Assembly (NCBI GenBank): GCA_902624045.1
Contig: CACNVX010000007.1
Location: 1-53,935, forward strand
Source: an uncultured Pelagibacteraceae bacterium
GTDB lineage: Bacteria; Pseudomonadota; Alphaproteobacteria; Pelagibacterales; Pelagibacteraceae
DNA length: 53,935 nucleotides
Direction of reading: 5' to 3'
Under the pieces are notes generated by a model. That model saw only the letters and a program-made list of their open reading frames with translations. It had not been told where the DNA came from and ran no database searches. Positions 1 to 53,935 of the stretch are shown in pieces (position 1 is the stretch's first letter; every line of letters starts with the position of its first letter). The position numbers were made by a program, and so were the translations under genes.

Positions 1-630
1 ATAAATAATTTCACAAGTTTTAAACATTTGATTTAAACTTATAGGCTTAAAGCCAAAACTTTTAATTTTAGTTTTTGAAATCCAAGGATCATATACGTTG
101 ATATCTTTTGTAAATGGTGACAATAAAGGGGTTAGAGATCTAGCTAAATCTCCAAAGCCTAATAATCCAATTTTTTTATTTGATAATAAAGATGATCTCA
201 AATTACTTTCCAATCCATATTTTTCCTTTTTATTTACAAAATCTATATGAGCACCGTGTATATTTCTCAATAAAGACAACGTCATTCCAAGAGCTATCTC
301 GGCAACCGGCAATGAAAAAACTGGGGATGTTGCAATTACATGTATTTTATTTTTGAAACAATAATCATAATCCATATTATTCATAAAGTTACTTTCAACA
401 TTAATTATTGCTTTCAATTTCTTTGCCTTATATAACAAATTTTTATCTAAGTCAGGTTGACCCATAATAAAAGTCGCTGAAGAAATATTTTTTTCATAAA
501 ATTTTTTTTTATTTTGATTTGGTGCAGTAACTATTTTATATTTTGATTTTAATTCTCTAAGCTTATCTTTTGTAAATATTAAATCTAAAGTTCTTGGAAA
601 AGGATCAGATATAACTACTAATTTTTTCAT
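1..630 (-). CDS. D-2-hydroxyacid dehydrogenase, 3' end outside window
   Basis: The frame is open from an ATG at 628-630 to the first base of the window, giving 210 residues. The start (MKKLVVISDPFPRTLDL) and the later IGLLGFGDLAR stretch followed by VYDPW match the N-terminal catalytic lobe and the NAD-binding Rossmann turn of the D-isomer-specific 2-hydroxyacid dehydrogenase family. The catalytic Arg/Glu/His region would lie beyond the edge. It starts 8 bases after the stop of the upstream Gfo/Idh gene on the same strand, which itself follows the IolD-like gene by 5 bases, so the three probably form one operon. The substrate is unknown; an NAD(H)-linked reaction on a sugar-derived 2-hydroxy or 2-keto acid is the likely role. 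The family is clear, the exact enzyme is not. Confidence 0.8.
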   Translation of the reverse strand, partial: MKKLVVISDPFPRTLDLIFTKDKLRELKSKYKIVTAPNQNKKKFYEKNISSATFIMGQPDLDKNLLYKAKKLKAIINVESNFMNNMDYDYCFKNKIHVIATSPVFSLPVAEIALGMTLSLLRNIHGAHIDFVNKKEKYGLESNLRSSLLSNKKIGLLGFGDLARSLTPLLSPFTKDINVYDPWISKTKIKSFGFKPISLNQMFKTCEIIY

Positions 631-638
631 AAAATTAC

Positions 639-1796
639 TTAATTAAGAATTTGTTTTATATCAGAAATTTTAAAAATTTTTGGTTTTTTACATTTCGTTT
701 TTATAAATTTTACTTTTCCAGATCTACATGCCTGCATAATTGATTGTATTATATCTAGTACATGAAGTGATAACTCACCATTACACATATTGTTTTTTTT
801 TTTAAGTATAGAGAAAGCCATCTCAGATAATCCAGCACCTCTATAATTTGCATTTGTCGGACTTTCGTTCGCTCTTGAGCTTTGTGATCTTATATTAATC
901 TTGCCTAAAGGTAGTTTGTTAGTTTTATATTCTTTCCAAGGTTTGCCTAAATTTTTACATACAAAAACAGAACCTCCAAACATGTTTGGATCTGGAACTA
1001 TCATTGATCCTTTATCTCCATAAAGCTCAATGTGATTATTTTGATGTGCAATGACATCAAATGAAAGTGTTAAATGAATAACCGATCCATTATGAAAAGT
1101 TAATGTAGATAAATATGAGGTTGGGCATTTTACTTTAAATTTTTTATTTTTTTTTGGACCTATTCCAATAGTTCTTGTTTTTTTCCCATTAACTATACTG
1201 CCGGTAACTTTTTTTGCTGGTCCTAATAAATTTACTAGTGCTGTTAAATAATAAGGCCCCATGTCTATAACTGGGCCTCCTTCTTTTTTAGCAAACCATG
1301 GTTCTGGGTTTGGATGATACGATTGTACTCCAGGAAAAGCAAAAACTGCATTTCCCAAAACTACTTTACCAATAATTTTTTTTTCTAATAACTCTTTAGA
1401 TTTTTGTATTCCAGCTCCCAAAAATGTATCGGGTGCATTACCAATATAAAGTTTATTTTTTTTTGCTATATATATTAATTCTTTTCCATCTTTGAAGTTT
1501 ATCGCTAATGGTTTTTCTGAATAAACATGTTTACCATTTAACAAAGATTGTTTAGCAATTTTGTAATGTGCTTTAGGAATAGTGAGATTAAGTATTATTT
1601 CTATTTCTTCATCTTTTAATAATTGCTGGACTGTTAATGCTTTTATCTTATAGATTTTTGCACATTTTACTGCAGTATTATGATTAATATCTGCACATTT
1701 TATAATTTTAACATTATTAAAATATTTCTCAGCTCGAAAATATGTTTCAGATATATGTCCACATCCTATTAAGCCAACTTTAAAAACTCTAGTCAT
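639..1796 (-). CDS. Gfo/Idh/MocA family oxidoreductase
   Basis: This 385-residue protein opens with a Rossmann motif (VGLIGCGHISETYF, residues 7-20) and has the family's EKP motif at residues 94-96. A GGPVIDMGPYYLTALVNLLGP stretch, in two parts around the DMG, marks the C-terminal substrate domain; it carries Tyr where many relatives have the catalytic His, as in the glucose-fructose oxidoreductase-like branch. Family members perform NAD(P)-dependent oxidation or reduction of sugars and cyclitols. The gene lies between the IolD-like gene (5-base gap) and a D-2-hydroxyacid dehydrogenase (8-base gap), which suggests a joint role in cyclitol or sugar-acid breakdown. The specific substrate cannot be read from the sequence. 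Confidence 0.88.
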   Translation of the reverse strand: MTRVFKVGLIGCGHISETYFRAEKYFNNVKIIKCADINHNTAVKCAKIYKIKALTVQQLLKDEEIEIILNLTIPKAHYKIAKQSLLNGKHVYSEKPLAINFKDGKELIYIAKKNKLYIGNAPDTFLGAGIQKSKELLEKKIIGKVVLGNAVFAFPGVQSYHPNPEPWFAKKEGGPVIDMGPYYLTALVNLLGPAKKVTGSIVNGKKTRTIGIGPKKNKKFKVKCPTSYLSTLTFHNGSVIHLTLSFDVIAHQNNHIELYGDKGSMIVPDPNMFGGSVFVCKNLGKPWKEYKTNKLPLGKINIRSQSSRANESPTNANYRGAGLSEMAFSILKKKNNMCNGELSLHVLDIIQSIMQACRSGKVKFIKTKCKKPKIFKISDIKQILN

Positions 1797-1801
1797 GGGT
1801 T

Positions 1802-3649
1802 TTAAACACCCTGTCTTTGTTTATTTTTTCCCTCTTTATATAATTTTAAAGCCTCTTTGTTCTCCTCTGTAGTTGGGTTTTCCAAAGTTGGGCTATCCCA
1901 GAAAGCGGATCCCTCAATCCATTTATAAGCATGAGTTTTAATTGAAATAACGTAAGTAACATCTGATTTTTTTGCCCTTTTAAAAGCTTCTTCAAGTTCG
2001 GAAATAGAATTTACATGTTCTGATTTAGCGCCCATACTTTCTGCATGTTTAGCAAAATCAACATCAACCAAACCTGGTGTTTTAGAGCTTTTCAATAAAT
2101 TATTATATTCTTTTCCACCCTTAAACAATTGAAGACGGTTGATTACTGCAAAACCTCCATTATCACAAATAATTATAATTAATTTATTTTTAGTAATTAC
2201 TGATGAGTATATATCTGTATTGTTCAGCAAATAAGAGCCATCACCAACAAAAGAAATTACATCTTTTTCAGGATTTGCCATTTTAATACCAAGAGCACCT
2301 GAAATTTCATAGCTCATACAACTAAACCCCCACTCTGTTTCATGAGTATTTAGTTCTCTTGGTCTCCATACCTGCGCAACTTCTCCAACTAAACCTCCAG
2401 CTGCTGTAACGGCAATATCTGTTGGATCTGAATTTCTATAAATTGCTCCAACTGCTTGAACATAACTTGGAATTTCTTGGTTTGTCGGAGCACTCTCTTG
2501 ATCTATATGCTTGTCCCATTCCTGTAATTCTTTTTGAGATTTATTATTCCATTCATCTTCTGCTTTCCAATTTCCAAGTGCTAAAGAAAGTTCGTCTAAG
2601 GAAACTTTTGCATCTCCAACAACTGCTTGTGCTAAATGTTTGTTTGCATCAAATCTAGAAACATTGATTGAAACAAGTTTAAAATTTTCATTTTCGAAAT
2701 TTGCCCAAGAGCCTGTTGTAAAATCTGCTAATTTTGTTCCTACAGCTATTGCAAGATCAGTTTGTTTAGCAAGATTATTTGTATTTTTTCCTCCTAAACC
2801 TCCTATTTGGCCAGCATAGTGTGAATGATTTTTTTTGATTGTGGAATAGCCCATAACTGTTTGTGTGACTGGTATATTGTGTTTAATTGCAAATTTGCTT
2901 AAATTTTCCATAGCATCTGAATAAAAAACTCCCCCGCCAGAAATTATAATTGGTTTTTTTGATTTTTTAATTTTTTCTGCTGCTTCTTTTATTTGAAAAT
3001 CGTCAGGTCTTGGTCTTCTAATTGTATGAATTCTCTCATGAAAAAATTCCTCAGGATAATCAAAGACTTGTCCTTGAATATCTTGACTTAAAGCAATACA
3101 AGCTGGACCACAATCAGCTGGGTCCAACATCATTTGTAATGCAGATGGAAATGATTGTATGATTTGTTCCGGTCTTGTTATTCTATCAAAATATCTTGTT
3201 ACCGGTTTAAACGCATCATTTGCTGTAATTCCTGGGTTATTAAAATGTTCTACTTGTTGAAGAACTGGATCTGGCATTCTATTTGCATACGTATCTCCCG
3301 GTAAAAATAAAATTGGCAACCTATTGCTCATTGCAACGGCCGCAGCTGTTACCATATTAGTTGCACCTGGTCCTACAGAAGATGTAGCTACAAAAATTTG
3401 TTGCCTTCTCTTCGCTCTTGAATAACCAATGCCTGTTAGAGCCATATTTTGCTCATGATGACCTCTGTATGTAGGTAAATCTTTTTGATTTTCCTCTAAA
3501 GCTTGTCCTAAGCAAGCTACATTCCCATGACCAAAAATTCCAAATACTCCTGGAAACAGAGGTTCTTTTTTACCATTTATTAATATTTTTTGAGCAATTA
3601 AATATTTAACGATAGCATGTGCACAGGTGATTGTAATTTTTTTCATCAA
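1802..3649 (-). CDS. iolD: IolD-like TPP-dependent trihydroxycyclohexane-dione hydrolase
   Basis: This 615-residue protein belongs to the thiamine-diphosphate enzyme superfamily and matches IolD in its N-terminus (TCAHAIVKYL, then GVFGIFGHGNVACLGQAL) and overall length. The catalytic Glu is in GHHEQNMA (E66). The TPP/Mg motif is GDGSYLLNN at 469-477, followed by CDN ending at N497. IolD opens the ring of 3D-(3,5/4)-trihydroxycyclohexane-1,2-dione to give 5-deoxy-glucuronate in myo-inositol catabolism. It heads an operon with a Gfo/Idh gene and a hydroxyacid dehydrogenase and is divergent from an aldehyde dehydrogenase-aldolase pair. A second Met at residue 2 is an equally good start. An IolE-like gene lies 14 kb away; iolB, iolC, iolJ and iolA are absent from the window. 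Confidence 0.88.
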   Translation of the reverse strand: MMKKITITCAHAIVKYLIAQKILINGKKEPLFPGVFGIFGHGNVACLGQALEENQKDLPTYRGHHEQNMALTGIGYSRAKRRQQIFVATSSVGPGATNMVTAAAVAMSNRLPILFLPGDTYANRMPDPVLQQVEHFNNPGITANDAFKPVTRYFDRITRPEQIIQSFPSALQMMLDPADCGPACIALSQDIQGQVFDYPEEFFHERIHTIRRPRPDDFQIKEAAEKIKKSKKPIIISGGGVFYSDAMENLSKFAIKHNIPVTQTVMGYSTIKKNHSHYAGQIGGLGGKNTNNLAKQTDLAIAVGTKLADFTTGSWANFENENFKLVSINVSRFDANKHLAQAVVGDAKVSLDELSLALGNWKAEDEWNNKSQKELQEWDKHIDQESAPTNQEIPSYVQAVGAIYRNSDPTDIAVTAAGGLVGEVAQVWRPRELNTHETEWGFSCMSYEISGALGIKMANPEKDVISFVGDGSYLLNNTDIYSSVITKNKLIIIICDNGGFAVINRLQLFKGGKEYNNLLKSSKTPGLVDVDFAKHAESMGAKSEHVNSISELEEAFKRAKKSDVTYVISIKTHAYKWIEGSAFWDSPTLENPTTEENKEALKLYKEGKNKQRQGV

Positions 3650-3737
3650 TTAAGTATAACTTTGATTGAGTATAATGTTTATATATGGTTAAGTATAAAA
3701 TAAAAAACCCAATTAAGTAAACTTAAATATAAATTCT
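3650..3737. promoter_or_regulatory. Divergent promoter region with repeated TTAAGTATAA boxes
   Basis: The 88 bases between the IolD-like and aldehyde dehydrogenase genes contain four related boxes: TTAAGTATAA at 3651-3660, TTGAGTATAA at 3667-3676, TTAAGTATAA at 3690-3699, and TTAAGTAAAC at 3714-3723. The last box is one arm of a perfect inverted repeat, TTAAGT-AA-ACTTAA, at 3714-3727. A related TTAAGTATAG lies on the minus strand upstream of dctP. The arrangement suggests cooperative binding of a regulator controlling both divergent operons. No footprint or regulator identity can be read here; the MarR-like protein at 6087-6503 is one candidate. Confidence 0.5.
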
Positions 3738-5180
3738 ATGTACGAAAAATTTGGACAATTCATTGATGGCAAATGGCAACAAGCTGAAAAAAAAGAAACT
3801 TACGATGTAATCAATCCTGCAACAGAAGAAGTTATAGGAAAAGCTTCAAAAGCTTCATCTATTGAAGTGCAGAAAGCATTAAAGTCAGCAGAGAAAGGAC
3901 TTGAGATTTGGAAAAATACTGCTCCTTGGCAAAGAGCTTACGTTCTCAGAAAAGTAGCCGATCTAATGAGAGAGAAGAAAGAGGTTTTAGCAAAATGGTT
4001 AACTTTGGAAGTAGGAAAACCACTTGCAGAGGCGGTGGGTGAAGTTGGTGGTGGAGCAGATATTTTTGAATGGAATGCTGAAGAAACAAAAAGAATATAT
4101 GGGCAAACTCAACAAAGTAGATTTCCAGATACAAGAGTGCATGTTTATTATCAGCCAGTAGGAGTTGTTGCAGCTCTGGTGCCTTGGAATTTTCCAATAG
4201 TTTTAGCTTCAAGAAAAATTTCTACTTCTTTAGCTGCTGGCTGTTCTGTTATATGTAAGCCAGATGTAATAACACCGGGTGCTGTAATGGAATTAGTAAA
4301 CATTTGTAAAGAAGCAGGTGTACCAGATGGCGTTATAAGCCTTTTATCTGGAGATCCAGCTGAGATATCTAATGAATTAATGGAATCTGACATAATTAAA
4401 AAAGTTTCTGTAACTGGGTCTACAAGAGTTGGTAAGATAATTTTAAAAAAAGCTGCAGATAAAGTTCAAAGAGTAACAATGGAACTTAGTGGACACTCTC
4501 CTTTTATAGTTTGTGAAGATGTGGACATTAATAAAGTCGCAGATATAGCTATAACTGGTAAGTTCAGAAATAATGGACAAGTCTGTATTTCACCAAATAG
4601 ATTTTATATTCAAGAAAATAGAAAAGATGAATTTGTTGATGCTTTTATTGAAAGAGCAAAAAAATTAAAAATTGGAAACGGTATGGATGATGGTATTGAT
4701 CTAGGTCCATTAACTACAGCAAAAAGATTAGAAGAAATTGAAAAATTAGTTGAGACTACAAAAAAAGAGGGTGCTAAGGTTTTGATGGGTGGAAAAAGAC
4801 CTTCTGGATTCAACAAAGGCTATTATTATGAACCTACCGTATTTGATGATGTAAAAGATAATTTTACAATCATGAAAGAAGAGCCTTTTGGTCCACTAGT
4901 TCCAATTTTAACATTTAAAACGTTTGACGAAGTTATTGAGAGAGCTAATGACAATGATCTGGGTTTATGTAGTTATTTATACACAAATTCAATGGACAAA
5001 GCTCATATAGGATCTGAAAAATTAGAAACTGGTTGTGTTGCTGTAAACACTGGTGTGGTTGCCCTTGCTGAAGCTCCTTTCGGAGGTATTAAGCAAACAG
5101 GTTATGGACGTGAAGGTGGATCTGGAGCAATTAAAGATTATTTAAATGTGAAATATACTCACATGGGATTAAAAATCTAA
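3738..5180 (+). CDS. NAD(P)-dependent aldehyde dehydrogenase, GabD/semialdehyde type
   Basis: A full-length 480-residue ALDH. The oxyanion Asn is in PWNFP (149-153, N151), the general base is E249 in VTMELSGHSP, and the nucleophile is C283 in NNGQVCISPNRF. The cofactor loop reads CKPDVITP (K174) rather than the usual KPSE-x-TP, and SGHSP replaces the common GGKSP, so it is a divergent member. The Arg-Phe-rich region around FRNNGQVC most resembles succinate- or ketoglutarate-semialdehyde dehydrogenases. It is followed after 3 bases by an HpcH/HpaI aldolase, implying that it oxidises an aldehyde or semialdehyde produced or used by that aldolase. Its promoter would lie in the boxed divergent region at 3650-3737. 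Confidence 0.9.
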   Translation: MYEKFGQFIDGKWQQAEKKETYDVINPATEEVIGKASKASSIEVQKALKSAEKGLEIWKNTAPWQRAYVLRKVADLMREKKEVLAKWLTLEVGKPLAEAVGEVGGGADIFEWNAEETKRIYGQTQQSRFPDTRVHVYYQPVGVVAALVPWNFPIVLASRKISTSLAAGCSVICKPDVITPGAVMELVNICKEAGVPDGVISLLSGDPAEISNELMESDIIKKVSVTGSTRVGKIILKKAADKVQRVTMELSGHSPFIVCEDVDINKVADIAITGKFRNNGQVCISPNRFYIQENRKDEFVDAFIERAKKLKIGNGMDDGIDLGPLTTAKRLEEIEKLVETTKKEGAKVLMGGKRPSGFNKGYYYEPTVFDDVKDNFTIMKEEPFGPLVPILTFKTFDEVIERANDNDLGLCSYLYTNSMDKAHIGSEKLETGCVAVNTGVVALAEAPFGGIKQTGYGREGGSGAIKDYLNVKYTHMGLKI

Positions 5181-5183
5181 ATA

Positions 5184-5978
5184 ATGAGAAAGAATAAAGT
5201 TAAAGAAATGATGAAGGAAGGTAAACCCGTCATCAATGGTTGGTGTGCAATTCCCAGTACAGCATCAGCTGAAGCAATGGCTCATCAAGGTTGGGATTCT
5301 CTAACTGTAGATATGCAACATGGTTTGGTTGATTACAGTAATGCACTTCCAATGATGCAAACAATATCAACAACAGAAGTAACTCCTTTAGCAAGAGTAA
5401 ATTGGAACGAACCAGGTCAAATAATGAAAATATTAGATGCTGGATGTTATGGAATTATTTGTCCAATGGTAAGTAATAAAAAAGAAGCTGAAAACTTTGT
5501 CCAAGCATGCATGTATCCACCAGATGGTTACAGGAGTTTTGGCCCAGTTAGAGGTTTAATTTATGGAGGGCCTGATTATGCAGATCACGCAAATCAAGAA
5601 ATACTAAAATTGGCAATGATAGAAACAAAAGAGTCGTTGGAGAACCTTGATGAGATTATGTCTACACCGGGTGTTGATGGTATTTATATTGGACCAGCAG
5701 ATTTAAGTTTAGCCATAGGTGAAAAACCTGGTTTTGACAGACCTGAGTCTTCAAAAGCTTATTCAGAAATTTTAAGAATTTTAGAACACGCAAAAAAAAA
5801 TAATATTTTTGCAGGAATTCATAATGGTACTACAGAATATGCAACTAAGATGATTGAAAAAGGTTTTAATTTTGTAACTATAGCCTCTGATTTAAGGGCC
5901 CTAAGTGCTGGTGCAAAAGCTACAGTTGATAAAATGAAGGGTTCTTTGTCAAAAAAAGATGATAATGCTACTTACTAA
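5184..5978 (+). CDS. HpcH/HpaI family class II aldolase
   Basis: This 264-residue protein matches metal-dependent pyruvate aldolases such as HpaI and 2-keto-3-deoxyglucarate aldolase. Residues that line up with the HpaI active site are H46 in DMQHGLVDY, R71 in ARVNW, metal ligand E147 in AMIETKE and D173 in GPADLS. Such enzymes cleave 2-keto-4-hydroxy acids to pyruvate or a related oxoacid plus an aldehyde. It follows the aldehyde dehydrogenase by 3 bases and is surely co-transcribed. In an otherwise IolD/IolE-containing region without IolC or IolJ, it is the best candidate for the carbon-carbon cleavage step. The physiological substrate is inference. Confidence 0.9.
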   Translation: MRKNKVKEMMKEGKPVINGWCAIPSTASAEAMAHQGWDSLTVDMQHGLVDYSNALPMMQTISTTEVTPLARVNWNEPGQIMKILDAGCYGIICPMVSNKKEAENFVQACMYPPDGYRSFGPVRGLIYGGPDYADHANQEILKLAMIETKESLENLDEIMSTPGVDGIYIGPADLSLAIGEKPGFDRPESSKAYSEILRILEHAKKNNIFAGIHNGTTEYATKMIEKGFNFVTIASDLRALSAGAKATVDKMKGSLSKKDDNATY

Positions 5979-5994
5979 TCTAGTGATCTAAAAA

Positions 5995-6090
5995 TTACTC
6001 AAATTGTTTTTTTCCCCTTAGCTGCTTTTGGTCTCCAACGGTTACTGTTTGCTTTGCTGGTTTAGCAGTCCTTGTATAGATATTCTTCAT
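5995..6090 (-). CDS. Possible 31-aa small protein coupled to the MarR-like gene
   Basis: The ATG at 6088-6090 overlaps the TGA of the MarR-like gene in the form ATGA, and the frame runs 31 codons to a TAA at 5995-5997. The peptide (MKNIYTRTAKPAKQTVTVGD then QKQLRGKKQFE) is basic. The stretch is visibly richer in G and C than its neighbours. A second frame over the same bases, lacking a start, reads NRWRPKAAKGKKTI, so which frame is coding, if either, is uncertain. No known family is recognised. Alternatively, this is a 3' untranslated region or a relic of a recombination boundary. Confidence 0.35.
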   Translation of the reverse strand: MKNIYTRTAKPAKQTVTVGDQKQLRGKKQFE

Positions 6091-6503
6091 TTAATTCCTT
6101 TATAAAGAATATCTCTTCTATCAATAAACTCCTCAAAAGTTTTAATTGTAATAACTGAAGGTAGAATAAAAATAGATCTTTTATCTCTATCGTTTCTAAT
6201 AATTCTAAAATAACCTTTTTTAATTGCTGTATCGATATAAACGTTTGAGGTCAAATATGATTTCTCGATTACTTTAAGTAATTGATTTTTGGTAATTGAT
6301 TTATTTTTGTAATAAGCAAGCATAACCATATGCAACATAATCCAATGTTGCGGGGTTAGGGAAAACCAATTCAATAATTCGTTGGCTAATCTTCCTTCAA
6401 AGTCGCCAAGTGATATTTCTGCTAATTGAATTCTTTTTTGAGTTAGTTTTGGAATTTTTTTTTGTTCTTCAAAATGTTTTGGGTATTTAAACTGTCTTTT
6501 CAT
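6087..6503 (-). CDS. MarR-like winged-helix transcriptional regulator
   Basis: A 138-residue protein without membrane segments. The middle (SLTPQHWIMLHMVMLAYYKN, then SITKNQLLKVIEKSYLTSNVY) looks like the helix-turn-helix core, and IDTAIKKGYF followed by RNDRDKRSIFILPS has the recognition helix, wing and DxR pattern of MarR-family regulators. It lies 27 bases after the DUF1907 gene on the same strand and is divergent, across that gene, from the PanE-like reductase. A local regulator of the sugar-acid genes is the natural inference, possibly acting on the palindrome at 7545-7570 or the boxes at 3651-3727. Family assignment is by pattern only. Confidence 0.65.
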   Translation of the reverse strand: MKRQFKYPKHFEEQKKIPKLTQKRIQLAEISLGDFEGRLANELLNWFSLTPQHWIMLHMVMLAYYKNKSITKNQLLKVIEKSYLTSNVYIDTAIKKGYFRIIRNDRDKRSIFILPSVITIKTFEEFIDRRDILYKGIK

Positions 6504-6530
6504 TAAATAAACTTAAACACATTCAATTTT

Positions 6531-7508
6531 CTATTCAATACTATTTTTATTTAATAGTTCTTTATAAATATTGTTTACTCTATGAACTTCCACTGCAGTA
6601 TTAAAATATCCTTCATATTCTATTTCATTAGGTGTCACGTCAAAATGATAATGACCAGCATCTCTATCATGCTCATAAGAATGAAAGTGAGTGTGCTCAC
6701 CAGATTCTCTCAGATTTAATTCACCTCCTATTGGATCACCTGTCCAAAGAACAGTATAACACTGTAATTTTGGTCCTACAGGTTCATAAAATTGAAGAAA
6801 ATCTTTTACACATTTCATTTGTTTTGGATCGTAATACTCATATTTAATATCTTTATAATCAGGTTGTACATGAGATCTGATTTTTCCATTTAGAATTCTA
6901 AACACACCTGCAAGAGACATGTGATCATTATCTTTAATTTTTAAATTTTTTGATAAAGAAGACCTCATTGCTTGAGGTAAAGAACCTTGTTCTCCCTTTC
7001 TTCCTTTTATTTTTATTTTAATTACTTTTCCTTTTTTACCATCAGAGTAATAAATATTACCAAGACCACCATGTTTTTTGGCAGAATATTTTTCAACAAT
7101 ACATTGCTTATCTGAACCTACTCTTGCTATTATTGATTTAGATTCTTCTGTAATTAAATTTTCATTGATAACCAGTTCTCCACAATGACCATCTAAACAT
7201 GACATTGCACCTGATCCAGCTCCTAAAGCATAGGATTTTTCAGAGTCAATCATTTTGGATATTTCTTGATAGTCAAACTCTGCACCAATAAATTGTGGAT
7301 CATGCATATATGGCTCACCACCAACGTCTATTATTTTTTGATTTCCACTTATTCCCTCTGATGGACAATCCCAATCTCTAAGGTTAGGACAGTCTACCAC
7401 TTCTACCTCAACATTTTTGAAATTTTCAGATAATCCTTTTCTTAATGCATCTGAAATATCTTCTAATGAATAATCTCTAAAAACTCCTTTTTCTATTTTT
7501 AATTGCAT
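6531..7508 (-). CDS. DUF1907 / C11orf54-family zinc protein
   Basis: This 325-residue protein matches human C11orf54 (PTD012) end to end: LEDISDALRKGLSENFKNVE then VVDCPNL near the start, GGEPYM at 63-68, LGAGSGA at 95-101, NGKIRSHV at 207-214, and the zinc signature EHTHFHS (H272, H274) with GHYHFDVTP (H286, H288) and EYEGYF after it. The human crystal structure was described with zinc bound by histidines and weak ester hydrolase activity. I also recall, without being able to check here, newer work linking C11orf54 to L-xylulose formation from a 3-keto sugar acid, which would fit this locus. It heads an operon with the MarR-like gene. Confidence 0.85.
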   Translation of the reverse strand: MQLKIEKGVFRDYSLEDISDALRKGLSENFKNVEVEVVDCPNLRDWDCPSEGISGNQKIIDVGGEPYMHDPQFIGAEFDYQEISKMIDSEKSYALGAGSGAMSCLDGHCGELVINENLITEESKSIIARVGSDKQCIVEKYSAKKHGGLGNIYYSDGKKGKVIKIKIKGRKGEQGSLPQAMRSSLSKNLKIKDNDHMSLAGVFRILNGKIRSHVQPDYKDIKYEYYDPKQMKCVKDFLQFYEPVGPKLQCYTVLWTGDPIGGELNLRESGEHTHFHSYEHDRDAGHYHFDVTPNEIEYEGYFNTAVEVHRVNNIYKELLNKNSIE

Positions 7509-7544
7509 GATGTGAATAAGCTATTATTTATTTTGCATAATGTC

Positions 7545-7570
7545 TATAGATAATATATATAATTTCTATA
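7545..7570. promoter_or_regulatory. Imperfect palindrome in the DUF1907 / PanE-like divergent gap
   Basis: The 88-base gap at 7509-7596 between two divergent genes holds a 26-base inverted repeat with arms TATAGATAATATA and TATAATTTCTATA, matching at 11 of 13 positions. It lies between the two start codons, as expected of an operator for a dimeric regulator such as the MarR-like protein encoded just beyond. AT-richness makes chance palindromes fairly common, so support is modest. Confidence 0.4.
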
Positions 7571-7596
7571 CATAAATAATTTTAAACAAGATAACA

Positions 7597-8541
7597 ATGA
7601 TTAATAAAGATTTGAAAGTAGCTGTACTTGGTGCAGGAGCAATGGGTTGTTTGTTTGGTGGTTTACTCGCTGAAAAAGGTTTAAACGTGATTTTAATTGA
7701 CGTTTGGAAAGAACATGTAGATGCGATAAATAAAGATGGCTTGAAAATGGATGGACATGGTGGTGACCGAGTAATCCAAGTCAGAGCAACTTCAGATCCG
7801 TCCTCTTTGGATAAAGTGGATGCTGTTATTGTCATGTGTAAAGCAACAGCTTTGGATCCAGCATTAAATAGTATTAAAAATATTATAGGAGATAAAACAG
7901 TGTTCATGTCTTTTCAAAATGGTATTGGTCATGAAGCAATTATTCAAAGTATAGTGGGTAATGAAAAAGTAATTGGTGGAACAACTACTCAAGCTTCAAA
8001 TATTTTAGGACCAGGACATATAATGAATCATGGCTCCTTACCATCTTGGATTGGAGAGTACGAAGGAGGAATTTCTGATCGGATTAAAGAGATAGCAGAT
8101 ACTTTTACAGCTCATAATCTTGAGATGATTGCTGCAGAAGATGTAAAAAAAAGAAAATGGATGAAACTTTTTGCTTTAACAGCAATTGGTCCATTGTCTG
8201 CAATTTTTGATCTTCATCATACTGACTTATATATAAACAACAAAGCAAATGAAGTATCTCGTGGTTTAGGTAAAGAAATAATTTTAGAAACTAGAGAAGT
8301 TGCACTTGCTGATGGTGTAAATGTTTCTGAGGATGAATGCTTATTTATGTTTAATAAAATTGTAGATTCAATGCAAACTAACAAGTCATCAATGGCTTTT
8401 GATGTTCAATACAAGAGAAAAACTGAAGTAGACTTTATTAGTGGTGCAGTTTCAAAAATAGGTAAAAAACATGGCGTTAAAACACCGTTAAATGATCTTA
8501 TGTATAAAATGATTAAAGTGAAAGAAGGTATGTACAGCTAA
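7597..8541 (+). CDS. Ketopantoate reductase (PanE/ApbA) family oxidoreductase
   Basis: This 314-residue protein has the N-terminal Rossmann motif LGAGAMGCLFG (G12, G14, G17), the mid-protein KKRKWMKLFA stretch holding the conserved catalytic Lys, and the C-terminal helical domain of the family (SSMAFDVQYKRKTEVDFISG). Classical PanE reduces 2-ketopantoate with NADPH for pantothenate synthesis. The family also contains reductases of other 2-keto or aldehyde acids. Its location in a sugar-acid region, divergent from the DUF1907 gene, suggests a catabolic relative rather than the biosynthetic enzyme, so no gene symbol is given. Confidence 0.85.
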   Translation: MINKDLKVAVLGAGAMGCLFGGLLAEKGLNVILIDVWKEHVDAINKDGLKMDGHGGDRVIQVRATSDPSSLDKVDAVIVMCKATALDPALNSIKNIIGDKTVFMSFQNGIGHEAIIQSIVGNEKVIGGTTTQASNILGPGHIMNHGSLPSWIGEYEGGISDRIKEIADTFTAHNLEMIAAEDVKKRKWMKLFALTAIGPLSAIFDLHHTDLYINNKANEVSRGLGKEIILETREVALADGVNVSEDECLFMFNKIVDSMQTNKSSMAFDVQYKRKTEVDFISGAVSKIGKKHGVKTPLNDLMYKMIKVKEGMYS

Positions 8542-8626
8542 ATGCTAACTTCTTTTCACGATGCAAACTATTTAACCACAGCACCAAAACATTGAAATTA
8601 CTTAAATGATAAAATAAATTTAATTT

Positions 8627-9607
8627 ATGAAAAATAATCTTTACAAAAAATTATCAGAAGATGGCTTTTTAATTGTTAGAAATATTCTTAATTTTAAAAA
8701 AGATCTTAAACCTATTCTTAATGATATGGAATTCGTTATGGACTGCCTAATAAACAAATATGGAAAACGTAAAGATATTAAAAAGGTTTTAAATTTTGAT
8801 TTTAAAAAAAAATACACATATATCTCAAAATTAAATATCAATGACCTTGATCAGTATTTCAATACGAGATTACCAAGAGACCACGTTAAAAAAAATAGTG
8901 ATTATTTTGCAACCCACTCATTATGGAATTTGATTACAAATAAAAAAATTCTTGATGTTGTTGAAAAAATATTAGGTAAAGAGATAATGTCAAATCCAGT
9001 TCAAAATACAAGAATTAAGCAACCAGAAAAAAAATTACCTAAAGCATCTGTCCATGATGGATTAAGCGGTAAAACCCCATGGCATCAAGACGCTGCAGTA
9101 TTAAATACAAAAGGACAAAAATTAACTGATATGGTTACAGTCTGGATACCTTTCACTAAAACTACGAAAAGAAATGGCTGTATGATTACTGTTAAAAAAA
9201 TAAATAAAATTGGATTACTCAATCATATATCAGGTTACAGAGGACAAGTTGAAATTAAAAATAGTGAACTTTTAGATAAAATGGAACATGTTTATCTTGA
9301 AGCAAATGTTGGAGATATAATACTTTTACACAAACATTCAATCCATTGCTCCTTACGTAATAGATCAAACGATTTTAGAATAAGCGCAGATTTAAGATAC
9401 AATATTGCTGGACAACCCTCGGGTAGAGAACCTCTTCCAAATTTTTATGTAAGAAGTAAAAATAAAAAAAATATTCAGATAAAAAATTTTAAACAATGGT
9501 TGACCCTATGGGAAAAGGCCAAAGAGAAACGTACAGGAAAATATGCCTTTAAATATCCACTACCTACATTTAAGGATAATAAGAGAGACTTATCAAATTT
9601 AGTTTAA
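8627..9607 (+). CDS. Phytanoyl-CoA dioxygenase (PhyH) family protein
   Basis: A 326-residue non-haem Fe(II)/2-oxoglutarate-type oxygenase. The metal ligands are visible as H153 and D155 in PWHQDAAVLN and H240 in SIHCSLRN, and R251 in DFRISADLRY is the expected 2-oxoglutarate-binding Arg. PhyH enzymes hydroxylate a wide range of small molecules, and several copies per genome are usual in SAR11-like bacteria. It follows the PanE-like gene by 85 bases and precedes a hydroxyacid dehydrogenase by 13 bases, so the last two are likely co-transcribed. An oxidised product could be passed to that dehydrogenase. Substrate unknown. Confidence 0.88.
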   Translation: MKNNLYKKLSEDGFLIVRNILNFKKDLKPILNDMEFVMDCLINKYGKRKDIKKVLNFDFKKKYTYISKLNINDLDQYFNTRLPRDHVKKNSDYFATHSLWNLITNKKILDVVEKILGKEIMSNPVQNTRIKQPEKKLPKASVHDGLSGKTPWHQDAAVLNTKGQKLTDMVTVWIPFTKTTKRNGCMITVKKINKIGLLNHISGYRGQVEIKNSELLDKMEHVYLEANVGDIILLHKHSIHCSLRNRSNDFRISADLRYNIAGQPSGREPLPNFYVRSKNKKNIQIKNFKQWLTLWEKAKEKRTGKYAFKYPLPTFKDNKRDLSNLV

Positions 9608-9620
9608 TAATTTAAAACTA

Positions 9621-10544
9621 ATGATCAAAATTTTAATAACTGAATTTATAAATCAAAATAGTATTAATAATTTAAAAAAAAAATTTGAAATAAAATATGA
9701 TGAGAAAATTTATGAAAATAAATTAAAGCTTGAAAATATTATCCATAATTATGAAGGTTTAATTGTAAGAAACAAAACCCAAGTAGACAGCAATGTTTTA
9801 AAAAACGCAAAAAAACTTAAATTTATAGGTAGATTAGGTGTTGGTTTAGATAATATTGATACAGAATTTTGTAAAAATAAGAATATTCATGTTCAACCTG
9901 CAACAGGCATGAATGCTGACTCTGTTGCTGAATATGTTGTTTCGTCGTCTATGTCTCTTATAAAAAAAATTCCAATGTTTCATAATGGAACTATTAAAGG
10001 TGAATGGCCAAGAACAGCAATAAGGTCTGCAGAAATAAATCAAAAATTTTTAGGCATAATAGGATTCGGTACAATCGGAAAAAAAGTTGCTAAATTTTGT
10101 TCAAAAAACGGTTTAAAAATTCTAGCCTATGATCCTTATATTAACGAGATAAATGATAAAGAAATTGATGCCAAATTATCAAATTTAAACGAGATATATG
10201 AAAAGTCAGATATTATTTCCATACACCTTCCTTTAACTGATGAAACAAAAAATATGATAAATAAATCATCATTTTCTAAAATGAAAAATAATCCAATTAT
10301 AATAAATACTTCTCGAGGAAGTATTATTAATGAAAATGATTTAATTGATGCTTACCATGAAAAAATTATTTCTGGATTTGCTCTAGATGTTTTTGAAAAC
10401 GAGCCAATAGAAAGTAAATTTTATAATAAAATTGTACCAGGTATGAATTGCATCTTAACACCTCATATTTCTGGTGTTACTACAGAATCAAATATTAGAG
10501 TAAGTGATTTTATAGTCAAAAAAATTATTAATTTTTTTAATTAA
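9621..10544 (+). CDS. D-2-hydroxyacid dehydrogenase (SerA-like)
   Basis: A complete 307-residue NAD-dependent D-2-hydroxyacid dehydrogenase. GFGTIG (148-153) is the dinucleotide motif and YDPY at 170-173 ends the strand that selects NAD. The catalytic set is R232 in NTSRGS, E261 in ENEP and H282 in TPHISG. It lacks the C-terminal ACT-type domain of long phosphoglycerate dehydrogenases. It is downstream of the PhyH gene and overlaps the convergent Gfo/Idh gene by 8 bases. Together with two further paralogues in this region it probably interconverts sugar-derived 2-keto and 2-hydroxy acids. Confidence 0.88.
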   Translation: MIKILITEFINQNSINNLKKKFEIKYDEKIYENKLKLENIIHNYEGLIVRNKTQVDSNVLKNAKKLKFIGRLGVGLDNIDTEFCKNKNIHVQPATGMNADSVAEYVVSSSMSLIKKIPMFHNGTIKGEWPRTAIRSAEINQKFLGIIGFGTIGKKVAKFCSKNGLKILAYDPYINEINDKEIDAKLSNLNEIYEKSDIISIHLPLTDETKNMINKSSFSKMKNNPIIINTSRGSIINENDLIDAYHEKIISGFALDVFENEPIESKFYNKIVPGMNCILTPHISGVTTESNIRVSDFIVKKIINFFN

Positions 10545-11619
10545 TTATTTCTTCTAAATATATTAATCGTCTTTGTTTTATTGATTGTTCAGCAGCCTCA
10601 CCTACTGATACTGCAATTAAGCCATCCTCTATAGAAACTTCTGGGCTAGTATTATTTTCAATTGCTTTTAAAAAAGCTAAGTGTTCATAGTAAGTAGATC
10701 CATGATGATGACCAGCCTCAATAATTTTTTTATCTACCTCAATATTTTCTATGTGTGTTTTTCCTTCTCTCAATCCAATTCTTAAATTCGAGGAGGTTTT
10801 ACCTGAGTCATTAGATGGAACTGAAGTTTCAATTTTTCCTTTATTTCCAGTTGCAACAAGCTCCTCTTGCATTTCTGAATTTTCTGCAAACATACAAAGC
10901 TCAAGTAAACTTCTTGCTCCATTTTCAAAATTTACAACAACATATGCGTTATCAATTATATCTGGTTTTTTGCCATTATATATTTCATCTAAATGGTTAA
11001 CATCTTGACCACCACTTGCATATACACTGAGTGGCTCGCTTCGAATAATCAATCTCATTAAGTCAAAAAAATGACAACATTTTTCGACAAGAGTACCACC
11101 TGTATTTTCTTCAAAACGATTCCAATTTTCTACTTTTTTCAAAAAAGGAAATCTGTGTTCTCTAATAGTTAAAGTTTTTAAATCACCAATTTTGTCATTA
11201 TGAATTTCATTAATAAACTTTGAAACTGGCGGCATATATCTGTACTCCATTGCAGTCCAAAATACTGAAGGATAATCTTTAGTAAGATTTTTTATTTCCA
11301 AGCAATCTTTTGTATTATTGCAGAGTGGTTTTTCTACTAATATATGTTTTTTAGTTTTAATAACGTCCTTTAGGATTTCTATATGTGTAAAGTTTGGAGA
11401 TGAAATTAAGTATACATCTACAATATTTTTCTCAATCATTTCTAAATGATTTTTAAAACAAGAAACTTCTGTTTTTAGAATTTCTTTACACTGATTTAAT
11501 GAGTCTTCATTAGGATCAACAAGTGCTACTACTTCTGCATTATCAATTAAAGATATATTTAAAATATGTTCTCGAGCCATTGTGCCAGCTCCAATTATTC
11601 CATATTTTATTTTTTTCAT
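10537..11619 (-). CDS. Gfo/Idh/MocA family oxidoreductase
   Basis: A 360-residue NAD(P)-linked sugar/cyclitol oxidoreductase. It starts with YGIIGAGTMAREH (Rossmann, residues 6-18), has EKPLC at 96-100, and carries the substrate-domain stretch GGTLVEKCCHFFDLMRL, including the His-x-x-Asp pair expected near the catalytic site. It lies 30 bases downstream of the cytochrome c peroxidase-like gene on the same strand and ends inside the convergent hydroxyacid dehydrogenase gene. The family resemblance is to inositol 2-dehydrogenase and dehydrogenases of modified sugars, but the substrate is not determined. Confidence 0.88.
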   Translation of the reverse strand: MKKIKYGIIGAGTMAREHILNISLIDNAEVVALVDPNEDSLNQCKEILKTEVSCFKNHLEMIEKNIVDVYLISSPNFTHIEILKDVIKTKKHILVEKPLCNNTKDCLEIKNLTKDYPSVFWTAMEYRYMPPVSKFINEIHNDKIGDLKTLTIREHRFPFLKKVENWNRFEENTGGTLVEKCCHFFDLMRLIIRSEPLSVYASGGQDVNHLDEIYNGKKPDIIDNAYVVVNFENGARSLLELCMFAENSEMQEELVATGNKGKIETSVPSNDSGKTSSNLRIGLREGKTHIENIEVDKKIIEAGHHHGSTYYEHLAFLKAIENNTSPEVSIEDGLIAVSVGEAAEQSIKQRRLIYLEEIIN

Positions 11620-11649
11620 TTATTATTTTTTAATATAAAATTTTAAAAC

Positions 11650-12987
11650 CTAATCTACTTTTAATCCACTTGGCACCCTATTAGGTTTTCCTAATGGTCT
11701 TTGATTTCCACTTCTTCCAGTAAGAGATTCAAGAAAAGCAACTAATTGATCAATTTCTTTTTCATTCAAATTAATTGGTTGAATGTCAATACTAGAAATT
11801 ATTCTATCTTGTTCTCTTTTGTCTGAAAAAGTAACAAAATCTATTTGTTCTAACCAAGGAGCATTTGGTAAATTTGCGTATTCAGGTTTCCAGCTTTTAT
11901 TCATATTTATTGGATCTAAATGATGTTTAATTATACCTTTTAGAGTTGGATAAGCTCCATTATGTCCATAAGGTGCTGTCAAAGAAACATTTCTAAGTGC
12001 TGGTGTTTTGAAATTATACATATCTTTAACATTATCAGTCTCAACCATACGGCCTACATCACGTGCATAAGGATCGAAAGGTCTTGTCCTTCCAGGTCCA
12101 AACTGAGGAATACCAATTGAATGAAATTTTTGGTCTGATAACAAGGAACCAGAGTGACAAGAACTACAGTTTGCCTTTCCATAAAACAACTGCATACCTT
12201 TTATTTGATTTAAAGTTAGAGCCGATTTATCACCATTTAAATAATCATCAAATGGAGTATCAAACGATGTCCATTCATGAATTTCGAATGCTGCAATAGA
12301 ATTTACAATGTGTGTAATATTTATATCTAAAGCAGTGTCAACATCATCAAAAGCATTTTTAAATAATTGAACATATTCTGGTATTGCTCGAATTCTATTT
12401 GATATAACTGGCCACACAGCATCTATTCTCATACTGTCCTTACCAACTTTAGAAACTAAACCAATTATCTCGTTTTCACCTGGATTACCTGCCATCTCAA
12501 ATTGTCTAGTCATTGGAAACAAAGCTTGAACTGCAACAATATTATCTAGGCCCTTAGGAAGAGCCTCTTGTGCAGGTGTATTAAAATTGTTACCAAATAT
12601 ATTTGATTTAGTTACTCGGCCATCATGTAATAAAGTAGTTATGTCTTTAAACCCTAAATTCCATAGTGCCAAAGCATTTCTTGGAACACGTTTTTTAATT
12701 CTATCAGATCCAACACCAGCCGTCCTATTTAAGCCAATACCTATTCCTCCTTCGCCAATTCCTAATGAAAGACCATCAGAACCTCCTAATTCATGACTAT
12801 GACAAGTCGCACAAGCGATATTTCGATTTGCAGATAAAATCTTGTCATGAAACAACAATCTACCAATTTTTACTTTTTCCATATCAACTTTATGGAAATC
12901 ATCAATTGTTAAAGGTTTCGGTAAATCAGTTGCGTATGTTTTATTTACTGAGATTAAAAATGGAATTATAAATATTATTAATTTTAT
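11650..12987 (-). CDS. Diheme cytochrome c peroxidase / MauG-like protein
   Basis: Two haem c motifs are present: CATCHSH (C59, C62, H63 in the numbering used here) and CSSCHSG in the second half, with the LFHDKILSANRNIACATCH context typical of the bacterial diheme peroxidase family. A hydrophobic signal sequence (KLIIFIIPFLISVNKTYA) predicts export to the periplasm. The start is a problem: the frame stays open to 13413, but residues upstream of the signal are antisense to the Sel1 gene and look non-coding. No ATG, GTG or TTG lies near the signal; the coordinates given assume an ATA at 12985-12987 (445 aa). It probably removes peroxide or oxidises a small periplasmic substrate. Confidence 0.82.
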   Translation of the reverse strand: MKLIIFIIPFLISVNKTYATDLPKPLTIDDFHKVDMEKVKIGRLLFHDKILSANRNIACATCHSHELGGSDGLSLGIGEGGIGIGLNRTAGVGSDRIKKRVPRNALALWNLGFKDITTLLHDGRVTKSNIFGNNFNTPAQEALPKGLDNIVAVQALFPMTRQFEMAGNPGENEIIGLVSKVGKDSMRIDAVWPVISNRIRAIPEYVQLFKNAFDDVDTALDINITHIVNSIAAFEIHEWTSFDTPFDDYLNGDKSALTLNQIKGMQLFYGKANCSSCHSGSLLSDQKFHSIGIPQFGPGRTRPFDPYARDVGRMVETDNVKDMYNFKTPALRNVSLTAPYGHNGAYPTLKGIIKHHLDPINMNKSWKPEYANLPNAPWLEQIDFVTFSDKREQDRIISSIDIQPINLNEKEIDQLVAFLESLTGRSGNQRPLGKPNRVPSGLKVD

Positions 12988-13458
12988 ATGTTTAAATATA
13001 TTTTTATACTTTTGTTCTTCCCAGCTATAGTTTTTGCAGAAATTGAAAATGCTAGAGATTTGATGGAAGAAGGAAAATTTAAAGAAGCTATGGAAGAACT
13101 TATGCCAGCAGCTAGATCGGGTAATGCTGATGCTGAGGAACTTATTGGTATTATGTACGCTATGGGTCTTGGTGTTGAAAGAGATGATGTTAGAGCTTTT
13201 GAGTGGTATCTCAGATCTTCTATGAAAGGTCATCCTGGTGCTCAATCTGGAGTTGGATGGTATTACGAAATTGGAAGAGGCCTTCCTGCTCCTGATCTTG
13301 TTAGAGCATATATGTGGTATGGTTTGTCTGCTATCGGTGGTGACCCTGATGCAGCAATTTCTCAGGAAGAGGTAATAAAAAAAATGACTCCTGAACAAAT
13401 TGAAAAAGCTCATATTCTCATAAAAGATTACAAATCATGGATATATCCTTTTAGATAA
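12988..13458 (+). CDS. Exported Sel1/TPR-repeat protein
   Basis: This 156-residue protein has a clear signal peptide (MFKYIFILLFFPAIVFA) followed by alpha-helical Sel1-like repeats: AEELIGIMYAMGLGVERDD, AFEWYLRSSMKGHPGAQSG, and VRAYMWYGLSAIGGDPDAA. Sel1 proteins are protein-interaction scaffolds, usually periplasmic. Its ATG directly abuts the presumed 5' end of the divergent cytochrome gene, leaving no intergenic promoter, so its promoter must lie within that gene. A hairpin at 13457-13483 follows the stop. Function unknown; a partner role for the peroxidase is only a guess. Confidence 0.8.
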   Translation: MFKYIFILLFFPAIVFAEIENARDLMEEGKFKEAMEELMPAARSGNADAEELIGIMYAMGLGVERDDVRAFEWYLRSSMKGHPGAQSGVGWYYEIGRGLPAPDLVRAYMWYGLSAIGGDPDAAISQEEVIKKMTPEQIEKAHILIKDYKSWIYPFR

Positions 13459-13483
13459 TGAGGCGAAATAAATTCGCCCCATT
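13457..13483. terminator. Hairpin between convergent Sel1 and dctP genes
   Basis: AATGAGGCGAA and TTCGCCCCATT pair across the 5-base loop ATAAA, with one mismatch in an 11-base stem. It sits in the 42-base gap between convergent genes, starting within the Sel1 stop codon. No long T-run follows on either strand, so it may be an RNA 3'-end stabiliser or a weak bidirectional terminator. Confidence 0.5.
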
Positions 13484-13500
13484 AAAAAATAATCTAAAAA

Positions 13501-14553
13501 TTATAAATCTTTTTTGTATGCGCTCGATGCTCTTTTCTCTGCACTTGCAACTGCTTTTGTTAAAGCGTTAAAAATTTCTTTTCCACCTTTAACATTCGCT
13601 TTAAACCAATCATACACAGGACTAGCTTCTTTTTTAAAACTAGCTTTTTGATCAGGTGTAGGAACATATAAATCTCCACCACCAGCTACAAAGTCCTCGT
13701 AAGCTTTGATTGATTTTCTCTTTGGAGAAGCAAAAGTCGCTTGTTGTAAAGCATAGAAACCATCAGTCACAACTTTTTTTAGATCTGATGACATAGACTC
13801 ATACTTTGCATTATTCATCCACCATAATGCCCCCATGTATGCATGACCATCTAATGTTACATATTTTAGACCTGCATCAGGAAACTTCATGTTCATAATA
13901 TCAGTTATTCCATTTTTTGAACCCTCAACTACACCAGTTTGAAATGATGTAAACAATTCAGGCCATGGTATAGGAGTTGGAGATGCCCCTAACGCTCTAA
14001 CAAGTTCTTGAGGTAAATCAGCTACAACTGTTCTAATTTTTAAACCTTTCATGTCAGATGGGTTTGCAATTCTTCTTTTTGTATTTGCAAAATTTCTCCA
14101 TCCTCCGGTGTTTCCAATTGTCATCAACCTAATTGAGTCATTAGAATCTTTTAGAGCCATTTTTCTCATAGTTCTTACAAAATCACCTTGCATAACATCT
14201 TCAGCAATCCTGTCGTCAGCCATTAGATAAGGTAAATCTAAAACTTGAACATATGGGAATACACCAGCTGCTCCTCCAGAAGTCGATATATAAATATCTA
14301 TACTTCCATCAGATACACCTTGTAAACACTCTGCACCTTTGGAACAAAGTTGGGTTCCTACAAACAACTCTACAGCTATTTTTCCATTTGATGCCGCTTC
14401 AACATAGTTTTTAAAAACTACTGCACCATCGTAATCTTCGTCTTGATCATTAGAATTCATTGTCATTCTCAAGTTATAGTCTGCAGCTGATACAGATGCT
14501 GTAAAACTGATTAAGAATAAAAATGAAAAAAATGACTTAATTATTTTACTCAT
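13501..14553 (-). CDS. dctP: TRAP transporter substrate-binding protein DctP
   Basis: A 350-residue periplasmic solute-binding protein. The first 23 residues form a signal peptide ending SVSA. The DctP signature follows: GLKIRTVVADLPQEL, containing the conserved Arg that binds a substrate carboxylate, then GASPTPIPWPELFTSFQTG. It is the last gene of a dctQ-dctM-dctP order on the minus strand, 87 bases after dctM. The start has a strong purine-rich ribosome site (GGGGGGAA on the minus strand). The conserved Arg predicts an organic- or sugar-acid ligand, in keeping with the surrounding catabolic genes; the ligand itself is not known. Confidence 0.92.
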   Translation of the reverse strand: MSKIIKSFFSFLFLISFTASVSAADYNLRMTMNSNDQDEDYDGAVVFKNYVEAASNGKIAVELFVGTQLCSKGAECLQGVSDGSIDIYISTSGGAAGVFPYVQVLDLPYLMADDRIAEDVMQGDFVRTMRKMALKDSNDSIRLMTIGNTGGWRNFANTKRRIANPSDMKGLKIRTVVADLPQELVRALGASPTPIPWPELFTSFQTGVVEGSKNGITDIMNMKFPDAGLKYVTLDGHAYMGALWWMNNAKYESMSSDLKKVVTDGFYALQQATFASPKRKSIKAYEDFVAGGGDLYVPTPDQKASFKKEASPVYDWFKANVKGGKEIFNALTKAVASAEKRASSAYKKDL

Positions 14554-14640
14554 AATTATTTCCCCCCGATTAATATTTATTATTTAAACTATACTTAAAT
14601 TGAATTAGAGAGTCTATGAACTAGTAAAAAAATTGTAAAG
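14554..14640 (-). promoter_or_regulatory. dctM-dctP gap with a TTAAGTATAG box and strong RBS
   Basis: Read on the minus strand, the gap contains CAATTTAAGTATAGTTTAAA at about 14583-14602, which shares the TTAAGTATA core of the boxes at 3651-3699. Next to the dctP start is the purine run CGGGGGGAAATAATT, an unusually strong ribosome site for this genome. The layout suggests that the binding protein is transcribed or translated at a higher level than the two membrane subunits, as is common for TRAP systems. Confidence 0.4.
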
Positions 14641-15930
14641 TTATTTTGCAAATCCAGTAAGCAAAGGGATGGTCATGGATATTGATGGAAAATAAGTAAT
14701 TAAAAATATAACTATAGCCTCTACGGCTAAGAAAGGCAATATAGCTTTTGCAATGGTTTCAACTCTTTCTCCTGATACAGAGGATGCCACAAATAAAACA
14801 AGTCCCATTGGTGGTGTTGCTAAACCTACTGTTAAATTAACAGACATAATAATTGCAAAATGAACGGGGTGAACTCCTAACTCAACAAAAACTGGTCCAA
14901 GAATTGGTCCTAAGATAATTATCGCTGGACCTGCATCTAAAAACATTCCTACAATAAATAATAAAATATTTATTAGAAATAATAAAATATATGGATTATC
15001 AGTTAATCCTAAAACAAAAGCTGCAAGATGTTCAGGTGCATGTGATAAACTCACTACCGTTTTGAAAGCCATTGCAGCCCCTACCAAAAGTAGAACTACA
15101 GAAGAAACCATGGCTGCCTTTGTCATGACTTTTGGGATATCTTTCAATTTTAAAGATTTTAAAACAAACAAACCTATAAACATTGCATAAGCTGCAGCCA
15201 CAGCTGATGCTTCTGTTGGTGTAAAAATTCCACCGAGAATTCCTCCTAAAATAATAACTGGTGTCATTAAAGGAAAAAAAGCTTTAAGAGATGCTTTGCC
15301 TCTTTGGCTCCAAGTTGTTTTTTCTGTCACTGCTGGAAAATTATATCTCTTCGCCATAAATTTAATTGTTATCATCAAACTAACTCCAACTAAAATTCCA
15401 GGAACAATCCCAGCTAAAAATAAAGCAGCAACACTCTCACCCATTACGTAAGCGTAAATAATCATTATGCCAGAAGGTGGAATGATTGGTCCGATTACAG
15501 AACTTGCAGCAGTGATAGCTGCAGCAAATTTTTTTGTATAACCTTGTTTTTCCATAGCAGGTATTAGCATTGAACCAATTGCTGATGTATCAGCTACTGC
15601 AGAACCTGATAAACCAGCAAACAACATAGACGTCAAAACATTTACATGAGCTAATCCACCTTTTAAATGTCCCATCATAGCCTGACTAAATTCAACCAAT
15701 CGAAGCGTTATTCCACCTCTATTCATTAATTCTCCAGCTAACATAAAAAAAGGTATGGCCATGAGAGGAAAGCTATCTATCCCATTATAAATATTTCTAT
15801 ATAACATTGCTCCATCTCTTGCCTGATCATTTAACCAAAGTAAAATTCCAGGTGCTGCCAATAATGCAAAAAATACCGGTAAACCAATTAACAAAAATAA
15901 TAAAAATAAAGGTAGAAACCAAACTAACAT
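14641..15930 (-). CDS. dctM: TRAP transporter large permease DctM
   Basis: A 429-residue, very hydrophobic protein with about 11-12 membrane spans. It has the DctM landmarks FFMLAGELMNRGGIT, LFAGLSGSAVADTSAIGSML and VIGPIIPPSGIMIIYA. This subunit carries the solute across the inner membrane using an ion gradient, with DctQ and the binding protein DctP. It follows dctQ by 2 bases and precedes dctP by 87 bases, giving one transport operon in the middle of the sugar-acid region. Confidence 0.94.
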   Translation of the reverse strand: MLVWFLPLFLLFLLIGLPVFFALLAAPGILLWLNDQARDGAMLYRNIYNGIDSFPLMAIPFFMLAGELMNRGGITLRLVEFSQAMMGHLKGGLAHVNVLTSMLFAGLSGSAVADTSAIGSMLIPAMEKQGYTKKFAAAITAASSVIGPIIPPSGIMIIYAYVMGESVAALFLAGIVPGILVGVSLMITIKFMAKRYNFPAVTEKTTWSQRGKASLKAFFPLMTPVIILGGILGGIFTPTEASAVAAAYAMFIGLFVLKSLKLKDIPKVMTKAAMVSSVVLLLVGAAMAFKTVVSLSHAPEHLAAFVLGLTDNPYILLFLINILLFIVGMFLDAGPAIIILGPILGPVFVELGVHPVHFAIIMSVNLTVGLATPPMGLVLFVASSVSGERVETIAKAILPFLAVEAIVIFLITYFPSISMTIPLLTGFAK

Positions 15931-15932
15931 TA

Positions 15933-16526
15933 TTATGTCTCCAGTTTTTGTTTATCGAGATCTTTTGGTAAATCTAATTTTCTAAAATTAGTAAGAATAT
16001 TTCGTAAAATTAATTCAATATTTACAGAGATTAAAAAAATAATTCCAATAGGCAGGGACATATACATCCAACCTAATTTAATTGGTTCTGCTTTCCCTCC
16101 AATCAAATGAAAAGGAATTTTTATAGATGAAGAATTAAAAATCCATCCTGCATTAATGTGTTTTAAACCTAATTCTAAACCTATAATTAAAACAATTAGT
16201 GAAATTACTAATAAAAATAATGTAAGTAGTGTTGAAATAACTTTTGGTAAAAATCTTTCTAATAAATCTATTGATACAAAACCTCCCCACCTATAGGCAG
16301 ATGGAGCTATCAATCCAGTCATCCATAACATCAAAAATCTAGCGACCTCATCAGGCCAAGGTAATGCGTTATTCAATATATATCTAAAAAATACTTGTAT
16401 AAGTATAACAATGACCATTAAAAAAATTGCTATCCAAGCAAATTGCCTGCCAATTCTTAAAAAAAAAGTATTTACTTTCTCAATAAAATTAAAAAAAAAT
16501 AGAAGAATATTAATTGTTAAATTCAC
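15933..16526 (-). CDS. dctQ: TRAP transporter small permease DctQ
   Basis: A 197-residue membrane protein with four predicted spans and the DctQ core FRYILNNALPWPDEVARFLMLWMTGL followed by GLIAPSAYRWGG (given here as adjoining parts). The small subunit pairs with DctM in the inner membrane. It is the first gene of the dctQMP operon and is divergent from the hydroxyacid dehydrogenase at 16637, with 110 bases between. That gap is AT-rich and presumably holds both promoters, but no clear box was found. Confidence 0.92.
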   Translation of the reverse strand: MNLTINILLFFFNFIEKVNTFFLRIGRQFAWIAIFLMVIVILIQVFFRYILNNALPWPDEVARFLMLWMTGLIAPSAYRWGGFVSIDLLERFLPKVISTLLTLFLLVISLIVLIIGLELGLKHINAGWIFNSSSIKIPFHLIGGKAEPIKLGWMYMSLPIGIIFLISVNIELILRNILTNFRKLDLPKDLDKQKLET

Positions 16527-16636
16527 AACTAAATTTATTTTAATTATTAAATAAATACAACTTTAATCAAAAAACTAATTTACTTTATAGAATAATTCTC
16601 GTATTAAAAATGTTCTCTTAAAATTGATATATAATT

Positions 16637-17602
16637 ATGAGTAATAGAAAAAAGATATTAATTATTCAAAAAGTCCATGAAAAAGGCATGGAATTAATTA
16701 ATAATAATCCAAATTTTGATGTTGAGGTAACCGACGATACTTCTATAGAAAATTTAAAATCAAAATTAAAAGATTGTGATGGTGCATCAATAAGAATTGC
16801 AAAACTACCTGGAGAAACATTTGAAGAAGCAAACAATTTAAAAATTATTTCAAGACATGGTGTTGGATATGACAACATTGATTTAAAAAAAGCTAAAGAA
16901 AAAGACATAAAAATAGCAATAACAGCTAATGCAAATGCGGTTACAGTAGCCGAACATGTAATGTTTGTTTTATTAAATATTGCAAAAAGAAAAGACTTAT
17001 TTGACAAAACAGTAAGAGATGGAAATTTTAAAGAAAGAAATAAATTACCAAAAACAATAGAAATTTGGAAAAAAAATTTTTTGATAATGGGTTTTGGTAG
17101 AATTGGAAAAGCACTAATTAAAAGATGTTTAGGCTTTGAAATGAATGTTTTTGTATACGATCCATTTGTTGATAAAGAAAAAATTGAGGAATTTGGTGGT
17201 AGAAAAGTAGAAGATCTTACTGATGCAGTAAAAACTATGGATGTTATATCTCTTCATATGCCATTAACGGATAAAACTGAAAATTTAATTAATTATGATT
17301 TATTAAAAACAATGAAGAAAAACTGTATTATTATTAATGCAGCAAGAGGTGGTATTATTCATGAGGAAGATCTTGATAAAGCTTTAAAAGAGAACTTAAT
17401 TTTTGGTGCTGCTATAGATGTATTTAAAAAAGAGCCACCCGATTATAACAATCCTCTTCTTAAAAATGAAAAAGTTTATTTAAGTCCTCATACAGCTGCA
17501 TTTACTGATGAATGCATGACAAGAATGGGAAAAGAAACTATACAAAATATTATTGATTTCTTTGAAAATAAACTAGACTCGTCTAAAATCGTAAAACTAT
17601 GA
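16637..17602 (+). CDS. D-2-hydroxyacid dehydrogenase
   Basis: A 321-residue NAD-dependent enzyme. MGFGRIG (151-157) is the dinucleotide motif and YDPF (174-177) marks the NAD-selective strand end. The catalytic residues are R237 in NAARGG, E266 in KKEP and H285 in SPHTAAFT. It is a short form without a regulatory domain, in the same family as the genes at 1-630 and 9621-10544. It is divergent from the TRAP operon and overlaps the convergent IolE-like gene by 6 bases. A role on an imported hydroxyacid or a pathway intermediate is likely. Confidence 0.88.
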   Translation: MSNRKKILIIQKVHEKGMELINNNPNFDVEVTDDTSIENLKSKLKDCDGASIRIAKLPGETFEEANNLKIISRHGVGYDNIDLKKAKEKDIKIAITANANAVTVAEHVMFVLLNIAKRKDLFDKTVRDGNFKERNKLPKTIEIWKKNFLIMGFGRIGKALIKRCLGFEMNVFVYDPFVDKEKIEEFGGRKVEDLTDAVKTMDVISLHMPLTDKTENLINYDLLKTMKKNCIIINAARGGIIHEEDLDKALKENLIFGAAIDVFKKEPPDYNNPLLKNEKVYLSPHTAAFTDECMTRMGKETIQNIIDFFENKLDSSKIVKL

Positions 17603-18496
17603 TTTAACAATCAAATTTACATCCTTACATACCTTTGACAAATAATTATAGCCAATTTTTGCATACTCTAACGGGTTGGCTTTAGATGGATCTTGCTCTG
17701 CCTCAACCACTAACCATCCTTCATAATCACTTTTTTTTAAAAAATTTAATAATGGTTTGTAATCAATACATCCGTCACCTGGGACTGTAAAAGCACCTTG
17801 TAAAAAGGCTTGTTGAAAACTTAAATCTTCCTGCAAAGATTTTTTTAATATGTTTTCTCTCATATCTTTACAGTGAACATGAATAATTTTTTCTCTAAAA
17901 TTTTTAGCTATCTCTATAAAGTTTCCACCTGAAAAAAGCATATGCCCTGTATCTAATATTAATTTAACATGGTCAGTAGTATTTTCTAAAAGTCTTTCAG
18001 TATCTTGTTGTGACTCAATTACTGTTCCCATATGATGATGATAAGCTAATGGCATACCTTGATCCTCGAGATATTTTCCAATTTCAGAAATTTTAACACA
18101 AAAATTTCTCCATTCTTGATCACTCATTTTTGGTCTAGTTGATAAAGATCTTTTGGGGTCACCTGCAATAGAGTCCGAAACCTCTGCAAATACAATACAT
18201 GGTGCGTTACAATCTTGAAAGAGTTTTAATTGATCTTGAACTAATTCAATTTCCTCTTTTACTGAATTTATTCTTAAATTTGCACCGTACCATCCCGAAC
18301 ATAATTTTAAATTATATTTTTTCAATAAAGGAATTAATTCGTTCGATTTTTTTGGAAACTTGCCTCCAGACTCAATACCCGAAAATCCTGCTTCACTAGC
18401 TTCAGAAAGACATTGCTCAAGTGGTGTGTCACCACCAAGCTCAGGCATATCATCATTACTCCAAGCTATAGGTGCAATTCCTAATTTTACTGACAT
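17597..18496 (-). CDS. iolE: IolE-like inosose dehydratase / sugar isomerase-epimerase
   Basis: A 299-residue AP-endonuclease-2-type TIM barrel. The N-terminus (MSVKLGIAPIAWSNDDMPEL, then GGDTPLEQCLSEA) is close to IolE. Metal-binding stretches are visible: YHHHMGTVIE, LDTGHMLFSGG, VHCKDMR, FTVPGDGCIDY and EAEQDPS. IolE dehydrates 2-keto-myo-inositol to trihydroxycyclohexane-dione, the substrate of IolD. An in-frame Met lies 11 codons upstream (18529), but the start at 18494-18496 fits the family N-terminus. It is divergent from two Gfo/Idh genes with a 40-base gap holding the palindrome AATAAATTTATT at 18497-18508. Confidence 0.85.
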   Translation of the reverse strand: MSVKLGIAPIAWSNDDMPELGGDTPLEQCLSEASEAGFSGIESGGKFPKKSNELIPLLKKYNLKLCSGWYGANLRINSVKEEIELVQDQLKLFQDCNAPCIVFAEVSDSIAGDPKRSLSTRPKMSDQEWRNFCVKISEIGKYLEDQGMPLAYHHHMGTVIESQQDTERLLENTTDHVKLILDTGHMLFSGGNFIEIAKNFREKIIHVHCKDMRENILKKSLQEDLSFQQAFLQGAFTVPGDGCIDYKPLLNFLKKSDYEGWLVVEAEQDPSKANPLEYAKIGYNYLSKVCKDVNLIVKS

Positions 18497-18536
18497 AATA
18501 AATTTATTTGTTATGATATATAAAAACATACAATCA

Positions 18537-19670
18537 ATGAAAACAAATAAATTATCTTTAGGTGTTGTTGGTGGAGGTCCAAAATCTTGGATTGGTCATG
18601 TTCATAGAATTTCTGCAAGATTTGATGATAAATATGAAATTGTTGCAGGAGTATTTTCAAGAAATGTAAAGTTATCCAAAAACTTCGGGAGAAATTTGGG
18701 TATCTCAGCTGACAGATGTTATGCAAATTATATTGAAATGGCTAACAAAGAGTCAAAAAGAAAAGATGGAATTAAAGTTGTTACTATTATGACACCGCCA
18801 TCTAGTCATCAAATAATAGCTGAGAAATTTATTGAAAAAAATGTACATGTGATTTCAGACAAACCATTTGCTGGAAATCTTGAGCAAGCAAAAAAATTAT
18901 ATAGAAAAATTAAAGCAAATAAAAAAATAAAATATGCCCTAACCCATAACTACTCAGCTTATCCAATGGTAAGAGAGGCTAAAAAATTAGTTGAAAAAGG
19001 AAAGATTGGTAAAGTTGAGTATGTAAATGTTGAATATATTCAAGATTGGTCTGGAGGGACAAAAATTAACTCAAAAAATGCAAAAAGAAAACTTAAATGG
19101 AAAATTGATAGCAAAATAGTAGGAGCATCTGCTGTTTTAAACGAAATTGGAACTCATGCATATCATCTTGCTTCTTATATTTCAGGTTTAAAAGGACAAA
19201 CAGTTTTTGCAGATATAAAACAAATTTCAAAAAAAATTAAAATGGATGATAATGCTCAAGTTATTATTAATTTTAACAATGGCGCAAAAGGAATGTTTTG
19301 GACAAGCGTTATGGCTAAAGGTGGGGTTTATGGTTTAAGAATTAGAATATTTGGGTCTAAGGGGAGTTTAGAATGGGTACAAAATGATCCAAACTATCTT
19401 AAACTGAATCCAGAAAAAGGTGCTGTAAAATTATTAGAAAGAGGGTTTCATAATTCAGAATTTTCAAAACAATTTTCTAGAATAAAATTTGGGCACCCAG
19501 AGGGTTATCTTGATGCTTTTGCTAACATTTATAAGGAGTTTGCAGACTCGTTAAAGAACAAAACAAATAAGAGATACTTTTATCCAACTGAAGACGAGGG
19601 TCTTGAAACAGCAAAATTTATTAGTGCATGTAAAATTTCCTCAAGAAGGAAAAAATGGGTAAAAATATAA
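18537..19670 (+). CDS. Gfo/Idh/MocA family oxidoreductase (DKP variant)
   Basis: The chosen start (MKTNKLSLGVVGGGPKSWIG) places the Rossmann glycines at residues 9-14; an open frame runs further upstream to 18360 but is antisense to the IolE-like gene. The 377-residue protein has DKPFAGN at 108-114, with Asp replacing Glu of the usual EKP motif, and the substrate-domain stretch GTHAYHLASYISGL. Such enzymes oxidise or reduce sugars and cyclitols. The last 16 bases overlap the next Gfo/Idh gene, so the two are translationally coupled and may act in sequence or as a hetero-oligomer. Confidence 0.88.
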   Translation: MKTNKLSLGVVGGGPKSWIGHVHRISARFDDKYEIVAGVFSRNVKLSKNFGRNLGISADRCYANYIEMANKESKRKDGIKVVTIMTPPSSHQIIAEKFIEKNVHVISDKPFAGNLEQAKKLYRKIKANKKIKYALTHNYSAYPMVREAKKLVEKGKIGKVEYVNVEYIQDWSGGTKINSKNAKRKLKWKIDSKIVGASAVLNEIGTHAYHLASYISGLKGQTVFADIKQISKKIKMDDNAQVIINFNNGAKGMFWTSVMAKGGVYGLRIRIFGSKGSLEWVQNDPNYLKLNPEKGAVKLLERGFHNSEFSKQFSRIKFGHPEGYLDAFANIYKEFADSLKNKTNKRYFYPTEDEGLETAKFISACKISSRRKKWVKI

Positions 19671-20668
19671 TTAATATTGCACTATTTGGACTTGGAAGAA
19701 TTGGCCAAATGCATGCTGATAACTTGATAAATCATAAAGATTTTAAACTGATATATATATTTGATAAAAATAAAACATTAACTAAAAAGCTATCTAAAAA
19801 ATACAATGCTATTGGTATTGAAAATCCAAAAATTGCATTTAAAGATAAAAATATTAAATGCATATTTATTGCATCGAGCACAAATACACATTTAAAATTT
19901 ATAGAAGAGGCAGTTGTGAATAAGAAAGTTGTATTCTGTGAAAAACCTTTAGACCTTGATTCTGTAAAAATTAATAAGTGTAAAAAAAAAATTTCTAGTT
20001 ATCATCCAAAGATACAAATTGGATTTAACAGGAGATATGATCCAGCACATAATTCTTTAAAAAAAAATTTGTTAAAAGGTAAAATTGGTAAATTAGAAAA
20101 AATAATAATTACAAGTCGAGACCCACAACCCCCACCTCTAAATTATTTAAAAACATCTGGTGGTATATTTAAAGATATGATGATACATGATTTTGATTTA
20201 GCCAGATTTTATGCTGGCGATGATGAATTTTACTCTATATTTGCAATAGGGCAACGTTTCTCAGATCGAAAACTGAAGAAAATTAATGATTTCGATTTGG
20301 CAACTGTAGTTATGAAAACAAAAAAAGGGGTGCAATGTGTTATTACTAACTCTAGACATTGTAGTTTTGGTTATGATCAAAGAATTGAGCTTTTTGGATC
20401 AAAAGGTATGATGATATCAGATAATCAAAGAGAGTTGGAAACGGTTTTATATTCAAAAAATTCAACCGATAATAAAACGCAATTAAAAAATTTCTTTATT
20501 GAAAGATATTCAAAAGCTTACAAAATTCAGCTAAATGATCTAGTAAAGATTTGTAGGAAACAATCAAAGCCTTTAGCAAATTTTGAAGATGGCAGAAAAT
20601 CTCTTATACTCGCTGAAATTGCTAAAAAATCCTTAAATACTAAAAAATTTGAAAAGATTACTTTTTAA
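19655..20668 (+). CDS. iolG: Inositol 2-dehydrogenase-like Gfo/Idh/MocA oxidoreductase
   Basis: A 337-residue protein with the IolG-type N-terminus ALFGLGRIGQMHADNL (Rossmann GLGRIG at 12-17), CEKPLDLD at 95-102, FNRRYDP, and the catalytic stretch GGIFKDMMIHDFDLARF containing the Asp-x-x-x-His-Asp pattern. IolG oxidises myo-inositol to 2-keto-myo-inositol, the IolE substrate. It overlaps the previous Gfo/Idh gene by 16 bases. With the divergent IolE-like gene this gives a possible first-two-steps module. The family is very broad, so the inositol assignment rests on motif style and neighbours. Confidence 0.75.
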   Translation: MGKNIINIALFGLGRIGQMHADNLINHKDFKLIYIFDKNKTLTKKLSKKYNAIGIENPKIAFKDKNIKCIFIASSTNTHLKFIEEAVVNKKVVFCEKPLDLDSVKINKCKKKISSYHPKIQIGFNRRYDPAHNSLKKNLLKGKIGKLEKIIITSRDPQPPPLNYLKTSGGIFKDMMIHDFDLARFYAGDDEFYSIFAIGQRFSDRKLKKINDFDLATVVMKTKKGVQCVITNSRHCSFGYDQRIELFGSKGMMISDNQRELETVLYSKNSTDNKTQLKNFFIERYSKAYKIQLNDLVKICRKQSKPLANFEDGRKSLILAEIAKKSLNTKKFEKITF

Positions 20669-20744
20669 AAAACTGCGTAAATTTAGTAATTGCAAAAAGT
20701 CTTTACTATATGTTTAATTATAAGAAATAAACAAAGGATATATA

Positions 20745-21071
20745 ATGGCAAAATACTATGTAATGGGAAAATATACAGCTAAAGCTTTTCAAGGTTTTAT
20801 CAAAGACCCTTCTCAAGATAGATCAGCTGCTGTCAAAGCACTTACTGAATCTGCGGGTGGAAAATTAGAGTCTTTTGCAATAACAAGAGGTCAATATGAT
20901 TTTTGTGCTGTAACAACTGGCGATATGCCATTTGAAAATTTTGCAGGTGTTAAATTGGCAGTTGAAGCAAGCGGTACAGTAGAGAATATGGTTATCCTTG
21001 AGGAAATGGATATGAATAAAGCTGCTGAACAGGCTGCTAAATCAATGGCTGGTTATAAACCTGCTGGTTAA
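20745..21071 (+). CDS. GYD-domain protein
   Basis: A 108-residue soluble protein. MAKYYVMGKYTAKAFQGFIK followed by GGKLESFAITRGQYDFCAVT matches the GYD domain, a small ferredoxin-like fold of unknown function that is common in proteobacteria. The gene stands alone, with a 76-base upstream gap containing a purine-rich ribosome site (AAAGGA) and a strong hairpin directly behind it, so it is probably a single-gene transcript. Codon choice (GCT, GGT, AAA) looks like that of a well-expressed gene. Confidence 0.8.
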   Translation: MAKYYVMGKYTAKAFQGFIKDPSQDRSAAVKALTESAGGKLESFAITRGQYDFCAVTTGDMPFENFAGVKLAVEASGTVENMVILEEMDMNKAAEQAAKSMAGYKPAG

Positions 21072-21077
21072 ACTTTT

Positions 21078-21112
21078 TTAACTTCCAGCTAGTTAGCTGG
21101 AAGTTAAATTTT
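21078..21112 (+). terminator. Rho-independent terminator after the GYD gene
   Basis: TTAACTTCCAGCTA and TAGCTGGAAGTTAA form a perfect 14-base stem around a 2-base centre (21078-21107), followed by AATTTT. It starts 7 bases after the stop codon and separates the GYD transcript from the moaA operon. This is the strongest hairpin seen in the window. Confidence 0.85.
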
Positions 21113-21158
21113 CATATTTTGTTCACGTAAATATAATAATACTGTATAAAATTATAAC

Positions 21159-22151
21159 ATGAACATTCTTAAAGATAAGTTCGGTAGAACATTTCCTTAT
21201 ATAAGAATTTCAATAACAGATGTTTGTAACTTTAAATGTGGTTATTGTTTACCAAATGGTTATCAAGTTGATAAAAGTGATAATAGAAAATTTCTTCATT
21301 TAGATGAAATTAGAAGGCTATCAAAATGCTTTTCTCTTTTGGGTGTTAATAAAATTCGAATTACAGGAGGAGAACCCACAGTAAGAAAAGATTTTTTTGA
21401 TATTATTAAAGTTTTAAAATTTGACTCTGGAATTGAAAATATAGCAATAACTACTAATGGCTATCATTTAGATCAGAAAGCTGAGTTACTTGTAAGAAGT
21501 GGGCTGACTGGAATTAACATTAGTATAGATAGTTTAAATCAAGAAACTTTTAAGAATATTACTGGCCACGATAGATTACCAGAAATTTTGAGAGGAATTA
21601 AAAACTTGCAAGATGCTGGTTTTGAAAATATTAAAATTAATGCTGTCCTTTTAAATGGAATTAATTCATTAGAAAAAGATTTTGATCAATGGTCAAAATT
21701 TATTGAAAAAAATAAAGTCGATTTTAGATACATAGAATTGATGAGAACTGGCGATAATCTGGAATATTTTAAAAAATATCACATTTCGTCTAAAAAATTT
21801 AAAAAATACTTAAATAAAAATGGATGGATTTATCAAACTTTTGGTAAAGATAGCGGACCTTCTTTAAATTATATCAACCCTAAATTCAAAGGCAAATTTG
21901 GTATTATAGCTCCTTATTCAAAAGATTTTTGTAAATCATGTAACAGGTTACGAATTACATCTAGAGGTGATTTGAGACTTTGCTTGTTTGGAAATACAGG
22001 AATAAATTTAAGACATTTATTAAAAGAAGATAGTCAAATTGATGAATTAAAAAACTTAATACTAAAACAAATGCAATTTAAAAAAGAGTCTCATTATTTA
22101 GAATTAGGAGATACAGGATCAACTAAAAATTTGTCAAAAACTGGAGGATAA
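21159..22151 (+). CDS. moaA: GTP 3',8-cyclase MoaA
   Basis: This 330-residue radical SAM enzyme performs the first step of molybdopterin synthesis, rearranging GTP to 3',8-cyclo-GTP with MoaC completing cPMP formation. The SAM cluster motif CNFKCGYC supplies C23, C27 and C30, and the second cluster uses C258, C261 and C275 in CKSCNRLRITSRGDLRLC. The protein ends in Gly-Gly, which is essential in MoaA. First gene of moaA-moaC-moaD-moaE-msrP-msrQ, with spacing of 1 base or overlaps. Confidence 0.96.
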   Translation: MNILKDKFGRTFPYIRISITDVCNFKCGYCLPNGYQVDKSDNRKFLHLDEIRRLSKCFSLLGVNKIRITGGEPTVRKDFFDIIKVLKFDSGIENIAITTNGYHLDQKAELLVRSGLTGINISIDSLNQETFKNITGHDRLPEILRGIKNLQDAGFENIKINAVLLNGINSLEKDFDQWSKFIEKNKVDFRYIELMRTGDNLEYFKKYHISSKKFKKYLNKNGWIYQTFGKDSGPSLNYINPKFKGKFGIIAPYSKDFCKSCNRLRITSRGDLRLCLFGNTGINLRHLLKEDSQIDELKNLILKQMQFKKESHYLELGDTGSTKNLSKTGG

Positions 22152-22155
22152 TTTG
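22143..22155 (+). promoter_or_regulatory. RBS and TTG start of moaC
   Basis: GGAGG at 22143-22147 lies 5 bases before the TTG at 22153-22155 and within the Gly-Gly codons that end moaA. No in-frame ATG fits the conserved MoaC N-terminus, so the TTG start is well supported. Confidence 0.7.
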
Positions 22156-22695
22156 AAGTTAAAAATAATTAATCAAAAATTATTAAAAGATTGGGCTAAT
22201 GAAATTTTTAAAGATAATTCTTTTCATATGATTGATGTGTCATCAAAAAAAGAAACTTTTAGAAGAGCACTAGCTTCAGGTAAAATTTTTGTTGGCGAGG
22301 AAGTTTTTAATTTAATTAAAGATAAGACTATGCCTAAAGGAGACCCTATATCTTTAGCTGAGGTAGCTGCAGTATTAGGAGTAAAAAAAACAAGTGAATT
22401 AATACCTTTGTGTCATCCGCTATCAATTGACCATACGGCATGTAAAATAATTATGAACGAGGAAGATAATTCATTAGAAGTATTTTGTGTTGTGTCGACT
22501 TATTCTAAAACTGGTGTAGAAATGGAAGCTATAATGGGAGTTAATGCAGCTTTAGTTACGATTTACGATTTAAGTAAAATAGTTAACCCTAATCTAAAAA
22601 TTGATAATATTAGGTTATTAATTAAAGAAGGTGGAAAAAGTGGTTTATGGAAAAATCCAGAGGGTATTCCAGATTTCTTGAAAGATTTAATTTAA
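22153..22695 (+). CDS. moaC: Cyclic pyranopterin monophosphate synthase MoaC
   Basis: A 180-residue protein that converts the MoaA product into cPMP. Conserved features are MIDVSSKKETFRRA, KKTSELIPLCHPLSIDH with the catalytic-site Cys-His, and TGVEMEAIMGVNAAL. It begins at a TTG start with a strong ribosome site and is slightly longer than typical MoaC, with a C-terminal KSGLWKNPEGIP tail. It is followed immediately, with no gap, by moaD. Confidence 0.95.
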   Translation: MKLKIINQKLLKDWANEIFKDNSFHMIDVSSKKETFRRALASGKIFVGEEVFNLIKDKTMPKGDPISLAEVAAVLGVKKTSELIPLCHPLSIDHTACKIIMNEEDNSLEVFCVVSTYSKTGVEMEAIMGVNAALVTIYDLSKIVNPNLKIDNIRLLIKEGGKSGLWKNPEGIPDFLKDLI

Positions 22696-22965
22696 ATGAA
22701 AATTAAAGTTGAATTATTTGGTTCTAGTAGAGATTTTAGTGATAAAGATCATTTAGAACTTGAAGTTGAAGACAAAGCTTTAATGAGAGATTTAAGAAAT
22801 GAAATAATCAAATATTTAGATAAAAATTTTAAGGGAAATATAAACTTCATCAAAATTGTTAAATCCTCAGTTTTTTGTAGTGAAAATAATAATATAGTAA
22901 GCGACAATTATAAAATAACAAAAAATGAAAAGATTGCTATTATTCCTCCTATTGGAGGAGGTTAA
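22696..22965 (+). CDS. moaD: Molybdopterin synthase small subunit MoaD
   Basis: An 89-residue ubiquitin-like sulfur carrier. The start MKIKVELFGSSRDF and the C-terminus IAIIPPIGGG are diagnostic; the terminal Gly-Gly is activated as a thiocarboxylate and delivers sulfur to cPMP in complex with MoaE. It abuts moaC and overlaps moaE as TAATG (one shared base), giving translational coupling that keeps the two subunits balanced. Confidence 0.93.
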   Translation: MKIKVELFGSSRDFSDKDHLELEVEDKALMRDLRNEIIKYLDKNFKGNINFIKIVKSSVFCSENNNIVSDNYKITKNEKIAIIPPIGGG

Positions 22966-23417
22966 TGCTTCACGCAAAAGTCATAGATATAAAAGAAAAA
23001 AAACTAACATTATCAGAAGCTGAAAAATTTATTTCATCATCAGATTTTGGTGCATCAATTTATTTTACTGGAACTGTTAGAAATCAAAATAATAATAAAA
23101 ATGTGATTGGTATTACTTATGACAGTCACGATAAGTTAGTTTTAAAAAGTTTTAAAGAAATTTATAACGAGGCAGATGAAAAATTAAAAATAAAAGATAA
23201 ATCAGTATTTATTGAACATGCGAAAGGATATCTAAATTTGGAGGAAATAAGCATAATTATCGCGGTTGCTTGCAAACATCGAGATCAAGCTTATGTCTTA
23301 TCAAGATATATAATTGAAGAAATTAAAAAAAAAACACCTATTTGGAAAAAAGAACACTATGCTGACAATCAAAGTGAATGGTTAAAAGGAAGCCCTTTAG
23401 TAAATGAAAAGATTTAA
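22965..23417 (+). CDS. moaE: Molybdopterin synthase catalytic subunit MoaE
   Basis: A 150-residue protein matching MoaE: FGASIYFTGTVRNQN, then VFIEHAKGYLNLEEISIIIA and the active-site region IWKKEHYADNQSEWLKGS, which contains the conserved Lys pair. It converts cPMP to molybdopterin using MoaD thiocarboxylate. It starts in the stop codon of moaD, with the GGAGGAGG encoding the MoaD tail doubling as ribosome site, and its last 14 bases overlap msrP. Confidence 0.94.
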   Translation: MLHAKVIDIKEKKLTLSEAEKFISSSDFGASIYFTGTVRNQNNNKNVIGITYDSHDKLVLKSFKEIYNEADEKLKIKDKSVFIEHAKGYLNLEEISIIIAVACKHRDQAYVLSRYIIEEIKKKTPIWKKEHYADNQSEWLKGSPLVNEKI

Positions 23418-24315
23418 ATATTCAGAAATTACACCAGAAAAGATTTATAAAAATAGACGTATTTTTATCAAAAATTTAGGCCTTGCTGCAGGATCTATGC
23501 TTGTTGGCTCAAATTTATTTACATCAGCAGATGCCAGTACGAGTAAAGATGAGTTAGAATTAACAGATTATAGATATGTAACTACTTATAATAATTATTA
23601 TGAATTCGGAACTGGTAAATCCGATCCCGTAGAGAGATCACAAAAATTTAAAACAAACCCTTGGAATATAGTAATTGATGGTGAAGTTGAAACTCCCATA
23701 ACTCTCTCGATTGAAGAAATAACAGAAATGTTTCCCTCAGAAGAGAGAATTTACAAATTAAGATGTGTTGAAGGCTGGTCAATGGTGATACCGTGGCAAG
23801 GGTTTCCGCTTAATAAAATTTTAAAAAAAGTTTCACCAACAAATAAAGCTAAATTTGTAAAATTCATATCAGTTCTAGATCCAGAGCAAATGATTGGTCA
23901 AAGATTTCCAATTTTAGATTGGCCTTACAAAGAGGGTTTAAGAATCGATGAAGCTATGCATGATTTAACAATTTTAGTTACTGGATTATATGGGAAAAAA
24001 TTACCAAACCAGAACGGATCTCCTTTGAGATTAATGGTACCTTGGAAATATGGTTTTAAAAGTTCTAAAGCAATTGTAAATATAAAATTAGTTGAAAAAA
24101 TGCCAACATCTTCTTGGATGAAAGCTTCACCTAAAGAGTATGGTTTTTATTCAAATGTTAATCCTAAAGTTGATCATCCTAGATGGTCACAAGCAACAGA
24201 AAGAGTTATTGGTGGTGGTATTATAAGTCCTAGGATACCAACAACTATGTTTAATGGCTATGGTGATGAGGTTGCAGGTTTATATAGTGGGATGGATTTA
24301 AAAAAATACTTTTAA
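23404..24315 (+). CDS. msrP: Periplasmic protein-methionine-sulfoxide reductase catalytic subunit MsrP
   Basis: A 303-residue YedY-type molybdoenzyme that reduces methionine sulfoxide in periplasmic proteins. A Tat signal is visible (NRRIFIKNLG, twin Arg at 18-19, hydrophobic stretch, cut near ADA). The Mo-coordinating Cys is in LRCVEGWSMVIPW and the fold's core appears in RLMVPWKYGFKS. It uses molybdopterin without an attached nucleotide, so the adjacent moaACDE genes with no mobA are a logical supply. It overlaps moaE by 14 bases and msrQ by one (TAATG). Confidence 0.95.
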   Translation: MKRFKYSEITPEKIYKNRRIFIKNLGLAAGSMLVGSNLFTSADASTSKDELELTDYRYVTTYNNYYEFGTGKSDPVERSQKFKTNPWNIVIDGEVETPITLSIEEITEMFPSEERIYKLRCVEGWSMVIPWQGFPLNKILKKVSPTNKAKFVKFISVLDPEQMIGQRFPILDWPYKEGLRIDEAMHDLTILVTGLYGKKLPNQNGSPLRLMVPWKYGFKSSKAIVNIKLVEKMPTSSWMKASPKEYGFYSNVNPKVDHPRWSQATERVIGGGIISPRIPTTMFNGYGDEVAGLYSGMDLKKYF

Positions 24316-24887
24316 TGAGAAGTTATTTTAAGTCTAGCGTTTTTATTCTTAGTACAATTCCTTTTTTATTAATAATTTACAAAATCTTATTTAATAAACT
24401 GGGGCCTGAACCTGTAAAAGAAATAACCCACTTTACAGGAGAATGGACATTAGTTTTCATATGTTTAACTTTAGCAATGAGTCCTCTTAAGAGATTTACC
24501 AATTTTACGTTTTGGGTAAAGGTAAGAAGAATGCTAGGTCTATTTGTATTTTTTTATGCAACACTTCATCTATTAACTTACATTGTAATAGATTATAGAT
24601 TTGATTGGCAACAAATAACTGATGATGTTGTAAAAAAGAAATATATTTTTATAGGTTTTGCAGCTTGGGTTTTACTAATACCTCTTGTAATAACCTCCTC
24701 CCAAAAAATGATAATTGCTCTTAAGCACAATTGGAAAAAATTACATAGATTAATTTATGTAATAGCAATCTTTGGTTCACTTCACTATATCTGGCTTTCG
24801 AAAACTATTTTTTTTAAACCGTTGATTTATTCTTTGGTAATTATATTTCTTTTGTTATTGAGGATAAGATTTAAGAAAACTACTTAG
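24315..24887 (+). CDS. msrQ: Haem-binding membrane subunit MsrQ
   Basis: A 190-residue inner-membrane protein with about five to six spans and histidine-rich positions typical of YedZ/ferric-reductase-like domains (HFTGEWTLVF, RRMLGLFVFFYATLHLLTY, LHRLIYVIAIFGSLHYIW). It passes electrons from the quinone pool or flavin to MsrP. Coupled to msrP by TAATG. It ends within the convergent DUF779 gene, overlapping by 8 bases. Confidence 0.94.
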   Translation: MRSYFKSSVFILSTIPFLLIIYKILFNKLGPEPVKEITHFTGEWTLVFICLTLAMSPLKRFTNFTFWVKVRRMLGLFVFFYATLHLLTYIVIDYRFDWQQITDDVVKKKYIFIGFAAWVLLIPLVITSSQKMIIALKHNWKKLHRLIYVIAIFGSLHYIWLSKTIFFKPLIYSLVIIFLLLLRIRFKKTT

Positions 24888-25251
24888 TTTTTGGGTCGTT
24901 ATCTACAACTAAACAAATTTCAGATTTAGTTAAAAATCTCTTGCCTGTGCCGTTATCTAAAGAAAACATACCGCCAATGCCATTAACAGCGTCTATAGTA
25001 AGATCTGTATGTTTCCATTTTTCGTACTGATCTCCATTCATGTAAAAAGGAACCCCACCAATTTCACCTAGTTTTACATCATTATCACCTAGTGGGAACT
25101 CTCCTTCAGGAAAGCACATTGGAGCACTTCCATCGCAACAACCTCCCGACTGATGAAACATCAATTTTTCTCCATACTTATCCTGAAGTTCAGACAAAAG
25201 GTTTAAAGCTGACTGTGTTGCAGATACTTTCATTTTTGATGTTCGGCCCAT
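24880..25251 (-). CDS. DUF779 protein, aldehyde dehydrogenase partner
   Basis: A 123-residue protein with the DUF779 core LMFHQSGGCCDGSAPMCFPE (conserved Cys cluster) and GEIGGVPFYMNGDQYEKWKH. DUF779 proteins are almost always encoded next to AldB/ExaC-type aldehyde dehydrogenases, as here, where it follows that gene by 36 bases. Their function is unknown; the conserved Cys and His suggest metal binding. Two starts are possible: ATG at 25249-25251, which lies in the right arm of a hairpin, or Met7 (25231-25233), which fits typical DUF779 N-termini better and leaves the hairpin just upstream. Confidence 0.88.
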   Translation of the reverse strand: MGRTSKMKVSATQSALNLLSELQDKYGEKLMFHQSGGCCDGSAPMCFPEGEFPLGDNDVKLGEIGGVPFYMNGDQYEKWKHTDLTIDAVNGIGGMFSLDNGTGKRFLTKSEICLVVDNDPKTK

Positions 25252-25269
25252 GATATAGAATCATGGGCC
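25245..25269 (-). promoter_or_regulatory. GC-rich hairpin at the DUF779 start
   Basis: GGCCCATGAT and ATCATGGGCC form a perfect 10-base stem around a 5-base loop, in a region otherwise almost free of G and C. It lies between the aldehyde dehydrogenase stop and DUF779 and covers the upstream start codon of DUF779. It could terminate or attenuate the transcript, protect the aldehyde dehydrogenase mRNA end, or lower DUF779 translation. Confidence 0.6.
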
Positions 25270-25287
25270 ATTATATATTATTATCGT

Positions 25288-27033
25288 TTAAAAGAAGCCT
25301 AATTTCTGTTCAGCATAAGAAACGTGAAGATTCTTATTCTGTCTATAATGATTAAGCATCATTTTATGAGTTTCTCTTCCTACTCCAGATTGTTTGTAGC
25401 CTCCAAACGGTGAGTGAGCTGGATAAGCATGATAACAATTTGTCCATACTATTCCTGCTTGTATTGCTCTTCCCATTCTGTAAGCAATATTACCATTTCT
25501 TGTCCAAACACCTGCACCCAAACCATAAAGAGTATCGTTAGCAATCTCTAACGCTTCTGCTTCATCTTTAAATTTAATTACAGATACAACTGGTCCAAAA
25601 ATTTCTTCTTGAGAAATTCTCATACTGTTTTTTGCCTCAAAAATAGTGGGCTGAATATAGTTACCTTTTTCTAAGCCACTATTTAATTTAGCTTCACTAC
25701 CTCCAGCAAGAACTTTGGCACCTTCTTTTTTTCCAATATCTAAGAAAGATTTAATTTTTTCCATTTGTTCTACTGAAGCTTGTGCTCCTATCATTGTTTC
25801 CATTTTTAATGGGTTATCCTGAACAACTGCTTTTGTTCTAGCAATACATTTTTCCATGAATTTGTCATAGATTGATTCTTGAACTAAAGCTCTACTTGGA
25901 CAAGTACAAACCTCACCTTGGTTTAGATTAAACATTACAAATCCTTCAACACATTTATCTAAAAAGTCATCATCTTTTTGCATGATATCTTCAAAGAAAA
26001 TATTTGGAGATTTGCCGCCTAATTCCAAAGTTATTGGAATTATGTTTTGAGCAGCATACTGCATAATTAATCTTCCAGTTGTTGTTTCACCTGTAAAAGC
26101 AACTTTTGCAACTCTTTTAGATGATGCTAAAGGTTTACCTGCCTCTAATCCAAAACCACTTACTATATTTACAACACCAGGAGGTAATAAATCGCCGATT
26201 AATTCCATCATGACCATTATTGATGCTGGTGTTTGCTCTGCTGGTTTAAGAACTGAACAGTTTCCTGCTGCAAGCGCTGGTGCTAATTTCCACGTTGCCA
26301 TTAATAATGGAAAATTCCACGGAACTATTTGACCGACTACACCAAGCGGTTCAGGAATATTATATGAATATTGAGAATTACTTATTTCAGCAACAGACCC
26401 TTCCTCAGCTCTAATAACGCCTGCAAAATATCTCCAGTGGTCAATTACAAGAGCCAAATCAGCAGCCATACATTCTCTGATCGGCTTACCATTATCCAAA
26501 CATTCAGCAACAGCTAACATATCTTTATTTTCCTCAATTTTGTCAGCTATTTTATTTAAAATGTTTGATCTTGTTGTTATATCGGTTTTACCCCATTCTT
26601 TAAAAGCTGCATGAGCTGCATCTAATGCAGCTTCAACATCTTTTTCATTTGATCGTGCTACAGAACAGATTGTCTCGTTTGATATTGGGCTTGGATTATC
26701 AAAATACTTACCTGATAATGGCTCAACAAACTTTCCATTAATGTAGTTTCCATATTTTGCTTTAAATGGAAACTTAACATTTAAGTGAGATGTATCTAGT
26801 ACTGAAGACACTTTCATTGCTTCTGCACTCATATTTTTAACCCCTCTCTTTGTTTTTTTCTTATTTAGTTTATTACTTTTTCTAGACTTATATGAACGAT
26901 TCTTGGTCGCAGACTTTTTTGTCTTAACTTTTTTTTTCGTTTTTATTTTTTTTCTAGAAGTTTTGGCCAATTTAATTTTTTTTTTCTTGACCTTTGATTT
27001 TGCTATTTTTTTTTTCTTAATAGCCATTAACAA
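25288..27033 (-). CDS. ExaC/AldB-type aldehyde dehydrogenase with lysine-rich N-terminus
   Basis: The C-terminal ~514 residues are a complete NAD-dependent acetaldehyde dehydrogenase-type enzyme: [17 protein letters not shown], the general base in [13 protein letters not shown], and the nucleophilic Cys in [14 protein letters not shown], a run characteristic of ExaC/AldB. The first ~67 residues are a run of Lys-rich repeats ([30 protein letters not shown]) with no counterpart in the family. An internal ATG at 26830-26832 (MSAEAMKV) has a purine-rich site GAGAGGGG before it and gives family length, so it may be the real or an alternative start. Paired with DUF779. Likely oxidises acetaldehyde or other short aldehydes. 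Confidence 0.9.
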
Positions 27034-27092
27034 TTAAACTAACAAATAAAGATAAAGTCTATTTTTAAATATTTATAATTTTCTACCTACAA

Positions 27093-27122
27093 TTGAATTA
27101 ATACTATATCTTGTGCTATATT
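27093..27122 (+). promoter_or_regulatory. Sigma-70-like promoter for the DUF1244 gene
   Basis: TTGAAT at 27093-27098 and TATATT at 27117-27122 are separated by 18 bases, and TGC before the -10 gives an extended -10 element. The site lies 24 bases before the ATG at 27147, in the 113-base gap between divergent genes. The consensus match is good for an AT-rich genome but unproven. Confidence 0.45.
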
Positions 27123-27146
27123 TTTTAAGAAGTTAATAATTTAAAT

Positions 27147-27392
27147 ATGAACGAGAACGAAAAAAAAGAACTTCAGTCAGCTGCGTTTGAAAGGTTATTG
27201 AAACATTTAGATGAGAGAAAAGATGTTCAAAATATCGAATTAATGAACTTAGCTGGTTTTTGTAGAAATTGTTTATCAAGATGGTTCAGGGAAGAGGGAG
27301 AAAAAAAAGGAATTTCAATTTCAGATCCAGAAGCTAGAGAACATGTTTATGGTATGCCTTACTCAGAATGGAAAGAAAAATATCAAAAATAA
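27147..27392 (+). CDS. DUF1244 protein
   Basis: An 81-residue protein matching the DUF1244 family across its length, with the diagnostic LMNLAGFCRNCLSRWFREE and DPEAREHVYGMPYSEWKEKY. The two Cys of GFCRNC suggest metal binding, but the family has no assigned function. It is conserved as a small free-standing gene in many alpha- and gammaproteobacteria. It ends exactly one base before the stop of the convergent moaB gene. Confidence 0.88.
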   Translation: MNENEKKELQSAAFERLLKHLDERKDVQNIELMNLAGFCRNCLSRWFREEGEKKGISISDPEAREHVYGMPYSEWKEKYQK

Positions 27393-27893
27393 TTATTTTT
27401 CTTTTAACCTTGGAAATAATTCAACAAAATTACATGGCTTGTGGTTAATATCCAATTGATGTTTTAAAATACCATCCCAAGCATCTGTTACTCCACCAGA
27501 CGAACCAGGTAATGAAAAGATATATTTTCCATTGGATATGATGGCGCAAGCTCTTGATTGAATTGATGAGGTGCCAATAGTTTTTAAACTTATAGTTCTA
27601 AAAACTTCACCAAATCCAGGTATATGTTTGTCAGCAATCTCTTCAAGTGCTTCTGGAGTAATGTCCCGCCCAGTCAAACCTGTACCACCAGTTGTAATAA
27701 TTACATCAATAACTTTTTTATTAGTCCAATCTTTTAAGATTGATATAATATCTTCTTTGTTATCTTTGCAAATTTTTCTTTCTATTAATTTATGATTAGC
27801 TTCTGCAATTTTGCTAACAAGAATTGCGCCCGATTTATCATTATCAATTGTTCTTGTATCTGTTACAGTTAGAAGAGCAATATTTACGTTCAT
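27393..27893 (-). CDS. moaB: Molybdenum cofactor protein MoaB (MogA-like)
   Basis: A 166-residue protein of the MoaB/MogA fold with TTGGTGLTGRDITPEAL, the molybdopterin-binding signature, and ISNGKYIFSLPGSSGGVTDAW. MogA-type proteins adenylylate molybdopterin before Mo insertion. It lies 3 kb from the moaACDE-msrPQ operon and is transcribed separately. No moeA or mobA was seen in the window. Confidence 0.9.
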   Translation of the reverse strand: MNVNIALLTVTDTRTIDNDKSGAILVSKIAEANHKLIERKICKDNKEDIISILKDWTNKKVIDVIITTGGTGLTGRDITPEALEEIADKHIPGFGEVFRTISLKTIGTSSIQSRACAIISNGKYIFSLPGSSGGVTDAWDGILKHQLDINHKPCNFVELFPRLKEK

Positions 27894-27911
27894 AAATAAT
27901 TTTTATTATAA

Positions 27912-28658
27912 ATGATTATATTAATATTATTATTCTTTTTAACAGCAATATTATACTCCAGTATTGGTTTTGGGGGTGGATCTACTTATCTTGCATTAAT
28001 GTTAATTTGGGATATTCCTTATTACATTTTTCCTATAATTGCTCTGGTTTGTAATGTAATTGTGGTTTCTGGAAATTCTGTAAATTTTCTTAGATCAGGA
28101 AACATTAACATAAAACTCCTATGGCCATATTTAATTGGCTCGATACCATTTGCTTTTATTGGAGGATCTATATCATTAGACAAAGCATTGTTTGAGACAA
28201 TATTATTTATTGTTCTATTTCTTGCTGGCATATTCCTATTATTAGAGAGTAAATCTTATGAAAAAAAGATTATCAAATTTAATTCGATTAAAAGATATTT
28301 ATCCTTTTTAGTTGGTTCTGCTATAGGTTTTGTTTCAGGCGTAGTAGGTATTGGTGGTGGTATATTTTTAAGCCCTCTTTTATTTTTAATGAAAGCTGGA
28401 TATCCAAAACATATTACTAGCACGGCTTCATTATTTATTTTAATAAATTCTATTTTTGGCATTATGGGCCATTTAACAAAAAAGCAAGTTTCTAGTGAAA
28501 TATTTGATTTTTGGCCATTTTTTTTTATAGTATTTTTAGGGGGTCAGATTGGCAGCTATATGAATGTTAAAATTTTCTCTAACAAAACTTTGGCCTTACT
28601 GACATCTTTTTTGGTTATTTTTGTAGCAATTAGAATGGGATTTAGAGTTTTAACATAA
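27912..28658 (+). CDS. TauE/SafE family sulfite/organosulfur exporter-like protein
   Basis: A 248-residue membrane protein with about seven to eight spans in two halves. It carries the family's repeated glycine motif: SIGFGGGSTYLALML near the N-terminus and GFVSGVVGIGGGIFLSPLLFL in the middle. Members move small anions such as sulfite or sulfoacetate; direction and substrate are not determined by sequence. Divergent from moaB with an 18-base gap. The link to sulfur or Mo metabolism is only positional. Confidence 0.88.
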   Translation: MIILILLFFLTAILYSSIGFGGGSTYLALMLIWDIPYYIFPIIALVCNVIVVSGNSVNFLRSGNINIKLLWPYLIGSIPFAFIGGSISLDKALFETILFIVLFLAGIFLLLESKSYEKKIIKFNSIKRYLSFLVGSAIGFVSGVVGIGGGIFLSPLLFLMKAGYPKHITSTASLFILINSIFGIMGHLTKKQVSSEIFDFWPFFFIVFLGGQIGSYMNVKIFSNKTLALLTSFLVIFVAIRMGFRVLT

Positions 28659-28695
28659 TATTGATAAAATTTTTTTTTCATATAATTAAAATATT

Positions 28696-29286
28696 ATGAA
28701 GAATATTAAACCGTTTGGTCCCTCAATTGGTAAAACAAAAATATCAAAAAAGATTCTTAATATAATTAATAAAGAATTTGATAAAAAATCAAGTATCCGA
28801 AAAATTGATTACAGTTCTAAGTTGGCTAGCCAAATTAAAAATGAAGTAAAAATTTCAAATAAATTTTTAACAAAATTTTTAGAAAAAGAGTTACTGATTA
28901 AAATTAAAAAATTTATTTCAATTGAAAAAATAAAAAATATTAAAAAAATAAAGATACTTAATCTGTGGGTTGTTAGACAATTTAAAGGAGAATATAATCC
29001 AATTCATTACCATAATGGTGATTTATCTGGAGTGGGCTATCTAAAACTGCCGAAAGGTATGACAAATAATAAAAACTTAAAAAATAAAAAATTAAAAACA
29101 AATGGAACAATAGATTTTATTAATGGTCAAAAAGCTTTTTTGTCTAATAGTATTTATAATCTAAGACCAAAAGTAAGAGATTTAATTATATTTCCAAATT
29201 ACCTTATGCATACGGCTTATCCTTTTAATATTGATGGAGAAAGAAGATCATTTTCATTTAATGTAAAAATATATTTTAAAAAATAA
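28696..29286 (+). CDS. Putative 2OG-Fe(II) oxygenase
   Basis: A 196-residue Lys-rich protein. The core NPIHYHNGDLSGVGYLKLP (H104, H106, D109) and FPNYLMHTAYPF (H172) followed by GERRSFSFNVKI (Arg for 2-oxoglutarate) match a short oxygenase family with a HxHxNxxxSGVxYL-type motif. The substrate could be a protein or a small metabolite. It lies 37 bases after the TauE/SafE gene and 8 bases before the methyltransferase, so the last two are co-transcribed. Confidence 0.78.
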   Translation: MKNIKPFGPSIGKTKISKKILNIINKEFDKKSSIRKIDYSSKLASQIKNEVKISNKFLTKFLEKELLIKIKKFISIEKIKNIKKIKILNLWVVRQFKGEYNPIHYHNGDLSGVGYLKLPKGMTNNKNLKNKKLKTNGTIDFINGQKAFLSNSIYNLRPKVRDLIIFPNYLMHTAYPFNIDGERRSFSFNVKIYFKK

Positions 29287-29294
29287 TAAAGTAA

Positions 29295-30197
29295 ATGGAT
29301 TTAGAATTTTTTAAAAAACTAAGAATTTTAGATGGAGGTATGGGTCAAGAACTCCTTGAAAGAGGAATGGAGATCAATTCTTCTCTTTGGAGTGCAAATG
29401 CTATTTTGAATAAAAAATACCATCAATTAGTGATTGATATCCACTCTGATTTTGTAAAAGCTGGTGCTGAGGTTATCGTTACAAATACTTTTACCTGTCG
29501 AAAAAAAAGATTAAAGCAAAATAATATTGAGAACAAATTTGAAGAACTTAATAAAAAGGCAGGAGAGTTAGCAGCAGAGGTAAAAAAAAAATATCCTAAT
29601 ATACTAGTTGCAGCTGGTTTACCTCCTCAAAATTTAACTTATGAAGCTGATGATAGAGATGAAGCAGAAATTATTAAAGATTTTAACGATCAAGCAAAAA
29701 TCTTAAATAAATACATAGATTTTTTTTATTTTGATGTATTGAGTAGTATTAAAGAAATAAAATCAGCGATTTTAGCTATAGAGGAGTTTAAAAAACCATA
29801 TCTTATTGGAGCTCATATTTCTGAGGGTACTGCATTACCTAGTGGAGAAAAAATTTCTGATATAAAACATATAATTGATGATAAGTTGCTTGGAGTAGTG
29901 CTTGCTTGTGTTTCTCCAGAAAATTTTGAATTAAATATTAATGAATTAAAAAGTTTAAAACTTCCCTTTGGATTTAAATTAAATGGGTTTAAAACAACAA
30001 AAATTAAAGAGGGCTATACTTCGGCTTTTCTTAAACAAAAATCAAACCCAAATCAATTTCTTGGGAAAAGAGAGGACCTAACTCCTGAAAAAATTGCTGA
30101 AATTGCAAAAAAATTCAAGAAGGCTGGAGCCACAATACTTGGTGGTTGTTGTGAAACTGGCCCATCACACATTTTTGCTATTTCAAAAATTAAATAG
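29295..30197 (+). CDS. Homocysteine S-methyltransferase (MmuM-like)
   Basis: A 300-residue zinc-dependent methyltransferase domain. It has RILDGGMGQELLERG at 10-24, and the zinc ligands are C205 in LACVSPEN and C285/C286 in GGCCETGP. Such enzymes move a methyl group from S-methylmethionine, S-adenosylmethionine or a betaine-like donor to homocysteine, forming methionine. The donor cannot be told from sequence. No SAM-sensing riboswitch is possible here because only 8 bases separate it from the upstream gene. Its 3' end overlaps the convergent transporter gene by 15 bases. Confidence 0.88.
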   Translation: MDLEFFKKLRILDGGMGQELLERGMEINSSLWSANAILNKKYHQLVIDIHSDFVKAGAEVIVTNTFTCRKKRLKQNNIENKFEELNKKAGELAAEVKKKYPNILVAAGLPPQNLTYEADDRDEAEIIKDFNDQAKILNKYIDFFYFDVLSSIKEIKSAILAIEEFKKPYLIGAHISEGTALPSGEKISDIKHIIDDKLLGVVLACVSPENFELNINELKSLKLPFGFKLNGFKTTKIKEGYTSAFLKQKSNPNQFLGKREDLTPEKIAEIAKKFKKAGATILGGCCETGPSHIFAISKIK

Positions 30198-31079
30198 TTT
30201 TTTCGTATTGTCGCCTCTTCTTACAAAATAAACACCAATACAAACAGCTATTAATGAGATCACCACCTTAATAGTAATTAACTCTTTCAAAAAAATAAAT
30301 CCTAGTATTGTACCAAATATTGGTATTAAATAAGAAACTTGTGATTGAAAAATTAAACCATTATTTTTTAAAATTCTGAAACGTAATAACCAAGCTATTC
30401 CTGTTGGCACAATTCCTAAATAAATAACCGATATTAATGAGTCGGTTCTAGGTATCGATTGCCATGGTTGTTCGATGAACAAAACAAATGGTATTAAAAT
30501 TATAATTGCCCAAATTAAAATAGACCCTGTTACATTTTCATTTTTCTTTTTACTAATTTTTAAAGTTAAAACACCTCCAATTACGTAACATGTTGAACCT
30601 AATAATATTAACAAAGCAGATACAAAATTATTTTGATCAATTAAAATATTATCTGAAAATAAAAAAACAATTCCAGAAAATCCTATTAATATTCCAACAG
30701 TTTTGACTATATTAAATTTTTCATTGTTTGTATAAAAGTGTCCTAATACAGTTGAGCTTAAAGGGGTTGTAGACATTAAAATTGCAGCTAAATTACTCTG
30801 AACAGATTTAACTCCATATGCAATTAAAAAAAATGGTGCTACAAGATTTATAAATCCTATTATCGCAAACCAATGCCAATCTTTTGAAAAAGCTTCAATT
30901 TTAATATTTTTATAATAGCAAAGCAGTAAAACAGGTATTGCCCCAAAGAATACTCTAAGAAAAGCAATAGTAATTGGTCCAAATGAATAAGTTGCTATTT
31001 TAATATTGAAGAATGCAGAAGCCCAGATTAACGCAAGTATTGTTAATAAAATATAATCAATTAATTTTGGTGTTCTCAT
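30183..31079 (-). CDS. EamA/DMT-family transporter
   Basis: A 298-residue protein with about ten membrane spans in two EamA repeats (LALIWASAFFNIKIATYSFG and LGIVPTGIAWLLRFRILKNNG). These drug/metabolite transporters export or import amino acids and related metabolites; the substrate is not predictable. It starts 4 bases before the stop of the YbaK gene on the same strand (ATGA overlap), so the two are coupled. Confidence 0.9.
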   Translation of the reverse strand: MRTPKLIDYILLTILALIWASAFFNIKIATYSFGPITIAFLRVFFGAIPVLLLCYYKNIKIEAFSKDWHWFAIIGFINLVAPFFLIAYGVKSVQSNLAAILMSTTPLSSTVLGHFYTNNEKFNIVKTVGILIGFSGIVFLFSDNILIDQNNFVSALLILLGSTCYVIGGVLTLKISKKKNENVTGSILIWAIIILIPFVLFIEQPWQSIPRTDSLISVIYLGIVPTGIAWLLRFRILKNNGLIFQSQVSYLIPIFGTILGFIFLKELITIKVVISLIAVCIGVYFVRRGDNTKKLFNF

Positions 31080-31564
31080 TCTGTAAATTCCTCAATTTCT
31101 GCTGAAGTTAATATTATAAATTGATTTAAATCTATGCCAAAGACTGCATTAGGGTGACCTGCCGCAGCATATATTTTTGAAAATCTTTTTAAATTATTAT
31201 CTAAAATAATTTTTAATTTTGTTAAATGACCAACAGGTGAAACTCCTCCTATTGTGTAACCCGTAATTCTTTTTACTTCATCAGGGTTTGCCATAGAAAC
31301 ATCTTTTTCATTTAAGATTTTTTTTAATTTATTTAAGGAGCACCTTCTATCTCCAGATACTAAACAAAGTAAAAATTTGTCTCCAGTTTTGAACAATAAA
31401 CTTTTAACAATAGCACCAACACTACAACTTAAAGCTGCAGCTGCTTCTTCAGCAGTTCTAGCTGTATTTTCCAAAATTAGAACTTTTAGGTTATTGTCAA
31501 AACTTTTTAATGACTTTTCAGCTCTTTTAACAGCTTCTTTCTTTAAAATGGAGTTTTTAGGCAT
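31076..31564 (-). CDS. YbaK/EbsC family aminoacyl-tRNA deacylase
   Basis: A 162-residue YbaK/ProX-type editing domain. It shows the conserved Lys in VGAIVKSLLFKTGDKFLLCLVSGDRR and the GYTIGGVSPVGHL and AAGHPNAVFGIDLNQF motifs. These free-standing domains remove wrong amino acids from tRNA (for example Cys- or Ala-tRNAPro). Head of a two-gene unit with the EamA transporter. The 129-base gap to glnA is divergent. Confidence 0.9.
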   Translation of the reverse strand: MPKNSILKKEAVKRAEKSLKSFDNNLKVLILENTARTAEEAAAALSCSVGAIVKSLLFKTGDKFLLCLVSGDRRCSLNKLKKILNEKDVSMANPDEVKRITGYTIGGVSPVGHLTKLKIILDNNLKRFSKIYAAAGHPNAVFGIDLNQFIILTSAEIEEFTE

Positions 31565-31619
31565 AAGTTAATTAATAATTATGATTAAATACACTACTTA
31601 TGTGAAAATTGCATAGGTG

Positions 31620-31651
31620 TTATTTATTAAATAAGCATTGTTTAAAGCAAT
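31620..31651. promoter_or_regulatory. Two adjacent palindromes upstream of glnA
   Basis: TTATTT-ATT-AAATAA at 31620-31634 is a perfect inverted repeat, and ATTGTTTAAAGCAAT at 31637-31651 is a near-perfect one (one mismatched pair). They lie 43-74 bases before the glnA ATG, where an activator or repressor could act. No sigma-54 promoter or NtrC box was found, so the regulator is unknown. Confidence 0.35.
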
Positions 31652-31693
31652 TATTTTGTTATTTATCACTGACAGAATTACACAGGAGACATA

Positions 31694-33100
31694 ATGAGCG
31701 CCGCAAATGTATTAAAGTTTATAAAAGATAAAGATGCTGAGTTTGTAGATCTAAGGTTTACAGATCCTCGAGGAAAATTACAACATTTAACAATGGATGC
31801 CTCAATTGTTGATGAAGACATGATTAATGAAGGTGTTTTTTTTGACGGATCTTCAATTGCTGGTTGGAAAGCAATTAACGAGTCTGATATGATTTTAAAA
31901 CCTGATACCACAAGAATGTTTATGGATCCATTTACATCGCATAACACAGTGGTTTTATTTTGTGATATTTTAGATGCTATTAAAAGATCTCCTTACGAGA
32001 GAGATCCAAGAGGTATAGCAAAAAAAGCTGAAGAATATTTAAAAACATCAGGTGTTGGTGATAAAGCTTTTTTTGGTCCTGAACCTGAATTTTTTGTATT
32101 TGATGATGTAAGAATTAAAAATGACATGAACGAATGTGGTTTTAAAATTGATAGTAAAGAAGGTCCATATAATTCAGGGAGAGAATACGAAAATGGAAAT
32201 ATGGGTCATAGACCTGGTGTCAAAGGAGGATATTTTCCAGTACCGCCTGTAGATAGTGAACAAGATATGAGAGGTGAATATTTAAAAAATTTAAAAGAGG
32301 TTGGTATTAAAGTTGAAAAACATCATCATGAAGTTGCTCCCAGCCAACATGAGCTTGGTATGTATTTTGGAACTTTAGTTGATCAAGCGGATAATGTTCA
32401 ATTATATAAATATGTTGTTCAAATGGTTACGCATTCTTTTGGAAAGACAGCAACATTCATGCCAAAACCTGTAGCAGGAGATAATGGTTCTGGGATGCAT
32501 ATCCATCAATCAATTTGGAAAGGTGACACACCAGTTTTTTCTGGTGATGCATATGCTGGTCTATCAGAAACAGCTCTTCATTATATAGGTGGAATTTTAA
32601 AACATGCGAAGGCTATTAATGCTTTTGCAAACTCAACAACTAATAGTTATAAAAGATTAATTCCAGGATTCGAAGCTCCAGTTCTTTTGGCCTACTCAGC
32701 TAGAAACCGATCTGCTTCATGTCGTATTCCTATTACTTTAAGTAAAAAAGGTGCAAGATGTGAAATAAGATTTCCAGATGCATCGGGTAATCCTTATTTA
32801 ACATTTGCAGCAATGTTAATGGCAGGTTTAGACGGTATAAAAAACAAAATTCATCCAGGAGATTCTTTCGACAAAGATTTATACGAGTTACCTCCTGAAG
32901 AAGTTAAAGCAATACCAACTGTATGCGGTTCTTTAAGAGAGGCGATGGAAAGTTTAGATAAAGATAGAGAATTCTTAACTGAAGGTGGAGTATTTACTGA
33001 TGATCAAATAGATGCATACATCGCACTAAAGTTTGAGGAGATACATAAATTTGAACACTCACCTCATCCTGTTGAGTTTGAGATGTACTACAGTAGTTAA
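31694..33100 (+). CDS. glnA: Type I glutamine synthetase
   Basis: A 468-residue enzyme that makes glutamine from glutamate, ammonia and ATP, the main ammonia assimilation step. Motifs in order: [22 protein letters not shown] with metal-binding Glu, [31 protein letters not shown], and [22 protein letters not shown] near the C-terminus carries the Tyr adenylylated by GlnE in type I-beta enzymes, so activity is likely controlled that way. A strong ribosome site (AGGAGA) precedes the ATG. Single-gene unit. Confidence 0.97.
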
Positions 33101-33107
33101 TATTTAA

Positions 33108-33278
33108 TTACTGTCTCGTTGTTGCAATTGTATCTTTGTTAATACCTTTTTTAACCACGTAATCCTGTGTACCGTTTGCACCAGTGTCTACTTCCTTACG
33201 CAGTTCTTTAAAAAAAGACTTTTGCTTTAAAGTATTTTTCAAGTTTTTAACAAGATTTTTAAATTCAAACTTATTCAT
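33108..33278 (-). CDS. 56-aa small basic protein of unknown function
   Basis: An ATG at 33276-33278 opens a 56-codon frame ending in TAA at 33108-33110. The protein begins MNKFEFKNLVKNLKNTLKQK, has a FFKELRKEVDTGANGTQDYV middle and ends KDTIATTRQ. It is basic and has no signal or membrane span; the N-terminal half looks like an amphipathic helix. It fills most of the 244-base gap between glnA and erpA, with its stop 7 bases from the glnA stop. Codon use and the higher GC of the second half are consistent with coding. Not recognised; no function is proposed. Confidence 0.6.
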   Translation of the reverse strand: MNKFEFKNLVKNLKNTLKQKSFFKELRKEVDTGANGTQDYVVKKGINKDTIATTRQ

Positions 33279-33344
33279 AACTTGAATATACTCTAGTTAT
33301 GCATAAAGCACAATACTGATATGCATTAAATGGGATAATACAAC

Positions 33345-33680
33345 CTAGTCGATTTTGAAGGATTCTCCGCAGCCACAACGCTCGGTTTCATTTGGATTGT
33401 TAAAAACAAAAGTTGATGACATTTCCTCTTGTTTATAGTCCATTTCTGTGCCTAATAAATACATAACTGCAGCAGGATCTACAAAAACCCTTACACCCTT
33501 ATCCTCAATTACTTCATCATTTGGATTTGCTTCTTTTGTGTACTCCATTACATAAGACATACCTGCACAGCCACCAGTTTTTACAGATACTCTTACTCCC
33601 AATGATTCATTTTCTGCATTAGACATAATTTCTTTGATCCTAGCTGCAGCTTTGTCGCTCAATTTTATTATTGGTTTCAT
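33345..33680 (-). CDS. erpA: A-type Fe-S carrier protein (ErpA/SufA)
   Basis: A 111-residue HesB/IscA-type protein: ISLSDKAAARIKEI-like start, GVRVSVKTGGCAGMSYVMEY with the first Cys, and the C-terminal ERCGCGESF pair. It accepts a cluster from the SufBCD scaffold and passes it to client apoproteins. Last gene of the SUF operon, overlapping sufT by one base. SufA and ErpA cannot be told apart with confidence; the operon position slightly favours SufA. Confidence 0.93.
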   Translation of the reverse strand: MKPIIKLSDKAAARIKEIMSNAENESLGVRVSVKTGGCAGMSYVMEYTKEANPNDEVIEDKGVRVFVDPAAVMYLLGTEMDYKQEEMSSTFVFNNPNETERCGCGESFKID

Positions 33681-33979
33681 TATAAATTCATTTCAAGTTT
33701 TGCAGCTTCTGACATCATGTCTTTATTCCAAGGTGGATCCCATACAAGCTGAACATCAACATCTTCAATTCCGTCAACTTGCATTGCTCCTTCCTTTACT
33801 TCTTTTGGAAGACTTTCAGCTACAGGACAATTAGGAGTAGTTAAAGTCATTTTAATTTTTGCAAATTTTTCATTCTCTATAATTATATCATATATTAATC
33901 CTAGCTCATAAATATTAACAGGGAGCTCTGGATCATAAATTTTTTTAATTTCTTGAATTATTTTTTCTTTTTTTTCCAT
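33680..33979 (-). CDS. sufT: SufT-like DUF59/MIP18 Fe-S assembly factor
   Basis: A 99-residue DUF59 protein with IYDPELPVNIYELGLIYDI and TTPNCPVAESLP, which holds the family's reactive Cys, then DVDVQLVWDPPWN. SufT proteins assist Fe-S maturation under high demand. It sits 2 bases from sufU and overlaps erpA by one base, so it is firmly part of the SUF operon. Confidence 0.92.
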   Translation of the reverse strand: MEKKEKIIQEIKKIYDPELPVNIYELGLIYDIIIENEKFAKIKMTLTTPNCPVAESLPKEVKEGAMQVDGIEDVDVQLVWDPPWNKDMMSEAAKLEMNL

Positions 33980-33981
33980 TT

Positions 33982-34446
33982 TTAATTTTCTGTTTTAACC
34001 TCTTCTTTATCATTTTGAAAAGCTGAAATTAAAGTGTGCCAAGATAAAGTGGCGCATTTAACTCTCATCGGGTATTGCTTTACACCGGATAAACACATTA
34101 ATTTAGTTTTTTCATCTTCTTGTAAATTTTCTGATTTTAGTTCTGGGTTCTCTTTTATCATCCCTAAAAAATCTTCAACAATTTCTTTAGCCTCATGTTC
34201 ATTTTTTCCCTTAATTAAATCTGTCATTATAGAAGCTGAAGCCATTGAGATGGCACATCCACTTCCTTCAAAAGATGCATCTTCTACAATTTTTTGTCCA
34301 TTTAGTTTTAAATAAACATGAACATTATCACCACAAAGAGGATTGTTCCCTTTTGCGTCTTTATTGAAACCTTCTGTCTTTCTCAAATTTCTTGGGTTCT
34401 TACCATGTTCTAATATAATTTCTTGATAAAGTTCTTTTAAATTCAT
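33982..34446 (-). CDS. sufU: SufU/IscU-like scaffold or sulfur-transfer protein
   Basis: A 154-residue IscU-fold protein. The three conserved Cys are seen in NPLCGDNVHVYL, FEGSGCAISMASASIMTD and VKCATLSW, with the SufU-type insertion before the third. SufU typically relays persulfide from SufS through bound zinc in place of SufE; no sufE was found in the operon, which supports that role. Overlaps sufS by one base. Confidence 0.92.
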   Translation of the reverse strand: MNLKELYQEIILEHGKNPRNLRKTEGFNKDAKGNNPLCGDNVHVYLKLNGQKIVEDASFEGSGCAISMASASIMTDLIKGKNEHEAKEIVEDFLGMIKENPELKSENLQEDEKTKLMCLSGVKQYPMRVKCATLSWHTLISAFQNDKEEVKTEN

Positions 34447-35663
34447 TATAGATTAAATATTTTTTTACAGTTATTTATAGACTCATTTAACTGATCTAAA
34501 TCTTCTTTCGTATTATAAATACCAACTGAGGCTCTTGCACTTGCTGGAATATTTAATTTGTCATGCAAAATTTGGCAACAATGATGGCCTGCTCTAATTG
34601 CAACACCATCTTCATCTAATATTGTTGCTATGTCATGAGGATGAACTCCTTCTATAGTAAATGATAAAACTCCTCCTTTATTTTTTGGATTTCCAATAAG
34701 TTTAACTGAGTTATTTTTCTTTAATAACTCTTGCCCATACTCTACTAATTCAGCTTCATGCTTCATGATATTTTCTATACCAATGCTCTCTAAAAATTTA
34801 ATTGAGCGATCAAATGCAATTACTTGTGCAGTAGCCATAGTTCCTGCCTCATACTTATTGGGTAAATCACCATAAGAGATAGTATCTTTTTTAACTTCAT
34901 TTATCATTCCTCCACCACCTTGGTATGGAGGTAATTCCTCTAACCACTTTTTTTTTCCGTACAATACTCCCAAGCCAGTTGGTCCATACATTTTATGACA
35001 AGAAATAGCATAAAAATCACAATCCAAATCTTGCATGTCGAGCTTTAAATGTGGCGCACCTTGGCATCCATCAACTACAACTATAATTCCTTTTGAATGG
35101 GCCAAATCAGTTATTTCTTTAACTGGTAAAATTGCTCCAGTTACATTTGATAAGTGAGTAATAGCTATTAATTTAGTTTTTGGTGTTATTTTTTTTTCAA
35201 TTTCTTCCAAAGTAATTTCTCCTGACTCATTAATTTCAGCAAAATTAATTTTAATATTTTTTGATTTTCTTAAAAAATGCCAGGGCACATAATTAGAATG
35301 ATGTTCAAGTTCAGTAATTAAAATTTCATCTCCTTCGTTAAAATAATTTTGGCCTAAAGTATTTGCTACTAAATTAAGGGCCTCAGTTGCACCTTTTGTA
35401 AATACAATCTCATTTTTATCTTTTGCATTAATATACCTTTGAACTGAAATTCTAGTATTTTCATATAAGTTTGTAGCAGCTACAGCAAGATAATGAACAC
35501 TTCTTCCTACATTAGAAAATTGTTTAGTATAGAATTCATTGATTCTATCTACTACAACTTTTGGTTTTTGAGATGAATTTGCACTATCTAAATACACTAA
35601 GTCGTTATTATGGATTTTTTCATCAAAAATTGGAAATTCTTTTTTTATATGGTCAATATTCAT
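34446..35663 (-). CDS. sufS: Cysteine desulfurase SufS
   Basis: A 405-residue PLP enzyme that takes sulfur from cysteine for Fe-S clusters. NSSQKPKVV near the start, TKGATEALNLVA, the PLP Lys in AISCHKMYGPTGLG and the persulfide Cys in RAGHHCCQILHDKL are all present, placing it in the group II SufS type. Overlaps sufD by four bases (ATGA). Confidence 0.96.
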   Translation of the reverse strand: MNIDHIKKEFPIFDEKIHNNDLVYLDSANSSQKPKVVVDRINEFYTKQFSNVGRSVHYLAVAATNLYENTRISVQRYINAKDKNEIVFTKGATEALNLVANTLGQNYFNEGDEILITELEHHSNYVPWHFLRKSKNIKINFAEINESGEITLEEIEKKITPKTKLIAITHLSNVTGAILPVKEITDLAHSKGIIVVVDGCQGAPHLKLDMQDLDCDFYAISCHKMYGPTGLGVLYGKKKWLEELPPYQGGGGMINEVKKDTISYGDLPNKYEAGTMATAQVIAFDRSIKFLESIGIENIMKHEAELVEYGQELLKKNNSVKLIGNPKNKGGVLSFTIEGVHPHDIATILDEDGVAIRAGHHCCQILHDKLNIPASARASVGIYNTKEDLDQLNESINNCKKIFNL

Positions 35664-36907
35664 TCCTTAATTCCGATCATATTTTTAACTAAGTTTTTAA
35701 TTTCTGAATCTGTTATTTTTTCTACTACATCAAGCAAAAAACCGTTAATTAATAGTTCTCTTGATTGCTGATAACTTAATCCTCTAGACATTAAATAAAA
35801 AATAGAATCTTCATTTAAACTTCCGGATGCAGAACCATGAGAGCACTTAACATCGTCAGCATAAATTTCTAATTCAGGCTTTGCATTAAATTCTGACTCT
35901 TTATTTAATAATATTGCTTTACTTAATTGATAACCGTCAGTTTTCTGCGCTTGTGGATTAACAAATATTTTTCCTTGGTATACAGCTTTAGAACTTTGCT
36001 CTAATACACTTTTGATTAATTGATAGCTTTTTGTATTTTCAGTCAAATGATTGATTATTGTTCTGATTTCATGGTGTTTATCATTGTTAAGTGAAAATAT
36101 GCCGTTAACAAAAGCTGATGCATATTTTCCGTTTAAATTACAATTTATTTCATTTTTAAAAAAATTTGATCCTGAAGATAAAATAAATGTTTCTGAAATA
36201 CTATTTTTGTCTTGTTCAATATTATTAAAAGAATATTTAACATTTTTATTTTCAAGTTTATCTAATTTGTAGTTTTTTAAAATTGCATTTTTCTTTAAGT
36301 CAAAATTATAAAAAATATTTAAAAAATTTTTTTCAGATGCCTCATTAAATAAATCAATAACTCGTAAAGAACTATCTTCATTAAGCTCAAAATCTAGTCT
36401 TAAATTAATGTTTTTCGACCATATTTTAGAATTAAATGTATGATAAATAATAAGCGGTTTTGATAATTGATACCCTTTTTTAACCAGAATTTTGAAACAT
36501 TTGCTGGTAAAAGCATTATTTAAATCTGATAAAGAATTATTATTACTAAATCTATTAATAGTTTCTGATTGATCAATTATTTCTATTTGATTTTTCTTTT
36601 CATAATCAAAATCAATCTTTTCAATTCTCCCATTTATAAAGACTATTTTGTTATGCTCTAAACCATCTACAAATACAGAGGTATCAACTTTGTTAGTTGA
36701 GGTATAATCACAATAAAAACTTAGTTCTCCGATATTTTTTTTTATTATTTGATTAAGGTCTGAAAATCTCCAATCTTCCTCTTTTCTATTTGGAAAACCT
36801 TTTTCAATAAAATTATCTAGACTAAATTTTTTTATCTCAATATCTTTCTGAGATAAATTTAAATTTTTAATAATATTTTTAAAGTCTTTTTGTAATTGTT
36901 CTTTCAT
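35660..36907 (-). CDS. sufD: SUF scaffold subunit SufD
   Basis: A 415-residue SufBD-family protein. The N-terminus is divergent (NRKEEDWRFSDL is the recognisable part), and the C-terminal beta-helix carries KTDGYQLSKAILLNKESEFN and DVKCSHGSASGSLNEDSIFYLMSRG, with the conserved Cys-Ser-His cluster of the SufB-SufD interface. It assembles with SufB and SufC. Neighbours overlap or abut on both sides. Confidence 0.94.
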   Translation of the reverse strand: MKEQLQKDFKNIIKNLNLSQKDIEIKKFSLDNFIEKGFPNRKEEDWRFSDLNQIIKKNIGELSFYCDYTSTNKVDTSVFVDGLEHNKIVFINGRIEKIDFDYEKKNQIEIIDQSETINRFSNNNSLSDLNNAFTSKCFKILVKKGYQLSKPLIIYHTFNSKIWSKNINLRLDFELNEDSSLRVIDLFNEASEKNFLNIFYNFDLKKNAILKNYKLDKLENKNVKYSFNNIEQDKNSISETFILSSGSNFFKNEINCNLNGKYASAFVNGIFSLNNDKHHEIRTIINHLTENTKSYQLIKSVLEQSSKAVYQGKIFVNPQAQKTDGYQLSKAILLNKESEFNAKPELEIYADDVKCSHGSASGSLNEDSIFYLMSRGLSYQQSRELLINGFLLDVVEKITDSEIKNLVKNMIGIKE

Positions 36908-37642
36908 TTAATTAAAATTTTCATAACCTTTTTTTTCTAATTCTAAAGCTAATTCTGGACCTCCAGATTTTATAATTTTTCCACCCATTAAAACATGAAC
37001 GAAGTCTGGCTTAATGTAATCAAGTAATCTTTGATAATGAGTTATTATCAAAAAAGAATTATTTTGATTTCTTAATGTGTTAACTCCATCAGCAACAATT
37101 TTCAAAGCATCAATATCTAGCCCTGAATCTGTTTCGTCTAAAATTGATAATTTTGGTGCCAATAATGACATTTGTAAAATTTCGTTTTTCTTTTTTTCTC
37201 CACCGGAAAAGCCAACGTTTAATTGTCTATTTAATTTTTCTTCATCAAATTTTAATTGCTTAGACTTTTCTTTTACTAGTTTTAAAAATTCTATAGCATC
37301 AAGCTCTTTTTCACCTCTTGCTTTTCTAATTGCGTTTAATGAAGTTTTTAAGAAAATGTTTGTATTAACTCCGGGTATTTCTAATGGGTACTGAAATGCT
37401 AGAAAAATACCTTTATGTGCTCTTTCTTCTGTTTCTAACTCAAATAAATCTTTTTCCTCAAAAAGTACTTCGCCTGAAACTTCATATCCTTTTTTTCCTG
37501 ACAAAATATTTGAAAGTGTACTTTTTCCAGATCCATTTGGACCCATTATGGCATGCACTTCTCCAGGATTTATATTTAGAGAAAAACCTTTTAAAATTTC
37601 CTTATTATCAATTTTGGCATTTAATTGGTTTATTTTTAACAT
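36908..37642 (-). CDS. sufC: SUF ATPase SufC
   Basis: A 244-residue ABC-type ATPase. Walker A is GPNGSGKSTLSNIL, the signature is VGFSGGEKKKNEILQ (the Suf-specific EKKK variant) and Walker B is LSILDETDSGLDIDAL. It drives the SufBCD conformational change during cluster assembly. It begins in the sufB stop codon (one-base overlap) and sufD follows without a gap. Confidence 0.97.
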   Translation of the reverse strand: MLKINQLNAKIDNKEILKGFSLNINPGEVHAIMGPNGSGKSTLSNILSGKKGYEVSGEVLFEEKDLFELETEERAHKGIFLAFQYPLEIPGVNTNIFLKTSLNAIRKARGEKELDAIEFLKLVKEKSKQLKFDEEKLNRQLNVGFSGGEKKKNEILQMSLLAPKLSILDETDSGLDIDALKIVADGVNTLRNQNNSFLIITHYQRLLDYIKPDFVHVLMGGKIIKSGGPELALELEKKGYENFN

Positions 37643-39084
37643 TATCCAACACTTCCCTCTAAACTAATTCCAACAAGTTTTTGTGCTTCTACGGCAAATT
37701 CCATAGGTAACTGTTGTAAAACTTCTTTACAAAAACCATTTACAATTAATCCTACTGCTTCCTCTGGATTTAATCCTCTTTGCTGACAATAATGTAATTG
37801 TTCCTCACTTATCTTTGATGTAGTTGCCTCATGAGCAATATTCGACTCCGAATTTTTATTTCTAATATATGGTACAGTATGAGCTCCACATTTATTTCCC
37901 ATTAATAAGGAGTCACATTGTGTATAATTGTTTGAATTTTGTGCTTTTGAGGAAATGTCTACTAAACCTCTATAAGTCATATCTGAATTTCCAGCCGAAA
38001 TTCCTTTAGATATTATTTTGCTTTTTGTATTTTTTCCAAGATGGATCATTTTTGTACCTGTATCAGCTTTTTGGAAATTATTAGTTATAGCAATTGAGTA
38101 AAATTCACCGACCGAATTATCTCCCTTAAGAATACAACTTGGATATTTCCAGGTAATTGCAGAACCAGTCTCAACTTGAGTCCATGAAATCTTTGAGTTT
38201 TTTCCTTTACACAAACCACGCTTAGTTACAAAATTGTAAATCCCACCTTTGCCATCTTTGTCTCCAGGATACCAATTTTGTACTGTGGAGTATTTTATTT
38301 CCGCATCATCAAGAGCAATTAACTCTACATTGGCTGCATGCAGTTGATTTTCATCTCTCATTGGTGCTGTGCAACCTTCTAAGTAACTCACATAACTACC
38401 TTTATCAGCAATTATTAATGTTCTTTCAAATTGACCAGTGTTAGATGCATTAATTCTGAAATAAGTAGAAAGCTCCATCGGACATCTTACTCCTTCAGGA
38501 ATATAAGCAAAAGATCCATCTGTAAAAACTGCGGAGTTTAAGGTTGCAAAAAAATGATCTGTTGTTGGTATAACTGAACCTAAATATTTTTTTACAAGAT
38601 CTGGATGTTTTTGAATAGCTTCAGATATTGGACAAAATATAATACCATGTTTTGTTAATTCTTCTCTAAATGTTGTTGCAACTGATACTGAGTCGAAGAC
38701 TGCATCTACAGCAATACCATTTAATCTTGCTTGTTCTTGTAATGGTATACCTAATTTTTTATAAGTTTCTAAAAGTTTTGGATCAAGCTCATCTAGACTT
38801 TTTGGTTTATTTTTCATACTTTTAGGTGCTGAATAATAATAAAGATCCTGATAATCAATTTTAGGATATTTTGGTTTTTGCCAATTTGGTTCTTTTAATA
38901 GTTTAAATCTTTCAAAAGCTTTAAGTCGAAAGTTTAACATCCATTCAGGTTCTTTTTTAATTTTAGAAATAAACTTAATTACTTCTTCATTTAAACCTTT
39001 TGGAGCTTTGATATTTTCAATATCAGTTGAAAATCCATATTTATAATCTTTTAAATTATCTATCTCTTTTTGTCTATTATCCAT
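37642..39084 (-). CDS. sufB: SUF scaffold subunit SufB
   Basis: A 480-residue cluster-building scaffold. Typical stretches are FVYIPEGV-like [63 protein letters not shown] (shown in pieces) and [22 protein letters not shown]. Full length for the family. It starts 1 base after the IscR-like gene and heads the structural part of the operon. Confidence 0.97.
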
Positions 39085-39510
39085 TTATAATCTATTTTCT
39101 TTTTTATTTTGTATTAAATCTTCCAAACTTTTTTTTTCAAAAAAACTATTAATATGATTTTCAAGCTCATCCCATAAATTGTGAGTAATACATTTTGTTA
39201 GTCTTCCATTACATCCCTTTTTAGATTCCTTTTTACATTGAACTGTTTTTACTTTTTCGTCCACAGCATTAAAAATATTTGTTAGTTTTATATCATTTGG
39301 ACTTTTGCTTAGGACATATCCTCCTTGATTTCCTCTAATGCTTTTTACAATTTGATTTCGTTTTAACTTGGAAAAAATTTGCTCCAAGTAATCTAAAGAT
39401 ATACCTTGTCTTAAAGATATATCTCTTAAAGATACGGGATTGATAGTATCAAACCGTGCCAAGTCAACGAGAGCCATTACAGCGTATCTACCTTTAGAAG
39501 TTAATTTCAT
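39085..39510 (-). CDS. iscR: Rrf2-family Fe-S regulator, IscR-like
   Basis: A 141-residue winged-helix regulator starting MKLTSKGRYAVMALVDLA, as in IscR. Three Cys follow the dimerisation helix at C92, C100 and C107 and are the expected cluster ligands, with slightly wider spacing than in the E. coli protein. It is the first gene of the SUF operon and probably represses it when cluster-loaded, using the box at 39543-39561. Confidence 0.92.
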   Translation of the reverse strand: MKLTSKGRYAVMALVDLARFDTINPVSLRDISLRQGISLDYLEQIFSKLKRNQIVKSIRGNQGGYVLSKSPNDIKLTNIFNAVDEKVKTVQCKKESKKGCNGRLTKCITHNLWDELENHINSFFEKKSLEDLIQNKKENRL

Positions 39511-39542
39511 ATAATACCCTTAAAACGTGAGTTTTTAAACAT

Positions 39543-39561
39543 ACCTGACTAAAATGGTCAA
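39543..39561 (-). promoter_or_regulatory. IscR-box-like operator upstream of the SUF operon
   Basis: On the minus strand the sequence CTTGACCATTTTAGTCAGG has TGAC and GTCA half-sites in the layout of type 1 IscR sites and of the alphaproteobacterial Fe-S regulator box. It lies about 33 bases before the iscR ATG, and its TTGACC can serve as a -35 element with TTTAAA 17 bases on, so binding would block the promoter. Confidence 0.65.
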
Positions 39562-39647
39562 GTTTAGATTAAAAAAAAAAATTCACATATTGTCGCTGAC
39601 ATGTGATAAAGCTACATTTTTTTTGAGAATAATTATCAATATCAATT

Positions 39648-40304
39648 ATGGATAATAAAATTTTAGAAATTTTTATTCCAGGGCCAGCTGGTAGGCTTGA
39701 AGCCAAATATTTTAAGAGTAAAAAAAATACATCGCCTATAGCATTAGTTTTACAACCACATCCTCAATATGGAGGAACTATGAATAATAAAGTCGTTGTA
39801 GATACTTTTCATACTTTTATGGAGAATGATTTTTCTGTTTGTAGAGTTAATTTTAGAGGTGTTGGAAAGAGTGATGGTGAATTTGATAATGGACAAGGTG
39901 AACTTGCGGATGCTGCTGCAGCTTTAGATTGGCTAGAAAGAGAAAACTTTGATAATTCTCAATGTTGGGTATCTGGATTTTCTTTTGGTTCACTTATAGC
40001 AATGCAATTATTAATGAGAAGACCAGAAATTAATAGGTTCGTTGCTATTTCTCCTCAACCTAATGTATATGATTTTTCGTTTCTATCTCCATGCCCAACA
40101 TCGGGTTTAGTTATTTATGGAAAAAAAGATGAGTTAGTTCCATTAGAATATATTACAGAATTAAATAAAAGATTGAGTGCACAAAAGGGTATTAAAGTAG
40201 AATTTGATGCAATAGCCGAAGCAAATCATTTCTTTTCAAAGACTGACGATGTTTTGATAAAAAATCTTGACAAATATATCAAAAAAGAAACTGCATTATA
40301 CTAA
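39648..40304 (+). CDS. Alpha/beta hydrolase
   Basis: A 218-residue cytosolic hydrolase. The nucleophile elbow is GFSFG (S112), the acid is D161 in YGKKDELVP and the base H194 in EANHFF. Early motifs are LQPHPQYGGTMNN and FRGVGKSDG. This short cap-less form is widespread in alphaproteobacteria, with unknown, possibly esterase or thioesterase, function. It is divergent from the SUF operon and overlaps anmK by 4 bases at the stops. Confidence 0.88.
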   Translation: MDNKILEIFIPGPAGRLEAKYFKSKKNTSPIALVLQPHPQYGGTMNNKVVVDTFHTFMENDFSVCRVNFRGVGKSDGEFDNGQGELADAAAALDWLERENFDNSQCWVSGFSFGSLIAMQLLMRRPEINRFVAISPQPNVYDFSFLSPCPTSGLVIYGKKDELVPLEYITELNKRLSAQKGIKVEFDAIAEANHFFSKTDDVLIKNLDKYIKKETALY

Positions 40305-41443
40305 TAATTTTCAACTAATTTTCCACCTAATGAAGAAACGTTACATCTTGTTGTTGTATTAAATGATATAGGTAGTTTTAAAAAAGATCTTACAGCTAGG
40401 TATCCAAATGCTTGCGACTCAGTATAATCTCCATTTAAATTATAACTATCTATATCTTTTAAAATGATCTTATTATTATTGAATAAATATTTATTGATAT
40501 TCTCAATCAAAAAATTGTTTTTTCTTCCTCCTCCACAAATCAAAACATTAATTTCTTGATTTTGACTAATATATTCTAATCCTTGAGAAATTAAATAAGC
40601 AGTAAAATTTGTTATAGTAGCGCATCCATCTTCAAAAGATAAGCCTTTTATGAATGACGTATCAAAATCTTTGATATCCAAAGATTGAGAAAAGTTTTCA
40701 ATTTTAAAATTGTCAATAGCCTGATTCAAAATTAATTTGTTAATATTTCCTGACCTAGCTATTTCACCTTTGCAATCATATTTTTTATTAGAATTTTTTC
40801 TAATCCATTCATCAATTAAACAGTTTCCAGGTCCTATATCAAAAGCAAATAAATTTTTACCAATATCATCTGAAAAACTATTTATTTTCGTAACATTAGC
40901 TATTCCACCTATATTTAAAAAAATAAACGGCAATTCTATTTTATATTTTTTTTGTAATTGTTTTGATAAAATATAATGAAAAATAGGAGTTAAGGGCGCT
41001 CCTTGACCATTGTTTTCAATATCTGCCTGTCTAAAATCGTATATGACCTTTTTCTTTGTTAATTGAGATAATAATTTTCCATCACCTAATTGTTTTGTAA
41101 TTTTTGTTTGTGAATTATGAAAGATTGTTTGTCCATGAAATCCTACTAGATCAACTGAATACTTAAGTTTTTTTAAGGTTTGATTAACTAAATTTGCATT
41201 GAAGAGCGTAAATTTACGCTCAAGTTCTCTCAATTTATCAATATATTTTGAAAGATCATCTTTAATAGAAATCAATTCCCTTAAATTAATTAATTGATCT
41301 TGAAGTTCTTTATCATACTCATAATAATCATCTAAAATATTGCAAAACTGATCGTAGCCATCTGAACGAATTATTGATAAATCTACACCATCCATTGAAG
41401 TGCCGCTCATAAGTCCAATTGCTGTGAATAATTTTTTTTTCAT
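40301..41443 (-). CDS. anmK: Anhydro-N-acetylmuramic acid kinase
   Basis: A 380-residue kinase with the diagnostic GLMSGTSMDGVDLSII near the start, GFHGQTIFH, NIGGIANVT and VLICGGGRKN. AnmK phosphorylates and opens the anhydro ring of cell-wall-derived 1,6-anhydro-MurNAc, allowing recycling of peptidoglycan. It is divergent from tyrS with a 45-base gap. No other muropeptide recycling gene is adjacent. Confidence 0.95.
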   Translation of the reverse strand: MKKKLFTAIGLMSGTSMDGVDLSIIRSDGYDQFCNILDDYYEYDKELQDQLINLRELISIKDDLSKYIDKLRELERKFTLFNANLVNQTLKKLKYSVDLVGFHGQTIFHNSQTKITKQLGDGKLLSQLTKKKVIYDFRQADIENNGQGAPLTPIFHYILSKQLQKKYKIELPFIFLNIGGIANVTKINSFSDDIGKNLFAFDIGPGNCLIDEWIRKNSNKKYDCKGEIARSGNINKLILNQAIDNFKIENFSQSLDIKDFDTSFIKGLSFEDGCATITNFTAYLISQGLEYISQNQEINVLICGGGRKNNFLIENINKYLFNNNKIILKDIDSYNLNGDYTESQAFGYLAVRSFLKLPISFNTTTRCNVSSLGGKLVENY

Positions 41444-41488
41444 TGATATGTTTTTTAAAAAAAATTTGTATATTGTAATTATAAGCGT

Positions 41489-42718
41489 ATGAATAAATTT
41501 TTAAAAGAATTTAAAGATAGAGGATATTTTTATCAGTGTACCAATGAAAAAGAATTGTCGGATATATTAGATAAAGAAAAAATTAAAGGTTACATAGGTT
41601 TTGATTGTACAGCAGAAAGCTTACATGTTGGTAGTTTGCTTCAGATCATGTGTTTACGATTGCTTCAAAAAAATGGACATAGACCAATAGTTTTACTTGG
41701 TGGAGGTACCACAAGAATTGGTGATCCATCAGGCAAAGATAAAACTAGAAAAATTTTAAAAGAAGAGGAAATCGAAAAAAATATAAAAAATATTCAAAAT
41801 ATTTTAAAAAAGTTTTTAGACAATGATGATCCCAAAACTAAACCATTATTTGTAAATAATTATAGTTGGCTTAAAAATTTAAATTATATTTCATTTTTAA
41901 GAGATATTGGAAAACATTTTACAATAAATAAGATGTTAACGTTTGATAGTGTTAAATTAAGATTGGAAAGAGAACAGTCGCTAAGTTACATGGAATTTAA
42001 TTATATGATTTTACAAGCATACGACTTTCTTGAATTGAATAAAAAAGAAAACTGTATGTTGCAAATTGGTGGCTCAGATCAATGGGGTAATATTGTTAAT
42101 GGAGTAGAGCTTATAAAAAGATATTCAAATCATCAGGCTTTTGGTCTAACAACGCCCTTAATTACATTGGCTAGTGGAGCTAAGATGGGAAAAACTGAAA
42201 ATGGTGCTATTTGGCTAGATAAAAAAAATTTATCTGCCTACGATTATTGGCAGTTTTGGAGAAATACTGATGATCGAGATGTTGTTAAATTTTTAAAAAT
42301 GTTTACTGAAGTTAAAACAGAAGAGATAGACTCAATTAAAAATAAAAATATTAATGAATTAAAAATACTTCTAGCTAACAAAGCTACTTTAATGTTGCAC
42401 GGAGAAGACGCAGCCAAAAAAGCTGAGCAAGCTGCAAGAGAAGCTTTCTCTGGAACTTCATTAGGTTCAAACTTGCCAAAAATCACTATACAAGCAAAGA
42501 AAATATTAAAAAAAATTAATATTATTGATTTAGTTTTGCTAACTAAACTAGAAAAATCTAAAAGTGAAATTAGAAGATTGGTAAAAGGTAATGCAGTCAG
42601 AATAAATAACAAAATCATTTCAGACGAAAAATTTGAAATTGAGATAGAATTATTTAAAGAAAATTATCTTAAGCTTTCTCTTGGGAAAAAAAGGCATATC
42701 AAAATTGAATTAAATTAA
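41489..42718 (+). CDS. tyrS: Tyrosyl-tRNA synthetase
   Basis: A 409-residue class I synthetase of the bacterial TyrRS type. The HIGH-like motif is LHVGSLLQI, the KMSKS-like loop is KMGKT in SGAKMGKTENGAIWLD, and the C-terminal S4-like RNA-binding domain is seen in SKSEIRRLVKGNAVRINN. Variation in the KMSKS loop is normal for TyrRS. It shares a 4-base stop overlap with the convergent AsmA-like gene. Confidence 0.96.
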   Translation: MNKFLKEFKDRGYFYQCTNEKELSDILDKEKIKGYIGFDCTAESLHVGSLLQIMCLRLLQKNGHRPIVLLGGGTTRIGDPSGKDKTRKILKEEEIEKNIKNIQNILKKFLDNDDPKTKPLFVNNYSWLKNLNYISFLRDIGKHFTINKMLTFDSVKLRLEREQSLSYMEFNYMILQAYDFLELNKKENCMLQIGGSDQWGNIVNGVELIKRYSNHQAFGLTTPLITLASGAKMGKTENGAIWLDKKNLSAYDYWQFWRNTDDRDVVKFLKMFTEVKTEEIDSIKNKNINELKILLANKATLMLHGEDAAKKAEQAAREAFSGTSLGSNLPKITIQAKKILKKINIIDLVLLTKLEKSKSEIRRLVKGNAVRINNKIISDEKFEIEIELFKENYLKLSLGKKRHIKIELN

Positions 42719-45141
42719 TTTTTTTTTATCTTTTCCAAGGTCCTAGTAATAAATCTAGGAGTTAAAGTTTTTATAGGGTTTACGGTTGTTTCTAAATTTT
42801 TTGGTGGTCCCTTAATTTTAAAACTGACCCCAAAAACTCCTTCTCCAACTTTCTTTCCAATAAGCAAATCTCCAATTAGAGGTATTGAGGCAATTGATCT
42901 ATTGATTGTTGTAGCTGGCACTAACGTGCCCCTTAAACTAACTAAATTATTTCCTTCAAGGTATCCATCCAACAAAATAGTAATTGCTGGTCCAATCGCG
43001 TATAATTCTTGAATTTTCATAGTTTTATTTTCAGTCGTAAAATTCATTTCAAAATCTGTAAATCTAATACCTTCTCCTGTTAGCAAATCTGCTATTCCCT
43101 GAAGTGAAGCAAGAGCTAACAACTTGGCTAATGCGGGTATCTTTTTTACTTTAAAATTATCAATAACCAACTTGGATGTTGAAATGCCGTTAATTTTTGA
43201 AGAATGAAAATCTAAATATCCATCTCTACTATCTTCAAAACCTTTAATAAATTTATATCTATCTACCAAAGGTTTTGCTTTCGATGAAAATAATGTTGTT
43301 ATTTTTTCCCCTTGTTTATTTGTGTTAATTGTAAATGTAATAATTTGTTTATCATTGAAAGAAGCTAAAATATTTGCATCTAATATTTTATTTTTTTTAA
43401 TCTTTAAAGTACCTTTTAACTCTTTAACAAAATTTATGTTATCAATGTAAACTTTCTTTAAATATAGCTCTACAATTAAATTATTTTTAAAAATATTTTC
43501 TTCTTTTTTACGATCACTTTCTAGTAAATTTGTAATTAAAGATTTTGCATTAAAAAAAATACCATTAATAATATAATTATTTTTTTTCACTTTTTTGATT
43601 TGATAATTATTATTTATACCATCAGTATCTAAATAATTTAAATCAGCTTTCTCAATTTCAATAATTTGATTTTCATCATCTAGAGATAAGTTTAAAATTT
43701 TGATTTTATTATTTTCTTCATCAGCAATAAAATGATTTATATTAAGATATTGTTTGTCACTAAGTTCGCCTTTAATTTTTAAGCGTAAGTTGGTTCCTTT
43801 CTTTTTTTTATAATTAATATTGTCGATTTTAAAATTTGTTTTATTTAAGTTTAATTCTGTATTAAAATTTATCTTATTTGCTTTTTTTTCAAAATAATAA
43901 TTTACCTCTTCAAAATCTTTTTCGATTTTGATCTTACCTGTGCCTGAAAATGATAAATCTTTATTATTATAATTTATTTTTAACATTTGGCTTTTAAAAT
44001 TGATTTTATTTCTTATTTGTGGAAAAAATATTTTAAAATAATCTTTTCTTTTAAGATTTATATTATTTACTATTAATTCACTTTTCACATTAAAATCTTG
44101 ATCTTTTTTTTTTATCAAATATTTGATTTGGTTAGTGCCATTCCCAAGCTCCGCTTCCCCTTCACCTTTAATAGATAAATTTTTTTCACTGTAATTTAAT
44201 TTAAATTTATGATTTTTAAATAAAATTACATCATTTATATCTGAAAGATAATTATCTATTATATCTGGCTTTTTATATTTAAACTCATCAACACTTATAT
44301 CTGAATTTAAAAAAATATTTTTAGCATCAAACTGCTTATTAACTTCAAAAGAAAATTTAGTTTTTGAAGTAAAATTTACATCTTCTAAGATTAAATTTTC
44401 AGAATTTAAATTTAATAATTTTACTATATTTTCGTTTATTTTGGATTGGTTATTTTTAACAGTTCCATTAAGTAAAAAGCTTTCATTTTTTTTTTGTATT
44501 TGTAATTTGTCCGAGATAAATTTTACTTTTTCAAATTTAAATTTTATGTCATTAAACTTATATAAATTCTGACTAAGGATAAAATTAAAATTTAAATTTT
44601 CTAATTTAGATTTATTAAAAAAACTAATATTTGCATCTTTTATTAGACCTTTAATTTCGTAATCATTTTTAATTGTTCCAGTTTCATCAAAATTAAAACT
44701 TAAATCTATTATTATATGACCTTTTTTTATAGTTTTTTCTAATATAAATAACTCAGTTTTATTATTAGTTGCTCTTAAAAATTTAATTAAATCCGTTAAC
44801 AGCATTGACCTTGATGCGATTTCAACATTTGATGAAATTATTTTATTATTTATTATTGATCTTATTGAAACTTTAGTTTTAATATATTCGAGTGGAAGTG
44901 GCCTGTTTAAATAAAACAATGTTGCTCCAACTGTTTTTGCATTAATTTGTAAATTAAAAGGATTTAATATTAATTTTATTTTTTTTAAATCTAGATTTAA
45001 ATTTTTATTTTTTTCAATAATTTTTTTTTTTATTTGATTATTAAATGAGTCTGTCTCTATTCCTATAGTACTTAAATAAATTACCAAAATGGATAAAAAA
45101 GATATTATTAGTATGAAATATTTTAAAATATTTTTTTTCAT
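42715..45141 (-). CDS. AsmA/YhdP-like membrane-anchored protein
   Basis: An 808-residue protein with one N-terminal membrane anchor (YFILIISFLSILVIYLS) and a long periplasmic part rich in beta strands and Asn/Lys. The C-terminus (GIRFTDFEMNFTTENKTMKI, then LEGNNLVSLRGTLVPATTIN and SIPLIGDLLIG) is the conserved end of the DUF3971/AsmA-C branch. Such bridge-like proteins are implicated in lipid transport to the outer membrane. It overlaps prfB by four bases (ATGA) and is last in the mrcA-prfB-asmA-like order. The central part is poorly conserved, so assignment rests on the two ends. Confidence 0.82.
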   Translation of the reverse strand: MKKNILKYFILIISFLSILVIYLSTIGIETDSFNNQIKKKIIEKNKNLNLDLKKIKLILNPFNLQINAKTVGATLFYLNRPLPLEYIKTKVSIRSIINNKIISSNVEIASRSMLLTDLIKFLRATNNKTELFILEKTIKKGHIIIDLSFNFDETGTIKNDYEIKGLIKDANISFFNKSKLENLNFNFILSQNLYKFNDIKFKFEKVKFISDKLQIQKKNESFLLNGTVKNNQSKINENIVKLLNLNSENLILEDVNFTSKTKFSFEVNKQFDAKNIFLNSDISVDEFKYKKPDIIDNYLSDINDVILFKNHKFKLNYSEKNLSIKGEGEAELGNGTNQIKYLIKKKDQDFNVKSELIVNNINLKRKDYFKIFFPQIRNKINFKSQMLKINYNNKDLSFSGTGKIKIEKDFEEVNYYFEKKANKINFNTELNLNKTNFKIDNINYKKKKGTNLRLKIKGELSDKQYLNINHFIADEENNKIKILNLSLDDENQIIEIEKADLNYLDTDGINNNYQIKKVKKNNYIINGIFFNAKSLITNLLESDRKKEENIFKNNLIVELYLKKVYIDNINFVKELKGTLKIKKNKILDANILASFNDKQIITFTINTNKQGEKITTLFSSKAKPLVDRYKFIKGFEDSRDGYLDFHSSKINGISTSKLVIDNFKVKKIPALAKLLALASLQGIADLLTGEGIRFTDFEMNFTTENKTMKIQELYAIGPAITILLDGYLEGNNLVSLRGTLVPATTINRSIASIPLIGDLLIGKKVGEGVFGVSFKIKGPPKNLETTVNPIKTLTPRFITRTLEKIKKN

Positions 45142-46233
45142 TTAAATTTATAAAGTGACTGCTCTAAAAATTCGTCAATATCTCCATCTAATACTTTATC
45201 AGGACTTGTACTTTCAAAATTAGATCTATTATCTTTTACAAGCTGATAGGGTTGTAAAACGTATGACCTAATTTGATGACCCCAACCTATTTCAGATTTT
45301 GATGTTTCAATATTTTCATTTTCTTGTTCTCTTTTCTTAATCTCATAATCATATAATCTTGCTTTTAACATGTTCATACATGTTTCTTTATTTTTATGTT
45401 GAGACCTTTCATTTTGACATTGAACTACAATTTTCGATGGAATGTGAGTTATTCTAACAGCACTATCAGTTGTATTTACATGTTGCCCTCCTGCCCCACT
45501 AGATCTATAGGTATCTATTCTTAAATCTTTTTCAGAAATCTCGATATTTATATTCTCATCTACAACTGGATAAACCCATACACTAGCAAAACTAGTATGT
45601 CGTCTAGCACCAGAATCAAAAGGTGATATTCTAACTAGTCTGTGTATTCCAGACTCTTTTTTTAACCAACCAAAAACAAATTCACCATCTAATCTAATTG
45701 TTGCTGATTTTATACCTGCTTCTTCACCCCTATGCTCACTGATTAAACTTGATTTGAATTTTTTTTTATCAGACCATTTTAAATACATTCTTCTCAGCAT
45801 ATCGGCCCAATCTTGACTTTCAGTACCTCCTGCACCCGCGTGTATTTCAATATAGCAATCTAATGAGTCGGCTTCGTTAGATAAAAAACATTTAATTTCA
45901 TTTTTCTTTACATCCTTATTTAAATTTTTAATATTTTGCAAAACCTCGTCTTTTACTGTTAAATTTTCTTCTTCTAAAGCCAATTCAAATAAATCGTCTA
46001 AATCTTTTAATTTTTTAATTGAGCTATCATATGAATTAGCCAGTTCCTCATAAAGTTTTTTCTCTTTAATTACTTTTTGAGAATTAATTTTGTCTTGCCA
46101 AAAATCGGCTTTTAACATTTGTGAATTTAAAGATTGAATTTTCGATTTGATTTGATTTTTTTCAAAGATACTCCTTAATCCTTAAATTAATCTTTTCTAT
46201 TTCTTCTTTAAAATTCTGATAATTATTATCCAT
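45138..46233 (-). CDS. prfB: Peptide chain release factor 2, programmed +1 frameshift
   Basis: RF2 releases peptides at UGA and UAA. The gene is in two frames. The first starts at ATG 46231-46233 and runs 23 codons (MDNNYQNFKEEIEKINLRIK, then EYL) to an in-frame TGA. The second continues after a +1 shift at CTT-T-GA, with CTT at 46165-46167, skipped T at 46164 and GAA next at 46161-46163, giving 364 residues, the family length. A Shine-Dalgarno-like AAGGAG precedes the shift, as in E. coli. SPFDSGARRHTSF holds the SPF codon-reading tripeptide and SSGAGGQHVNTTDSA the GGQ motif. Starting at an internal Met (46118) would lose the N-terminal domain. Confidence 0.96.
46157..46178 (-). promoter_or_regulatory. 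prfB frameshift site with stimulatory SD-like sequence
   Basis: On the minus strand the order is AAGGAG, TAT, CTT, TGA: an internal ribosome-binding-like hexamer, a short spacer, the slippery CTT and the RF2-specific stop. This is the well-known autoregulatory switch in which low RF2 favours the shift. Confidence 0.93.
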
Positions 46234-48569
46234 TAGTAAAACATTAATATATTATTACTATCTAATCTATCTGTATTTGAATAAAGAACTTTTCCATCAA
46301 TAATATTTTCTTTTTTGAAAACCTCTATTATTGAATTTTTTGTAGAAAATTTTGCTTTTTGTCCGGTATTTGGGTCAACTACCATCATTACTGTGTTTTT
46401 GGCAGCTTTAAAAGGTCTCGCATCTGATTTTTTTACCGAATCTTTTATAAAATTCTTAAAAATTGGTAAAGCAGTTTTAGATCCTGTTTCATATTTTCCT
46501 AATGGAGTCGGGTTATCTGATCCTACATAAACTCCTACGAGTAAGTTTGACGTATATCCAATAAACCATGTATCGGTATTTTTGTTGGTAGTACCAGTTT
46601 TGCCAGCTATATTTAATTTTAGATCTTTTAATTTTTTTGCTGTACCTCTTTGTACTACACCCTCTAAAATAGATGTTATTTGATAAGCGGTCTCAGATGA
46701 AAAAACTTTTTTATAATTGTTTTTTATTTCCGGATAATCATTACTTAAATATGAAATTTTTTCACAATTATCACATTTTCTTTTATCATTGTTGTAAATA
46801 GTATTTCCTTCACTATCTTGAATTCTATCAATCATTATTGGGTCAACGAGCATTCCTCCATTAACAAATACTGAATAAGCAGATGTAAGTTTTAGCAAGG
46901 TTGTTTCAGCCGAACCTAAAGATATAGACAAAAGTTCTTCTGGATTTTCATAAATTTTGAGCTCTTTAGAAAAATTAATAATTTTTTGTAAACCTAGATC
47001 TTTTGCGATTCTAACAGTCATTAGATTTCTTGATTTTTCAAGACCAACTCTTAGCGTTGAAGGACCATAAAATTTTTTTCCATAATTTTCTGGCTTCCAC
47101 ATTTTCAAATCTTCCCCTTGATCTAAAACTAAAGGTGCATCTAATATTAGAGAAGTTGGAGTAAAATTATTCTCTAAAGCCAGGGCATATACAAAAGGCT
47201 TAAAAGCTGAACCTGGTTGTCTTTCTGCCTGTGTTGCTCTATTAAATTCACTCTCTTTAAAACTAAATCCTCCACTTAACGCCAAAACTCTTCCAGTGAA
47301 AGGATCCATTACTACAATGCCACCATTTACTTTTGGTAGTTGCTTTAGACTATAAATATTATCTTTAATTTTTTTAACATAAATTAGATCACCTACACTT
47401 AACAATGAATTGAATTCCTTTTTGGTCCATGAAACATCTTTATATTCGATTATACCAATTAATTTATCTTCGGTTTCTATCTCAACTGAAAATTTATTTA
47501 TTTTTTTTACTATAGCTATTTTCCAATTTAAAGATTTTTCCAAATTAAATTTATTCAAACCTTTGTTCCAGTTTGAACTATAAATTTTATTTGCTAAGGG
47601 CCCTCTCCACCCTTTTCTTTTATCATATAAAACTAAGCCATCTCTTAAAGATTTTGTTGCTATCTTTTGTAAATCTAAATCTATAGGAGTATTTATATTA
47701 AAACCTTGTTTATAAACTTTGTCATAAGTCAAAGTTTCAATCACATGCTTTCTAACATCTTCTATATAATACTGCGCATCCTCTAAAAAAATTCTTTTAT
47801 TTTTTTTTAATTGTATTTTTTTATTTTTTAATTTTTTATACCATTCTGATGTCAAATAATTATTTTCTAGTAAATTTTTTAATACTAGATCACGTCTGAA
47901 TTTAGCAATTTCTGGATTTCTATAGGGGTTATATCTACTTGGAGCTTTTGGTAAAGCAGCTAATAAAGCTGCTTCTGAATAATTTAAATCTCTGATAGAT
48001 TTATCAAAATATTCTAAACTAGCTGCTGCCACACCGTATGCACCACTTCCTAAATAAATTTGATTTAAATATAATTCTAAAATTCTCTCCTTTGATAAAG
48101 CTCTTTCTATTCTAAAAGCTAAAATTGCCTCTTTAATTTTCCTATTCAAACTTATCTCATTCGTTAATAAGAAATTTTTTGCAACCTGTTGAGTGATTGT
48201 AGAAGCTCCTTCTAGTCTTTTTGATGAAATTATATTTGAAATATTATTTATTGTAGCTCTAAGAACACCTCTCGCATCTACACCAGGATGTGAAAAAAAA
48301 TTTTTGTCTTCAGCAGATAAAAAAGCATTAATCACATTTTTGGGTATGGAATTAAATGGTACAAATACCCTTTTTTCTTTTGAAAAATCTGCTACTAGTT
48401 CCCCGTTGCCAGAGTAAACTTTGCTAGAAACAGGAGGTTTATAATTCTTCAAAAACTTATAGTCAGGAAGTTCATTTGAATAAGTCCACAATATAGCTAT
48501 TAATAATACAATAGATAAAACAATAATAGATAACAGCAAAATAAAGATATTCTTGAAAAATTTATTCAT
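46233..48569 (-). CDS. mrcA: Penicillin-binding protein 1A, bifunctional
   Basis: A 778-residue cell-wall enzyme. It has an N-terminal membrane anchor, a glycosyltransferase domain with catalytic E87 in SAEDKNFFSHPGVD and GASTITQQVAKN, and a transpeptidase domain with Ser in PGSAFKPF (SxxK), SRN (SxN) and AGKTGTTNKNTD (KTG). It polymerises and cross-links peptidoglycan. Its TAA overlaps the prfB ATG as TAATG, so prfB translation may be coupled. Divergent from the RNase E/G gene with a 102-base gap. Confidence 0.95.
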   Translation of the reverse strand: MNKFFKNIFILLLSIIVLSIVLLIAILWTYSNELPDYKFLKNYKPPVSSKVYSGNGELVADFSKEKRVFVPFNSIPKNVINAFLSAEDKNFFSHPGVDARGVLRATINNISNIISSKRLEGASTITQQVAKNFLLTNEISLNRKIKEAILAFRIERALSKERILELYLNQIYLGSGAYGVAAASLEYFDKSIRDLNYSEAALLAALPKAPSRYNPYRNPEIAKFRRDLVLKNLLENNYLTSEWYKKLKNKKIQLKKNKRIFLEDAQYYIEDVRKHVIETLTYDKVYKQGFNINTPIDLDLQKIATKSLRDGLVLYDKRKGWRGPLANKIYSSNWNKGLNKFNLEKSLNWKIAIVKKINKFSVEIETEDKLIGIIEYKDVSWTKKEFNSLLSVGDLIYVKKIKDNIYSLKQLPKVNGGIVVMDPFTGRVLALSGGFSFKESEFNRATQAERQPGSAFKPFVYALALENNFTPTSLILDAPLVLDQGEDLKMWKPENYGKKFYGPSTLRVGLEKSRNLMTVRIAKDLGLQKIINFSKELKIYENPEELLSISLGSAETTLLKLTSAYSVFVNGGMLVDPIMIDRIQDSEGNTIYNNDKRKCDNCEKISYLSNDYPEIKNNYKKVFSSETAYQITSILEGVVQRGTAKKLKDLKLNIAGKTGTTNKNTDTWFIGYTSNLLVGVYVGSDNPTPLGKYETGSKTALPIFKNFIKDSVKKSDARPFKAAKNTVMMVVDPNTGQKAKFSTKNSIIEVFKKENIIDGKVLYSNTDRLDSNNILMFY

Positions 48570-48671
48570 TTTAATTCCATTATATCGTGGAATTTGTTAA
48601 AGATAAGGCAAGATAGTTAAACAAAATTTTAAATAAAATAAATTATTAATGAATATAAAAATTACAAAATT

Positions 48672-50489
48672 ATGGAAAAGAATTTATACATTGATGCTTC
48701 GCATCCAAATGAAACTAGGGTTGTTCTTAAATCTGGAGAAAACATTGAAGATTACGAGTACGAAGGCCTAAAAAACAATTTAATTAAAAATAATATTTAT
48801 CTTGGCAAAGTAAGCAGAATAGAACCCTCCTTGCAAGCAGCATTTATAGATTTTGGAAGAGAAAAACATGGATTTTTATCATTTAACGATATTCAGTCTG
48901 ATTATTATCAAATCCCAAAAGCTGACTTAGAAAAAATAAAGGAAGAGGAAGAAAAAGCTAGGGAAGAACTATCAAAGCAAGTTGAAGCAAAAGAGGACGA
49001 AAATATTGCTGAAGGAAAATTAGAAATAGACGATCCTATTGAAAAAGATGATGAACACAACTTAGAAGAAAATATAGAAGATAAAGTTGCTGCTAACGGA
49101 AAAGAAAATTCAGAGCAATCAAAAGATAAGAAAAAAGATTATAAATTTAAATTTAAGAGATATAAAATTCAAGAAGTCATAAAACCAAATCAAGTAATTC
49201 TTGTTCAGGTTATTAAAGATGAAAGAGGTCAGAAAGGAGCGGCTTTAAGCACTTTTATTTCTATTGCAGGAAAATATATTGTTTTGATGCCAAATACTCC
49301 AAAAGGAGGAGGAATTTCGAGAAAAATTTTTAATCCTGCAGAAAGAAAAAAAATAAGATCAATACTTAACGAAATTGAAATACCTAGAGAAATGGGCTTA
49401 ATAGTTAGGACCGCTGGAAGCAACAAAACAAAAAATGAAATAAGTAATGATTTAACTACTTTAATTAATACTTGGGGACAAATAAAAGATAACGCAATTA
49501 ATTCAATTGCTCCATCTTTAATCCACCAAGAAAGTGAGATAATTAAAAGAACTTTGAGGGATATGTTTGATGATAATACAAAAAATATCATTGTTGAAGG
49601 AAATGAAGGTTACAAAAAAGCTCAATCATTCATGAAAACAATGATGGCATCTAATGTAAAAAAAGTAAAAAAGTATAGAGGCAAAATACCTTTATATATT
49701 CAAGAAAATATAGAACAAAAATTAAATCAAATTTTCGACTCCGAGGTCAAATTAAAATCGGGAGGCTATTTGGTTATAAATCCAACAGAAGCTCTTGTAT
49801 CAATTGACATTAATTCTGGTAGCTCAATTAAAGGTAAAAATGTTGAGAGCACTGCCCTTGATACAAATATTGAAGCTGCTGAAGAAATTGCTAGACAAAT
49901 TAAAATTAGAGATCTTTCGGGTTTAATTATTATTGATTTTATCGATATGCTTAGCTACGGAAATAGAAGATTGGTTGAAAAAAAACTTAAAGAAAAATGT
50001 AGATCTGACAGAGCAAGAATTCAAATAGGAAGAATTAGTAATTTTGGTCTTTTAGAAATGTCAAGGCAGAGATTAAGAGAAAGTGCAATTAAATGGAAAG
50101 TTACCTTGACTGATGAGTCATTTGCTCAAAAGTTGCTTAAAATTGTTGAATTAAAAGCAATAATTAATAAAGCTAAATTTGTTGAATTGAGAGTATGTGA
50201 AAAAATTTCAGACTTTCTTAAAGAAAATTTTGTTAATGATTTAACTTATTTTGAAAAAAAAAATAAACTTACATTAGACATAATAAGTGATAACTCACTT
50301 ATAATACCTGAGTATATAATTAAAATTCAAAATAAATCAAAAAAAACTATCGAATTAATTGAAAACTATGAAAAATTAAAAAATCTAAAACTACAAGAAA
50401 AAGATAATAAAGTTATAGAAAAAAAAGAGATCAAAAAAATTAATAAAAAAACTAATAAAAAAAGAAGATTTTATAAAAAAACTAAATAA
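48672..50489 (+). CDS. rne: Ribonuclease E/G with acidic S1 insertion, no zinc-link
   Basis: A 605-residue endoribonuclease. The S1 RNA-binding domain begins at NIYLGKVSRIEPSLQAAFID (41-60) and is split by an acidic, Lys/Glu-rich insertion at about 83-157. The catalytic core has D379 in SIDINSGSS and IDFIDM at 421-426, then RIQIGRISNFGLLEMSRQRL. The CPxCxG zinc-link that normally follows MSRQRL is missing; the sequence goes straight to RESAIKWKVTL. The C-terminus is a basic tail (KKINKKTNKKRRFYKKTK), with no long degradosome scaffold. RNase G versus E cannot be settled. Convergent with thiG, overlapping 8 bases. Confidence 0.9.
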   Translation: MEKNLYIDASHPNETRVVLKSGENIEDYEYEGLKNNLIKNNIYLGKVSRIEPSLQAAFIDFGREKHGFLSFNDIQSDYYQIPKADLEKIKEEEEKAREELSKQVEAKEDENIAEGKLEIDDPIEKDDEHNLEENIEDKVAANGKENSEQSKDKKKDYKFKFKRYKIQEVIKPNQVILVQVIKDERGQKGAALSTFISIAGKYIVLMPNTPKGGGISRKIFNPAERKKIRSILNEIEIPREMGLIVRTAGSNKTKNEISNDLTTLINTWGQIKDNAINSIAPSLIHQESEIIKRTLRDMFDDNTKNIIVEGNEGYKKAQSFMKTMMASNVKKVKKYRGKIPLYIQENIEQKLNQIFDSEVKLKSGGYLVINPTEALVSIDINSGSSIKGKNVESTALDTNIEAAEEIARQIKIRDLSGLIIIDFIDMLSYGNRRLVEKKLKEKCRSDRARIQIGRISNFGLLEMSRQRLRESAIKWKVTLTDESFAQKLLKIVELKAIINKAKFVELRVCEKISDFLKENFVNDLTYFEKKNKLTLDIISDNSLIIPEYIIKIQNKSKKTIELIENYEKLKNLKLQEKDNKVIEKKEIKKINKKTNKKRRFYKKTK

Positions 50490-51264
50490 TTCCTTTTAAT
50501 GGGGATGATGGATTTCCCATTAAAATTTTATCTATTCTGCCGGATTTATAAGACTGTCTTCCTGCTATGACTGCATTTTTAAATGCAAGAGCCATTTCAA
50601 ATGGTTTTTTTGCTTTAGCAATTGCTGTATTTACTAAAACTCCATCACAACCTAATTCCATTGCTATAGTTGCATCAGACGCCTGGCCTAAACCAGCATC
50701 TATAATTAAAGGTAGTTTCGTTTGTTGGCGTATTATTTGTATATTTACCTTATTTTGTATACCGAGACCTGATCCTATTGGAGCTGCTAATGGCATAATT
50801 GCTTCAGCTCCACAATTTTCCAGCCTTTTTGCCATTAAAGGATCATCGTTACAATAAACCATTACTTTAAATCCCTCTTTAGATAGAACCTCAGTAGATT
50901 TTAAAGTTTCAACCATATCAGGAAATAAATTTTTCTTATCTCCAAGAACCTCTAATTTTACTAATTTCCAACCACCTATTTCTCTCGCAAGCCTTAGGGT
51001 TCTAAGCGCTTCTATAGAATTAAAACAACCAGCTGTATTAGGTAAATAAGTAATTTTTTTTGGATCTATGTAATCCATCAACAAAGGTTTTTTTTTATCA
51101 GAAATATTAACTCTTCTTACTGCAACTGTAACAATTTCAGCTCCTGAAAGTTTAACTGCTTTAGCGCATTCTGGCATACTTTTATATTTTCCTGTACCAA
51201 CAATTAATCTTGATTTAAATTTTTTTTTTGCAATTATAAAATTATCTTTTTTCAAATTAACCAC
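50482..51264 (-). CDS. thiG: Thiazole synthase ThiG
   Basis: A 260-residue TIM-barrel enzyme that builds the thiazole phosphate of thiamine. Typical stretches are SRLIVGTGKYKSM, the Schiff-base Lys region WKLVKLEVLGDKKNLFPD, AIMPLAAPIGSGLGI and IDAGLGQASDATIAMELG. It overlaps thiS by 8 bases and depends on ThiS thiocarboxylate for sulfur. Other thiamine genes are not in the window. Confidence 0.95.
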   Translation of the reverse strand: MVNLKKDNFIIAKKKFKSRLIVGTGKYKSMPECAKAVKLSGAEIVTVAVRRVNISDKKKPLLMDYIDPKKITYLPNTAGCFNSIEALRTLRLAREIGGWKLVKLEVLGDKKNLFPDMVETLKSTEVLSKEGFKVMVYCNDDPLMAKRLENCGAEAIMPLAAPIGSGLGIQNKVNIQIIRQQTKLPLIIDAGLGQASDATIAMELGCDGVLVNTAIAKAKKPFEMALAFKNAVIAGRQSYKSGRIDKILMGNPSSPLKGII

Positions 51265-51475
51265 CTCCGATAAAATGGACTATTTCAATTTTATCATTTT
51301 GCTTCAATTTTATTTTATCAATTTTTTTTTTGTCTATTATTTCCTCATTCATTTCAATAGCTACTTTATTTATTGGAATTTTTAAACGTTTTAACATATC
51401 TGAGAGTATATAATCCCCAATAAATGATTTCATTTTGCCATTTACTTTAATTTTTATTTTTTTTACTTTTTTCAT
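51257..51475 (-). CDS. thiS: Sulfur carrier protein ThiS
   Basis: A 72-residue ubiquitin-like protein ending VHFIGGG; the terminal Gly-Gly becomes a thiocarboxylate and donates sulfur to ThiG. IKVNGKMKSF at the start is typical of the family. The 8-base overlap with thiG indicates coupled translation. The 16-base gap to the divergent aroQ must hold both promoters or lie within coding sequence. Confidence 0.9.
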   Translation of the reverse strand: MKKVKKIKIKVNGKMKSFIGDYILSDMLKRLKIPINKVAIEMNEEIIDKKKIDKIKLKQNDKIEIVHFIGGG

Positions 51476-51491
51476 CGTATATAAATGCTGA

Positions 51492-51938
51492 ATGAATAAT
51501 AAAATTATAATTATTAATGGTCCAAATATTAATCTATTAGGTGAAAGAGAACAATCACAATATGGATCAACTACTTTTGATCAATTGAAAGAAAAATGCT
51601 TACAAAAAGGACGGGAAATTGGCATCAGTGTGGAGTTTATACAATCAAATATTGAAGGCGAGTTGGTAAATATAATTCAGAATGCCAGAAAACAATACGA
51701 CGGTATAATAATAAATGCTGCTGCTTTTACTCACACATCTGTAGCAATTAGGGATGCAATTGAGTTATTTAAAAAACCAATAATTGAACTACACATCTCC
51801 AATATTTATAAAAGAGAAGAATTTAGACAAAAATCTCTTATTAGTGATGTTGTTACTGGCGGTATATTTGGGTTAGGTGTAGAAGGATATATTTTGGCCA
51901 TAATTTCATTACAAAAGACTCTTCTAAATGAAAATTGA
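51492..51938 (+). CDS. aroQ: Type II 3-dehydroquinate dehydratase
   Basis: A 148-residue shikimate-pathway enzyme. INGPNINLLGERE and Y24 in QSQYG form the lid and active site, INAAAFTHTSVAIRDAI and ELHISNIYKREEFR carry the other conserved residues, including the catalytic His. Full length. The last 11 bases overlap accB, giving an aroQ-accB-accC unit, a common order in alphaproteobacteria. Confidence 0.96.
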   Translation: MNNKIIIINGPNINLLGEREQSQYGSTTFDQLKEKCLQKGREIGISVEFIQSNIEGELVNIIQNARKQYDGIIINAAAFTHTSVAIRDAIELFKKPIIELHISNIYKREEFRQKSLISDVVTGGIFGLGVEGYILAIISLQKTLLNEN

Positions 51939-52356
51939 TAAAAAAATAATTAAAGAATTAAGCGATTACTTAACCGAGTTTAATTTAAATGAAATTGAAA
52001 TAACAGAAAAAGATACAAAAATTAAAGTATCAAAAAATACTAAATCCATTGAAAATCATTCTAATTTAGTAACAACCAACGTACCAACCAACAATACAAA
52101 ACCTTCTCAAATTACAAATATAGGAACTGAAATTAGCTCACCAATAATTGGAACCGCCTATCTTGCTCCTGAACCAGGTGCAAAGAAATTTATTGAAATA
52201 GGAAAAAAAATCAAAAAAGGTGAAACAATAATGATTGTCGAGGCTATGAAAACAATGAATCATGTTCCCTCAACAGCTGATGGAGTTGTAAAAGAAATAT
52301 GTGTTCAGGACGGTCAGCCTGTCGAATTTGGACAAACTCTTATTATCTTAGAATAA
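51928..52356 (+). CDS. accB: Biotin carboxyl carrier protein AccB
   Basis: A 142-residue acetyl-CoA carboxylase subunit. An N-terminal helical part is followed by a Thr/Asn-rich linker (about 38-68) and a biotinyl domain with K108 in VEAMKTMNH, the biotin attachment site. It carries carboxyl-biotin between AccC and the carboxyltransferase in fatty-acid synthesis. It overlaps aroQ and is followed by accC after 3 bases. Confidence 0.95.
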   Translation: MKIDKKIIKELSDYLTEFNLNEIEITEKDTKIKVSKNTKSIENHSNLVTTNVPTNNTKPSQITNIGTEISSPIIGTAYLAPEPGAKKFIEIGKKIKKGETIMIVEAMKTMNHVPSTADGVVKEICVQDGQPVEFGQTLIILE

Positions 52357-52359
52357 ACA

Positions 52360-53697
52360 ATGTTTAAAAAAATTTTAATTGCAAACCGTGGGGAAATTGC
52401 AGTTAGAATAATTAGAGCATGTAAAGAATGGGGTATATCGACTGTTGCTGTTCATTCTGATGTTGATAGGGAAAGCATGCATGTGAGAATGGCTGACGAA
52501 AGTGTATGTATAGGTTCTCATCAGCCTGCAAATAGCTATTTAAATATACCTGCTTTAATGTCAGCAATAGAGCTGACAAACGCCGATGCGGTGCATCCTG
52601 GATATGGTTTTTTATCTGAGAATTCAAATTTTGCCAGGATTCTTGAGGAAAATAAAATTAGTTTTATTGGTGCCTCATCAAAGCATATTGAAATGATGGG
52701 TGATAAAATTCAAGCAAAAAAAATTGCAAAAGAAAATGGATTGCCTGTGATTGAAGGATCTGAGGGAGGAGTAAAAGAAATTTCAGAAGCGAGAGAACTC
52801 TGTAAGAAAATCGGCTTTCCAATCTTAATAAAAGCTTCAGGTGGTGGTGGAGGAAAGGGTATGAAAATTGTAAACAAAGAAGAAGAATTTGAAACATTAT
52901 TTTCAACTGCAAAATCAGAAGCAAAAAAGTATTTTGGTAATGATGAAGTTTACATTGAAAAATTTTTCCAAAACCCAAGACATATTGAAGTTCAGATACT
53001 TTCTGGAAAAAATAGGACTGTTCATCTTCATGAAAGAGACTGCTCTGTTCAAAGAAGACACCAAAAATTAATTGAAGAAACCCCAAGTCCTGTTTTAAAT
53101 GAAGATATTAGAAAAGACTTATTTAAAAAGACTATTAATATGGTTGAAAAAATTCAATATACAGGCGCAGGAACAGTTGAATTTATTTACGAAGATGGCA
53201 AATTTTACTTCTTAGAAATGAATACAAGAGTTCAAGTTGAACATCCTGTGACTGAAATGGTTACAGGAATAGATATTATTAAAGAGCAAATTTGGATTGC
53301 TTTTTCAGGAGAAACAGCACTAAAACAAAGCGATATAAATCCTAGAGGGCATGCAATTGAATGTAGAATTAATGCAGAGGATGCTAGTAAAAACTTTCAG
53401 CCATCTCCAGGGATAATTACAATGTGTCATCAACCTTCTGGCTTTCGGACAAGAGTTGATGGTGCAATTTTTCAAGGATATAAGGTAACACCTTATTACG
53501 ATAGCATGGTTTGTAAATTGATTTGCCATGGACGAAATAGAACTGAAGCAATTCAAAGAATGAATAGATCCTTAGATGAATTTGTTATTGAGGGTATAAC
53601 GACAACCATACCTCTTCACAAAAAGCTACTAAATCACAAAAAATTCATTAACTCAGATTTTAATGTCAGTTGGTTGGACAAAGATAGCATTGTCTAA
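52360..53697 (+). CDS. accC: Biotin carboxylase AccC
   Basis: A 445-residue ATP-grasp enzyme that carboxylates the biotin of AccB. MFKKILIANRGEIAVRIIRA starts the biotin carboxylase N-domain, KASGGGGGKGMKIV is the ATP-binding Gly loop, and HLHERDCSVQRRHQK with EMNTRVQVEHPVTE hold metal and bicarbonate ligands. Full length. It shares a CTAA overlap with the convergent DUF2155 gene. Confidence 0.97.
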   Translation: MFKKILIANRGEIAVRIIRACKEWGISTVAVHSDVDRESMHVRMADESVCIGSHQPANSYLNIPALMSAIELTNADAVHPGYGFLSENSNFARILEENKISFIGASSKHIEMMGDKIQAKKIAKENGLPVIEGSEGGVKEISEARELCKKIGFPILIKASGGGGGKGMKIVNKEEEFETLFSTAKSEAKKYFGNDEVYIEKFFQNPRHIEVQILSGKNRTVHLHERDCSVQRRHQKLIEETPSPVLNEDIRKDLFKKTINMVEKIQYTGAGTVEFIYEDGKFYFLEMNTRVQVEHPVTEMVTGIDIIKEQIWIAFSGETALKQSDINPRGHAIECRINAEDASKNFQPSPGIITMCHQPSGFRTRVDGAIFQGYKVTPYYDSMVCKLICHGRNRTEAIQRMNRSLDEFVIEGITTTIPLHKKLLNHKKFINSDFNVSWLDKDSIV

Positions 53698-53935
53698 TAA
53701 CATTTTATAAGCCATACATCATAAACGGGATGATCAAAAGGTGTTATTGATGGACTAGATGAAAACATCCAACCATTAAAAACGAATACCTCATCATTTT
53801 TCTTATTTGTTAAATCTCTGACCTGTATATAAGCAGTAATTTCTGGATTATCATCAAATTCAGAATTTTTACATTTAAGACTTTTAATTACTAAATCTTT
53901 AAATTTTTTTACTTGTCCATTCTTCAACTTTAGTA
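53694..53935 (-). CDS. DUF2155 protein, C-terminal part, 5' end outside window
   Basis: The frame is open from the stop at 53694 to the window edge (about 79 residues). FVFNGWMFSSSPSITPFDHPVYDVWLI matches the conserved end of DUF2155 proteins, given here as one motif in two halves around SSSP, and KCKNSEFDDNPEITAYIQV the preceding part. DUF2155 proteins of alphaproteobacteria are exported and of unknown function. A TTG within the frame (53925-53927) is not the true start because the family N-terminus continues upstream. Confidence 0.82.
   Translation of the reverse strand, partial: LKLKNGQVKKFKDLVIKSLKCKNSEFDDNPEITAYIQVRDLTNKKNDEVFVFNGWMFSSSPSITPFDHPVYDVWLIKCY

Follow-up and report, generated by a model that had tools for sequence, protein, structure and literature searches.

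The stretch of DNA analysed here, referred to below as the window, comprises 53,935 nucleotides of the genome of an uncultured Pelagibacteraceae bacterium (total length 1.15 Mb, 53 contigs, completeness 83%), and it carries on its minus strand, at positions 6531..7508, an ATG-initiated open reading frame of 325 amino acids that encodes a protein of the DUF1907/C11orf54 family, a predicted Zn-dependent beta-keto-acid decarboxylase on the basis of PF08925 and of its likeness to 1XCR in sequence and fold. The start of this gene lies 88 bp from that of a divergent gene for a PanE/ApbA-family dehydrogenase (7597..8541, plus strand; PF02558 and PF08546), the score of which against TIGR00745 (236.1 bits, cut-off 141.35) confirms the PanE-like reductase that had been proposed from the sequence alone. 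The plus strand also carries a PhyH-family 2OG dioxygenase (8627..9607; PF05721, 62.2 bits), a member of the same cassette in relatives (cluster c2), and the minus strand a small MarR/SarA-like protein (6087..6503), a possible regulator of the cassette. The latter had been called a MarR-type regulator, a designation that has behind it one weak TIGR01889 match (24.5 bits, below the cut-off of 62.6) and no Pfam match. A promoter scan of the window returned 19 sites against 21.6 expected, and terminator-like sites numbered 4 against 1.0 expected.

The flanks of this cassette consist mainly of genes for inositol catabolism, namely IolD (1802..3649, minus strand; TIGR04377, 799.3 bits, above 715), which lies outside the DUF1907 cassette, IolE or myo-inosose-2 dehydratase (17597..18529, minus strand; TIGR04379, 407.7 bits, above 290) and IolG or inositol 2-dehydrogenase (19655..20668, plus strand; TIGR04380, 370.2 bits, above 355). 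The same inositol cluster includes an aldehyde dehydrogenase (3738..5180, plus strand; PF00171, 532.5 bits; cluster c9) and an HpaI-type class II aldolase (5184..5978, plus strand; PF03328, 111.4 bits; cluster c5), and 2-hydroxyacid dehydrogenases also flank the gene. A generic sugar-acid locus is ruled out because IolG, IolE and IolD, standard members of the bacterial iol pathway, exceed equivalog cut-offs, so that the earlier description of the neighbours as sugar-acid dehydrogenases was a loose one. The surroundings are a myo-inositol cluster with a separate DUF1907 cassette inside it.

The end-to-end match to the C11orf54/DUF1907 family that the sequence-only reading had noticed, including the motif GHYHFDVTP, is confirmed. 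The protein covers the whole PF08925 profile (positions 1-285 of 285; 207.9 bits, E 2.8e-61, Pfam cut-off 25), its sole Pfam match at E <= 0.001, and at the same threshold human PTD012 (1xcr_A) is its sole sequence match among solved structures (E 3.8e-40, query residues 10-312 against chain residues 9-305). Over an aligned fragment of human C11orf54/PTD012, 113 of 283 residues (39.9%) are identical; GHYHFDVTP stands opposite human GHYHYDTTP, and EHTHF opposite EHTHF. The EHTH and GHYH motifs are invariant in an alignment of nine SAR11 DUF1907 sequences and the human one, and inspection of the histidines showed that H272, H274, H286 and H288, likewise invariant in all 10 sequences, align with human residues 267, 269, 279 and 281 (human numbering derived from the chain range of the 1xcr_A match). 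These HxH and GHxH histidines presumably include the three that bind the zinc in 1XCR.

An AlphaFold2 model built with 14 SAR11 sequences, of moderate quality (pLDDT 67.3, pTM 0.75), is closest to 1XCR (Z 29.7, 293 residues, 2.9 A), with which Foldseek agrees. Second come the bacterial acetolactate decarboxylases (4BT3, 5XNE, 6INB), which have a common core fold with the model over approximately 210 residues (Z 10.2-11.5, 206-212 residues) at 9-15% identity in the structural alignment, while the next fold reaches Z 6.0; neither a Pfam (E <= 0.001) nor an NCBIfam match to the acetolactate decarboxylase family was found in the window protein. Acetolactate decarboxylase itself is a metal-dependent enzyme that decarboxylates a beta-keto acid. 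A simple Nei-Gojobori count gave the DUF1907 gene a dN/dS of 0.063-0.093 against eight relatives and of 0.135, on few changes, against the closest one (L071); the intact reading frame and the range of 0.063-0.093 rule out that the gene is itself a pseudogene. The window protein is thus a full-length member of the C11orf54 family with the same predicted fold.

It was only in 2025 that a gene was assigned to the human enzyme. According to a commentary (PMC12435205), human C11orf54 is reported as 3-dehydro-L-gulonate decarboxylase (BKG decarboxylase), forming L-xylulose, and a 2026 paper repeats this assignment (PMC12921845). The sequence-only reading was therefore correct in connecting the human protein with the formation of L-xylulose from a keto sugar acid. 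The same commentary describes the zinc of the PTD012 structure as bound by three histidines, relates the structure to acetolactate decarboxylase, mentions rotifer proteins in which DUF1907 is fused with 3HCDH dehydrogenase domains, and states that the family occurs in some bacteria too, saying no more of bacteria (PMC12435205). It also recalls that human PTD012 hydrolyses p-nitrophenyl acetate and that the family was formerly annotated as ester hydrolases (PMC12435205), observations on which one could found the view that the SAR11 protein is an ester hydrolase or a moonlighting protein instead of a decarboxylase. We regard this as very improbable, given that the nearest folds past 1XCR are decarboxylases, that the constant partner described below is a dehydrogenase and that the human protein has since been reassigned; the hydrolase role that had been suggested earlier has the p-nitrophenyl acetate activity as its one backing. 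Because the human homologue is reported as a decarboxylase of 3-dehydro-L-gulonate, a zinc-dependent beta-keto-acid decarboxylase is the best reading of the SAR11 protein, both the zinc and the chemistry being carried over by analogy from the human enzyme. The SAR11 gene is a bacterial representative of a family that has recently been explained, and is not categorically new. In a literature search, no published description of bacterial DUF1907 gene context was found among the matches listed; SAR11 supplies such a context, together with presence/absence variation of DUF1907 within one genus and a testable partner.

Within Pelagibacterales the gene occurs in 74 of 297 genomes of the family, belonging to three of 14 genera (designated g1, g214 and g216), and in 48 of 247 genomes of the order, where the same three genera, out of 10, are represented. 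The single carrier among 398 genomes drawn from the phylum is the window's own genome, and DUF1907 was absent from all 14 control genomes outside Pseudomonadota. Of 263 relatives, the best 80 are without exception assigned to Pelagibacteraceae or Candidatus Pelagibacter, which places the window in SAR11, a group abundant in the ocean; the closest of these 80, from an uncultured Pelagibacteraceae bacterium, has a DUF1907 that is 97% identical. No match was found among 72,556 plasmid records, and the three stretches matched in viral contigs with the window protein include no relative. Gene context was compared in the window, in 40 DUF1907 neighbourhoods (at most 20 kb each, taken from 40 of the 74 carriers) and in 20 IolD neighbourhoods (eight from DUF1907-negative g1 genomes and 12 from g214/g216). 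Gene content was compared in a hand-chosen panel of 60 related genomes consisting of 40 of the 74 carriers (all 23 of g1 and 17 of the 51 others) and 20 of the 223 non-carriers, these 20 all being from g1 and none from g214 or g216.

The sequence-only reading had taken the local sugar-acid locus as the metabolic context of the family, a view that finds no support, since the myo-inositol cluster exists in g1 without DUF1907. In seven of eight DUF1907-negative g1 IolD loci, a 2-hydroxyacid dehydrogenase (c12) directly adjoins the HpaI-type aldolase gene (c5), the eighth locus (L165) being too short to show c12, whereas the DUF1907 block sits between c12 and c5 in 15 of 21 g1 stretches; in four others c15 replaces c12, and two are cut off. 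The aldehyde dehydrogenase gene (c9) adjoins IolD in all 20 fetched IolD loci and c5 adjoins the aldehyde dehydrogenase gene in 18, the remaining two ending before c5, while none of the 12 loci fetched from g214/g216 contains DUF1907. Unlike a member of the iol pathway, the gene thus does not accompany the iol cluster consistently among relatives; it belongs to a cassette separate from the inositol core. This also illustrates how a function read from one window can mislead, in that the adjacent inositol genes are kept in relatives that lack DUF1907.

A further peculiarity of the SAR11 clusters is that, apart from DUF1907 lying outside the conserved core, they differ from the standard bacterial iol pathway in having neither IolB nor IolC over cut-off. 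IolB was absent from all 60 panel genomes by two models, although 41 of these genomes have IolD, and IolC was found in none of the 60 over its cut-off, with sub-cut-off matches in all 60. It could be supposed, in this regard, that DUF1907 is a SAR11 inositol step replacing the missing IolB-IolC, for instance by acting on a keto acid derived from 5-deoxyglucuronate, and both the position of the gene within the g1 iol cluster and the higher frequency of IolD over cut-off among carriers than among non-carriers (33/40 against 8/20; Fisher P 0.0025) speak for it, as does the general absence of IolB. However, the eight IolD-positive genomes without DUF1907 lack IolB equally, which leads us to reject DUF1907 as an IolB substitute, and the iol core is otherwise unchanged where the cassette is missing (seven of eight loci, the eighth too short) and stands without DUF1907 in the 12 g214/g216 loci. 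We therefore consider an inositol step improbable, while independence from inositol is incomplete at the genome level because IolD is commoner among carriers, including 13 of the 17 g214/g216 carriers of the panel.

In contrast to IolD, the PanE-like gene follows DUF1907 almost without exception. It is the divergent neighbour of DUF1907 in 21 of 21 g1 stretches, and within the panel matches to it (74-100% identity, E <= 1e-60) were found in 38 of the 40 carriers and in none of the 20 non-carriers; in the two carriers without it (G468 and G583), DUF1907 lies approximately 6 kb or less from a contig end. Since the association with IolD is looser, the PanE-like dehydrogenase is the constant partner of DUF1907. 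A PanB-like gene (at least 72% identity) behaves similarly, being present in 35 of 40 carriers (the exceptions being G000, G596, G648, G686 and G468) and in 0 of 20 non-carriers, with PanB matches of 28-34% identity, seen in carriers and non-carriers alike and probably representing ordinary PanB, left uncounted. The corresponding Fisher P values (5.5e-14 for PanE-like and 1.3e-11 for PanB-like), like that for IolD, are not corrected for relatedness and are merely descriptive because the panel genomes are related.

The full g1 cassette has the order PhyH, 2OG-Fe(II) oxygenase, PanE-like, DUF1907, MarR-like, PanB-like. This exact six-gene order was found in 42 of the 47 loci that show both flanks (c12 and c5), the other five being variants; the count was made on 80 named-contig loci, the 80 best of 263, whose genomes are partly those of the family survey (some contigs have identical lengths). 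Another 33 of these 80 loci do not show c12 or c5, some of them having c15 in place of c12, and were not counted. The gene after DUF1907 is the MarR-like one (c11) in 16 of the 21 g1 stretches and in 2 of the 13 g216 stretches. No solved structure matched the 2OG-Fe(II) oxygenase of the cassette. The PanB-like protein aligns with E. coli ketopantoate hydroxymethyltransferase from residue 56 only and has Ala opposite Asp84, which we take to be a metal ligand of the E. coli enzyme; it is for these two reasons probably a different lyase.

In g214 and g216 the gene lies away from IolD, in a catabolic island of approximately 20 kb (L183, L185, L189-L191). A gene with a weak match to the MhpD/HpaH family adjoins DUF1907 in 20 of 20 g214/g216 stretches against 0 of 21 in g1, followed in the island stretches read further by PanB-like, EamA, PhyH, a Liv-type ABC transporter and PanE-like genes. 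The island also carries an acyl-CoA ligase, a crotonase, an enolase-superfamily protein, a CitE/HpcH-like protein and GFO/IDH dehydrogenases (families assigned from cluster representatives), and the crotonase occurs in every one of the 17 panel carriers from g214/g216 against none of the 43 g1 genomes, whether carriers or not. The 2OG-Fe(II) oxygenase gene is present in 11 of 13 g216 stretches, and no copy of it was seen along the three extended g214 stretches (L181, L182, L189). From the gene content of the three genera, the common set therefore consists of DUF1907, PanE-like, PanB-like and PhyH. A sugar-acid-like substrate is still conceivable in view of the enolase-superfamily protein and the GFO/IDH dehydrogenases of these islands.

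Taken together, these data lead us to propose, with a probability of roughly two in three (0.68), that the protein is a C11orf54-family zinc decarboxylase of a beta-keto hydroxy acid which works with a PanE-family partner in an independent SAR11 catabolic cassette; in one genus this cassette is placed inside the inositol cluster or next to it, and in two others the gene lies in the island with the Liv-type transporter. Most likely, and by analogy with the human CRYL1-C11orf54 pair, DUF1907 would form part of a dehydrogenase/decarboxylase route and decarboxylate a beta-keto acid, zinc polarising the keto group and stabilising the enolate left by the loss of CO2, as in acetolactate decarboxylase. 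The PanE-family dehydrogenase would probably supply this keto acid or use it up; that the two genes are paired is observed, and the order of the reactions is conjectural. PanE enzymes act on alpha-keto acids, so that caution is due on the order of steps and a beta-keto product is not required of the PanE-like protein. The keto-acid decarboxylase role put forward in the sequence-only reading thus stands as the best inference, backed by the human activity and by the co-occurrence with the PanE-like gene.

Whether the SAR11 enzyme acts on the human substrate itself, 3-dehydro-L-gulonate (EC 4.1.1.34), is a separate matter. The identity of about 40% to the human enzyme, the conserved histidine motifs and the reported human activity are in line with it, as are the g214/g216 islands, where an enolase-superfamily protein, one representative of which has its best matches, below the cut-offs, in models of galactonate and arabinonate dehydratases, accompanies GFO/IDH dehydrogenases. 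The partner dehydrogenase is, however, PanE-like and not of the 3HCDH type fused with DUF1907 in rotifers, and the two 2OG oxygenases and the PanB-like protein of the SAR11 cassette do not fit anywhere in the human route; the human substrate is thus possible, although not favoured, and we consider it unlikely. Going beyond the decarboxylase reading in the other direction, it may tentatively be suggested that the cassette encodes an undescribed, oxygenase-initiated SAR11 route dismantling a hydroxy acid that is either branched, with a C-methyl or hydroxymethyl group, or cyclic. Such a route would comprise two 2OG-Fe(II)/PhyH dioxygenases, the PanE-family dehydrogenase, the C11orf54-type zinc decarboxylase and a divergent PanB-superfamily lyase, and would resemble ketopantoate enzymes at one end and the acetolactate decarboxylase fold at the other. 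If this were true, the human CRYL1-C11orf54 pair would be one case of an older module of dehydrogenase and DUF1907 decarboxylase.

In the window genome the cassette is eroded. Of the 21 g1 stretches, 18 have the PanB-like gene; the position of the 2OG-Fe(II) oxygenase gene can be seen in 20 of them, and 19 of these carry it. The window has no intact copy of either gene. Instead, relics of both sit at the positions expected from the cassette order: the N-terminal 28-30 codons of the PanB-like gene (6001..6090, minus strand; tblastn, 57-68% identity, best E 9e-7), which a genome search also matched as 5992-6090 with one internal stop, and the C-terminal 17 codons of the oxygenase gene (8542..8592, plus strand; tblastn, 94% identity, residues 273-289 of 289, E 1.7e-5). 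In L071, the closest relative, the PanB-like gene is missing but the 2OG gene persists, indicating that the losses were stepwise. DUF1907, PanE-like and PhyH are intact, and dN/dS by the same simple count is 0.020-0.031 for PanE-like and 0.038-0.072 for PhyH; because all three genes stay constrained, we infer that they are probably still used. On the other side, dN/dS of DUF1907 is higher against L071, and a pathway that has lost two of its cassette genes may be decaying.

As regards the inositol cluster itself, the lack of IolB and of IolC over its cut-off, together with an aldehyde dehydrogenase adjoining IolD and an HpaI-type aldolase adjoining that dehydrogenase, suggests that SAR11 may use an alternative lower pathway, in which, to speculate, 5-deoxyglucuronate would be oxidised and then cleaved into hydroxypyruvate and malonic semialdehyde. 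Kinases near IolD in relatives were considered as IolC and ruled out, none of the 60 genomes having a match over cut-off; in one genome (G459), a PfkB gene near the inositol cluster adjoins RbsD/FucU and sugar ABC genes (L186, 12653-17001), and this part therefore looks like ribose use. A published survey counts as an inositol cluster at least three of iolB, C, D and E (PMC9430895), so that SAR11-type clusters would fall outside that definition. Literature searches on an inositol route without IolB and on SAR11 inositol genes yielded nothing further among the matches listed. Elsewhere in the window, three genes at 13501-16526 (minus strand) resemble by eye a TRAP-type transporter, with a binding protein and two membrane subunits. 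The open reading frames at 11650-13413 (minus strand) and 12988-13458 (plus strand) overlap on opposite strands, and the former, the N-terminus of which may be overcalled, carries CxxCH haem motifs that by eye resemble those of a di-haem cytochrome c peroxidase.
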